Below are positions 1 to 64,000 of a DNA stretch of 64,000 bases, in pieces. Positions within the stretch are counted from its first letter, which is position 1; each line of letters starts with the position of its first letter. The notes under the pieces are model-generated. The model did no database searches, had not been told where the DNA came from, and worked only from the letters and a program-made list of their open reading frames with translations. The stretch is from Macrotrachela quadricornifera. Its lineage: Eukaryota > Rotifera > Eurotatoria > Philodinida > Philodinidae. The stretch lies in NCBI GenBank assembly GCA_022393335.1, contig JAJEKB010020889.1, positions 323,135-387,134 on the forward strand. Reading direction: 5' to 3'. The position numbers and the translations under genes were made by a program.

Positions 1-95
1 ATCGCTCGTTTATGTTGAAGATTAACCTGCAATCACAATAGCAAACATGAGGGTGAAGGCGACAAGCGATTCCGGAAATGGTACTAGTTCCATCA

Positions 96-243
96 ATTCC
101 GGAATCTGAAGGAATTCCTAGGAATTCCATCTGATTCCAGATCCGTTCACTATGATAACTTAGAAGCATACAATAAAGACTAATGCATATATGATTCCGG
201 AATCAGATGGAATTCCTAGGAATTCCTTCTGATGGCGGAATTG
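96..243. repeat. Inverted repeat with GGAATTCC-rich arms
   Basis: Two arms of about 45-50 bp (96-140 and 194-243) are near-perfect reverse complements, each with the core GGAATTCCTAGGAATTCC, which is itself a palindrome. The spacer is ~50 bp. Further TTCCGG/GGAATC words lie nearby at 68-75 and 268-280. The arrangement looks like a small foldback element or the end of a larger one. Similar GGATTC-rich sequence recurs at 30205-30370 and 32790-32900. Confidence 0.7.
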
Positions 244-1585
244 AATCGTCTTATGTTAATATCTGTTTCCGGAATCGGATGTAACTAGATCCTAGGCAGA
301 ACTGGTTCCGCTAATGTTCAACATCACGGAATAGGATGTATTCTCTCAAAACTTGATGAAAATAGCAATCACTACATACCGTTCGATGTGCCTTGAAAAG
401 CTCTACAATATAGTATCTTTGGTTTTTCATGTCTGAATAGATTACCTTGTGCGAGAATGACTATTAAACGCCGTGGTCATGGCTTTTGTTGCACTCTAAG
501 TGCTTGGTTGATCAAGAAACACAAGCGCTTGAACAAGAGCTCAACTACATGAATAAGAACAATAAGCAATGAAACAAGAATCACAAACACCTCAGGTTTT
601 TTAGTGGTCTCCAGTCTTTACTCAAGATATGCCCAGAGCGCATGACATTCAGTCTTAAGAAATCTAAAAATTTTATACACTTGCTAAAAGAAGTTCGGCT
701 AGGGCCACTTATCTTGGCCAACTGATAGCCACATCTATTACAAATGATTATGATATCACTGTTATTAGGTCAAAAACCTCGAAGATACTGCTTATTGCAG
801 AAAACAGTAATCAGGGCATCAGGGCAAAAGCTTCTGCCCTGCCCTGTGACGGTCTCTGGTATGTAAATTACATTGCGAACAAAGTGCAATAAATGAAAAA
901 AAACCTTGCTATGTATGTTCTTGCCACACAGTGGAAAAAATGATAAATAATTGACGTCATTCTCATTCTACACACCATATATTATGCAATTACTTCACTC
1001 CATGTGCATAGTCATCGGTGATTTTTCTTTTTTCCTGTAGAGAATAATTGACATTAAGTAATTCTGGAAGCAAAATAAGATTTATACCATGCATGATGAG
1101 TCACTTTCATTTGTGTAGACTATTATATCTATCCCAGTATGTGTTTAAGAAAAAAAGAAAGTGAATGACTCAATTTCAATTGTTCTTCAGAGTAGAAAAG
1201 GAAAAAAACTATAGCTACCACATATTTATTCTTACAGTAAGGTAATTGCGAAATATTTTGAGAATAAAAAGAGAACGTTTATACTTGTGTTTCGTTAGTT
1301 TTTTTTTCACTTCACTATACGATTAAATGTAGTAGGTTGTTTTTAATTGATTACATTCGCTAAAGATCATTAATTTGAACAGTTACTCGTCAAACTTCGA
1401 TAAAGATAGAAAATTTTTCCGACTAGCATTATTGAGAGCTTCGAAAGATTTTTAAAAGTTCTTAAATATTTTTGGTTATATAAGGCAACATTTTAGATGT
1501 ATTCTTGATATTTTCTACTTTCGAAATATTATATGTATTAAGCGTAGATAGTTTCTTGTTATTCTCTCTAGTCGGATGGGTCCCG
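244..1585. other. Intergenic, no gene seen
   Basis: No convincing coding region on either strand. AT-rich with many stops. A short hairpin of CAGGGCA/TGCCCTG words lies near 811-850. The word AAAAGCTCTACA at 397-408 is shared with the terminal repeats of the MITE at 29784-30094. Confidence 0.5.
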
Positions 1586-2027
1586 GACGATTGGTTACGA
1601 TGTAGACTTTTACAAGAGTTTTAAATAAAATAACGAAATACAATGATGGAATAAATTAATTTCGTATATGAAAATGATCATCATCAGGGTTAGCAATCTG
1701 GAGAAGGGATCTTGCAACTCCCAAATTCGAAGAAAAGTCGAACTTTTTGTCAAATTTTTAAACACTCTGCGAAATTCGTCAAAAGTTCGTGAAAAACTCT
1801 GGCAGAAAATCTACAGTTTTAGTATTTTTTGTTTGAGATGTGATACAAAACCATGTGAAAGCATCTTCTGGCTAAATTTCTAGACTTTCTGCCAGTTTTT
1901 AGCCTTCCGCACTCTTAAAAACAATTGGAAAGCATGATCATCATCGTAAATTAATTTATTCCATCATTGTATTTCGTTATTTTATTTAAAACTGCTGTAA
2001 AAGTCTACATCACGACCAACTATCCGT
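1586..2027. mobile_element. MITE/foldback element with ~100-bp inverted ends
   Basis: The arms 1586-1686 and 1931-2027 are reverse complements over about 95 bp with few mismatches, for example ACGAAATACAATGATGG at 1633-1649 against its complement near 1960-1976. A second inner inverted pair (about 1791-1811 and 1881-1902, CTGGCAGAAA/TTTCTGCCAG) lies in the 245-bp centre. No transposase is encoded; a 71-codon open frame inside is taken as chance. It ends ~170 bp upstream of the PARG gene start. Confidence 0.7.
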
Positions 2028-2196
2028 TTCTCAAAACAATATTGTGACAGTTCTGTATCAAATCGATTGGTTTTTTTTCATATTCTAATACTGATGCATT
2101 TATGAGAAATATTCTTGGCATAGTCATGTGAGAGAAGGAGAGATAAGAATTTTTGCTTTGCTAATAATGCGTATTTATTTCTTTTAAGATTAATAA

Positions 2197-3400
2197 ATGG
2201 CTGAACAAGTTTCTAATATAACAACAGAAGCTGAACAAATTGATTTTGAGGATATGTCATCTTTAATAAATCTTTCAAGAAACGATCGTGCAATGATTGC
2301 AGAAGATACTCTTAATAAGCTAGATATTGGTTATTATTGTCCATCTAAAAGTTCCAAAATTAGTCTTGAAAAAGATATTACATATTCTATGGATAATAGT
2401 GTACTTTATACAGAAGATGATTTCCAAAATACAAAGAAATTAGTTTTAACCATCGATGAAACAGAAACAACATCATTCACATCTACTGATTCGACTGCAA
2501 ATATCGAAATACGTCATTGTACAACTTTACAAGCAGCTCGATCATTAGTATCTGAGATTGGTGAAGATCGTGTTGGAGTATTAAATTTTGCATCTGCTAA
2601 AAATCCTGGTGGAGGTTTTCGAAAAGGTGCTCATGCACAAGAAGAATCTATTGCAAGATCATCATCACTTTATCCTGCACTTACTCAAAGTCGATTTTTA
2701 CATGAATATTATGATTATAATCGGCGTGGCAAAAATTGTATTTATAGTCATCGTATTATTTATTCCCCAAGAATAACAATTTTCAAAGTAGAAAAAAATC
2801 AAATCCATACAATTTAGTTAATACTAATTTTCTTCTTTCTTTTTTTTATAGGATGATAATGGAAATTTATTATCTTCTCCGTATCATGTTGGTATTGTAA
2901 CAGTTCCTGCTCCTAATGCTAGCGTTGTTCGTGATGTAGAAGCTGTTAGAAATGCAATGATAGAACGTATCAAGCGTTTATTACACGTCTTTGCAATTAA
3001 TAATTATGATAGTCTTGTGTTAGGAGCATTTGGTTGTGGTGTTTTCAAAAATAATCCATTTGATGTTGCTATGATTTTTCGACAACATTTAGAATCAAAA
3101 GAATTTAAAAACGTTTTTAAACGAATTATTTTTGCAATTACAGATGATGAAATGTGTCAAATATTTAAACAAGTATTTTCAGCATCTGATTTCAATCACA
3201 TACAACAAAAAGTTGGAAAGATACCTCTCAATAATGATAATAAACAACATTCACGTAATAATCGAAATAAACATCACAAGAATGTGGCGAAACAAAATAG
3301 AAAACAAAACAATGATTTCGAACAAGTTAATAATGAAAAATATTCGAACTACAAAGACAACGATGAAATAAATGACGTAGTAGTTTTTTCCGATACTTGA
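2197..3400 (+). CDS. Stand-alone bacterial-type poly(ADP-ribose) glycohydrolase (TIGR02452-like)
   Basis: Two exons, 2197-2787 and 2852-3400, are joined by a 64-bp GT-AG intron with a T-rich acceptor. Splicing restores the family motif in which a DDxGN turn leads into SPYxVxxVTVPAPNA. The product is 379 residues. Residues ~128-148 hold the PARG signature (NPGGGF then AQEES), where the two Glu of QEE are the catalytic pair in bacterial-type PARGs. The second conserved loop, LGAFGCGVFKNNP, lies in exon 2. Such macrodomain enzymes cleave ADP-ribose chains from proteins. The first ~100 residues are acidic and not recognised. The last ~60 are Asn/Lys-rich low complexity, possibly nuclear or nucleic-acid binding (inference). 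The ATG at 2197 gives the longest frame. AATAAA-like signals follow near 3500. Confidence 0.88.
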
Positions 3401-3533
3401 ATATAAAATACATACGTAGAATTGATAAATTATTTTCATAATAATTTTCGATTGAAGTCTTCTTGTAAACCTGTATTTTATAGGTGATTTTAAAAAGTTA
3501 TTAATAAAATATTCATATATATACCAGTACCAA

Positions 3534-3955
3534 AACTTTTAGGCTTTGGGATTTGAATCATAAATCGACATTGCGTTTTTAGTTTCAACTTTCACACAAA
3601 AAAATTGTGAAATTATTTGGAATAGATTTCAATTACAATTAAAATCTACACAAGATCAAGGAATAAACTCAAATTAACCAATCATATGGAAATATAAATT
3701 TAAATAAAATATCTTATTCTCGAACTCAAGACTAAACTTAAGATTATTGTTTTTACTTCTAATATATATCTACTCGAAAATCGACAAAATTTTCATATTT
3801 TTGTCCAAAAAAAAAACTGAAGATAATTCCATGAAAAAGAAGTCATCGAATCTATAATTTCAACTTTCGGACTTATTTTCGAGTACTTGAATCTCGTTAG
3901 TTTTCAATCATTCCAAGAAAGAGTTTATTGGTAGTACATCTACTATAGTTCGATC
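3534..3955. repeat. Dispersed repeat, copy 1 (partner at 20270-20655)
   Basis: About 400 bp align in direct orientation with 20270-20655 at high identity by eye. Shared words include GGGATTTGA(A/G)TCATAAATCG, GAATAGATTTCAATTACAAT and CTCGAAAATCGACAA. Neither copy has a long open frame. I see no clear terminal inverted repeats, so the class is unknown. This copy lies between the PARG 3' end and the mariner element. Confidence 0.75.
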
Positions 3956-4213
3956 TAATTTCGAAGATATATAAATTCATTAGATTTGTGGCCACTTCAC
4001 GAGAAGCATTTAATTGATTCTCTACTTTTGATCACTCGATCTGATTTCGACGACTTCAACTTTATAGTCGAGAGCACATCGAATCTATATCATAAACTAA
4101 TTCATAGTTCGACAATAGAAATTCAATCTATTCCATAAAAATCATGTAAAATTTCTACTCGTAATATTTTTCACCCTTTACTCGTACATCACTGATCTGG
4201 CATCTTACGTAAA

Positions 4214-5927
4214 TACAGGGTGGGCCAAAAGTAAGTAAACAAAGAAATAGTTGTTTGATTTTTTCCTTCATACAATATGATACAGACCTCATACTTACAC
4301 CACATATAGTACGTGAGATAAGTGAAAGATATAGCATATGAACGATATCCAGATGTACCGATTTGTCCAAAAATGAACAACTGCAATATAACCAACAGAA
4401 AACTTATCATGTGTTTTGACTGTCATAACACATTTTATTCTATTTCTTTTGGTAGTACTTTTACCTGTTAGTAGTGACATCTGCTAGATAATAACACCTT
4501 ACAGTTATCTCTTATATTGTCCCATTTATAGTCTTACGTTAAATATTATTTTGGGTATTTTCGGTTCTCTTCGTGCCCTCTATGATGTGTATATTTTAAA
4601 GAGTGTTTTTTCAGATTTTTTTATGATGAGTGGAAGTTTTCGATTATCCTCATCCGAAAGAATTAATGTTGTAAAGTGGTATGCTCAGTACGAGAATGCT
4701 GGCGAAGTTGATCGTCAATTCGAAGAGCATTATAACCGATCTCCTGCAACACGGAAGATTATTTTGACTATTGCACGAAAGTTCGATGAAACAGAAACTA
4801 TCGAAGATGAACCTAAATCTGGACGACCTAGATCTATTAGTACCAACGAAAACAGAGAACGCTTTCGTGTTGCTTTCGAAGAAAATCCTGAAATGTCAAC
4901 AAGAAGAGCTTCTTTGGAGCTAGATTTATCCAGAACCAGTCCTCGTCGAATGATGAAAGAGCTCGGGTTAAAACCATATCGTCCTCAATTATGCATGCCT
5001 TAAACTAAGATGATCCTGACAGGCGCTGTGAATTTGCTGATGTCTTTCTACAATTAGCCGCTGACGATTCTTCGTTTCCGCATCGAATACTTTGGACTGA
5101 CGAGGCTGTTTTAAAGCTAAATGGGCATGTTAATCGACATAGTTGCGTCTGCTACGCTGTTGAGAACCCTCACATCGTCATTACAAAAGAAATAAATGCT
5201 CCCGGTATTACTGTATGGGCTGGCATTTGGTCTGGAGGTCGTATTGGACCGTTCTTTTTTCATGATTCTGTTACTGCAAACAATTATATCGAAATGCTAA
5301 AGAAAGAAATTATTCCTGCTATTAAATCTCGAATGAATTTACAAGAAATGTTCTACATGCATGATGGAGCTCCATCTCATTATACTCAACCTGTTCGACA
5401 CTTCTAAGATAAAACTTTTCGTAATCGGTGGATTGTTCGGCGAGGAGCAATTGAATGGCCAGCACAATTTCCGGATCTCACTCCAACAGATTTTTTTATG
5501 GGGCGTAATCAAAGATTATGTGTATGCGAAAAAACCTCAAAACCTTCAAGCACTTAAGGATACTATTGTTACAGAAATGCAAAGCTTGCCAGTTGAATTA
5601 TGTCGAAAAGCTTGTCAAACAGTACCTTACAGACGTCAACTTTGTAAAGCTAAGGAGGGAGAGCAAATTGAACAATATCTCTGATTGCTTTCTGTCTGTA
5701 GTTTTGAAAAAAAATTGTGTTGAAACTTAGGCATATTTTTTGTTGTTGGTTGTATTGTAGTTGTTCGTTTTTGGACACATCGGTACATCTGGATATCGTT
5801 CATATGCTATATCTTTCACTTATCTCACGTACTATATGTGGTATAAGTATGAGGTCTATATCATAGTGTATGAAGGAAAAAATCAAACAACTATTTCCTT
5901 GTTTACTTATTTTTGGCCCACCCTGTA
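4214..5927 (+). mobile_element. Tc1/mariner-superfamily transposon with ~180-bp terminal inverted repeats
   Basis: The ends CAGGGTGGGCC (4216) and GGCCCACCCTG (to 5925) are flanked by TA on both sides (4214-4215, 5926-5927), the target-site duplication expected for this superfamily. The inverted ends extend ~180 bp (4216-4400 against 5756-5925) with few mismatches, which is long for a mariner. The interior holds a broken transposase. Confidence 0.92.
4623..5684 (+). pseudogene. Broken Tc1/mariner-type transposase
   Basis: The N-terminal helix-turn-helix part (4623-5003) has the SGRPRS linker typical of this transposase group. The frame then stops at 5001-5003 and coding similarity continues in another frame from about 5011. 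The catalytic segments are still visible: WTDEA near 5094, HDGAPSH near 5360 and PDLTPTDFF near 5472, with ~36 residues between the second and third Asp. A stop at 5405 and a frame change near 5500 further break it. The element cannot make its own transposase from this copy; it could be mobilised in trans if its ends are intact (inference). Confidence 0.88.
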
Positions 5928-6379
5928 TTTGTCGAAATTTCATTGATTATTTTCAAATTGAATAAAATAAATGATCATTGAATAAACATTTTCTTCTGAT
6001 TAAATATTAACGCTTTCTATTAAATTATTTTTCCTACACTCATTTTGAAATAAGTAAAGTTTTATTCTGATTCTCCGAATTGTTCATCTTCTACTAATGT
6101 TTTTGCCTCAAGTTTAGCAAACCGTATTTCTTCAATAGTTCACATCTTGTGAATGATGTTCTAGTAGATGCGTCTGTTGCTGACTTCATTCCTAAGAACA
6201 AAAACATACAAAACAATTCCTCTTTGTGCGTTTTCCATTAGAAGGCGCAGAATTCTAATCCAAACTGAAAGATCCCCATGAACCATAAAAACTCCAATTC
6301 TTATGCATGTTGAATCTAAAAATCAGATCTTATGTAAAAGATCTTTGTAAGATAAATTTTCTGACTGATTATTCCTATA
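5928..6379. other. Intergenic, no gene seen
   Basis: AT-rich DNA between the mariner element and the kelch remnant, with no open frame or repeat that I can support. Confidence 0.4.
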
Positions 6380-6560
6380 TTAATTCTGCTCAATTATTTA
6401 AACCATTAAGTAAAAATTGGATCAATGTTAGAAACGTAATTATTGCACGATATTTTCATACAGCATATGTATAATCCAATGACAGAGAATTAATAGCAGC
6501 TGACCGTAATATTTCTGGTAGTTTAAATACCGGAGAGATTTATTATCCATAATAAAAACT
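6380..6560 (+). pseudogene. Decayed kelch-repeat fragment
   Basis: Translation of ~6405-6471 gives LSKNWINVRNVIIARYFHTA, matching the blade pattern of the intact kelch gene that starts 340 bp downstream (W, ~10 residues, AR..HTA). About 40 bp further on the same phase gives SLNTGEIYYP, resembling the xLxSAELYDP strand of a blade. Stops interrupt it (for example at about 6472 and 6552). It is best read as a remnant of a second tandem kelch gene. Confidence 0.55.
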
Positions 6561-6900
6561 TTTTGGTTATAAAACATTAAAAGACAAATCTAAACTATTT
6601 CAAACAGAAATTAGTCTATTCTTTGAACGTACGTTCAAACTGATGATAGACAGCTGTATGCTCCGTGATATCAAACACTATTCAAAAATAAAATATAAAG
6701 TTGTATTATTCGGATGACATATGACAAATCTTAACAAAGATAAAGAACAAGAATATTTAGCTGTGTTCGTGATGATGCTGTTTTCATGTTATCATTCTTT
6801 TTTGTACTAAAAGGTAGTGATAAGACAGATTTTCATCAGTCATTTGTTTTCATATTTTTTGTATAATCAAAGCTACAACAGTTACATTACGATTTCAACA

Positions 6901-8088
6901 ATGTCTTACTCTTCAATATTAATATTCCTCAGTCTTGTATCCAGCATCTCAACAATCGATGCCTATCGGATAATATCAAATACAGCGATGATCAATCATC
7001 CATTATCAAGTAAGCGACCCTCCGGTTGCAATTAATAATATATTTGAAAGCATATTTTAGGTTGGTCGAATACCGGTAGTTTACATGTAGCACGATCTTC
7101 ACACACTGCATCTTTATTACCAAATGGAAAAGTATTAGTAGTTGGTGGAGAGGCAGATGAAGCGTTAGATAGTACTGAGTTGTATGATCCTTCAACAGGA
7201 AAATGGAAACTTATGGATACTATGAATTATGCACGGGATGAACATGCAGCAATTGTCTTACTAAATGGAAAACTGTTAATAATAGGTGGATTTAATTACG
7301 GTTATAATGACTTGAAGAGTACTGAATTATTCGATCCATCTGCAGAAACTTGGACAACTACTGGTAATATGACCTATGCACGAGAAACACATACTGCTTC
7401 GCTTTTACTTGATGGAAAAGTATTAGTTACAGGTGGACGTAGTCCTCTTAAAGACATAACTGTTATAAACAGTAGTGAAATATATGATCCATTAAAAGAA
7501 ACTTGGACAATCACTGGTAATATGAAAACTGCACGAATTTTACATACAGCAACCGTTTTACCAAATGGAAAAGTATTAGTTGCTGGTGGAGCTAATGATA
7601 CTTATTCAGAACTCGATACTGCTGAATTATATGACCCAGTTAAAGGAACTTGGACAATGACGAATAAGTTAAAACAAGGAAGAGAAGCACATACTGCATC
7701 GTTATTAAAAAATGGAAAAGTGCTAGTTGTTGGTGGAGGTCTTACCGGTGAAGTTTACAAAAGTGCTGAATTATACGATCCTTCAACAGGAATTTGGAAT
7801 ACTACTGGTAGTATGCATGCTAAAAGAGTAAGACATACGGCATCTGTCTTACCAAATGGAAAAGTCTTAGTTACTGGTGGGATCAGTGGAGGAGATGAAC
7901 TAAAGAGTGCTGAATTATATGATCCATCAAGTGGAACTTGGACACTTGTTGATAATATGGAGAATACCGTAGAACAACATACAGCAACCGTCTTGAAGAA
8001 CGGCAATGTATTAGTTACCGGTGGATTAAATAAAATATTTCCAGATTATACGTCTGTCTCTGCTTCTATACTATATAAATCATCATAA
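6901..8088 (+). CDS. Secreted kelch-repeat (seven-bladed propeller) protein
   Basis: Two exons, 6901-7009 and 7061-8088, with a 51-bp intron, make 378 residues. The first ~22 residues (start MSYSSILIFLSLVSS) look like a signal peptide, which is why 6901 was preferred over an in-frame ATG at 6817. The rest is seven near-identical ~47-residue units, each with an AR..HTA strand, LPNGKVLVxGG and SAELYDPxxGxW. The GG pairs and the W/Y spacing are kelch hallmarks. Such propellers act as extracellular binding scaffolds or, with extra residues, oxidases; no catalytic residues can be assigned here. The very regular units resemble bacterial and bdelloid kelch proteins, so horizontal origin is possible (inference). 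A decayed relative lies just upstream. Confidence 0.9.
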
Positions 8089-8514
8089 ATCGATTAATAA
8101 TATATTTACTTAAGAACTTAAATTTTTGTACTCTGTAAAAAAAAATATTAGGTTCAAGCAAAATTCGGTTCCATCTGAAACCATTTCTTCCGTCTCCAAA
8201 AAAATGGTTCTGTCCAGACAAAAATTAGTCCATTCATTATATTAAGTCGAGTTCTATTGATGTGATCGAGGTTCTTGAAAACTTCGATAGATTAGATCAT
8301 GCAGTTAATCTCTGGTGAATGAGATCGACTGCTACGATCGCTCCAAATCATTCTACATGACTATATTTTTAATAGTAGTCCTTCAGACTGGCCTCCACTT
8401 GAACAACCGTAGCCATTGCATTGTCTTCCTAAAAATACTGCCATTTTCTCTTGATACAATTCTAATTAAAGAAGAACAATTTATTTTTTATTTAAATGAT
8501 AATTCATTAGTCAC

Positions 8515-8710
8515 AGGGGCCGCACGAGCGGGAGGTGTACAACCTCCAATAACTGAAAAATTTCGTTTTTTTTTCAGCGACAGGAGCCAATTTTGAGCAA
8601 ATTTTGTCCTAAATACTGTTCTACACCCCCCCCCCCTAAAAAATTTTTTTTACTCTTTCGAAAGCCGTTACACCCCTCCGCCCCAATCTTGGACTCTTCG
8701 TGCGGCCCCT
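8515..8710. mobile_element. Short MITE with AGGGGCCGCACGA ends
   Basis: AGGGGCCGCACGA at 8515 and TCGTGCGGCCCCT ending at 8710 are exact inverted repeats of 13 bp around a 170-bp core containing a C-run (8625-8636). The ends resemble hAT-type termini (CAGGGGC...), but I see no clean 8-bp target duplication. No coding capacity. Confidence 0.6.
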
Positions 8711-9844
8711 ATTTATAATACATTGTTTGATAGAGAATTTTCAGCAACAGAATTTTTCTATTGGTCATTTTTTCTAATTTTGTTGAAATATAAAAGCTAG
8801 AAGCTATTTTCCACAACTATCTTACGATTGTCCATTTCAAAAGAGATGAAGGATGGATATTTTTTGAATAACCTTTGACAGAAATTAGCTGAAGATCTAC
8901 GATTTTGACCATTTCAAAACAAGAGATGAAGCTGCATCGACCTAAGTAGATTAGATTTTCCAAAACTAGTTCCCAAGATCTCTGATCTATTTTTTACAAA
9001 AAAAAGATAACGCTTTTTCACAAGTTGAAATAATGTACTTTCCATGAAAAAATATGTAAAAAAATCATTTTTTGTAAAAATCTCAGTAAAATATCTGTAA
9101 CTCACAGTTGGTGAAATTTAGTAAAGTCAGACTTATACAGATTGTGAACATTCAGGTGAGTGTTCTGATTCATTCCTTTCAATTAAATTCACACGACACA
9201 ATATTTTGTTTTCGAAAAACTTCGTCGAAGATCTTGGCAATCCTCTCTAAAAGACTCTGGTCTATATAGTTTGTTGCAGTTTTATCTCCTCCTTCGAACG
9301 GTGAAAGTTACTTCTTTTCGTCAATTTTCGTTAAAAATTTCGTAATTGAGATAATGCATGGGGAGATAGCCCGTATTCTGCTATTTTAGAAACGCTATCG
9401 TTTTTTCTTCGGCATTCCATTTTTCGCCAAAATTTTTCATGATTTTTGCTCAGCTCTACTTGAAAAATCTAGAAATTCCCTTCATGTCTATTTGTAATTA
9501 TCAAAGTCCTTCAAAATTTGCTTGTTATATGTTAATGAATGTTTGTAGTTTTCGATAAATTGGTTTTTCTGGAAATTTGAGCATATCTCTTATCTCTTAT
9601 CTTTCTATACTTCTTTCCTTTCTTTAATATTGATTTGTATTCTTTGAAAATTTTCGCATATTGACTATGGTCTTAGATTTAAGGAAGAAAACTAATTATT
9701 TGTCCCATTTTATTTTGAACAAAATTTCAAAAATTATTAAATAAAAGAGTTAATATCAATGTATTTATTGTAATAATTTTTTACACTGAATAACTATTTT
9801 CAGTAATCGATTGTCTTAGTAAATGCGTTATTTTGGCAATATAT
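8711..9844. other. Intergenic, no gene seen
   Basis: AT-rich sequence between the kelch gene and the cupin gene. Open frames here are short and without recognisable features. Confidence 0.45.
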
Positions 9845-10737
9845 CTATTGTTTTGAATTTAGACCATGATTTACTATGATAGAGTTGATAATAATGAGGA
9901 AGATATAGATCGAATTAATTAATCTTATCGATGAGTTTCTGGTTTCATTAATGGTTGGATTCCAAATTCCTTTTCTTGGTATAGCTTCACCTTCTCCTGG
10001 CCATGGTGGCATTGTAATTGCTACTGCTACGAGATTTTTTTGTCCAATTGTACGAAATTGAAATAGTGTACCAACCGGTATAGTAATACATACATTAGGA
10101 TTGACTATTACTATTTCTTCTCTCTCATTCTGTTTACGCCAAAATTGTCCTTGACCCGATGAGAAATACCATATTTCATAAACAGTTCGATGTTCAACAG
10201 CATTTGATATCATATTAGGAGGAAGTTCAAATTGTGCCATACTACCACCAATTGTTGTTAATAGATTACGTACTAATGAACCATCAGGTGCAACTACATC
10301 AGGATTGATTGGTAAACGTTTTGTTTGAAATGGAGGAATAATTGTTGTTTTATTAGAATACGTAGAAGTTTCTATTTTTGTTGATGTTAATAATGATTCT
10401 GTTGTTAAATCATTTCTATATGAACCTATATAAAATAAATATTATTTTATCTGAATAAATTATAGAAAGAGATATTTACCAAGTTTATCAAATATTTCAC
10501 TAATATGTTCATCACTAATTATTTTAACATCTAAAAATAATAAATATATTATTAGTAGTAATTAATCTTAAATTAATAGTAAAATTTACCAGAATTTGAT
10601 CGATATTGATTAACTTTACTAGGAGAGTATGATATAAATTGATCATTATTTCTACGTTTTATTGATACCTGACTGGACAGTTTTATATTGCACAAAATAT
10701 TGAAAATAATACCAATAATAATACTGTTGATTAACAT
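9845..10737 (-). CDS. Cupin-domain protein with N-terminal signal peptide
   Basis: Three exons on the minus strand (10737-10590, 10530-10480, 10425-9845), with introns of 59 and 54 bp, all in phase, give 259 residues. Exon 1 starts MLINSIIIGIIFNIL, a likely signal peptide. The cupin part in exon 3 has VAPDGSLVRNLL, GGSMAQFELPPN and EHRTVYEIWYFSSGQGQFW, then PVGTLFQFR, the two small beta-barrel motifs of sugar-isomerase-like cupins. One metal ligand position reads as E-H-R. The C-terminal ~30 residues are hydrophobic and unlike the family; they could be a membrane tail or read-through of an unrecognised 3' intron. Substrate unknown. Confidence 0.78.
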
Positions 10738-10959
10738 TGAAAATTTTTTTGTTTGATTATAAGAGTTTCATTTAAAATCTATATAATAACTCAAGAAAAA
10801 ACAAATATTGTTTGCATAAAAAAGAAAGATGAAAGAAAAAATTTTCTTTCACAGTTTTGATTGTTATTCAAATCGTTATTAGAAGAACAACTAATTAATC
10901 AAAAAAAAAAAAAGAATCTAGTTTATTATTATTGTTCATTTTTTAAGATTGATAAATGA

Positions 10960-12973
10960 TCAATATCGATAGTAGTCGGGTTTAAATGGACCTTTGGGAT
11001 CTACATCTATATAATCTTGTTGTTTTTTTGTTAATTTATCTAAATGGACACCTAAATAATCTAAATGTACAGATGCTACCTCTTCATCCAACTAAAACAA
11101 AACGAAATAAAGAAAAAAAAATGTTTTCAAGAATAATAATAAAAAAAAACTAACAATTTTTGGTAGAGTATGAATTCCAATTGGATATTTACCTAATTTT
11201 GTAAACAATTCAATCTGTGCTAATATTTGATTTGAAAATGAATTACTCATTACAAAACTGGGATTTCCATGTGCACAAGCTAATTATAAAAAAAACATAT
11301 TTTGTATTTTACCTTTATAAATCATACTTACAAAGATTAACAACACGACCATCAGCAGGTAAAATAACAGCACGACCATTTGGTAAATGATATATATCAA
11401 CCTATTATAATATACACAAATAAACTTTAAATTTATTGAAACTATATCATATATATATATATATATACTTGTGGTTTTATATTTTCAACTTTGATTGCAT
11501 TAGATTTTAACCATAAAACATCAATTTCTGTTTGACCTGAACCAATATTACATAAAATAGCCATATTACGCATTTCTATAATATGTTCACCGCGAATTAA
11601 ACCAGTTGAACCAGTAGCTGTAACAAATATTTGACCAATTTTACATGCTTCACTCATTGTTATCACTTGATATCCTAGAACAATTCATCATTATCGATTA
11701 TTACAAAAAAAAGGCGGTATGAATATATACCATCCATTGTAGCTTGTAAAGCACAAATTGGATCTATTTCAGTAATGATAACTCTTGCTCCAAAACCACT
11801 AAATGCTTTTGCACATCCTTTACCTACATTTCCATATCCAACGATTACAACTGTTTTTCCTCCAATCATAATATCAGTTGCTCGTTTAATTCCATCAATA
11901 AGACTTTCACCACATCCATAATTATTATCAAATTTTGATTTAGTTACACTATCATTTACATTAATAATTGGAAATTTTAACTTTTTATTTTTCAACAATT
12001 TTCGTAATTTAGTTATACCAGCTGTTGTTTCTTCACTGCAACCATGTATAAAACGTGTTAAATCTGGATATTTTTCATGAATAATTCGTGCTAAATTAAA
12101 ACCATCATCTAATATTGCATTTAATGGTTCATTATTATCAAAATAAATTGTCTAAAAAAACAGAATTTATAAAAGAAAAATTGTATCACACAATTCTTGC
12201 AGGATTAAATATGAATAATGATATAGCTACTAGCGCTGATTGTAGTGAGTTCAATCTTGATTATAAGTCTATAGGTAATCCTTCCCTTCAGAGAGATTAT
12301 CATCCTCAATAAAAGATCATATATGAACAACAGTTTTTAAGTTTAAAGAACTCAAAGAACAATAACTAATTAATTAATTAAAATATCGGTCATGATTTGT
12401 GGGAGGACGCGGAGTAGTGGATTCAAATTTCTACCTCTATAAACATGAACACTATTTTTAAAATCATGTTATACAAGATAAAATCTTTTGAATTTACTTG
12501 CTCTATACACCACAATTTTTCATCATCAGTTTCACCTTTCCATGCATATATAGATATACCAGATTTGACTAATGCAGCTGCTACATCATCTTGTGTTGAT
12601 AATGGATTACAAGAACTCCATTGAATCTATAATATGATAATTAAATATTTCAATATAATCAATAAATGAATTACTTGTGCACCCATATCACGTAATGTTT
12701 CTATCATAACACCAGTTTGTGCTGTTACATGTAAACATCCAGCAAGACGAACACCTTTTAATGGTTTTTCAGGAGCATAAATTTGTCTTAATTGCATTAC
12801 TCCTGGCATTTCAATTTCAGCCAATGACAAAGCTCTTCTACCTGATTCAGCTAGATTTATATCAGCTATTTTATATCTGAGTTTTTCACCATTACCATTA
12901 GAAAATAATGAATTTTCTTCATTTTTATATTGTTGATCATTAAAGCCATTTGATACTACACATTCATCTCCAA
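10960..12973 (-). CDS. S-adenosylhomocysteine hydrolase-like protein (first exon unresolved)
   Basis: Seven minus-strand exons can be joined in phase: 12973-12675, 12626-12498, 12151-11731, 11674-11469, 11401-11332, 11279-11155, 11091-10960, giving 459 residues; the first exon upstream of 12973 was not found. Landmarks: [42 protein letters not shown], the NAD-binding [11 protein letters not shown] and the C-terminal [14 protein letters not shown] breaks S-adenosylhomocysteine into homocysteine and adenosine in the methylation cycle, using bound NAD. Odd: the usual GHFDxEID gate reads GSGQTEID, and the later GHPSFVMS reads GNPSFVMS, so two active-site His and the gate Phe are missing. There is also a ~30-residue N-terminal extension. 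It may be a divergent enzyme or an AHCYL-like regulator. Confidence 0.85.
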
Positions 12974-13108
12974 CTAAAATATAATAACAAATTAAATTCG
13001 ATATTATAATAGTTATGTAATGTTAAAAATATCAATTAAAGAATTTATTGAAAAAAAACAATCGATTTATTTCCGTTTATTGCAACCGTAGCATTATCCA
13101 GATATTAA

Positions 13109-13408
13109 ATGGATCGAGTACTCATTTTCACGGCAGGCATACCGATTGCACCTTATATTAATCTCACGCTATACCATTCTTACATCATATATACATCATT
13201 AATCAAGTCTTTGTGCATCAATGATACTTTGAATCAAGGACAAATCCTCAATATCTCTATTGTGTGTGTAGCTTTTGTTCTTTTTATCCTTCAATGGATT
13301 ATGACACTCATTAGAAAAATGAATGTATTTGTTAGTTTATTGATCATTTATATAAAAGTATGTAATAGCAAATTAGATTCTGGAAATAAAGATCAATTCA
13401 ACAAATAA
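13109..13408 (+). CDS. Doubtful 99-residue hydrophobic ORF
   Basis: An ATG-started frame with one clear hydrophobic stretch (residues ~48-70, SIVCVAFVLFILQWIMTL). It lies just upstream of the SAHH-like gene on the opposite strand, where that gene's missing first exon or promoter would be expected. No homology recognised; codon content is ordinary AT-rich. It may be chance. Confidence 0.2.
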   Translation: MDRVLIFTAGIPIAPYINLTLYHSYIIYTSLIKSLCINDTLNQGQILNISIVCVAFVLFILQWIMTLIRKMNVFVSLLIIYIKVCNSKLDSGNKDQFNK

Positions 13409-13724
13409 CGAAATTATTAATACAAAATCTACTTGGCATTTATTCATCTTTTTAAATTCATTATTATAAACAATAGAAAAATAACAAACTAACTTATTTT
13501 CATATTCTCTATTGATTTATTATTTATTTAGAAGTATTAATATTTATAGGAAATTAAATTTTTGATAGGTAAAATTAATAAAATGATCAGTAAATTATAT
13601 AAGTGATCAATGATTAAATTAAAGATCACTTATAAAGATCGAAATGTTTTATATTGCCACTTTCATTCACTCACTTCGTTCCCTTTGTTTACCATCATTG
13701 AACGATTCCTTCCTTGATTAACTC

Positions 13725-13957
13725 TCATATCACCACCTGTGCTCCGTATGTACCCCACAGAAAAAGGACACGTTTAAATAAAATTTTGATCTCACAGCTT
13801 GGATCAACAACATCTAGATGGGATCGATATACATTCTTAGTATGCCCTATTGTCATCTTCCTAGATACAAATTGAATTGATAAGTTCTAAATGCTATGTA
13901 TGAAAGAATATCGGAAAGAAACCTCATGAAGTATGAGCAGAACACAGGTGGTGATAT
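13725..13957. repeat. Small inverted-repeat element
   Basis: ATATCACCACCTGTG at 13727-13741 matches the complement CACAGGTGGTGATAT at 13943-13957; the arms extend to ~25 bp with a few mismatches. The ~230-bp unit is MITE-sized. No coding content. Confidence 0.5.
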
Positions 13958-15730
13958 AATAATAAATGCAAAAATATTTGTTACAGAATTAATGATACCT
14001 TTACAACTAAAGATTTAATCATATCAATGAACCCTTTCAACAAAACAAGTGTAATTTCTCTTGCAAGTGTCGATTAAAGAACTATATAAGTAAACGTAAA
14101 TTTCTCTCTTTCGAAATGATTTTATGCTTATTTCGGCATTTCTTCCACAGAATTGTCGCTCTTTGACCTATCACTATCGATCTGTGAGAAAAAAAGAGGT
14201 AGATTAATAAAGTCTAAACTTATCTTCCCAGTATAATAATCGAATTTTCATTTTCTTTTCTTCCTTTCATAGTTTGAATTTTTATTTAAGTATGTTTTTC
14301 CTATAATGAATAAATTTTTATATAATAAACTTCGTCAACTAGTAATATAAGCATTTTCAGTGATGAATTCATTTATTCAACTGATCACTTAAATGATAGT
14401 CATATTTATATTCAATTTAACATTAGTATTTGTTTTATATCATCTCTAGTTTTTTAATGAAAGTTCCTGATTAAATGTTAGACTGATTGTATATAACATA
14501 AAACTACTTTTAAACTAAATTTTCTTTCTTTTATATTACTGTAATTAAGTTTGAAAAGTACATCTTACAAATTTTCTATTAACTTTCGATAGAGATCGAT
14601 AGATAAGTAATATTCTTAATTGTATAAAATCTGAATTGGATGTTCCTTTCACTTTATGCATAATTAAAATCTTGTATAAGTCTTTCGTTGGTATTAGTAA
14701 AAAAAAGTTTTAATTTTATATTAGTCAATGTTAGTATAATAATAGGAAATTGTCGTTCTATTCGAGACCTTTTTGCTATAGTCAAATAAAATGTTCCATT
14801 TAATTTTTAAAAGTAAACAATTTGTCTATATTAGAATTGATAAAAGTAAGCATCAATCAAGGGTAAGAGTTCTGTTTTAGACATAATTAGTCAACGAATA
14901 AATTAAAATAAATTAATAAAAGAAGAACGTTTTTAATCTATTCATCGTTTGGTAATAAAATGCGTTTTTATTTTTATTAAACTTACTGAAATTTTGTTCA
15001 GTGAATTGTCGATGAAAACGTTTTCTATCTTTTTGAATTAATGTTGTTGATATTGCGGAATTTTCTCTATCTTTCTGTTGTTGTGTATATTCACAATTTT
15101 GATGTAACTTTCGTTTGTGAACCATTTTGTTTTTTATCTGTTTCAAAGTAAAATAATGATTATTGATTTATTAAATAAATAAATAAGTGTAATCTGTTCT
15201 TCTATTAATTGATTTTCTACTATAATGAGAGATGAGTATTTATATAATTATCATTTATTCAGTTGGAAATAAATTCGGAATTGCAATTATGTAAAAACAA
15301 AATAGGAAGAGAGAAAAATCATATAATCGTTATAGTCATCATTAGTCAGTGTTGGTAAATATTACAGTTTATTTTGTTCTTTCGTTTTTAGTTCCTTTTC
15401 ATTTATACTTACTTAATTAACCTTTTATCTCTTTCGATAAAAAAATTGAAATATATCATCATAATTTACTCGATAACCTAAAGATAAGATATAAATATCT
15501 CATAGTTGGATAAAATTAATCATGAAAAAGAAAATTAATTTTTGTTGATATATTTGTAGTAAAACGATAGAAAGTGAAATATTCGATAATTAAATGAGGA
15601 AGTAAAAAAAATCATGATATAATATAAAGTGATGTTATATCGATATATTATATAAAGAAAATATCTTAGCAAATAATTTATATAAAAATATATAGAATTT
15701 AATCAACTTTTCGGTTGATTGTTAATAAAA
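13958..15730. other. Gene-poor AT-rich DNA
   Basis: No gene that I can support. A 77-codon minus-strand frame (14913-15146) is Lys/Gln/Asn-rich and not recognised; it was not called. The stretch ends in the presumed promoter of the MFS transporter. Confidence 0.4.
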
Positions 15731-17771
15731 ATGATTGATAATATAAAAATAACAAATGAAGGAAAGCAAAATAATTATAAAATTCGTAAATGGTCTGGTG
15801 TTATTTGGATGTTTATGGAAGTTAATTTAATTGGTGGAACAATATTTGGATTTTCTGCTTTATTTAAAATTTTATCTCAATATGGAATTTATGAATATAG
15901 AAATAATTGTTCATTATTATTAGAAAATAAAACAGAAAAACTAGATGAACAATTATCTTGTGAAGGATATCAGACACGACATTATCAAGTATAAATATAT
16001 TTCAGATAAATTTATATATATATATATATAAAATATATTTTAGAATGCATTAACATTAGGTATTATATTATTTGAAATTCCATCAGTCATTATTGGTCCA
16101 TTAATTGATAGATTTGGATCAAGATTTATTAAATTAATTTCAATGTAAATATTTCTTATCTCTTCTGTTTTCATATATAAAATTATTTGATTTGATTTTT
16201 TTTAAAGAATTTTTCATATAATCGGATGGTTATCATTAGCACTTGTTAGACCTGGTAAATTTGTATAAATATTTATATATATATATATATACTGTATTAT
16301 TTTTTTTAGGACGAGATTCACTTTTATATGTGCATACAAGTTTTTCATCATTATCTGCTATTATTGTATTATTAACAGCTTATACATCAAGTGATTATTT
16401 TTCAAAATCAAGAGCATTTGTATCTGCATTATTTGCTGGTGCATGTACATCATCAACAATGTGGTATTCGATATTTCAAGTATCTAAAAAAAAAAAAGAA
16501 ATCTTTTATTTATTCAATAATTAAATATTTATTCTAGGTTTCAATTGATGCTGGTAAAATAACATTAGAACAACTATCTTATATATGGATGTCATTTGGT
16601 GTATTAATGTTAATAAGTTCATTTACATATCTTGATTGGAAATATTCTATTTTAAATTTACCTTATCAATTTAATACTAAATTGGAAAAGAAGAAAAATT
16701 CTTCAACAAATATTACTAGTAATTTATTATAAAAAAAATATTGTTTATTATATATGTATGTAATACTCTATTTATTTAGATGAAAATAAATTTTTAAAAA
16801 CTAATGAAAGAGATAAAATAAAATGGTATAGAAGAATTTTGAAACGAAAAGGTGTTTGGCATTATTTAACAAGTCCATTATATATATTGATTGTGTTATT
16901 TTTAAGTTTTCTTTTACTACCGGGAATATTTCTTGCTGTAACTTGGTATCCATGGGTATATTATATCACAAAACAAGATACATTATTAAGTAAGTTTACA
17001 ATCTTTACTTAATTAGAATTTATTTATTTTTTAAATGATAATAAAATGATCATTTATTATTTGATGTATTTGTTTAATTTGTAGCTAATAAATATACATT
17101 TGCATTTAATTTATCTACTATTGCTGCAATTATTATTTGTCCATTAAATGGTTTTTTACTTGGATTTAAAGCTGATAGAAGTAATTTTTGTTAAAGTTAA
17201 TATTTATCTAATTTTTTTGAATGATTAGGTAAAAAACAAAAATTGTTTAATATATCATTAATACAAAGTATATCATGGATTATTAATATTGTATCATGTA
17301 TTATATATATGTTTCCTCAAAAGAATATGATTATTCCAGCATTAATCATTAATTGCATTGGACGATCTATAATTGTCGGTGGAAGTCAAGCGGCAGTGGC
17401 CACATAGTATGTATTACTTTTAAAAGATATATCTGCTCAAATATTTTCTTTTTTCTATTTTAGTTTTCCATCTGAATATATAGGTACATTAACTGGTGTA
17501 ATGTGGACTTGTGTTGGTGTTATTACCACTATTCAATATGGTTTAATTAAATTAACAGATGATATATCTCATTCATGGAAAGTAAGTATTTATTGTGTTT
17601 TCTGTCATTATTTTATAAAACTAGTTTATTTATTTGTAGGCGTGGTTAATTGTATTATCGTTGGTGATATTAATGTTATGTCATCCTATTCAATTATGGT
17701 TAAAATATGTAAGAGAGTTAAGAAGAAATTCCACGATAACTGTCGAACAAGAGATTATAACTAGATTTTGA
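15731..17771 (+). CDS. Major facilitator superfamily transporter, SLC43-like
   Basis: Ten exons join in phase: 15731-15988, 16044-16144, 16208-16254, 16310-16479, 16538-16718, 16780-16989, 17085-17180, 17229-17406, 17464-17581, 17640-17771, giving 496 residues. Introns are 48-95 bp and AT-rich; several hold TA runs. The first helix (VIWMFMEVNLIGGTIFGF), the GPLIDRFGSRF loop between helices 2 and 3, the cytoplasmic Lys-rich loop after helix 6 and the YFPSEYIGTLTGVMW helix are MFS features. The order is closest to SLC43/LAT3-type amino-acid transporters as I recall them, but the substrate is an inference. About twelve hydrophobic segments are present. The start at 15731 is the first ATG of the frame. 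Confidence 0.82.
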
Positions 17772-18328
17772 AAAGACAAATAATTTTATTTATATTTTTT
17801 TTTATTTTTGTTTCAAATTTATCTCAGCTCTTTTTATTTTTACATAATTTATTGGTGAATATTTTATCTTTCCATTGTATGTTGTGCAAATGTCTTCGCT
17901 AGATAATGCCGATCAAAACAAGATTTTTAGTGTGAAATTTTGCTTGGATTTGAAGTTTACATCTGGTTAAGTGTCTCATTTGTTGAATGAATAAAATTCA
18001 GCATTTTCTGGCATATTGTCATCTGAAAATGTAAAATATTTTTCGTCGTCCTTGATAATGACGACGAATGTTTAAGATTTTTCAACGTAATTTTCGCATT
18101 TATTAAGTATTTATTGTATGTTTATATACGTTGTTTCCGACAAATATTTTATTCTATCTACGGTAAGATGAGAAGCGTAGCATATGCATTTCAAGTGTTC
18201 AAATGAGATACATAAAAAGCATTTTGTAAAATAAAATAGTCACTATATAGTTATTCTGAGTGATAATCTGATATTCATTCATCAGGTTTTCGATTACTCA
18301 ATTCTAAGTTCATAAGAATGGCTCATAA
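17772..18328. other. Intergenic, no gene seen
   Basis: Downstream of the MFS gene. T-rich polyadenylation-type sequence follows the stop; a short AGTTTTC-type hairpin (CGTCGTC/GACGACG near 18042-18067) is the only structure noticed. Confidence 0.35.
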
Positions 18329-18568
18329 TCACAACAAAATTGCCAAAATGAATTTGTAAGGATCAGCCATAAATATATGAAAAAAACTGACACGTGTATA
18401 TTCAAATAGATGATTTGTACTTGTTGTAATATTAGGGCACTGAGTAGGTAAAGCAACAAATTGAAAGAATTCGAGGTCGATACCGATTCCTGCCACCATA
18501 TAACCCATTTTTACACGTTTCATTTCAAGCCCATAGATTTGACCTAACATTAGTCCTATACTTGTCAA
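18329..18568 (-). pseudogene. Unrecognised coding fragment, possibly decayed
   Basis: A 79-codon minus-strand frame whose open reading extends upstream to about 18607 (RIISTPIDIIVNSL...). A second coding-like piece in another frame, starting MNDGGLSLTDIDAVMAWYR, lies at ~18685-18620. No in-phase intron with normal length joins them, which suggests decay. Composition (LEFFQFVALPTQCPN, two hydrophobic stretches) is protein-like, but I do not recognise the family. Confidence 0.3.
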
Positions 18569-19335
18569 ACTATTAACGATAATATCGATTGGTGTGCTGA
18601 TAATTCTGAAACTACATACGTATATGGCGATACCAAGCCATTACTGCATCAATATCAGTTAGTGAAAGTCCTCCGTCATTCATAAATTATGGAAATGTTT
18701 CGACAAACATTTTTTTTGTTCGTTCGCATACGATTTTTATAAATTTATTAATTAATTCTTATCAACATATTTCTTGACATATCAATTTGCAAAATGTTTT
18801 AGTATAATTAAGCATGAGAACGTACTTAATATTATTGCAGTATTAATCAATAAAAATAAATAAATTCTAAACTTCATCTAATAGGGTTATGTTTTTAATT
18901 ATTTGTGAATCACTTCCTCATTATTTATCTATTACGACACGAAAAAAAAAGGTAAATGAAAAAGGTTCGATCACGTCTGACAGCCAATAAACACGTTGAA
19001 ACGAAACGTGATGAAACATAGAATGAAGATGAGAGTGATTTACTCTCCAAACTTATGAATAAATATGTTAAATTTTCTCATTTTGGTTGTTTACGAGTAT
19101 GAATAGAAAAAACTGAAATAAATACCAGGTATAACATGCTTTGTCAAGTATATAAAAACACAATCTACAAGTTTAGAGATTCTTTTAAGAGTATAATATT
19201 AATATCTTGTAATTAGATAATTATAACTGAAAATTATTCTTTTTAAGGGTACTGTATGTCAATGAATCTTTTTCTCTTTTCTTGTTTATTATGAAAATAT
19301 ATCAGTTAAAATGAAAATTCGATTGATAATCTTGT

Positions 19336-20061
19336 TTATTTGTCTTGTCTAGTTGGACAAATGACAATTTCTCTAATGCAAATTGATTGTGGTTGTTGAT
19401 AAGCAAAAAGAATTGATTTTGCTATGTCTTCACTTTTCAATGGTTGGCCCATTTCTTTTTTCGATTTTTCGTAATCATCTTTTATTTCTTTTGAAGTTGT
19501 ATGAGATAGAAGCTCAGTTTCAACTATACCTGGTGCAATCGTAATAAGACGAACATCATATGATGCAACTTCTTCACGAATCTGTTCTGTAATAGCATGA
19601 ACAGAGAATTTTGTACCACAATAAACAGCATGATTAGGATAGGTTTTTCGTCCTGCTACCGAACTAATATTAATAATTGTTCCATGATGACGTTGTTTCA
19701 TACTTGGTAGAACAACATGAATTCCATTGAGAACACCCATTATATTGACATTGATCATTTTTTCCCATTCATCCGGATCTTGTGAATCACCTTGACCTAA
19801 AAGCATAAGACCAGCATTGTTGATTAGACAATCGACTGGACCATATTTTATTTCAGCTTTTTCAATGGCTGCTTTGATTTCTTCACGATTAGCAACATTA
19901 ACTTTAGCACATAATGTATCTGGTAAATTCAATGCTTCTAGATGATCAAGACGTCGAGCGAGGAGTAACAATGGATGACCAGCATCAGAAAATGCCCGTG
20001 CTGTTGCTTCACCAATGCCAGAACTTGCACCAGTTATTACAATTAGACATTTTTTAGACAT
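19336..20061 (-). CDS. Short-chain dehydrogenase/reductase, classical SDR
   Basis: A single-exon gene of 241 residues, normal length for a classical SDR. Visible: the cofactor loop TGASSGIG (residues 10-17), the LLARR that follows beta-strand 2 and suggests NADP(H), NNAG (~81-84), the catalytic Ser in INISSVAG (~137) and YxxxK as YCGTK (~152-156). The closest style is bacterial YdfG-like NADP-dependent hydroxy-acid/serine dehydrogenases. Lack of introns among intron-rich neighbours is compatible with bacterial origin (inference). Substrate unknown; probably cytosolic. Confidence 0.92.
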   Translation of the reverse strand: MSKKCLIVITGASSGIGEATARAFSDAGHPLLLLARRLDHLEALNLPDTLCAKVNVANREEIKAAIEKAEIKYGPVDCLINNAGLMLLGQGDSQDPDEWEKMINVNIMGVLNGIHVVLPSMKQRHHGTIINISSVAGRKTYPNHAVYCGTKFSVHAITEQIREEVASYDVRLITIAPGIVETELLSHTTSKEIKDDYEKSKKEMGQPLKSEDIAKSILFAYQQPQSICIREIVICPTRQDK

Positions 20062-20269
20062 TTTTTATTTAATCAATTGATAAAAAACAATATTGAAATA
20101 TAGATATATAAATATATACACTCTTACTACTACGACTTTTATAAGAGGAAGAAAAAAGGGAAGTGACGAAAATACATACCTGACATGCCTTGATTTGAAA
20201 AGAAAAAAACATTTTCGCACAGAAAACAACAGAATGAAGAAAATATATGTAATCATTGTACACGATTGA

Positions 20270-20655
20270 AACTTTTAGGTTTTGGGATTTGAGTCATAAA
20301 TCGACATTGTATTTTTAGTTTCAACTTTCCGATGGAAGAATTGTAAAATTATTTGGAATAGATTTCAATTACAATTAAAATCAACAGAAGATCAGGGAAT
20401 AAACTCAAATTAATTAATCATATTGAAATATAAATTTAAATAAAATATATTATTTTCAAACTCAGGACTAAACTTAAAATTATTGTTTTTGCTTCTAGAA
20501 TATATATCTTCTCGAAAATCGACAATATTTTCATATTTTGTCAAACAAAGAAAATTCTATACTCATTCAATCTATAATTTGAGCTGCTTAAACCCTTTCA
20601 AATTTTCAATTACTCCAAGAGAGAATGTATTGATATCATATCTACCATAGTTTTC
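20270..20655. repeat. Dispersed repeat, copy 2 (partner at 3534-3955)
   Basis: Same orientation and order of words as copy 1 (GGGATTTGAGTCATAAATCG, AATAGATTTCAATTACAATT, CTCGAAAATCGACAA), then the weaker tail AGAGAATGTATTGATATCATATCTACC matching copy 1's tail. It sits just upstream of the SDR gene. Confidence 0.75.
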
Positions 20656-20802
20656 CTCAACAATTACAAATCAATATTGAATTTTACAAATGACAAATGT
20701 AAAAAGGCTTTTTCTGTTTAATAAAAAAAGGGTGCAAATTAAAATATAACGATAATTTTTAAAAAGTAATTAATATAAGATTGTCATGTATTTCATTAGA
20801 TT

Positions 20803-21600
20803 ATTCCCTTTACTGAAAGAAAGGGTGTTACATTGAAAAATGTATGTATGTTTGTTTGTCTGTCCTAATCAATCAGATTTGAGCACGCACTTTTTCCACT
20901 ATTAGCCCTATGACATGTGTCAATATTTGCGCATTTAGATGACATACGGGGATACCTTTAATATGACCTGAACAACACCCGCTTCCTTCCTCTACTGAAG
21001 GGAAGATCATACGAAATGAAATTCTGAGGGGTCAAAAAAACATGGTCTCAGCTGGAGCTCTAGAGCAAAAAATAGGCTTGGCTATCTTTTTCTATATAAT
21101 AATGTTGAGTGTCTCTGTGTATGTTACCAGGTTAAAGGAACAGGGTGATGGTAGAGATGGAGTCAAAGGAGCATATGGTAGTTTTCAAAGAAATTTTTAT
21201 TCCCTTTTCTGAAAGAAAGGGTCTTACATTGAAAAATGTATGTATATTATTTGTTTGTCTGTCCCAAACAATCAGATTTGATCAAGGGTTTTTACTGTTA
21301 TTATGCGCATGAAACATAGACATATTCGGGTCATTTAGGGGTTATCGAGAAGCACCTGTAATATGGCTCGAACAACTTTATGTTTCGTATGGACCATAGT
21401 AAGAACCCAATATCAGCCCATAGTGTAAACACCTTTTCAGCCAATCAAATTTCAGCCGCGAATTTTTCTATTATTATCTGAATCAGACATAGACATATTA
21501 GGGCCATGTAAACATTGTCAAGAGGCATCTTTAGAATGGTTCGAACAACTCTGTTTCCTCAACTGTAGGAAGGGTCATATGAACAAAATAGTTTATGTAT
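20803..21600. repeat. Three diverged direct repeats of ~200 bp
   Basis: Units begin at about 20803, 21198 and 21430. The first two share TTACATTGAAAAATGTATG and GTTTGTCTGTCC; all three share a CAATCA(G/A)ATTT word, then an A-T-rich block ending in an ATATGxxxxGAACAAC word. The separation is uneven (395 and ~230 bp). No ORF. They may be remnants of a non-autonomous element that inserted repeatedly. Confidence 0.55.
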
Positions 21601-23588
21601 TTGTATCAAAGATTTATACAGAAGTATGTAAAAAAAAACGAAGTGACTGCTAAATATCCTGTTGATGAGACTTCATAGACATCAACCTTAAAATAACATT
21701 CAAAATAGGCGACGATTTTTCCTAGGGCACAATGTAATGTACTCTATAGGTGGCAGTTTTTGAATAGTTTCGCTTTTTTAGTTCCTTAGTGAATGTATTA
21801 GCAAATGTCGAGTAACGTTTTGAGAGAAATTCAAACGAGATGCATCTATGCGGTTCAAACCTAAACTAATATTGAAGGATATAGCGGTGTTAAATATGGA
21901 AACGACTAGACGTTGACTTAGAACGTTATTTCAAAGCATAGTTTTGAAATAAGTTTCAAGTAATTTAAATGGATTTTCTAAAGAGCCTAATTAATCTCGT
22001 TTGATAACGAATCCTGCAAAATACCATTTTATAAAAACATAAAAGTAATTGAAAACTGATGAAAACTACACAATATTATTTGAGTGTTGAAAGTCTTCGA
22101 TTGTGCATTGATATGTTACGAGTAAGCTATTTTTGTGCGCATGAGAATCCTAATGTGACAGAAGATAGACAGAAAAATAAACTGTACATAGAAACGGCTA
22201 GACGTGAATAGCCGACCGAAGGGAGGTCGCCGAACGACTAGTCGTTGACTTAAAAAGTTTATTATAGGTGCAATAAGTGAGATTTAGAGTATCTTAATAG
22301 ATTCTCAAATGATTCGATTCTTGAGGAAAAATAATTCTTTATTAGACATTTTATGTAATAGAGCATATTTAGTAAAGGAATTGTGAATGCTAATATTGTG
22401 TTATTTGCTTATTGCAGCGTAAGCAGAAATAAATATGTAGTCATGTCGTCCTAAAATTTTAAGAAGCTGTCCGGAATTCTCTAGTTTGGAAAAAGATACT
22501 ATCTTCATAGGATTGTGACTTGGAGTGATCGCCACCTGGTCATGCTACTGAACTTGATGAACAAATTGAAGCATCTGAACTATATTTCATTTCGTTTTTT
22601 TAAAGAAACAGTCGTATACTGATTAATATTGTGTTTAAAAAACATGAATATTTGTCTCTTCATTTTGTTTAAACAAGTCAGAGTTCAGGATTGGAAAATA
22701 AGACGTCCCAAACTACTGATTATGGTCCGATATCGGTATTAGACTTGTTCAAACTTAATCAAGGATAAATAACTCGAATTTGAGGTTTGCTTGTCATTCA
22801 CATATGAATCTATATAGGAATATTTCGATAAAACGATCATCGTTAGAGTGGATATTTTGTTTCGTAGCTTTCATGCAATCAAGGAGATTGAGATATAAGA
22901 TAATCCAAATGGAAATTATTTTGAATGATAATCACACTAAATTTTCTTTGAGAAAAGGGCCAGCGAATTCGTAGAATGAGCGTTACTTGTAAGATAAAAA
23001 TAATCAAAATTCAACTCAAACAAATGTAGGGTAATCTTTCAAAAACTATTGAATGTAGAACTTTTTTTTATATAACAGAACATTTTTGATGGTCATAAAA
23101 TTCGAGTTTTTATTAAATAATATTTGTTAATTTTCTACAACTTTGTTTTTCAATTCTATTTTTATTGATTGTTCATTCATTGATTACATTCTTGCTATGG
23201 TAATCTTCTCATTGAAAAGTTTCGATGAAAAATGCCAACTTTGTTACAGACAGTTTTAAGAGAACTATCAAAATAATACAACGATTTAATCTGATTATAT
23301 ATTCAGGACATATTGTTGCTATTCTTGCTGTTATAACTATGTAACTTACATGCTCCTTTGTATATAATTATAAGAACATCTTAATGGCATAGAATGAGAA
23401 TTCTACGAAGCGAACAAACGTCAAACGAGAGTAAGGAGGTAACATTTACTTTTTTATCAAATGAGTTATGTTTTTCTAGTGATTCTAAAATTATACAAAT
23501 TATCTATTACTAAGATCCAGTATAGTCTATCTCACAGAAAATTATTTCATTCTCTTAATTTCACAAATGAGAAATGGTTTAAAGATTA
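21601..23588. other. Gene-poor DNA
   Basis: No gene seen. A short palindromic block rich in CGACTAG/CTAGACG words lies at 22192-22252, with a related copy near 21900-21925. A 64-codon frame at 22780-22974 has no recognisable features. Confidence 0.4.
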
Positions 23589-24520
23589 ATGAGCGACATA
23601 TACATTAGTGCAGTACGTATTGTGCTTCCATTTGAAATAGTTATTGGTGCGTTTGGCAACAGTGTTAATTTACTCATCTTCACTCGCAAAGCTCTGCACC
23701 ACCATTCATGCTCACAATATTTTATCGCAAACTCATTAAATAGTTTAGTGTTCGTCTTTTTTTCATTTGTCTTCACTGTATTATCAGATGGTTACGGAAT
23801 TTCGATTATTACATATTCATCTATCACTTGTAAAATAAATTACTGTTTTTTTTAAATATAATCTATAATATTTCATCCTATCTTCTAGTATTGGACAGTT
23901 TCGATCGATTTTGGTATTCGTCTCAATCACCTAGGCTTCGTTCGTGGGCTCATGTCAGAGTCGCATGGAAAATTATCGCTGTCATGTTTATTTTATTTAT
24001 AGCTATTTTTACATCCTTCATTATTGCATACGATCGAACGACTACGGTTCCTCCTCAATGTGTGCGTCTTAATCAAACGTTTAGCAGTGCTTGATCTCTC
24101 TTTCAACTATTCTTTTATGCTACTGCTTCACCATTGCTGAAGACCTTATTCGGTTTGTTAACTCTATGGAATATTCCAACTTAGAGACGACACATTCAAC
24201 CCATTATGAGTACTATTGGTTCAAATGGAAGAAGTAAACAGAGTTTGCACCGACGATCTAACAGTGCTCTTCTACGCATGTTAACCGTTCAAATGCTTGA
24301 CCATATTGTATGTATCATGATGATAATAATCAACGCGGTCTCGCAACCTACTTTATTAATGATTACTCTTCTTCGCATTTCTATGTTACCTTTCTATCTA
24401 TCGTATTGTACTTCATTTTATATTTATACATTGAGTGCACAACTTTATCGACAAGAAATCGCACCCACTACTATTCAAGCAAGATGGCTTGTTCGAAACA
24501 TGAGACAAGTTAACCATTGA
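23589..24520 (+). pseudogene. Rhodopsin-like GPCR pseudogene (peptide-receptor type)
   Basis: Transmembrane segment 1 with GxxGNSVNLLIF (the N of TM1), then TM2 (FIANSLNSLVFVFF), a TM3 end reading YLLVLDSFDRFW (the DRF/W in place of DRY), and later TM4-TM7 segments up to 24520 are visible in order, but in different frames. One base is missing in an eight-T run at 23846-23853, and stops interrupt at 24092 and at ~24182. The style matches the large FMRFamide/neuropeptide-receptor-like GPCR families of rotifers. No intron fits the breaks, so decay (or a sequencing error at the T run for the first one) is the simplest reading. Confidence 0.75.
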
Positions 24521-24814
24521 CATTAATAACTAGATGCTACATAAACTGATTGTAAGAGAAAATAGTTTCAAAATATAGATTGTTCGGTTATTAATAAATG
24601 GTGTTTCATAAGTTTCAGCCTTGTTCTTGTTTTTTTTCTACCTTTATCATACTTCATTGTGGACAGATATTGACTATAAATTCTTGAAGAGTAACATCTA
24701 AGCTAAGCAACAATAGAAAAAAGTATTCAATTCGTATAAGTTATACGAGAGAAACATATTGGTGAAAATTTTGAAAAAAATTTGATTAAATATATACTTT
24801 TAAGTTATCCCCGG
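24521..24814. other. Intergenic, no gene seen
   Basis: Short AT-rich spacer between the GPCR pseudogene and the large inverted-repeat element. Confidence 0.35.
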
Positions 24815-24949
24815 GAGTGTACCACTCACGCTCATAAGCGCTCAGATGAGCATGAGCGTCCATTACTCACATTCACGCTCACGCTTATATGAGCGCTCAT
24901 CAGTAGACCCCGGCAAGTTCAGCTCTAGTTCATATTTTATGAACTGTTC

Positions 24950-25240
24950 AAAGCACTCACGCTCACAAACTGAACTATTTAAACAGCTCTTTTTGAACTG
25001 AACTGAACTGAACTGCTTGAACAGCTCCTTTTGAACTAAACTGAACTTTTCGAACAGTTCTGTTCAAATGACCTGATCCGCTTGAATAGGTCCTTTTGAA
25101 CTGTTTGAAAAGTTCAGTTCATTTGAATAGAGCTGTTCAAAAAAGTTTAGTTCAGTTCAAAAGGAACTGTTCAAGCAGTTCAGTTCATTGGAACAGAGCT
25201 GTTCATTAGTTCATTTGAATGGTGTTCATGAACTTAAGCT
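24950..25240. repeat. Palindrome-rich GAACTGTTC array
   Basis: At least a dozen short GAACTG/CAGTTC words on alternating strands give a long imperfect self-complementary tract: the 24940-25080 half pairs with the 25085-25235 half (TTTGAACTGAACTGAAC against GTTCAGTTC). It lies inside the left end of the 3.1-kb element and has no counterpart at its right end. Confidence 0.65.
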
Positions 25241-25317
25241 GGTCGACTCCTACTCATGAGCGTGAGCAGTACGTACCTTAATCTATATAGGAGCAATCTC
25301 TATTATACTAGAGGGGC

Positions 25318-25613
25318 ACCCTTGGATCCTCACCTTCTATACTATGAGGTACCCCCGGGTCCTCAACTGCTATACTATAAGGGTACCCTTGGGTCTTCAA
25401 CTGCTATATTATAGCGGTACCCTTGGGTCCTCAACTGCTATACCATAGGGATATCCTTGGATCCTCATTTGCCATACTATGAGAGAACTCTTGGGTCCTC
25501 ATCTGCTATACTATAGGGATACCCTTGGGTCCTCATCTGCTATACTATGGATGTAACGTTGAGTCCTGAACTGCTGTACTATAGCGATATCCTTGGGTTC
25601 TCATCTACTGTGC
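25318..25613. repeat. 34-bp minisatellite, about 9 copies
   Basis: Tandem unit of 33-34 bp with the pattern ACCCTTGGGTCCTCA, then CTGCTATACTATA. Nine units can be counted, each with a few substitutions. An inverted copy of the array lies at 27535-27845. Confidence 0.85.
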
Positions 25614-26006
25614 AAGACAGAAATTAGAGCTCTATATATTATTGGCGAAAGTAGAACATCAACACACTACTTATCAACTATCATAAATTCGCATAATACA
25701 GTTTTTATTATAAAATATTCAGCGAAGAAGTAGCTAAAAAATTGACAATTCCTTATGTTGAAAATATTTTTTAAGCAAGTGGTCATTTCAGTATGAGCTT
25801 ATCGGAACGATAGATGAACATGAGCATACGAACATCAACAAGGAACGGATTTCTGTGCCCGTTTATCAGCAAAAATAATGACAGAGACGACAGAAGAAAT
25901 CCAAAGCCACAGCAAAGTAATCGCTCAAATTTGCGCTGGACATAAAAAAGTTCAAAAGACCCACTTTCACCAAGTCTTTTGTTTTACCTATGAAAGATTC
26001 AAAATC

Positions 26007-26277
26007 TTTAACACATTCAACGCGATGTAGCCCACCGGTGGGCTACACCACTTTCTAATAAAATATCATTACACGGAATTTTGGTTTTTGAAGACAAAAA
26101 GTACACAAATTCAAATAAGCTTTACGTTCCAGATTGTAGAACTTTTCACGCTGCATCTTTTGGTATAATTTGCTTTCTTAATAAAATATCTTTAAAGATT
26201 AAAATACGAGATGCAAAGCTCTGTCAGTCACTATGGATTCCACCGGTGGAATTTATCGTGTCGAATGTGTTAACTAA
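26007..26277. repeat. Nested inverted-repeat unit with CCACCGGTGG palindromes
   Basis: TTTAACACATTC at 26008 and GAATGTGTTAA near 26265 are inverted, and each arm ends inward in a perfect palindrome: TGTAGCCCACCGGTGGGCTACA-type 22 bp at 26026-26047 and 16 bp at 26237-26252, both centred on CCACCGGTGG. The core holds GTAGA(A/G)CTTTTCACGCTGCATC, the same word found in the arms of the MITE at 29784-30094. Confidence 0.65.
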
Positions 26278-27534
26278 GTCAACCTTTTAAAAATACGTTT
26301 CTTATAATGAAAAACAGAGAAAATAAATTGTGTTTCATTGATCATTACAAAGGAGGCTCCTCCATATCCAAATCATACGATCAAATCAACTAATAGAAAG
26401 ATCTCTTTGAGCAGATCGCACCCAGTCGGCCCAACCATCACAACAGTTATGCTATTGCCATCTGATTCTGTAGAGCACTCTAAAATGAAGATACCCTAGC
26501 CAGCCATAAAATGTTTAAGGGTATGTCTAGAACTTTTTACGGCCCTAGATTCGGCTATTATTTTTGGAACCGTTTTTTAGGTCCAAGGAAAACTCAATAA
26601 AACTTATTTTGATTTCGCATTTCGACCTAAAACCGTTTTCAATTCTATATTTTTGACTAGAACTTAACAAAGGTTGATCAAATGGTATGGAATAGCGGTT
26701 CCTTATGACATCTTCTACTTTTGAGAGACTAGCTCAGTTTCAGAAATTAATGGGATTAAAAACAAGTAACGCGTCGACTTATCCAGCTTCGCATAACTCA
26801 ATCCTGAAACGAGTCGAAACATAGAATAAGAATAAATTGTTGCCGATTTTCTGAAAAACACCAGAAACCTAACTCTTCACATTCATCTAATAAGAGAAGT
26901 ACCTGTCGAAAAATCAATACGATGTTGGTGTTTCTAACGTTCTCTAAGAATTTTTCATCTTCCAACTGCAAACTTTGCCAACCCTTCGACCTATTCAGTC
27001 AATTACTAGCAATTCTACTCCGACATTTTCCACAGACATCACAGCCATCTTTCCGCTGGCCGTATCTGCATCACTCTTATCATTTCTTCTATCTTACGCT
27101 TTCAGTTTAAATCTAATTTACCAACTTAAACATTCAGCCGCGATCTGTGCACTATCATCTACTTCACCGATTCGTACTATTAATACTCAACTATCTCACT
27201 TTCGCCATCAGACCTTCTTCTCTATTCATCTATCCTGACACCTCTCATGATCATCTTGGCCTCTCCTACAACCATACTCTTCTAACCTAAATCTATCCAC
27301 TATCATCTTTTCTTTCATTTCAATCGATTCTACTTAGATTTTTCACTCTCACTATCATAGTGTTCATTCCTTTGCCTGCCTCACGGACATTATACTTATC
27401 TCAGCATTAGCTTTCTCCAGCTTTATCCTTCCATCCAGAATTTGCCGATTATCATCATCCATTTTCTCCATACGGCTCTCTCTCTCAAACGCTTGAATGT
27501 TATTCTACAGGTCAACTATGAGCACCATTATAGT

Positions 27535-27845
27535 ACAGGACCTAGAGACCCACCGGTGCTACAATAGGATATCTGTTGCGGAGCGATAGATAGCCCATCG
27601 GTATAGAAGTTCAGGGCCCAAAGCTACCTCCAAAGGAAAATAGTTGAGGACCTAAGGCTATCCTTAGAGGATAGCAGTTGAAAATCCAAGAGTGTCCCTG
27701 TACTATAATGAATAAGGATCCAAGGGTACCCCTATAGTGTGGTGGATCAGGACCTAAAGGTACCCACATAGTATCGTACTTGAGGACCTAAGGATACTTC
27801 ATAGTATAGCAGATGAAGACTCAAGGGTGCCTCACTAGTATAGAG
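27535..27845. repeat. 34-bp minisatellite, inverted copy
   Basis: Units here read as the complement of those at 25318-25613 (TGAGGACCxAAGGxTACC, then CATAGTAT), about eight or nine copies and more diverged than the left array. Followed by TTAAGGTACGTAC and GAGCGCTCATAT, mirroring the left end. Confidence 0.75.
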
Positions 27846-27930
27846 ATCACCCCTATATAGATTAAGGTACGTACCGCTCACGCTCATGAGCGCTCATATA
27901 AGCGTGAACTGTACACCCCTACAAGGAAAG

Positions 27931-28844
27931 TTAACCTTCTATTTCTACTAACGTAAGATAGAAAAATCAAATATTATAGAACCCATGAATTACCCGATGG
28001 GCTAGGTTCGAGGCATTAAGTCCAACCAAATAATTCATGGTCCCGAAAAAACTTCTGATTGAGCTGAAACCCACTCATGGGTCTATAGAAAAAATCCGAC
28101 ACCTCTGCTCCGGATGGAGAAGTCAAAAATGAAAACGGCCGAAATTACCTCTAGAGGATAGTTTTAAATATCTGTGGTAAAAATTTCAGCCTAATCGAAC
28201 AAAATTAGAGAGTAGTTGTCTGTAGCAGAAGCAAGCGCTATGCGTGAAAAACCGATTTTGAGAAAAACTCAAAATAATTTTTAAAACTCGAAAGTTCGTG
28301 TTTTAGTGATTCTATGGAGAATCTATTGTGGAAACCTTATTTTACTTCGTATTGGAGAGTAAAATTTTCGCAATTTTTGGTATAACAGTTTCTCGTAAAA
28401 ATCAAATAAAAGATTAATGGCAGATCAGATTGAGCTCGTTCATGTGCAGATTGAAAGGACAATATGCAGTCTATCTTTAGAGCACATAAATGAAAAAAGG
28501 TTGTTTTTCACCTTATACCAAAAAAGAGGGCGGAGGGCCCTTAACAATATTTTCGTCAGTAGAAATTGACGAATTTAAAAAAGGTGCTTTGTTATTTCGA
28601 AAGCAAGTCGCTTCTTTTTTCCGTTCTTTTGCGCGTTCTGTCTTATATGCTCTTTTTTTCCTACTTGCAACCCCTGTTTTTTTTTTGTTATTCACGCTTT
28701 CATTCCTTTGTATTCCTACTTTATATAGGTACTCATGGATAAATTTTTTTCTTTTTGAAATAAATAAATTCTTACTTTACCATAGAACGTGAGCAGCCTG
28801 CCTACTTGCTTTGTTGTTATTAATTTCACTAGAACATTGCTGAT
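27931..28844. other. Upstream region of the plus-strand PARG/PBZ gene
   Basis: No gene called. A 100-codon frame at 28490-28792 is dominated by Phe/Leu from T-rich DNA and is judged chance. The stretch contains several 12-20-bp imperfect hairpins but no recognised promoter motif. Confidence 0.4.
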
Positions 28845-31800
28845 ATGGCGGCATCTTCCGAAAATATTTTACACAAGCCTAAGCGACAAGATATGCCTTC
28901 GACAACAGCAGACGATCATATGCTGAGTCAAGAATCAGTCAGCCATTGCAGACGATTTGAGGTCGGTAAATTACTATTTCTATGCTTTGCAAAAATTGTA
29001 GACTTTTTCCTGAGGTTTTTTCAATTTATGTGAAAGAATCAACGATCTAGAGAAGTTTAGCCTGAAAGATAAAGAATACTCGTCTGAAATTGTATGTTTT
29101 GATCGATAAAAGCATCGATGATCGATCAAGAGAATAAGTCGAGTTTACTGGTAATAAAGATTCTAACTCGAAGATTTAGACCTATGGGAAATATCTTATG
29201 GGTTCAACTATACATTCCATTGCTCTTTTATTCTAAACAACTAGGATCAATCAGACCAACTGACCTCGTCTGAAATTAAAGAAAAATCTGGGAATTTAAC
29301 ATCGAAATTCACATCCAGCAATCCATCATCGAGAAACAGTTTAAATACCTGTGAAGATTCTGAATCTGCTTCAAAGACCAAAGATGATCAACCAGTATAT
29401 GGTGATGACAATCATCTGATAAACTCCAAATCAGGTATAGTGGGTTTTTTGACTGCATGGTTCTGCAATGAAAATCGTCGTTTTGATTGATACTAACCAG
29501 TTTAGAATGGGATGAACAAAGATTAGCTCACTTATTTTGTTCATAAAGATTTTGATTCATACTTGGAGCATTCCAAAAATAATGAGAGTAACACTTTAAT
29601 ACCGTATAGCAAAGTTAAAGAAATATTCTTTCTACAGTCTGATAGAGAAAAGAATGCTCTAGTTTTGTACGCCATTTGATCATATCTCAACTTATATCAT
29701 AATAGTAAACTTTCGATAAAATCTGTTTCGTTAGAATATGTGCTGGTTGTATTAGGTCATAAAGAGTGTGGCACGTTTACCTCCATTTTATTATCACTTA
29801 ATACACTGCATTAAAAAAAAACATATATCACAAGATGCAGCGTAAAAAGCTCTACAATTTACAAAGATCAATTATAAAAAGATGAGATAGAAAAAAATCA
29901 AATTCGTCTCTTACCATACAAAACAATCTCGCTTTCGAAGCATCGAAATTTGCTAGCTCCAAATTTTGTTCGTTTTGAAAACAAGAAGTGTAGCTATAGA
30001 ATAAGCGGTCCTTTATATATAGTAGAGCTTTTTACACTGCATCTTGTGGCATATTTTGTTTTTTTAAAACAATGTATTAAGTGATGATAAAATGAAATAC
30101 AAAACTACCTCTTTTTTTTAATGCCATGTCCATTATAATTTAAATTCTACCAACTTATTTTCAACAAAAATAGTTCTTATCTTCTTTTTTATTATTATGA
30201 TACAAGGGGGAAAGAACGGAATCCGGATTCCAATGATCCTTTGGGATTCTCTAGGATTCCGAGGATTATTAAGGATTCTCTAGGATTCTTTAGGATTATG
30301 GGGATTCTCCAAGATTCCCAAAGATTCTAAAGAATTCCTCCTGCAGCCATAGGACTCCGTTGGATTCCCTATGAAATTGTTCGAAAATCATATGGTCACA
30401 TAGAGAGGCTCAAGTCGATTACTAATTTGATTCTGTTTGTAAGATCTGGTAGATTTAGTCTGAATCCTGATAGCATTAGTTGAACATATGGAAATTGAAA
30501 TGGTTGGTCAGTGTCTAGTCGGTCAGTTTTGTCAATCAATCACATTTCAGGATTATAAAACCATGCAATAAATTAGTTTTTCGTATTTCTATCAAGGTAA
30601 CGTGACAAATTAGAAGAGTGAGAGTGTGAGTGTGTATTTTATTAACGAATATTCATAGATCTGCATACTGTATTTCCAAGCTGTCTATGTGATCCCCTTT
30701 TTGAAATATTTGTGTTCGTGGAATGAACGAAAAAAAGTTACCAACTATAATGGGAGCAGAACTTAATTTAAGGAGAAATTTGATCAGAGAAGTACTGAGA
30801 TGCTCTAGGTGGTACTGTTATGAAACAATATGAGCTAGATGAAGAAGTGACATCAATAGTGTGAAAAACAAAGTATTGCAGATCTTTTGGGATTGTAATC
30901 AGTGTATAAAGTGCTGCTCATTCTATGGGTTAAGAAATTTGTGGGAAAAAGTTCAATGCGATCTAAGAAAGTTCACCGTTTTTATTCAAGAACTGCTTCG
31001 AGGAATTAATCCACGATGAGGAACGTAATATTCTGTGAATCCTTTTAGGATTAAGTTGAGCGAGGTCCAAAGGACCAGCGTGTTACCTGTTTAGAATTTT
31101 TTTCGGATGTATTGCTTATCTATGGGAACTAGGATGTGTGTGCTACTTCGCGAAAATATACCCTCTCTCTCTCTCTCTTTACTATCGGTTTTTCAAACCT
31201 AAGAGAGTTTTATGACAAGAAAAGTGCTGTCAATAGGTTACAGTTTTTTTTCCTACATATGCATCCAACACAACGAGACCTGAATAACTAGTATTCAGTT
31301 CAACAGGATATAGATTTTACTAACTCATAATCTATTGGTTTCCTAGCAACTTGCTCAGATTTAAAACTGGTCCGACCTTTTCAGACCGAACCAGCTGTTA
31401 GAATTCTTGATCGCATCGGTAAAAAACGAACGATCTAAGAACAAAGTTCAGCTCCCAAAAAAATCTAACTAGAAGCTCAAAATAAGTTAAAAATATCGTC
31501 TTTTATGATAAATGTCATCTTCTACTCTTTTTAATATCTATATTTGTGGATTTGGAGAATTGCAGAAACCTAGAAGTTAATATGACATTTACAAATGCAA
31601 GGAATCGTTTTTAAAACTCCGTGTTAAAGTCACGAAAATCAATAAAAACGAGCAAAATACATTATTTCAGTTTCTTTCCCTAAAATTTGATTAAAATACC
31701 AGTCGAACCGTTCTATGCTGGCTTTGTCGATCTGAGAGTCAGATCGAAACGGTTCGGTATCAGTCTGCCGGACCGCTTCCAAGTCTAAACTTGGTATGTT

Positions 31801-34800
31801 GATAAATTGCAGGTATATAATTTCTGTATATCTGTGTGTTCATAACAACGGAAGCTTCCAACTAATTGGCTTTTTTCAGACAATAATTGGTTCGATATCT
31901 AGATATGTATGAAATAGGTTGTTCTCATGTACAGACTTCAACAGACCTAATTTTTTCAGATCGGACCGGTCGGTTGAAATTCTTAATCGAATTGGTAAAA
32001 TCGACCAGTTTAACTATAAAATTCCGCTCATGAAAAATTAGCAAGTCAAAATAAGCTAAAATTATCGTTTTTTACAGCAGATGCCATATTTTAGTTTTTT
32101 TAATGTCTGTATTTGCGTATTTACACAGTTGGAAAAGGCCAATAATTGATATAATCTCTAAAATTTAACAAAAATAGAGGTCAGACTGGTCTGCACCTTT
32201 CTTTGCTGGTCTGAAAGGTTAGATAAGACCGAGCCGGTTCCAAGTCTACTCATGTATTAATATAACAGAAGTTATTAGAAAGTCAACACATTATGGATTG
32301 ATTAGATATATACTCGATCGCACTGTACCGGTGACGACCTAATTTTTTACTACCACGGCACTGCTCTTGTTGTTATCAATGATCACAATGACGAAGCGGT
32401 GAAGTTGTACTATTGTTATGCTCAATCTGTATGATGTTAAGTGCGTTTTTGTATGATCCACTTGTCTTTTTGTTACATAAGATGATCCATTATCTAGAGG
32501 AACTCAAAGTAGAGACTAAGAAAAGATTATAAGATAGAACAAGAGTAAGAACATGTATATATGTAATATACATAATAGGATATCTTCACAAGAAAGATAC
32601 CATCTACATTCGGAAAACTGATTGATGAACGTACAATCATCTTAGAGTGATTTGATTCGAGACAGGTGATTGTTGGAAAAAGTATAAAGATTACATTAAA
32701 GTCGCGGTGGGGGCCAGACGGTCAAAAGAATGATCATATGACTTTCGAATAGTCTCATGACTTTTTTAAAGTTTTTTAATGAAAATTATAATATTTCGGA
32801 ATCCTGGAATCTTCTGTTAATTGTTGGACTTTTGGATTCCATTCGCTCCTAGGATTCTGTATGATTCTCTAGAATTCTCCAGGATTCCATTGCATTATTT
32901 TGGATTCCGGATACCAAGATTCCGCTCTTTACTCCTTGTTATGATATTAGTTGAAGTATGATCAAATAGCATACAAAACTAGAACATTCTTTTCTCTATC
33001 AGACTGTAGAAAGAATATTTCTTTAAGTTTGCTATAAGGTTTTAAAGTGTTACTCTCATTACTTTTGGAGTGCCCTAAGTATAATCGATGGACAAACACT
33101 AACGAACACTAATTAACTTCTTCAGAATGAAAATATAAATTTTTTTTGTGAATTGCAGAGCAGTCGAAAGAGTCTATACATTCCTCTGTATCATCATCGT
33201 TGAACGTTCAATGCCGAAAATGCCCCAATTGTGGCGCAACCAGCGAACCATATTGTACTTCAGATGCTCTAGACGAAAGAGCGCCAAATCTGCATGATGA
33301 TACTTTAAATGTATCTCAGTTCCAAACCTCAACTTCCAATGTCGTTAATCCTCCAACTCAGAAAGATTTTCATTCTAATCTGTATGCTTCACAAAATCTT
33401 CCCTCAACTGATCCATTGAAAAGACAATGCTCAGTACCAGAGTCACAGTCTGAGGACAAAAAACTATTTGTCTCAATAGATGATTCACGATTATCACATT
33501 CATTATCCATTGATGCAAATGCTTCTCAAATCCCTTATTTGAATTCAACATCACAAACGTCATTAAGTGCAAAATATATGAACGAAAAGTACAATCAGAC
33601 AGATCGAAAATCAAGAAAATCAATTATTTTATCGGTAATATCATTCTCATCTACGAACACTGACAACTTAACAACGGATGAAATAGGTAGGACATCATGT
33701 ATGACTAATCCTAACTGTAACAAATATGAGCTCTGTCATTTCAGACTCACCCAAATCGCTATCGTCTTCCTCACACATATTGCCAAGCTCCGATGTGGAT
33801 AAAGGAAAAGAAATATCTCATCAGTTTCCTGTTTCTATTCATTCCATTTGTGCAGAGTACAAAGAAAATGAGAGAGAGACAGAAATTAACCGCTCTCACA
33901 TTTCTCAACGAGTGCAATCTTATCCGCCTTTGTTATTGACTGATGATCAACAAATATCCCAAGCATCTTCAGCTCATTATCGGTCAGAAGAAAGTCGAGA
34001 TCGTCCTCATATGGCTTATGTACTGGATTTACCATCTAACGGTCGTACAAATAAAGAACTCGAGTCAATCATTCGTCGAATTTTAGAGGTGAACAGCCGT
34101 CTATACATAATCAATGTGAAGTATAATTCACAGTTCGATCTTGGTATCGTTTACTTCCAAAACAAGGAAGATAGAGATAGCTTAGTGAACCTCATTAAGC
34201 GAATTCCCATTGAACCTAACTCAGATCAAACAGTGTCATTGGTCGCTGAGTTTGAGTTAGTTTCCTACATAGTGGTGAAGGCAAAGGACGCCAAAAGTCT
34301 TCCGCGTTCTCAAGCCGTCCAACAACAATGGATGCAACTCTGTCCAAGCCATCATCTCTCTAAATGTAAACGATTATGTACGGGATTTCCAAATATCTTT
34401 CGAATAGTGGCCGCTAGAGTGGAAGACTGGATTCAACCTGTTTCAGCAGCAGAATTCATTGTTGAAGGACAGACGGCTACTGTTTATTTTCGAGCTGATT
34501 GTTGCTTTTTCAACGCTTTACCTCGAAATATCACCGTTACCGATTTGCGTTCGGCAATTGATGATCAACTTTCTCCGACGAAATCATCCAGAGAAAATCT
34601 TTACATTCAATTGAATGAACTAGATGGTAAAGCAGTCGTATTGACCTGTAACGAAGCTAGAAAATGGAAGTTATTCGATTCCGTAAAGCTCCGTGGACAA
34701 GTTTTAATCAAAAGAGACAAAATCACTTATCGTCTTCGATTACAATTCGTACCAACAACTACTTCGTTGTCTACTATCGAACAGTGCCAGATGTTTGCTG

Positions 34801-37800
34801 GAACTGTTCTCCGAACTATCCGAGATGGCAATGATATAGTTGTTGAACTGCTGAGTAAAGATGTGTATGACATGTGTCTCCAACGGTGTATTTTACGTAT
34901 TGATGATCATATAATCGATGTTGAAGTCAATCCAATCTCGAGTCCGAACGAAGATGATGAGATCGATGCTGTAAATTGGTATGAAACGGAGATAATGGCT
35001 GGTAAATCGAACATTGTACAGTTCATTGATCAACTCGATCATCGAATCTTTCGATTGAAATGGAATGCTCGAGCATTTTTAGAGCAATTTGATCGTTGCT
35101 CTTTGCTGCATATACCTAGTGCCAGTAATGAATGTAACCAAAAGCAGCATTTATTACGAATGACTGTGATGTTAAATACCATTGGCATTGTCAAAAGAGG
35201 GAGTTATTTCTTCCATAGTAGAGAAATCCCATTGAAAACCAATTCCTTGAACACTATTGTCTACAATCATCAATCAACATTGCAGCCTCAAATATCAATA
35301 TCATTATCTCGAGGAATTGATTATCCATACCAATCAACATCTGTTCAAGTGATCAATGAAGATTCTTTAACTATTTACGAGAAGATGATCTCTCAAGGTT
35401 ATCGTCCATTACTTTTAAATATGGCGAATGCCACTTCACCTGGTGGTGGTTATCGTCAAGGTGATGATGCTCAAGAAGAGAATCTTTTTAGACGATCGGA
35501 TTATTATCGTAGCTTGGATAAGGATCTCGATCAGAGCGAACCAACCACTCGTTATTACTGTTCATCCAACGGTGACTTAGTTCGATTGCCTGATGATCAA
35601 TCGATGTATCCTATGGATGAGTTTGGAGCAATCTATACTTCAGGATTGACCTTTTTTCGTCAACCGGAAGACAAAGGTTATGAATTGATGGAGAAGCCAG
35701 TGGTTGATGTATGTGCTCTAGCAATTGCCGCTTATCGAAAACCAATCTTGACTGATCAAAATCTCCTCAGCTCGAAATATTCCGTCGGTACACGCAAGAA
35801 AATCGAAACAATCTTTGCCATTGCTAAAAATCATCGTCATGATTGTTTGATTCTCTCTGCCTTTGGTTGTGGCGCTTTTCGAAATCCATCAAAACATGTA
35901 GCCACTATCTTCAGATCAGTCATCGAACAGTATGCTGGATTTTTCAGACAAATCTGTTTTGCCATTATCGATGATCATAATACTGATCAAGATTTGAATT
36001 CTCGTGGACATTATCAGCCTTTTCATGAGACACTCAATGGTTTGGAAGTGCAACCCATTAGGCAGACCACGGTCGGTACTATGACTGGACCTTGGCGGGT
36101 ATTGAATGAAACAGCTAATAAAGAGATCATTTTAAGTGAGGTTAAAATTTGCTCTCTACCTCCATGTCCTTATGGAGCGACTTGTAGTGACATAGAAGAT
36201 CAGAGACATTGTCCTGAATATCTTCATCCACCTTTATGTCCCTTTATTGATAGTTCGAAAGTTTGTGACAATAATGATCATATGCTTTGGTTTAGACATC
36301 CAGCCAAGCACTCAAATTATTCCGGTATTGGAAGCCAGGGTAACAGTAGTGACAACTATTTGAAACAATACAATAATACATCGGAAAATAACGATGTCAA
36401 GGCGAAGCAACAGACAAATAACTACCCAATTTGTCCATGGACGCCCTACTACTGCCGACAGCACACTTTACTAGCAGAAGCAACGGATATCCGAACATTA
36501 CCAGTTGATGTTCGAAATCATTGTCATGAATTTCGACACATCTGTCGATTTGGTCGTCAATGTGAGGAAACATCCGGTTTACATTGGGAAACGTCAATGC
36601 ACATTGCACGAGAAACATGTCCTGACGGAAGGAAATGTTCTAAAATCAATCAAGAAAATCATTTGAATTCATTTTCACATCCAGGCATAGCAGATATTCG
36701 TCGATTATGTCATTTTCTCGGTTATGAATGTCGAGATCGGCAACACCTTGACCATATTATTCGATATCGGCACCAAAGGAATTACGATCATAGCAGTGTC
36801 ATTCCATACCGTGCACTAAATAATCACATAGATTTTGTTCGAAATCAACAGGATATCATCGCCACGGTTCATGAGCACGCCGAACGCTTGAAGATAAAAA
36901 CTCCATTATCTATTTCACGGCCCATTCTCAAATGTATTCAAGGATTATCACCTATCTACCAATGTTCTAAAGTTATTTTTGAATCGATCCTCGTCCAAGG
37001 GCATGTAATGTCCAAAAATCACTTAGCACAGTTGAAAAACCAACAGGATTTAGTCCAAATTATCAAAAACAATAAACATATACGACCAATCGTCATTCAA
37101 TATCAACACCAAGCGATTGAAGATCACATCAATAAATATATTCAAGCTATTGTCAAGGCTGAACATAGTCGAAGAACTGAATATATTTCTTCCTATTTGT
37201 CCACGAATATGTCAAATGGAAGTTTTAATGATACGATTCATCAAGAAGAAAAATTTCTAAGAGATATTCTCACTCACGAACAAGTTGATAGCATCCGTCA
37301 ATGGACTATACGAATCACTGAAGCATCAGTGAATCTTTCGACAGATTCTATAACTGCAGCGGAGACAGCAGAAAAATATATCACCACCGTTTTGGGCTCA
37401 CATCTTCGTTCCAAGGAGGGAGATATTGTCTTAATATTCAAACGAGAAGTGATGTTCCATCCCGATGCAAATTTTTCTATTCAAACTGATGGACAGCTAA
37501 AACAGACTCATCAATCATCATTACATTGTTCTATATATGGTTATGATTATACAGCAATAGCTGCATTCTTTACTACAGCCAATTTGGTGAAGAAAGTCAA
37601 GGATATTGATCTGAAAACAATTTTAAAGCACATGAGTGATGCTCAATCGGATGCATTCTTTGAAGGTCATTTGCCTCAATTGATTCCTCTTGATTACATT
37701 GAAGAAGTTTACATACCACAAACTCTCTTCTATTCTCTCACATCAGCAACACAAATGTTAGCCAAAAATCTTCTGCATAATTCATTGCATATCACTTCCT

Positions 37801-39429
37801 ATGAAGGAAATCAACATCAGAAACATGTCAACGAGAAGTTGGCCCAAAAACTTATGGACTATATTAAACGACCACAGCAACAACTGCGTGGTAGCATTAT
37901 CACTTTACCACCAAGTCACTTGACAGAATATGTTACTCTTCCTTTTACAATAGAACAACTTTACGATCAATATTGTCAAAATCAAAAGCAAGATTCTTTC
38001 TCCAATGATGTCTACATTTATTGGCAATCTATGTATGGTGATATGATGATGATATTATCGAAAGAACCAATAGATTTTGCTCGAAATTCTCAGTATTTTC
38101 AGTCTCTAATATGTTATATTGCCGAAACACCGTCGTCAACAACAGGTGATTATCAGGAATCATATTCATATTTGAATGTCGGCCACCCATCACAGCATAC
38201 AAGTACTATAGATGCATGTACCCTTTTAGCATCTTCTAATACATTTTATCGCGGGTGTAACGTCGATGATTATCTGACTTATTGTCTGAAAGTGGAAAGA
38301 AATACTGGTCAAGTAACACTTTCACACTGTGGATCAAATAGTATTTATAATGATGAAGTGATCTCGCATCGATTTATAAAACCGAGCCTTGATTTGAATG
38401 AATTGAGGTACATCCAGATCAGTGCTCGTTCACAGCGAGTACCTATTCGAAATTTGATGGTGTGCTTTCGTCCATTGCTCGAATTGCATCCATCATCTAC
38501 AAAATTTTTTCATCGAACCAATATCGTCTCTAAGCATGACAAGGTTAATTCTTCAGTAGCATCGATTGACAACAAATCAACAGACGTTTTGTCAAGAGTG
38601 GCAAAAGCCATCTGTAGCGTAATTGGTTATGATCATGATCAGAAGACGTTAACTCCATGTCGCGATTCGATCAACTGCCTTCAACAAACATCCGAAAATC
38701 ACTGTAAAAGATACTCTCATCCCTGTCGATTTTCTGAACAATGCCAACTGCAGCATAAAGAACCGTATTTAACTCATGAACCACATCAAGTTGAGATGTG
38801 TACATTGGATAAATCGTGTCGCCTTGTCGACGATCCTTATCATCGGGCAGCATTTCGACATACAGGTCGTCCCGACTTCCTTATTCCATGCCGCGATCAA
38901 TCAGCCTGTCAAGATCGATTGTTAGAACATCGCATAAAATATTCGCACGGTGAAAAGGTTCATCCAAAGCCAGTGGTGGCAACTGAAAAATCACGTAAGT
39001 TCTTTTTTTATTCAACAAAATCACTTTCAATTAGTTCTATTCTTCACATTGAAAGAGACACCTTCCAAAGCATCTATATTTTCATCAGAACGCTATTCTA
39101 AAGAGCAACAGAGGATGTCTTCTAGTAAAATACAAGACGAAAGAACACCCTGTCGACATGGATCAAGATGCTGGGAGCAAAATAAACGCCAGCATAATTC
39201 AAAATATTCGCATCCATTCGATCAGAATCCTTTACGAACATCACATAGTTCTGGCTCCGCTGGCAACCAGGGAAATGATGGTATTTATCAGTCTTCTTCT
39301 CTACAATCAGAGTCATCAAAACATGGAGCTCAAGGGTTCAATTATGATCAAAGAAAACCATGTCCTTTCGGTATCGGATGTATCTATTTTGATGCTCATC
39401 ATCGATCGAAATACTTGCATTCATCGTAG
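28845..39429 (+). CDS. Giant PARG macrodomain protein with PBZ-like zinc finger arrays (paralogue A)
   Basis: Exons 28845-28961, 29245-29434, 33159-33686, 33745-38994 and ~39056-39429 join in phase to ~2152 residues; the last acceptor could also be at 39035 or 39089, all in frame. Residues 1-360 are Ser/Thr-rich and unstructured. An RRM-like segment (MAYVLDLPSNGR...) starts at ~369. The PARG macrodomain spans ~832-1018, with SPGGGYRQGDDAQEENLFRRS (GGG...QEE) and the loop SAFGCGAFRNPSKHV. Five PBZ-like fingers (C-x5-C-x6/8-H-x5-H, e.g. CPYGATC...H...LHPP) lie at ~1084-1291, then a ~600-residue conserved unrecognised domain, then six fingers from ~1916 to the end. PARG removes and PBZ fingers bind poly(ADP-ribose), pointing to a nuclear DNA-damage or stress role (inference). 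Intron 2 is 3.7 kb and holds a mobile element. Its paralogue is convergent, 358 bp downstream. Confidence 0.85.
29784..30094. mobile_element. MITE nested in the intronic element
   Basis: The arms are ~70 bp: 29784-29857 (CATTTTATTATCACTTAATAC ... GCTCTAC) and 30024-30094 (GTAGAGCTTTTTACACTGCA ... GATGATAAAATG). Each includes AAGATGCAG(C/T)GTAAAAAGCTCTAC or its complement. Total 311 bp, non-coding. Single arms or fragments of the same family are seen at 391-410, 26135-26165 and 47056-47085. Confidence 0.75.
31360..32250. repeat. Two diverged direct repeats inside the intronic element
   Basis: Copy 1 (31365-31790) and copy 2 (31945-32250) share, in order, a pyrimidine-flanked GACC(T/G)...CCAGT block, GAATTCTT(A/G)ATCG(C/A)AT(C/T)GGTAAAA, a TTTTTA...ATGCCAT/ATGTCATC segment, TATCTATATTTGTGGATTT-like words and a CGAACCGTTC/GACTGGTC block. 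A (CT)n run lies at 31161-31178. No coding signal. Confidence 0.5.
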
Positions 39430-39787
39430 AAAAGATCGCACGCCAATCATTTCATTTCTATATGACTTAATCTTGACATGTGTGCAATGTACTTTTTTTG
39501 TTAAAATAAAGTGAATGTTTCAAAGATTTCAATAAAACTTCCCAACTCTGTGTGAATGCACATAAGCACATACTTACTACGTATTTCTATAAAAAGTTTG
39601 TTTCCTATAAAACCAACCATTAAGGTTTCAAAACAGTGGGAAACCTTTCTGATTCGTCTTCTCAAAATACTTCTTCAAAAAGTATATATTTTCCAACAAA
39701 ACAAAAACACAGGTATTTTTCTGATTTATTTTTCGTTAGAAATTTTCGGGAAAAAGAATACGATGAGAAGATAGTATAGAATTCAAG
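39430..39787. other. Shared 3' region between the convergent giant genes
   Basis: A 358-bp spacer. AATAAA at 39506-39511 (in AAAATAAAGTG) and again at 39531-39536 (CAATAAAACTT) are good poly(A) signals for the plus-strand gene. For the minus-strand gene TTTATT words at 39726-39731 serve as candidates. A 72-codon frame here (39556-39774) is not believed. Confidence 0.5.
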
Positions 39788-42700
39788 TTAATTTGAAGAT
39801 GAAGTGTCTGGTACCGGCACTCGTTCACCATGTGAATACATTTTTCGATGTTGCGACGTTTTATTCCAGCAGTCTTTCTGAAAATGACAGGGGATGAAGA
39901 AATCCGCCAGTTTCGAATGACGATAAGAAGCACGATGAACAGGATCTTCCAGCTGACTACAGTTTGCGTCGTGCTGACAGTGAGGTATTTTGTGCGGCGT
40001 GTGAGTTAGATGCGGTTCATTTTGTATATTTTGGCAGAGTTCAGAATAGCGACAAGGATGTGTATATTTGCGATTGTGATCAGTATCTTCACGATGAACA
40101 CAATTGACCGATTCAGGGCACGGTTTTAAGGTAGAGGAAGAAAAAGGAGCAAGAACAGTATTGATGACTTTTGAGAATATTCCGTCTTTCTTTGGATCAG
40201 GTGGTACTAATGACACTTGACTATCTTGTGCGGCATTTGCTGTGCCTGTAGAAGTTGCACCGCTGCTCTTGAATTTAGTATCGAAAGAAGGATGTAAATC
40301 ATTAAGAGGTTCATGTCGAATAATCATATTTTTCACCGGTACTGTCCCATTTCCAGCACTGACATGTACAAAGTCCAGTTTGGTAAGATCAAGTTCACTC
40401 GCGGAAAATTCAGCCACGATCACTTCATGATCATAGAGACTATTTGCACCAGCATGAGACAGAGAGACTCGACGTTTAGCATAATCGATTTTTATACAAA
40501 ATGTCAAGTAATGATCGATATTGGCACCACGATGGAAACGACAGGAACCTTTCTTATACTTAGCTTGACTTAATATGCCTGAGTGTTTCAGCGGATGATC
40601 ATTAGTAAGATAAGAATAAGATTCATGGTAATCGGGTGAACTCGTTAATGGTACTTTAGCTACATAGCAAATTAAGCAACGAAGATTGGCTTGCTCTTGA
40701 GTGCAATCGATTGGTTCATTAGAAAGAGTAACCATCATGTCACCGTGCATAGCTTGCAAATAGATAAAAGTTATATCTGGTTGATGACGAGAGGTCGATT
40801 TTGATTTATTACGACTGTAGATTTCAACCGATTGCTTGATGGTCATTGGAAGAAGAACATGTTCGTAGAATGATGAGCCCGGTAAGGTAATTGTCATACC
40901 TTGTAATAATGAGCCTCTTTCGATATTACTTTCGATCCGTTTAATCGTTTCTTTATGTATAAAAGATTCGTAGGCTGGTCCAGTTTCATCCGAAATAGTC
41001 AATGCATAACGAAAAATTGCTCGCGCTGCTTGTTGAGCATCTGGTGACAAAGAATTGAAGACTTGTCGAGGCATATAAATATGATCAATATAGTCTAATG
41101 GAATCAATTGTGGCAGATGACTTTCAAAAACCATGTGAGAATCGACTTTTTTCCACCAATTGATGATCGTTTTCAGATCGACATCGATCGTTTCTTTATC
41201 CTTGCCCGCTGATGCCATGAGCTGAAGAGCTGCTACTAATTCATAGCCAGGAAAGGAACAGTGCAACTTTGAATGGTGAAAACTTTTGATACGTTCGTCA
41301 ACACTACCTGGATCTTGAAGCCATTCACGCCATTGGTAGCCTTTACCGCTATGAAACGAAGTGCCAGCTTGAATAGAAAAATTGGAATCAGGATGAAACA
41401 TCACTTCTTGCTTGAAAATTAGAACAATATCACCATAGTGTTGTCCAGTGTGTGGCCCTAAAGTACTGAACACATGTTTGTCTGTACCAAGAGCTTTGTC
41501 TGGACCATAACCGATACCCATCGGTACTTGACATAAATTCAATGAAGCTTGGGCAATCGCTGTAGCACACGATTTAATTGTTTCAATTTGGCCTTTATCG
41601 AGATTTTGACGTAGTATATTTTCTTTCATTTGAATAGTGTATTGATGATCGGCGCCATGGAAAGTGGGAGGTAAAGTTGGATGCACTATTCCCACTGATG
41701 CGGGATTGGCTGCTGTACTGGGATATTTGACAGGAGGATTTTTTGCAAATTCATCACTGACAATCGCGTGAACAAGTTCTTGCGCATGCTCTTCTAGAGT
41801 GGGATCGTTCAGATGCTTGAATATGTGACGAAAACGACCATGTTGAACGACAGCATTGGCCACGAAACGTGCCTCCCGTAAAAGATTCATTTGTGCACGA
41901 CTCATCAAATGATTGTGAACAAGGATTGACTCAAATATCACCTTCGAACATCGATGAATAGGCTGCAATGCTCGAATCCAGTCAGTAATATTTGAGGGAA
42001 TCATTGCTGATTTTCGCCACTTGTGAGTATCGATATAATTATTTAATATTTTGGTCATTTCGTCCTGGTTCCGTAGGAAATCGGTGCGCTTATTCAAAGT
42101 AAAATAACGTCCAATGCCGACATGATCATGATTTTGGCTATGCCGAAAGCGATGCTGATGGTCATTCTTGTGTCGATCACGGCATTGGTAACCGGAATAA
42201 TCACATAGCTCTCGAATGTCACGAATATTCGGGTGTGAAAAAGAATTTAAATGTTCTTCACTATTTATTTCCTTGCATCGATCTTTATAAGAACACATTT
42301 GCCGTGGAACATGAATAAATATCTGAGCATGTGAGTCTGATGTGTCAGCACATTGTCGTCCCAGAGGACATACATGTGCATATTTGAAAAAGTGACTACG
42401 AATCTGATGTGTGGTATTTTGTAGGTTATTCGTTTTCAATAATTGATTGTGCAATTGACAATGAAAAGGAGTGAAAGGGCACGGTGATGGAAATGGATGA
42501 TCGTAATCTTGGAGGTGTTGCTCCTCGTGAAAATTGGCACAGAAGCCTTCATGCAGACATTTTTGTCGGCAGTGACGATAGGCATGCAGATGTTCAGGTT
42601 TAGGTACCACATAATCTGGACATTTTAAGCTGTGTGGACACAGTGGTTTATGAGAGTAAGCATTCAAATGTATTGCGTTCAAGTCAGGACAAGCATCACC

Positions 42701-45700
42701 TTGAGGACAAGGTTTCGGATGTTCATATTGCTGAAGATGTTGCTCATCCTTGTTCTTACATTCACCTCCGTCCCGGCACTTAGTACGATGAATAAAAGAG
42801 AACATATGTACGTTATCATCAATATCCTTGCAACTAGCCTGATGAGGACAAACGGGAGGATGTGAATAAGATTTGCTGTGCTGAGTATCGTACAATTCAT
42901 GACACTGAGCACCATATTTACAAGGTGTTAACCCAAAAATATGTACATCACCCAGATCAAGTGGCTTATCCGATTCAACTTTGTTCAATAAGCGATAGGG
43001 CCCACTAGCCACATTGATCAATTGAAGAATTTGTGGAGTTACGGTTAAACCGTCTAATTCGTTTCGAAATGGTAGAACATTTCCTTTAGGATTCAACTGA
43101 TTCCCCGTATTGTGATCGTCAATAATGGCAAAGTGTATACTACGAAAGTAACCAGCATATTGCATAATAACTGATTTGAAGAGAGCGGCCACGTGTTCGG
43201 GAGGATTTTTGAAAGCACCACATCCAAGAGCTGAGAGAACCAAACAATCATGGTTTTGATGATAAGCAATGGCAAAGATGTTCTCGATTTTCTTGCGCAT
43301 ACCGGCTGCGAATGTGCCAGTGAGCATTTGCTTATCTAATTTTTGCTCACGATAGGCAGCCATAGCGATGGCGCATACACCGGAAACAGGCTCATTTAAA
43401 AATGCATAGCCCCGATCTTCAGAATGACGAAAGGCAGTGATACCCGATGTATACACCGCCCCAAAATCATCCATTGGATACATACCATCACCTTTGTACA
43501 GTCGTTTCAATTGACCATCAGGTCCACAATGGTATCGTTCGCTTTGATTTGATTCGTCCATTTCGATATCGAGACTAAGACAGTAGTTCGAACGACGAAA
43601 TAAGTTTTCCTCTTGTGCTCCATCTCCTCGTCGATAGCCGCCACCGGGAGATTTCTGATTGGCCATGTTGAGAAGGACTGGACGTCGACCACTAGCTGCT
43701 AACTGATAGTAAACTTCTAAACAATCACGTTCCACTACTTCCACTGTAGTTGACGAAAATTTCAGAATATCCTTCGAACTGGATACTTTCCTACCGGAAA
43801 ACAACTTCGATTGGTGATGGTATACGATAGTTGTCAATGGTTCATTACGCAGTTGAACTACTTGTTGATTCTCGAGTGTGTAGGACTTTCTCCGAATCAC
43901 ACCAATAGTATTAAGCATTACTGTCATACGTAGGAGATGTCGGATACGATTTTGATTTTTGTTCGACTGATTTGGATCATCAGCTTTTTGCTTTTGTTCA
44001 CTCCAAACTTTCGCATTCCAACTGTAACGAAGTATTCCGTGTTTATTGGCAATAAAAGGCATAATGTCCGGATCAAAGTCAAGCATACGTGTTGCATACC
44101 AATTCTCAGTCGTGATTTCTGTTCCTTCTGGATCATTTAATGCTGAGTAAGCATCAATAAAGATTCGATGCTCGCCAACCTTTACAGCGCCAATAGACAA
44201 AACATGTTCGTACAAACTTTTCTCGTTGATTTCTACAACGAGACTCTCTTCTTTGTGCTGATGCTTGACAATACCATTTTGGAAGAGGTGATGCTGAAGT
44301 ATCGATTGAAGAGGACAAGTGGATGGGACAGGATGTAGGAGGAGACGATAGGCCATTTGGACTTTTTTATGTAAAATATGAGTGCCTAGATAAAGAAACG
44401 TTTCATGATTCCACTTTCGTGCTCGTCCAGAAGCGAGAACAATGGCATTTCTAGCATCATGATGGCATTGAACGTAGAGTACTGCTGCCGTTGACGCTCC
44501 CAATCCAATTTTATTAGCAATTGCAGTAAACAAATCATCGCGCTTGACAGTCACCGGTAAGTCTTCAAAGTAACTACAATCAGCTCGAAAGTGAACGGTA
44601 GCAAAATTATTGTTTACAACAAAAGTTTCTATAGTTGATGCTTGAAGTAGATCGTTAAAGGAGGTAGAGACAATGCGAAAGATATTCGGGTAAAGAATGG
44701 AAACCGGTTCGCATATTTCTGGGCGAGCACATTTATAGACTTGCACCCAGCGTTGTAATATCTCGTCCTTAGTGGGCATATTTTTCACTGATGAATCAAA
44801 TACAATGTAGGAAACAAGTTCGAGAGTATCACTGAAAGTAATGATGGAACCGTAGGGCGGATTGAGAACAATCGATCGAATATTACAGAGAAGACGATTC
44901 TTGCTCGATTGATTCGCTACACTCAAGACACCGACACTGAATCGCGGATAACATTTGATATCCACTATAGTGAGCTGAATATCATCATCCAGCCGGTCGT
45001 GAATCATCTGCGCCAATTGTGTGTCCGTCTTGTCTGCTGGCAAGTCAGGAATGTACACTGTACACGTGTTCTGATCAGGAGGACTTGAGGCAACACTCAT
45101 TGGTATGATGGATGGCGATGAAGAAACTTTGTTTGTACTTTCTATGGAAGGTCGGGAGGTATCTACCGATGATGTGAAAGCTCTTGCAGGTAAATGAGAA
45201 GCAAGCGTTGCTGAAGAGTAATGTGGAGTAGTCTCGTTGGATGAAGAGCGGTGTTGTCGTTGAGATGAAAACGATTCTTGTGATGGTGAACGGTCTCGAA
45301 TTTTCGACTTGTCTGTAGGATGGATGGGTCGCACAGTTGGTCTCGTACCTTCGTTGCACACAGCACAGATTTTATCAGAGTCCATGTTTAGATACGTACA
45401 CTCAGTACAGAACCATCCATTCCGTAACTCAGTTTTGACGATACTTGAAGATGAAGACGAACGTGGATGTTCACATGCATCACAAACACTAACATTTGAC
45501 TTATTCCATAGAGTACATTTTCCACAAGCCCATTCATTATCATCTTCATATCTAGACGCTGAACTAGACATTGGCTTTAAAGGTTTATCAAAATCCTAAA
45601 AAAAAACTTAATAAAGTATTGGAAATCAATTTTTTTGCTTTTGTTTTTCTAGGTACCCTGTCATTTTTACCAGTTGCTTCTGTCATTCTGATTCTCTGCT

Positions 45701-45899
45701 GTTCATCTTTAATGAAAATAGAGATCAATCCCTCCAAGGACTGCGAACACAAGGGACATCTTTCATTACCCTTTTCGATGTTCTTTCGTATACAATCCAT
45801 ATGGAATCGATGATTACATTCGGTGGAGATGAGCAATGTTCTACTGAGTGGCATCAAACAGATGGCACATTGATCATCACCTTCGTTCGTCGTTGCCAT
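39788..45899 (-). CDS. Giant RING-H2 / RanBP2-finger / PARG / PBZ-like multidomain protein (paralogue B)
   Basis: Exon 1 is 45899-45657 (81 codons); a 61-bp intron (45656-45596, GT-AG, T-rich acceptor) joins it in phase to exon 2, 45595-39788, for ~2016 residues. RING-H2: C11, C14, C28, H30, H33, C36, C48, C51. Two RanBP2-type fingers (W-x-C-x2-C-x10-C-x2-C) at ~103-122 and ~142-161. RRM-like segment from ~259. PARG macrodomain ~716-908 with SPGGGYRRGDGAQEENLFRRS and SALGCGAFKNP. Nine PBZ-like fingers at ~969-1231 (first: CKYGAQC-x7-H-x5-H), one of them CPHSLKC-type with a longer loop, then a conserved unrecognised domain (~1232-1900) and four more fingers at ~1908-2001. RING would make it a ubiquitin ligase directed by ADP-ribose, as in CHFR (RING plus PBZ), here with its own eraser (inference). 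If the short intron is retained, RING alone would be made (103 residues). Confidence 0.85.
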
Positions 45900-46447
45900 A
45901 GTTAGTTGCCACAGTCAATAAAATATAAGCGTATTGTATGCAATTTAATCGAGATCTGCAAGAGAATGAAATAAAAAAAAGACTACACAAATGTTTGCTT
46001 AATGGAATCAAATAGAAGCTTTCGTCATCCAAAAGAAATAACCAAGTGCAATGATGACGAGAGAAATGAAGACAAATCTCATGTTACCGTTGTAAAAGTA
46101 TTGTGTACCGTAAACAAAACTGGAAAGAAATAACAGTTTTTTTCCGACGAAGAACGAAATATTTTACCAGTTCTTCGTCTAGTTGTGTGCGAAGTAGTCT
46201 ACGAATGAGTCATTAGGTCGCAAAATTCCCACTAAAGGTGAATTCAGTAATTGAAGCTGCTGAAACACGAAATGAACAGTTCCGACCTATGTAAAATTAC
46301 TACAATACAAGCTGGACTTCGTTTTTGACAATTTGGCAAAATGTCAGAAACTTTCGCTCTATGAATACGGAAGTATAGATGGTTTCGTGAAGAATCAAAA
46401 AGTTTTACATTATTTATGCTAAACTTATCACCATAATAACGACCATT
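45900..46447. other. Upstream region of the minus-strand giant gene
   Basis: No ORF that I can support. Contains the presumed promoter; no recognisable TATA box or initiator could be fixed. Confidence 0.35.
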
Positions 46448-46688
46448 TTAACCCTTTGACCGCCGACATATGAGAAGGAAGAAACGTTTTTGCAGAAAAT
46501 GTACTCGCTTTTTATAGAATAATTCTATAGTGTGCCTCAATAAAATGGTAGACTCTGAAGCTCAAGCTGTCTAACGCTTTTTTTTATGCAAGTGTGTGTA
46601 AAATGCATACGTTATGAATGGTTACTTTATTTAATTCGAAGATGAGGTTTCCGACGTTTATAAACGGCGGCGGCGGTCAAAGGGTTAA
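46448..46688. mobile_element. piggyBac-like MITE with TTAA flanks
   Basis: Left end TTAACCCTTTGACCGCCG (46448) and right end CGGCGGTCAAAGGGTTAA (to 46688) are exact inverted repeats, with TTAA at both edges as the expected piggyBac target duplication and CCCTTTG as a typical terminus. Total 241 bp, non-coding. Confidence 0.82.
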
Positions 46689-47945
46689 TATGCAAAAGTT
46701 CATTTCTCACAAAATCAAAAAAGAATCTTACAGTATACTAAATTAGCGATCTTTTCCTTCGTTTCGAATGTACATAGAGCACTATAAAAATTTTTATATC
46801 CGGCTCTTTTAAAAGCCACAGCTTGGGTTCAAGTATGCTCTTATAATGCTTAGATATATTTAGGAACATATGCCAAATTTCGGACTTCTAAGTCTTCTAC
46901 TCTGCCGTAATTTACCATTTCTTTCATGTGGTTAACATGTCATTTTCTATACGCTACGTAACGGATGACTTATAGTAAATGACAGAACTTTGAATTTCGA
47001 ATTTTGATCCTTAAAAATATTTTATGAAAAGAAAAACAAAATATACCAGAAAATGTAGCATGAAAAGCTCTACAATTTACAATATAAGGCTTATGTTAAT
47101 TGTGCACTCTTGAGGGTGAGGGAAAGGAAAATGCTAAAATAAATGTTGTTCATAATTGTGAATATATTGATTATTAAGTGGGTGGTACTAGTATGGAAGA
47201 TACACGGCAAGAGTTATCAACCATGACTGGTTTGATCTTTGCTCAAGATATTCATTCGATGGCATTGTTCAAATTCATCAAAATGTAATGAAAACTATTA
47301 CAACTCCGGTAAATTGCAGAGTAAAAATTATTTTTTGATGAGTTTGAACTATGCTATCTTAAGAATCCTTTATTCAAATACAAAACCAGTCATGGTTGGT
47401 AGTTTCTATTTGTTTCGTGGTTACTTGTTTCACCCTCACACTTTTATCCAAAAGATACGACAAATAGGATAAAACATTTCATCTAAAAAAAATGAATATT
47501 TTTCAACATTCCAATTATCTCTTTAGAATTTCAATCAAAACTTTTACTATGATCAATATTTGAATTTCTTTTCCAAACGAATCAAATACATATGTAAAAT
47601 CATGATGAAGAGGTAAACTCAAATGATATCAGATTTCAGTGTCAAAAGGTTTCTCCCCATTATGTCACAACGCATTCGAAGGAACTAGTCATTTAGGCTA
47701 TGTAAGAGAACTCATCGAGAATCAATCAGGGTGTAGGAATTTCGCCTCATTTGCATATCATTTCTTCGACGGTCCTTGTCCATTTTATGAGCACCCAGTA
47801 ACATTTAATCATAATTGAATAATTCAATTCCCATCGTCATTATGTTTTAGTCACATACTTTGTAGATTGATTGATGCCTATCACAACATGTGCCGTAGCG
47901 CGTTTTCTACAGACAACTAATCAGACAATTCACTCACGAGGAAAC
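46689..47945. other. Gene-poor DNA
   Basis: No gene seen. A MITE-arm word (GAAAAGCTCTACAATTTAC) occurs at 47061-47079. Short coding-like runs near 47192-47290 and 47590-47800 have stops and no recognised family. Confidence 0.4.
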
Positions 47946-48418
47946 TTCCCAAACTGTCAGACGCCGTTTGAGCCCATATTTTGCTTATGGGTAGGACATA
48001 GTGATACTTAGAAAATTCTATAAGGATTCGGAATCATGCTTTGCTCCACCAGAATTAAGACCGTTTTATTGAGTTTTCAGTCTCTGTGTCAGTTATTCAT
48101 GGAAAACTGAATTACAAGATTTTCACCTAAAATTTTGCTCACACAGATCTCAGGTCACTAGAATATGCTAAAAATTTCAGCTCAAATGAATGTACTTTTC
48201 TTAGACACCCAGTATCTCAAGGAAAGTACATTCGTTTGAGCTAAAATTTTTAGGATATTCTAATAGCCCGAAAGCCCACTTACGAGGAAAATTTCAGATA
48301 AAAACGTCGTAAGTGAGTTTTCCATGAATAACTGGTCCAGAGGCCGGAAACTTACTAAAACGGTCATAACTCTGGCTAAGTAAAATGTGGGCTCAAACGG
48401 CGTTCAACTGTTGGAAAG
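47946..48418. mobile_element. Foldback element, nearly fully palindromic
   Basis: Outer arms: ACGCCGTTTGAGCCCA (47961-47976) against TGGGCTCAAACGGCGT (48388-48403). Middle: GACCGTTTTATTGAG / AAACGGTC and TTATTCATGGAAAAC / TTTTCCATGAATAA. Centre: TCAGCTCAAATGAATGTACTT / AAGTACATTCGTTTGAGCT. Only ~30 bp at the centre are unpaired. No coding content. Confidence 0.8.
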
Positions 48419-48928
48419 ATCCTCTTGTCAAGTAATCAAACAACAACTGATCAACTATCTACACAATTGCAGTTATCACTCTCTAGTAGATTACCACGAA
48501 AAAATCGATCAGAAAAATAAAACAACATCAGCCAGCTATAATTCCTACTGTTGTCGAGGCACATCCAACTTCTCTACGATGATACTATATTCCAGCGTGT
48601 TCGTAGTGAATTGCTCGTGTCGAGCATTGCTAATATTAGCGAACTTTCGGATCCTCAATCAATCAGTAAATGATATCTTCGATCCGACGTCAAAAAATTG
48701 CCGGCAAACTTGTAAATAACATTGATCAATTGAACATTTTTATCCCAATAATAACCTTATCGAGTATTGTTCACTAGCGCGTTTGAATAGAGATGAATTC
48801 TTATTCGTAGTATATGGTTCATTTATATATCTATATATTGAAAAGTTCATTGTATTTTATTGGTCAATAATTCTCTATATTAATGTGTTACACATTATTC
48901 TTTTCATAATAATATTTAATCAATCGAT
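48419..48928. other. Upstream region of the F-box gene
   Basis: A frame at 48387-48719 overlaps the foldback arm and is judged chance. Just before the start codon, 48850-48928 is AT-rich with ATATATTG and TAATATTTAATC. Confidence 0.35.
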
Positions 48929-50887
48929 ATGAATAAAAATAATTCTTCAACATTATTCGAACAATTACCTGTTGAACTTATCCATTCAATATTTGAATAT
49001 TTATCTCCACTCGATTGGGTCAATGCATTTGAAGAATTAAATAGTCGATTTTCATCAATTATTCGTGATCATTCACTTTGTTTGCCTAATAATCGTCGAA
49101 TGAGTTTAGACGATTATGAAGAATATATTGGATACATTCTAACTGAATATTCATCACAAATTGTTTATCTTTATTTTTCTGAACATCGTGCTCCTGATGC
49201 AGTTCAATCATTTCTTTTTCAGACATATGATCAACAATATAAATTTCCAAAATTAAAAGCAATAACTATTAAAGATATTCCTCTTGATACATACAATACA
49301 TTATTATTCACGTTTCTTCCATTATTTAATTTTCAATCACTTACAATCGATATAAATGATAATCATTATCATCATTCAGATTACAATCAATGGACAGATA
49401 TTGATTTTATTGTTCCCATACTCAATTCATTTCCTAAATTATGTTCATTGTATTTAAAGATTTCACCAAAGTATGATAAAAAATATATTAATCATATCAA
49501 TACGATATCTTCTCAAATACTTCCTCATTTATATCTTCATACACTTTCAATTGATCAATGTTCACGTCAATTATTTGTGGAATTACTCAGCAAAAATTGT
49601 CTTCCAAATTTAGTTAATCTACGAATCAAGTTTCCTCAGTAAGTATCAAAGAAAAATTTTAAATCTCTATTATGTCGATGTTATTTAGTTGGAATTCGAA
49701 TGAAAATGTATTAACAATGCAATCTCATGAAATTCCCTTGAATAAAACTTGTGTACCTCAATTACGTCGAATCAAAATTGAATTACGTGCAAATGTTCAA
49801 TGGATATTAAATTATTTCGAAGAAATCTGTCGTAATGAACAACTGGAAGAATTAATCATTCAAGGTTATCTAAATTTCAATGAAAATGCTGATCTTCCAC
49901 AAGCAAATATTCTCCGACAATGGTTGATGATGTCTAAATTGAAGCAATGCAATATTCGATTAAATTTCTCTATTGTTCGCCATGGACAAAATTTCAATGA
50001 TTTTTTGAACAATTATAAGAAAGTATTTGGACAAAATTCAATTTATCAAAATCAGTACATTCTTATTCATTATCCGAATTCTATTAAAACAATTTCAATT
50101 AGTAATGAAGAAGATATCAATGATTCAATTGATAAAGTAAGAAAGAAGATTGAATTCTATATTTAATAAATATTTCATTTTTAGTTAGATATTGATGAAT
50201 CGGATTATTTGAAAGATGAATGGATAAAAACTGTACAAAATATTTCTCAATGGTATAATCTTCGAAAAATATCTATTTTTGGTGATTGTACAAAAGATGA
50301 GTAAGTGTAATATTTACTTTCATGTATATAAACAGATTAGTCAATTTCAGAATTTGTTGATGACTTTTTTTTATTATAGAAATGTAATCTGTCGAAATCT
50401 TTCTATTCTACTTCATGTTGCTCAACGAGCAGCACGTTTTTGTGAAGTTGAAGTTCAAGCAACACTTGCATTTGGTCTTGCTTTATCATATAATATTGAT
50501 CTTTGTCGTTATCTTGCTGATCATCTCGAAATTTTACGTTTTTGTGGTGAAGATCGAACAAGTTCTTTTCTTCAATTAATTGAAATCGTTGATAAAATTT
50601 ATTCACATTCATCATCTTTATCATTACCATTGAAAAAATTAACAATCTTTGTCGATGCTGATCCATCATTATGGCTTACAATTGATCATTTTCGAAAAGG
50701 ACTTCAACTAGTTTTTAATCGTTTTTCATCACTTATTCATTTTACATTATATTGTTCTCAATTAGAAAAATTTACTGATACTATGTATGATTTAACTCAA
50801 TTAATATCTGATTGGTATTCAGAAGTGAACTGTGGAAGATCATGGAGTTGGAGATCTAAATCAAATTCATTCGATCTTTGGCTCTAA
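48929..50887 (+). CDS. F-box protein (leucine-rich-repeat-like C-terminal part)
   Basis: Four exons, 48929-49638, 49689-50136, 50185-50300 and 50380-50887, with introns of 50, 48 and 79 bp, join in phase to 593 residues. Residues ~10-50 are an F-box (LFEQLPVELIHSIFEYLSPLDWVNAFEELNSRFSSII), the SKP1-binding part of SCF ubiquitin ligases. The rest is a series of ~25-30-residue Leu/Ile-rich segments (e.g. LPNLVNLRIKFP, LEELIIQGYLNF) like degenerate leucine-rich repeats that would bind substrate. Substrate unknown. The start is the first ATG of the frame and places the F-box at the N-terminus, as usual. Confidence 0.85.
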
Positions 50888-52847
50888 ATCAATTATTTTT
50901 TTATCAAATAACACAAAGACATATCTATTCTTCTTGTAATAATTCTCTCGATGATTGGTATTGTTTCTATGTTTAACTAAATTGCTTGTAATAAATCTTG
51001 TGATATATATGAAAATCTTACTAAAAAAACTAAATAATTTTATTGTGATTTTGCAGCAAAAGATTTTCAAGAATTTGTCTTATCTTTTAATAGTTTTGGT
51101 TTCACTTCTGAATTGTATTGAATATAATACTTTCAAATAATCCATGGAGTATTATCGTACTGGAAGATGAAGAATCTTCCATTGATTTCGTCATCAACAG
51201 TTCATCCTCTATTAAATGATGTAACAAAAATATAAACCAATTTTTTACTCTAAATTCGATTTTCCTCCACCTGATGTCTCGCTAAAAATCTCAGTAGATG
51301 GTCAAAATTCGAGTAATAAATTCTCTTTAGAAAACAATTCAAACACAAATCGTTAGGGTTCAATATTTTAAATCTGTGAAAATACAACTCAATAAGAGAA
51401 TTCGGATATTTCGTTCGATATAAGATCGGTCAAGATAATATATTGTCATATTTATTAACATTTGTCACTATGTTATTTCATCCTATCACTGAGTCTTGCT
51501 GGAACTGGTTATTTGAGAAAAAACGGTAGTGATGGAGAGAAATGAGCTGAGAATTCGGAGTTTATTTTCTTGGTGGATCAGAGAGATAGAAGTTGTATTA
51601 AAAGTACAACTCGAGACGTACTGATCAGGTGATCTTAGCTTTCGTTGAAATCACTTGAAATGATCATTTTTGAAGAGTATTTTATATATAATAGTAGCTT
51701 TTAAACTCGTCCTTTCAGAAAACAATCTTCCCTTTCATCTCCATGAATATCGTCACAAAATTCAGATCCAGGAAAGTGTAGATTGAAAGGTTGCCATCTT
51801 TAAATGTTTTTCACAATATTTCCATTAACTATTTATATAAAGTTTCCGCTTAAAAAAGGTACTACTTCGAAGTTCTTTTCCTTGGTATAATAAATGTTGT
51901 CTATTGTTATCAACTATTTCACATAAGTTACCATCGAATTCCTGAAAAAACTGCTTAGTCAGGCATTTCGAATTGAACTACTTTGATGAACGTTTTCTGA
52001 AAATACAATTGAATATATATCTACGATTATATTTTGAAAATATTTTTTCAGTGAAATAATTGGTAAAGTTCAAACATACATTCTCATATTGTATTTTCTT
52101 ACTATCTTATACATAATAAATGCTAATTTTACGAAACTCGTTAAATTTTAGATGACAAATGAGATCAGTTGCCCTTTTAGACAAAGAGAAAGTAGCGAAA
52201 CTAACGTTTCTAAAACTCTCAAGAAATAAATTCTGCGTAATGGTGATTAAAACAAGCAGATCAATTGATCACTAATGTAAAGCGTTTTTTATATAAATAA
52301 ACCCGATCATAAACACTCATGCTTACTAAAAAACCGAAAGAAATGCGTAACAATTGAAGAAAATAATGATGACAAGGCCAAAAGCAAGAACGATAATCAT
52401 ATTTTGCTTCGATCTTATTATTATATAATTAGTAAAATGTTATTACATAGTTACCTCATTCAATCGCATACTTGTAGATGTCATTTCTTTTCCTTTCCCA
52501 CGGAGAACAGTTTCAACATTAATACTGCGATCAACCACAGCTTTATTCAAGCTATCACAGAAAGAATTTTAAATCACCATTTTTCACAGTTTGGTCTTTC
52601 ACAAAATCATCCTTTGAAATCACAATCATTGAACATGTGTCAAAATGACTACTACCCATGTAACCGATAATGGAAAAATGATTTATTATTTTCCATTATT
52701 TTGTCTGATTTCAATACATGTCGATGCATTTCTTCAAAAAAATGACAAAAGATCTAATAATTTATTACCTAGCAATATATTATAATGCATTAGAATAGAA
52801 TTTCGTGCAAATGGTAAATAATTTAAGAAGATCCAATGCATTGTAAT
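50888..52847. other. Gene-poor AT-rich DNA
   Basis: No gene seen; frames up to 88 codons (e.g. 52404-52670) are T/A-rich without features. CAATTGA/TCAATTG and similar hexamers are common but form no clear element. Confidence 0.4.
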
Positions 52848-55800
52848 CAGGGTTGCCAATCCTCCTGATTTGATCAGAAGTCTCTTGATTTTCAAATCTT
52901 TTCCTGATAAAAAATCTCCCAATTTCTGATTCTCAATTTTTCGATGGCTTCGTTTTCCGCGATATCTTGAGTCAGTAAAAGAAAAGGGTAGAAGAAAAAG
53001 AGCAGCGTCAAACATGGAAGGTAATAATCTCCTGGCTTATCTTCATGGCAGTAAAAAATGTACCTGATGCATAAAAATTAGCTCGGTATCTTTTTACTGT
53101 ATCTGTCTTTAATGTGTGTTGAGAGTGAATTTTCATTTATTTGAAATGTTTATAAAGCAATAATAGAAATCAAATCACAAAAAATTTTGTTGATACAGAA
53201 TTGAGAATTAGAATGAATACTCATTCCGATTGTACAAAGTTTCACAATTATTTCTTGAATGATCACGAATTGTCAACGCAAAGTTTTCTTGTCAGAAAAA
53301 TACAGGCATGTTACAAAAGTCATGCCGACAGAATTGTAATCATTTTGTATGTCATATTCGATTTATTTTGCTTTTTAGTTCGTGTCATATCCTTATAAGA
53401 TATTTTTACCTATTTTATTTATATCGGTAAATAAACAGATGCAAAGATACTAGTAGAATAAAGCACACATAATTACAGAAATGTCTCAAAATCCTGAAAA
53501 AATTCAAAAAGAACTGGAAAGGAAAATTTTCGAATACAAGAATTATATGACGAATATCTCAAAAGAATAAATAACGAGCATTTTTCGATGGTCATTCTAA
53601 AATAGTAGGCAAAATATATTGGCATCCCACCAACATTCGGTAAAAAAAAGATAATTTTTAATAAAAAGGAAAAGAAAAAGATACATAGTTTTTGTTTGAA
53701 GGAAACTAAAATATATTAACACAATAGTATTATAAATTCGACAAAACTCGTATGTCATTAGTATAGGTTGAATGTGACGTGGAAGAGTAAAAAAAGAAAC
53801 AAAGCTTCTAGTTGTCTATAGAGATTATTGTGAGACTGCTTATGTACGCATTAGAACACAGTCACTATTAAAGAAAGGTCTATTCTAGTTACGTAGTGTT
53901 TGACAATGATATTACTCTATCTGACTAAGTAGGCATACAGAAAAAGAAATGATCAGAATTAATTAAACATCGTTTTGGCTTTTTGTTTCTTCTTTCAAAT
54001 AGCTGTGTTTGTGAAAATGGTATTTTCTCGTTTTTTTTCAAATTTCCTTAATTCTTCCATGATTTTGGTCATTTTTCGCAATTCAGTTTCAATTTTTCAT
54101 TTCGCAATGTAAATTAATATATTGGTTGCAAGAACACTCTTACAACGGGTTTGTAAGAAATCGTTTAATCCTATACTATCGAAAACGGTTGATTTTTCAC
54201 GGCGAAAAAAGGTCATCTTCTTGCATTCCATAGAAAACGACATATATATATGTCGTAGATTGTACGATCCCCTGCTTTTTGATTATTGGGACGCACCTGT
54301 TTTCTGCTTTTTCATCCCATCATGTCCGATTTCTTCCAAGTAGCATTTAGCCGTTGTCAATATTGATCTATGTCAAACAGACACACTCGTAATCGGAGAG
54401 ATACAGCATTTCATATGACTCAGTATTGTAATTAAATAATTCCTTAGTCTTGTGCGCAGAAATACGATCGTTTATGGACAAATAAAACTCGTCAATGGTT
54501 TTCGTTTTTCTCTGTATTTCTTTGTATACGATTATATTTCTCTATGTACCATCTGAAGATTTACGATCCTCCAAAATGTAATCGTATACTGAGAACACAG
54601 GAAAATAGGAATTGCTTCATTTTAACAGTAAATCAATCGCATAAGGTAAGCTAGCATTATACCACAGAAACTGTAATCAATTCAGCAATTTTGAAGGATC
54701 AAATATTGCCGGACACAATATACAAGATTTTATCGGTATTTTATATAGAGAAATCTTCAACTTTTGACATCACCTGTCGCTGGCTCTTGCCGAAGAAATT
54801 CTATCCGATCCGGGAGGATTTTAGGGCATATTTAGCCAACGTGGAAACTTTTTCTCACTTTGACGCGTGGGTTACGCTACGAGTTATAGATCCCTTGTTA
54901 GATTCATACCGTAGGCCTCCTTTATAGTCGAGAAAAATGATCAAGAAAAGTGAGAGCGAGATAATGATTTTACATGTCGATTTAAACCAGGAAAACTGAT
55001 GAAATCCATGAGAGAATGACAAGTTTACATCTGAAATATAATTGAATAACGAACGTGACCATTGTAAAATTATATGTTTTAACCTCAATTTCACAGCTGG
55101 AGTGGCAAGCGTATCAGTTTATGTTATGGTGTCCTTTTGTATGATGTGGTAACATTAATCAATATATTCACACATGTTTTTGCCAACATCCTATTTTTTC
55201 GTAAAAAAAGGAATTTTTAAGAAGAAGAGGAAAAATAGGTGAAGTGGAATGTTAGAGCATAGAGAAATCTCACTTCATTCGTGCTCATCCGATTTCGATG
55301 GATTTCCAGCACATCGCTCGGTAGTAGATCTGTTTGAATTTTTACCTAACAAGCCCTAGGGTGATCCAATCGGGACCGATTGAAAAATCAGCGATTTTTT
55401 AGAGAAAGTCGAATCTGAATTCGCCGTAAGAAACATGTCCAAGTATTATGAAATCGCTCGGTTCGTAGTTTTTCAGCGTCCTTTCAATCTGTTTTTTGAC
55501 TATTTCAGCGGCAGAAATAATGGACCTGCAATTGTATTACGAACAAATTAGAAAGGTATACAAACATAAATTTATTCAAGATTTTTTGTTTCAAGATTTT
55601 CAATTTGAGATAACGAGACATATTCATGACTACCTGTCTCTTTTCTTTATTTCACTTGTGAGATAATTATTTCCCTATTGATTTAATAGAGAAAAGTCAC
55701 AAGAGTTCGTAAACTAACAGTGACAATACTGCCTCCACAAGAGAATGCTGTCTAGCACTTTTGTTTAACCTGATTTCAAAAAATTTACTGATTTTTTTCA

Positions 55801-55893
55801 GATTTTTTTAAAAGTCTTCTGAATCTCTCCTGATTCTATGGAAAACTCCCTGATTTTTCTCCTGATTTCTAAAATTTGAATTCGGCAACCGTG
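52848..55893. mobile_element. Candidate ~3-kb hAT-like element
   Basis: CAGGGTTGCC at 52848 and GGCAACCGTG ending at 55893 are inverted with one mismatch; such CAGGGTTGCC ends are typical of hAT elements. The flanking 8-mers (ATTGTAAT and ATGGTGAT) agree at 6 of 8 positions, compatible with an old target duplication. Both ends share direct TCCTGATTT words. The interior has no recognisable transposase, only frames of 60-93 codons with no family match. Confidence 0.45.
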
Positions 55894-56589
55894 ATGGTGA
55901 TACATTACCAAAGAACAAGTTTAAGTTTTCTGTAACTCAAGATTGAACTTCACTGCATTATAACGTCACTGTTACAAATAATTTTTCAATGATCGATAAT
56001 TCATTATTAGAAAAGAAAGAGAGATAGATAAAGTGAAGGTCAAAGAATCTCGAAATAAGTAAGAACTAATTAATTAGTACACTTAATTAGAACTAAACTA
56101 ATTAAGAATGTTATCAACTACTTTTTGAACCATATTTGGCCATGGCATCTAACGACTGTGCAAGACTTCCTCGCATATAATAATCAGAAGTCTTCGAGTT
56201 TTTCTCGATCTTGATATCTGTGACTCTTAGAGGTGTTCTCGAACATAATAGTCACAACTTTTTTAATACTCTGCAATCACAATCACTGTGTATGTTACTT
56301 GTAGAGGCCATCTTGTGCGCAGTACTGACAATTTTTCAAGTCTTTGCAACCATACTATCTAAAACCTTTAAAAATTGTCTCAGGCATAATACCTATAACT
56401 TTTCGAGCCCTATTACACTATGATGTCCAGGTCCTTTGGATGGTTTTTCACACGTCATATTCGTTACGTTGTCAGCCTTATTTGAGAGGTGGACCATTTC
56501 CCTACTACAGAGAGAAATTGTTCCACTTCTAGAAGAAATACTTTAAACTAAAAAAGTCAAGAAGAATCTCTTTTATGAACTAAAAGTTA
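55894..56589. other. Intergenic, no gene seen
   Basis: Contains an AATTAATTAG/CTAATTAA-type AT palindrome near 56065-56105; otherwise nothing to report. Confidence 0.35.
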
Positions 56590-56990
56590 AGGCGTTTTTT
56601 TAAGCAGAAATTGTTTATCTATATCTCTCCTTATAAAGAGTAAGAGACATAAAACAGAGAGTAATCGATAACTTTTATTTTATTTTTATTTTTATCTTAA
56701 GAGGCGTTTTAAGTAGAAATGGAGTTTCTCCAGCAAACATGGTCATTTTTTTAACAGAAATTGTCGATCCATATCCATACCTATAAGGAGAAATGCAAAT
56801 AAAGTAAAGCGAAATCGATATTTTTATATTATAATTTTTTCCATCTTAAGAGGAGTTTTAAGTAGAAATGGATTTTTCTAACAGAGACGGTGATATTTTA
56901 GGCAGAAATTGTTTAGTCAGATCTCCATTTATACGGAGAAATGAAAATAAAATAGATTAAGCAGAAATTGAGAATTTTTTTGGTTAGGAC
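56590..56990. repeat. ~148-bp tandem repeat, about 2.7 copies
   Basis: The block (A)GGCGTTTTAAG(C/T)AGAAATxG followed by ACAGAAATTGT and then CTxxTxTACxxAG recurs at about 56591, 56703/56751 and 56851/56896. The matching anchors are 151 and 145 bp apart. AT-rich, non-coding. Confidence 0.65.
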
Positions 56991-57315
56991 AGTATTCAGC
57001 AGAAATCAGCTTTTCTCTGTGGATATGTATTAAATATGAAGTGAAATTGTTTATACAATTGTCCGTGAATAAACTGAAATGCAGGAGATTGAGTGTTTGG
57101 TTTTAGTGGATTTGTAGATGATTGTTTAAAAGGGATATTTTGTACGATATAGTTTGTTTCTGTTATGTATGTTTAAGTACGCTAATGGAATGAGCAGAGT
57201 TAGTCATGTCTTATCATTTGAATCTAGATACAATAAATAACGGACTTATCCATTGTGCAGCTAAAAAGTAACAAGAAAGAAAATTTTATTTACTCTATTT
57301 TAAACATAGAACTAT

Positions 57316-57642
57316 TGTTAGAAAATAATGCTCGCTGTTAGAGGATGATGTATGCCATCCTCTTTTTCTTCCTTTCTGTACACCATGTATCTTCTTTCGT
57401 TCTCTTCTCTGCACATATGTTTACATATGTTTCTGTTCTTTCCACATATGTTAGCTGCCATTTCATCATCTTCTTCTTTGTGAGGCTGGTCACCGTTGAT
57501 CAGCTTCACCTTTGTTCGATCTAGTATATAATGCTGATTTCTTTTGCAATAAATCATCATTCTTTCGTTCTTTCACCTTCATCTAGCCTCTAGCTGGACA
57601 GTCCTCATCGGACTCGTTCACACTAGCATCATATCTATTACA
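57316..57642 (+). mobile_element. Possible solo LTR (Copia-like)
   Basis: Starts TGTTAGAAAATAATG and ends TCTATTACA; inside are TATATAATG (57525-57533) as TATA-like and AATAAATC (57547-57554) as a poly(A)-like signal, in the order expected of an LTR. The following TGATATGAG resembles a primer-binding-site start. However, the 5-bp flanks (ACTAT and TGATA) do not match, and no second copy or reverse transcriptase is in the window. A 80-codon minus frame across it is not believed. Confidence 0.3.
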
Positions 57643-59971
57643 TGATATGAGTTCGTTTGTGGACAAAGTTACATGGTACAACAGTTTCGCTTTGTAAAAA
57701 AAATCATTTTCTATTGCAAGAAAAACCATTTCACTCGAAATTTAAGTATATGCGAAATATCATACAATGGATTATATGCTTATACGTATATATATTTTTT
57801 TCTTTCCATTTTTCTTTCATATGTACGATTTTTTGTGGGGTGCAGCATTTCTACATAAACATGAACAATTTCCCCAACGATTGGGTACAGTTGTTCACTG
57901 CTCCAACTTTACACTGTTGTTCGAATAGGACTTATATGATTTTGTCGGTTCACCTGAGGAGTGGTAGTGATAATTCATGAATCTTTTTTCAGGCATCCTA
58001 CTTATGGTTTGCTTAGAATCGTGACTTAAGATCCAAATAGACTCGCTTTATCTAGGTCTGACCGATCGACGATAGGCTGCAGATCAATTCAATCCACTTG
58101 TGCCTGCCACTTTTTACAGTATGATTAAATTGTTTGTCATGATCTTTGTAATTTTTCACATGCCAATAGTGCGATTCATTGCGACGAAAGTAGAAGATCT
58201 TATTGATAATAACACAAGAAGCGGCAAAGCAACGTAAATTTCGAGAAAGCTAATCGAAAAGCTTTTTAAATGATGGCAAGACAGAGCCCAGTCAAGGCAG
58301 TAATTATTTTTGAGAGCTTTTTGACTTTGGCATGAACTTTCTAAAACGATTGCTAACATTTAGATATGGATTGAGACTGCTACAGCTCAGAAATTCTCAG
58401 CTTAGTTTTTCGAATTTGGATTGTTCCTAGATTTGGTCGTTATTATATTCGACCATCTGCGAGAATCAGATATAGAAAATGACTGAATCGGATAAGATCA
58501 GTATGAGTGCATAGCTACTAATGGCAATTATCTTAATTTGACAATAGATAAAACTTTTACATTAAACTATTCCATAATATAATTCGAATGACGATCAGTT
58601 CATCGTAGCTATCGACTAACTGTAAAGTAACTGGTCTCCTCTCCTTCTTCCTCCTTTCTTACCCACAGTGGGCGGCCAGGCGACATAACATTTTTCTTTA
58701 ATATTTAATTTTCTCACCTTTATGGCGTGCAAAAGAAAAGTTGAATAAAGTCTCATATGAAAGTCAAGTAAGCGCGCTACAAAACACATATTTGTTAGTA
58801 AAACTTTTTTTCCTCAGAAAAGTTATATTCAAAATATTCGAAGTTTTTTTGCTTCAGTCTTTGCTTACTGTCCACTGTGCGCTCCCCTCCCTCGAAAAAG
58901 TTAACAGTTGCTCAAAGATGCTGGCCTATGCTAGAAAAAAACCAGTAAAATGTGATTGTATACCACCTTCTATTTGCCGTAAATTTCGGACGAAACTTTC
59001 AAACTGCTTATTATTGTGATATTTTGAAAATTTCTGATGTTTTATAAGCAACTACTTAACCAGACAAGAAACGAAAAGGTTGATTTTTTTATCCATGAAA
59101 GGCACACATATTAACATATAAAAAGTTGCCTTGTTAGAACAAAAAGCGGCTCTTGTACTGAAAACTTCGAGTATTGCTTACCATTGTGGGAGAAAAAAAG
59201 TTTTTGTCTGCTGAAAGGTGCACATTGTAAACCTTACAACATCGATTGTTTCGTTAATTCTCTCCCTAAATGAATTGAAAAAATAAAAACTACTGAATTT
59301 TGCTTTTATATTCATTCTTTTTGCTCTTGATCAGATCAGAGTAAGCCTTTCTTGGAATTTGTCGTTATAACTGTCAACGAAGGCATCTGAATTTTCTTTT
59401 TGTTTCCAACAAATAAATTTTATTTAATTGTCTATGCCATTACCAGAAGTTTTGTTTGAATAGAAAGAGTAAATTCAGCCTCTCCAGGTGTCAAGTCTTT
59501 CGCTCTACTGGGAGTCGAGCACCTCCAAACCTAATCGTTTTACCTGTGTAGCTGTGACAATGTCTATTAAGAATGACGAAAATTCATTTTCATATTATTC
59601 TATAAAAAATATGTCCACTAAATCATTTCGTAACTGTATTTTTATTTAAAAGAATGCAGTTTTCCATTGAAAATATTTTACAAGAATTACAGATAATCTC
59701 CTAGACTACATAGTCTGTTTGAATCTTTGATCGCAAGACTTTATACTTTCAATTTCCGATTTCCAGGTGAACATGATAGTTTTGGTTAAAAAATTGTAGT
59801 AATTTTTTGATTACTTTCTTTAGTTTCATGGCAGAATGAGTTAGATAGATTAACTGTGCATATCGTGAGGAGGTTGTAGAATTAGCCGGGCCAACTTTGA
59901 TTTTCATTTTAAGGTAAATCTAATTTGGGAAATGGTATGTTTTTGAATAGCTAACAAGAAAATCGTTCAAG
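57643..59971. other. Gene-poor DNA
   Basis: No gene that I can support on either strand; frames up to 107 codons (57657-57980) are Phe/Tyr/Ile-rich and T-run driven. Confidence 0.4.
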
Positions 59972-60217
59972 GGAATCCATGAAAGATGCTCCTCAGACAT
60001 TTGCTCCCGCGACACTTGCTCCCGCCCCTCTTCCAGCGTCATTTGCTCTCCAGGCCCATATCTAACCCCAATCAAAACCAACACTCACTCTATGTCTCCC
60101 CCTCACCCACACCTACGTCCCCATCCTCATATGCGCCTTCACCCTCACTCAGACAAGCGGCTACACCCGCATCTGTGCGGAGAGCAAGTGTCCGGGGAGC
60201 ATCTTTCGGGATACCCG
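59972..60217. mobile_element. GC-rich inverted-repeat element
   Basis: GAAAGATGCTCCTCAGAC (59979-59996) pairs with the complement in GTCCGGGGAGCATCTTTC (60190-60207), and GACACTTGCTCCCGC with GCGGAGAGCAAGTGTC. The core is C-rich (CCCCTCACCCACACC-type) in a window that is otherwise AT-rich. A 92-codon Pro/Ser frame crosses it and is probably a composition effect. Confidence 0.6.
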
Positions 60218-60243
60218 TTCAAGGTGATATTCTGCATTTTTTA

Positions 60244-60765
60244 CATTCATATATCATTCGATAGAGGTCTTTGAGCTAGTAAAAAGCCAGAAAGGATACG
60301 GTCGAATCCTCTTCATTCAAAGGTTATGACCATTTTATCGAATTTTCAGTTCATTCTTAGATATCTATGGGAAAAACCAAATTACGTAATTTTTGCTTAG
60401 AATGTTACCTATAAATAGCTTTAATGACCCTCAAGAATAATCCGAAAGTTTCAGATAAAAGAAATGTTCTCTTCTTGAGATATTGAGTTTCCAAGTGAAC
60501 TCGGCTTGTATGACCTAATTGTGGTAAGCGAGGTTTCTTTTGAAAATTCGGTATCTCAAGAACAGAGTATTTTCTTTTGCCTGAAACTTTCGGATTATTC
60601 TAAGGGTCATTGTATGTATTTTTAAGCAAACCTCCAAGCCAAAATTACGTAATTTGATTTTTCCAATAGATATCTAGGAATGGGCAGAAAATTTAAGAAA
60701 ATGGCCAATATCCTTTTGGGCTTTCTACCAGCTCAAAGGTCTCTATCGAATGATGTATAAATGAA
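60244..60765. mobile_element. Foldback element related in style to that at 47946-48418
   Basis: Outer arms ATCATTCGATAGAGGTCTTTGAGCT (60251-60275) and its complement near 60731-60754; middle CAAATTACGTAATTTT / AAAATTACGTAATTTG; inner AATAATCCGAAAGTTTCAG / CTGAAACTTTCGGATTATT, and TCTTGAGATA / TATCTCAAGA. About 240-bp arms with a ~60-bp loop. Both foldback elements share GACC(A/G)TTTTAT(T/C)GA(G/A)TTTTCAGT. Confidence 0.75.
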
Positions 60766-62480
60766 GGGAATCGGAACGTATCACTTTGGACGGTTTCCTC
60801 ATAAGAATAAGAGTATTCATTTATCTATTATAAATTCAGGAGCAGATGATAGAAGTACCACCTTCCATGTCTTAATGGAAAATTAAATTAGAAGTAGGTT
60901 CAATGTAGATTTTCTGCAGAACCACTAGTATTATATGTGTAAGCTATGAATAAAAGAACAATAGTTGAAAACCATGAAAAAACTATTATAGACACAAAAT
61001 CATTTGTCCTTAAAATCTTAGGTGGAGGTCAAATTATATTAAATTTAATTCCTATCTCAAAATAGATTTTTCTGATGCGATATGTCAATAACGCAGATTT
61101 TCGCCTTACGGCAGCGTTTTGGTTGTCGTATTCGTAGTAAGGTAATAGACAAGTTTTAATTCATTATAGATCGTGAAGTGACTTGTAATAATATAATAAT
61201 GACAAAACCGTTTGTCTGTAATCCATTATTTGTTGATACTATTTTAGAAAGAAAGACATGAGCTTCACATTCATTTAACCGTGTTATCAAACAGTTTTCA
61301 TTCGTTTTTTTATCATTTCTTTTGAAGAATCTTACGAGTAAATCGGAATAAAATAGTTATAAATATGATGATGGGAAAGGAGTTAAAAGCCAAAGATAGA
61401 AGTATTACATAGGAAAAAATCAGCCATTTTTACGATTTCTAGACCATTCTTTAGATCTGGTCATTCTAGTAGGTGCAAAACAGAACTCGAATTCCGCGTT
61501 TAGCTATTAATTTTCTTAGAATTGAAGACAGATCTCAACTTGTCACATATTACATAAAACTTTTCATTTGAATCTTAAAGTATATTTAAAGCCATAAGAT
61601 ATCTCTTTCTCCATTACATGTATTCGATCACAAACGTTATCGTTGAATTATCTATATAGAAACTCATAGGTAGTATGCATAGAGAAGGTGTGAAACGCTA
61701 CAGATACCAGACCTAATAACGTTTAAAAAGTTGCAGGTAGCATACCGAAGTCGGCCTCTAAAAGTCACAGATATTCTGCTCAACTGAGGCTGCAAAAGCT
61801 GTAGTTATCATACCTAGTTAGTACTGTCAAAGTTATAGATATTGTGTCTAGATAGGACTTAAAAAGTAGAAAAGAAATTTGGAGTGCTATCGCTAGGTAG
61901 CGCTCAAATGATGAAGAACATGATCTAAAACCTCTTCAGAATACTTGCAACAACCGATGGTAGTTATTTCATCTCTCTCTCTCTATATATATATTGAAAA
62001 TGATAAAATAGGGATTCTGGACTTTACTTTGACTAGCATTAACTTTGGTCCACTTCATATGACTGATTGCAAGCAAGCAAATGTTGAACTTAGCAGAACT
62101 ATTCCTTTTTATTAAAGATATAGATTCACCTGTTTTCATTTATTAGATTCATTTATTTTTGAAATCATTATTAATTTCCAGAGTCAACTTTAAAATTTAA
62201 TTAGGATTGATATTGGAGAAAGCTCTTTTCGATTTTCATTTGATTTAATATTATTAAATTTCATTTATGTAGATTTGAAAACCACCTGACGAATTCTTGA
62301 AATAGGGCGAAATTGGTCGTAGTCTCATCTTATTCAAAACTCATCCACACTCTCACCTAATTCAAGAGCACATTGTGCACTGGAAAAAACCAAGTGAACA
62401 TTTCTTATATAAAATCTCGCTCTTCGTCAACCGTAATTTATCTCTTCATCATCGATACGATACGTGAACAATCACAAAAT
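60766..62480. other. Gene-poor DNA
   Basis: No gene recognised. A TC/TA microsatellite lies at 61971-61992. The last ~100 bp is the likely 5' flank of the next gene. Confidence 0.4.
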
Positions 62481-62965
62481 ATGGTGACAGTATGGTGTGT
62501 AAAAGTAACTTGTTTACGGAAACTTGTTGACAATGAAGAGTTAGCCGAAGAACTTGGCATTGAACAAAGCAGAGTTTTCATGCCACGAAATCAATCTGGT
62601 CCGAATTATTTTGCTTGGATAAACGATTTTGCGAATGAAGATTCGGCTACTAAATTTGCTCAAAAATGGGATAGTAAAAAGGTTTGTTCTTATACAATTA
62701 CATGCAAAGCAGTGAAAACGAACGAAAAAGGTAGAGCCCGATCAGTATGTACCACTACTGCCAGATCATCTGTGTCTCAAAATCGACCACCTGTGATATC
62801 CAATGCTGGCGTTAGGCAAGTTCCAATGATGTTCATGCCGGGTAGGTTTTATCTGAACATTATAGACCAAATCTTGATGCAGAAAGTGGATCAGTTTTTA
62901 CTTTTACTCTTCCTTCTGCTTCGTAATCCATTTTAGATAACCTGCAGTGCTACAATCGAGAGTAG
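62481..62965 (+). CDS. Small protein with RRM-like fold pattern
   Basis: Proposed exons 62481-62841 and 62937-62965 (95-bp GT-AG intron) give 129 residues; without splicing the frame would run to 62936 with an odd Leu-rich tail. Residues ~4-70 alternate strand-helix-strand (VWCVKVTCL, then NEELAEELGI, then RVFMPR..., FAWINDF, EDSATKFAQKWD), which resembles an RRM-type alpha/beta sandwich. The second half is basic and Ser/Thr-rich. An in-frame upstream ATG at 62373 would add 36 residues; 62481 was chosen because the conserved-looking part starts there. The gene may have further exons. Function unknown. Confidence 0.5.
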
Positions 62966-64000
62966 TATTTTATGATTATGCAATAGTTTCATCCTTTTAG
63001 CAGTGACTGAATTCTATAAGTCCTAAATTTCTGGAATCGCAAAAAACGCAATGTTACTCTACAAAAAATCAAGAAAATCTAAGAACTAGATTTAGACTTG
63101 TAGTCGCGTGAATCAAGCTGCATATGACAGTTTCTTCGTGTGGATACTCATGAACAGGACGTAAATACTTAGTTTTCCATCAGTTTTCACTCAATTGCAA
63201 CATGCAATATATAAAACAGAATTTAACTTGAAAGAAACATTTTGCGATTAATATAGTTGTCTGGCAGTGTCATATATCCTTGAATGTGGAAAACGGCGAA
63301 TACGACGGATACCGAGGGATACACAGCTATATGCTTTCACACAATTATATGATACTCCATATTCGTCTTCGGAAGCTTGAGGAACCTCCTGAAATTAGTT
63401 GGAACTCGATAGTCAAAAGATTATTGCTAATATATAAACAGAATATTTGTCTCATTGAGAATTAGGACAAAAGAGCACATAGAGTAGATCTTTCATCGTA
63501 CGTGCTATGGAAGGCAAACACATCTCAGACAGTAAAAATCGATTTAATAACGGCGTTAAAAACTCACATTTTAATGCTAAAAACGATTTTTATTTTTTGA
63601 AAAAGATAAGTTTGCAAGTATTACCATCTTTAAATTTGCAAATTTTCACACAAAAAGACATTTTTCATACGAAAACGTAAAAAGCGCGCATTTTGATTTG
63701 ATGTCCATTAAGACTACTTTATCTAACCCTAAAAAGCTAGATCAGTTTCCGAAAAACTATTAGGCAGCACCAAATCTGTATTTACGACCTGTCCTAACAT
63801 TTTAATCATTTTCAACTACTGAATGTATTACACTACTGCAATTGTTTAAAGTTCATTGTTCAGTAAAGCTTTAAAAAGTGAGTTTGATTTCGAAAGCTAC
63901 GATAGATGCTTGCCAAAATCTGAACAATTCCATGGCTTCCTTGGATTCTATAAGTTCTTTACTGTATGACTATGCGTTTTAGAATTTAGGAAGTTTAAAA
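62966..64000. other. Window end, no gene seen
   Basis: AT-rich; the 61-codon frame at 63280-63465 has no recognisable feature. The window ends in ordinary-looking non-coding DNA. Confidence 0.35.

What the first reader, a model, noticed from the sequence alone, without database searches (positions are those of the whole stretch)
39788..45899. A single protein that joins RING-H2, RanBP2 fingers, a PARG eraser and 13 PBZ-like ADP-ribose reader fingers
Seen: an in-phase 61-bp intron links a RING-H2 exon to a 1935-codon exon with two W-x-C-x2-C-x10-C-x2-C fingers, a GGG...QEE macrodomain, and nine plus four C-x5-C...H-x5-H fingers. Known: GGG-x-QEE is the catalytic signature of bacterial-type PARG; PBZ fingers (APLF, CHFR) bind poly(ADP-ribose); CHFR pairs RING with PBZ. 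Inference: this is a ubiquitin ligase recruited by ADP-ribose chains that can also remove them. I know of no described protein with this combination.
Basis: partly seen in the sequence, partly recalled or inferred. Interest (0 to 1): 0.88.

Follow-up and report, generated by a model that had tools for sequence, protein, structure and literature searches.

The report
Multi-tool ADP-ribose and ubiquitin protein family
One animal gene, from a large family in the same genome, appears to join a ubiquitin-ligase finger, RNA-binding-like folds, an enzyme that removes ADP-ribose, thirteen zinc fingers of the ADP-ribose-binding type and a domain shaped like enzymes that attach ADP-ribose; only part of this combination has been described before.

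The parts
45657..45899 (-). Exon 1, 81 codons; RING-H2 finger at 45747-45869
   Evidence: zf-C3HC4_2 39.6 bits, cut-off 27; zf-RING_2 38.8, cut-off 27.3
45596..45656 (-). Proposed 61-nt phase-0 intron (alternative 45559-45670, 112 nt, also in frame)
   Evidence: a phase-0 junction after the RING exon in 7 other RING-bearing loci
39788..45595 (-). Exon 2, 1935 codons plus stop
45356..45532 (-). Two RanBP2-type zinc fingers (45473-45532, 45356-45415)
   Evidence: Pattern; Pfam 19.5 bits, below cut-off 27; paralogue L016 35.6 bits, above; RanBP exons of L023 and L024 gave no Pfam family at 0.01
44144..45082 (-). Tandem RRM-like folds, probably four
43037..43939 (-). Bacterial-type PARG macrodomain; GGG-x7-QEE at 43607-43645
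42140..42922 (-). Nine PBZ-type C-C-H-H fingers
   Evidence: Pfam PBZ 13.6 bits, below cut-off 22.7
40913..42118 (-). Helical region plus ART-like fold (core about 40991-41659)
41117..41125 (-). Glu1572-x-His1574 in the most conserved 15-residue stretch of the C half
   Evidence: Glu 17 of 17, His 16 of 17 in A2; a motif search found E-x-H or E-x-R in 23 of 24 family copies read, the other being largely masked
40313..40870 (-). Conserved beta-rich region, fold not assigned
   Evidence: 26 of 186 columns invariant; weak, inconsistent fold matches
39830..40120 (-). Four PBZ-type fingers
   Evidence: Pfam PBZ 26.9 bits, cut-off 22.7, E 4.7e-6; profile of the C half matches only APLF in PDB, E 0.025
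39725..39730 (-). AATAAA downstream of the stop
33726..39101 (+). Tail-to-tail paralogue: RRM-like region by alignment, PARG, PBZ-type fingers, ART-like; no RING seen upstream
38938..39429 (+). Open frame that seems to hold the paralogue's 3' coding exon(s), with two more PBZ-type fingers; splice sites not determined
   Evidence: no Pfam hit at 0.001

Best explanation
The gene encodes a 2016-residue ADP-ribose and ubiquitin signalling protein: RING-H2 E3, two RanBP2-type fingers, tandem RRM-like folds, a bacterial-type PARG with intact signature, a nine-finger PBZ-type array, a helical plus ART-like domain, and four more PBZ-type fingers. It belongs to a large, diversified family in its own genome. 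Shown by sequence: the domains with profile hits and their order, the PARG signature, the recurrence of RING and RanBP upstream in paralogues. Modelled: RRM-like and ART-like folds. Inferred: the RRM-like part binds RNA or protein; the ART-like part attaches ADP-ribose to targets or to the protein itself; PARG trims or removes it; the RING ubiquitinates targets held by the fingers. It would thus work like PARP14 with its partner complex PARP9/DTX3L, in a single chain and with non-homologous parts. The size and diversity of the family suggest a defence or stress role, but that is a guess.
For: PARG; GGG-x-QEE in 21 of 22 family loci (the other, L018, reads QEG). RING upstream 8 of 21, RanBP 11 of 21, against 0 of 21 antisense and 0 of 21 downstream. 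Pfam confirms RING in 5 of 5 paralogue RING exons scanned (those of L024 and L025 were not scanned), with five RINGs in L026 (E 4.8e-35) and four in L022 (1.4e-32). RING occurs in both main parts of the family tree. ART-like: top 11 listed entries, from 980 chains aligned, are all ART-fold enzymes, next row 7.3; Glu-x-His in the most conserved stretch; CopC, one of the matches, needs Glu325, and a Glu325/His327 double mutant is used as a control, the same spacing (PMC9239266). By coordinates, 25 of 26 PARG loci in frames of 700 aa or more also have the ART-like domain 2-5 kb downstream on the same strand. Constraint: dN/dS 0.23, 0.49, 0.34 in three near pairs; 0.39 in the RING exon of L025/L026 (no significance test). 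PARP14/DTX3L analogy: PMC11251020 passages.
Against: No transcript was seen and the exact splice is not fixed; a RING-skipping junction scored higher on a crude scale. RING was not seen within about 3 kb in 13 of 21 loci. ART-like rests on one model and on structural Z alone: Foldseek gave no match under E 0.001, and no ART family matched by sequence. No residue-level superposition was possible. The fingers lack APLF's ADP-ribose residues, and the central array is under Pfam's cut-off. RRMs have no Pfam support.
Confidence: 0.6

Rival explanations
1. One reading: the ART-like region is a dead or purely structural domain, and the protein clears poly(ADP-ribose) at damaged DNA and ubiquitinates bound proteins, like CHFR with a PARG.
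For: PARG certain; PBZ-type fingers; PARG with PBZ repeats known in Adineta vaga; paralogues carry an extra 3' exon with near-canonical PBZ fingers, e.g. four in L011.
Against: The best-conserved stretch of the C half is the Glu-x-His stretch, Glu 17 of 17, unlike a dead enzyme; no such 3' PBZ exon follows the target (frames read), and its fingers lack the ADP-ribose residues.
Confidence: 0.22
2. Two transcripts: a small RING protein from exon 1 and a separate 1927-aa protein starting at the ATG at 45571.
For: Exon 2 has its own ATG at 45571; exon 1 is a complete 103-aa ORF if unspliced; the preferred intron scores poorly.
Against: RING lies upstream on the same strand in 7 other family loci with an in-frame phase-0 junction, and in 0 of 21 on other sides.
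Confidence: 0.1
3. Only the enzyme parts matter: the fingers and RING are decaying leftovers in a rapidly turning-over family.
For: Finger number and sequence vary between paralogues; one RING-derived repeat in L022 has lost its ligands (translation); RING not seen in 13 of 21 loci.
Against: The zinc ligands of the target's RING and 13 fingers are intact; RING exon dN/dS 0.39 in L025/L026.
Confidence: 0.08

Closest known systems
Adineta vaga PARG with PBZ repeats (PMC4245714 section 3.2 and Fig. 2 legend, citing its reference 18, which I recall as Slade et al. 2011 and did not see)
   Same: PARG with several PBZ fingers in a rotifer; probably the same family
   Different: No RING, RanBP2, RRM or ART-like part is mentioned for it in the section read; the figure and the sequence were not seen
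PARP14 with PARP9/DTX3L
   Same: RRMs, hydrolytic macrodomain, ART domain, ADP-ribose reader modules and a RING E3 working together (PMC11251020 passages)
   Different: Several chains, not one; a different macrodomain type (recalled); WWE and KH domains, not PBZ; the target matched no PARP profile
CHFR, APLF
   Same: PBZ-type fingers; CHFR also has a RING (recalled)
   Different: No PARG or ART-like part (recalled); APLF's ADP-ribose residues are absent from the target's fingers
Bacterial PARG (Thermomonospora curvata, Deinococcus radiodurans)
   Different: Single-domain enzymes
SopF / OspC3 / CopC and DarT ART-fold enzymes
   Different: 6-14% identity; no sequence-level match; no residue-level superposition available

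Membership tests
Bacterial-type PARG (TIGR02452 / PF10021) | Profile match above curated cut-off | tested here: met
   108 vs 50 bits; 74.7 vs 23.5
Bacterial-type PARG (TIGR02452 / PF10021) | GGG-x6-8-QEE signature and PARG fold | tested here: met
Bacterial-type PARG (TIGR02452 / PF10021) | Hydrolysis of poly(ADP-ribose) | not testable with these tools
   Needs an assay
RING-H2 E3 | C3H2C3 ligands and profile match | tested here: met
RING-H2 E3 | E2 binding and ubiquitin transfer | not testable with these tools
   Needs an assay
PBZ zinc finger (PF10283) | C-x5-C..H-x5-H and profile match | tested here: inconclusive
   Last four fingers 26.9 bits, above 22.7; first nine 13.6, below
PBZ zinc finger (PF10283) | Aromatic after Cys2 plus Arg that contact ADP-ribose (APLF Y386/R387) | tested here: not met
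   0 of 13 fingers here; aromatic plus Arg or Lys in 1 of 159 in the family set, a Tyr-Lys; roles from PMC6264785 Fig. 12 legend
RanBP2-type zinc finger (PF00641) | W-x-C-x2-C-x10-C-x2-C and profile match | tested here: inconclusive
   Two patterns; 19.5 bits, below cut-off 27, E 6e-4
ART-fold superfamily | ART fold | tested here: met
ART-fold superfamily | Catalytic Glu | tested here: inconclusive
   Invariant Glu1572 in a predicted strand; no residue-level superposition
PARP family (PF00644) | PARP catalytic profile match | tested here: not met
   No PF00644 listed at E up to 1 for exon 2 or up to 10 for 15 ART-region members
OspC/CopC ADP-riboxanases | Essential Glu325 and Asp172/Asp230 of CopC, calmodulin dependence | tested here: inconclusive
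RRM | RRM fold / profile | tested here: inconclusive
   Fold yes; Pfam no

The most novel reading that the evidence does not exclude
One polypeptide that writes, reads and erases ADP-ribose and also ligates ubiquitin, with a writer domain of the SopF/OspC/CopC/DarT structural group that no Pfam or NCBIfam model recognised here, spread over at least 29 loci (some near-identical pairs) of an animal genome, one member with five tandem RINGs.
Probability: 0.35. Interest if true: 0.88.

Novelty: new variant of a known kind. Interest (0 to 1): 0.74.

Why it matters
PARP14 and PARP9/DTX3L show that ADP-ribose writing, reading, erasing and ubiquitin ligation cooperate, but across several proteins. A single chain with all four, from non-homologous parts, would be an independent solution that can be tested domain by domain. 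An animal ART-like domain nearest in fold to SopF, OspC and DarT would also bear on where those enzymes come from, and the family's size makes it a candidate for the stress or defence biology of its host.

Tried and rejected
Considered and rejected: (1) RING as a chance neighbour: 8 of 21 against 0 of 21 and 0 of 21. (2) A 6290-aa family member in the list: its long frame is an artefact of masked letters. (3) Prokaryotic or viral sequence relatives of the ART-like domain: 42 and 71 pattern matches, 0 confirmed by tblastn. (4) Foldseek against viral models: one row under E 0.001, a phage protein annotated NAT_SF, TM 0.13. (5) Foldseek against PDB does not itself support the ART call; only the VIA second look does. 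(6) The beta-rich region 40313-40870: lectin, GID4 and viral 2A-protein matches are weak and inconsistent.

Not done because the tool did not complete: genome-wide search for canonical PARP (PF00644), canonical PARG (PF05028), DarT (PF14487) and PF01555. The large protein database could not be queried, so orthologues in other rotifers are untested. Statements that something is not in print rest on searches of open-licence PMC papers; one search listed 20 of 50 papers, and of those I opened only PMC4245714 and PMC11251020.

Rows dropped: 22 family loci were in hand at first (L009-L028 plus the two window genes); L018 is left out of the counts because its signature reads QEG; L010, L018, L028 are left out of A1 and the tree; L010, L018, L023, L024, L028 out of A2; also L012 and L014 out of A3; L010, L012, L014 (near copies) and L018 out of the finger count. 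L029 and L030 came later. Counts include near-identical pairs unless said. The RanBP exons of L023 and L024 gave no Pfam family. Papers: PMC4245714 passages and section 14 (its 3.2); PMC9239266 passages and section 12; PMC6264785, PMC10665377, PMC12220480, PMC11598138, PMC11251020 passages only; all others search listings.
Full report
Observation. The window's minus strand holds an 81-codon exon (45657-45899) with a RING-H2 finger, a 61-nt GT..AG intron and a 1935-codon exon (39788-45595); joined they read 2016 aa without an inner stop. Profiles confirm RING and PARG strongly, the last four fingers as PBZ, and RanBP2 and the first nine fingers only below Pfam's cut-offs. Against PDB sequences the PARG region finds bacterial PARGs (E 4e-13), and the fingers find APLF weakly (E 0.11; 0.025 with a profile of the C half, where APLF is the only molecule matched).

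The gene is one of a family. The genome that contains the window (450 Mb, 5695 contigs, unnamed) has 37 PF10021 places, 26 of them in frames of 700 aa or more by my count of the list. I read 20 further loci, then two more, beside the two genes in the window. Paralogues are 35-48% identical to the target over the compared halves; three sets are pairs at 96-97%. together, by coordinates: 25 of the 26 carry the ART-like domain downstream on the same strand; the exception is a locus whose frame is largely masked. Four more loci (on C314, C315, C3800, C3972) have the ART-like domain without a PARG listed on that contig; the two of these that I read (L029, L030) also have PBZ-type fingers. That makes 29 loci, a lower bound that includes near-identical pairs. 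The gene beside the target, 33726-39101 on the plus strand, is a tail-to-tail paralogue. The target has no near copy: its best match elsewhere is 58% identical in the ART-like domain.

The RING link is real. RING patterns lie upstream on the same strand in 8 of 21 loci (target, L016, L020, L022-L026) and RanBP patterns in 11 of 21, against 0 of 21 on the opposite strand and 0 of 21 downstream on both strands; window 1-29500 and 48000-64000 has none. Pfam confirms the 5 paralogue RING exons scanned: L016, L020, L022 (four), L023, L026 (five). A phase-0 in-frame junction after the RING exon exists in all 8; in 7 it is the best-scored junction that leaves the RING whole, in the target it is not. 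On the family tree (19 rows, midpoint root for drawing only) the RING label needs two changes and occurs in both main parts; the fork that places the target is weakly supported. RING not seen within about 3 kb is not proof of absence.

Doubts about reading PAR. In APLF, Tyr at Cys1+2 and Tyr-Arg after Cys2 hold ADP-ribose (roles: PMC6264785 Fig. 12 legend; positions). Of the target's 13 fingers 5 have the first aromatic, 1 an aromatic after Cys2, 0 the pair; in the family set 86, 12 and 1 (a Tyr-Lys) of 159. Several paralogues (L011, L012, L013, L014, L021, L025) have a further 3' frame with near-canonical fingers, four in L011, in which the Tyr is often kept but Asp stands for Arg; the neighbour gene has two more fingers in such a frame. 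No such frame follows the target. The target's array may thus bind something else, or bind weakly through number.

Constraint. Near pairs show dN/dS 0.23, 0.49 and 0.34; L025/L026 0.48 overall and 0.39 in the RING exon (small counts, no test). Invariant columns: PARG 65 of 301 and RRM-like 11 of 309 (19 rows); ART-like 15 of 223, helical 12 of 137, beta-rich 26 of 186, last fingers 0 of 64 (17 rows).

What is known. PARG with several PBZ repeats in Adineta vaga was reported (PMC4245714), so that pair is not new. PARP14 joins RRMs, a hydrolytic macrodomain and an ART domain, and works with PARP9 and the RING protein DTX3L (PMC11251020 passages). Searches for rotifer or bdelloid with poly ADP-ribose, PARG, PBZ or ADP-ribosyltransferase gave no paper whose listing or passages I saw mention RING or ART parts in such a protein. 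The family therefore looks like a separate, single-chain version of a known logic.

Mechanism. Most likely (0.6): the ART-like domain modifies targets or the protein itself, PARG limits the mark, fingers and RRM-like folds position it, and RING adds ubiquitin. Shown: sequence, profile domains, recurrence, conservation. Modelled: RRM-like and ART-like folds. Inferred: every activity and the order of steps.

Noticed in passing
window 2197-3400 (+): A third PARG gene, apparently single-domain, PF10021 151 bits in its first open frame with GGG-x-QEE; two more loci (C3508, C3902) score similarly. All three score far higher on PF10021 than the giant family.
   Followed up: partly
L022 514-1521, L025 3-884, L026 7795-8829 (-): Tandem RING arrays in one exon: four by Pfam in L022 plus a repeat that has lost its ligands, five in L026; the L025 array runs off the fetched stretch. 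Such arrays are unusual to my knowledge (recalled).
   Followed up: partly
L011 8350-8850, L012 8355-8789: 3' frame with near-canonical PBZ fingers (four in L011) repeated with highly similar spacers.
   Followed up: partly
G000 contigs C314, C315, C3800, C3972: Loci with the ART-like domain but no PARG hit on the same contig; C315 and C3800, read as L029 and L030, also have PBZ-type fingers.
   Followed up: partly
window 4488-5407 (+): Transposase-like frames (recalled as mariner-like) separated by a stop; Pfam DUF4817 just under cut-off in the first piece.
   Followed up: no
window 40313-40870 (-): Beta-rich region of unknown fold with 26 of 186 columns invariant, a larger share than the ART-like part.
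   Followed up: partly
window 48920-50887 (+): F-box-type gene beside the cluster (F-box 21.1 bits, cut-off 20.5, in the first frame).
   Followed up: no
window 7048-8088 (+): Kelch-repeat open frame (Kelch_1 in six stretches).
   Followed up: no
window 11675-13022 (-): Exons that look like adenosylhomocysteinase (recognised by eye, no profile run).
   Followed up: no
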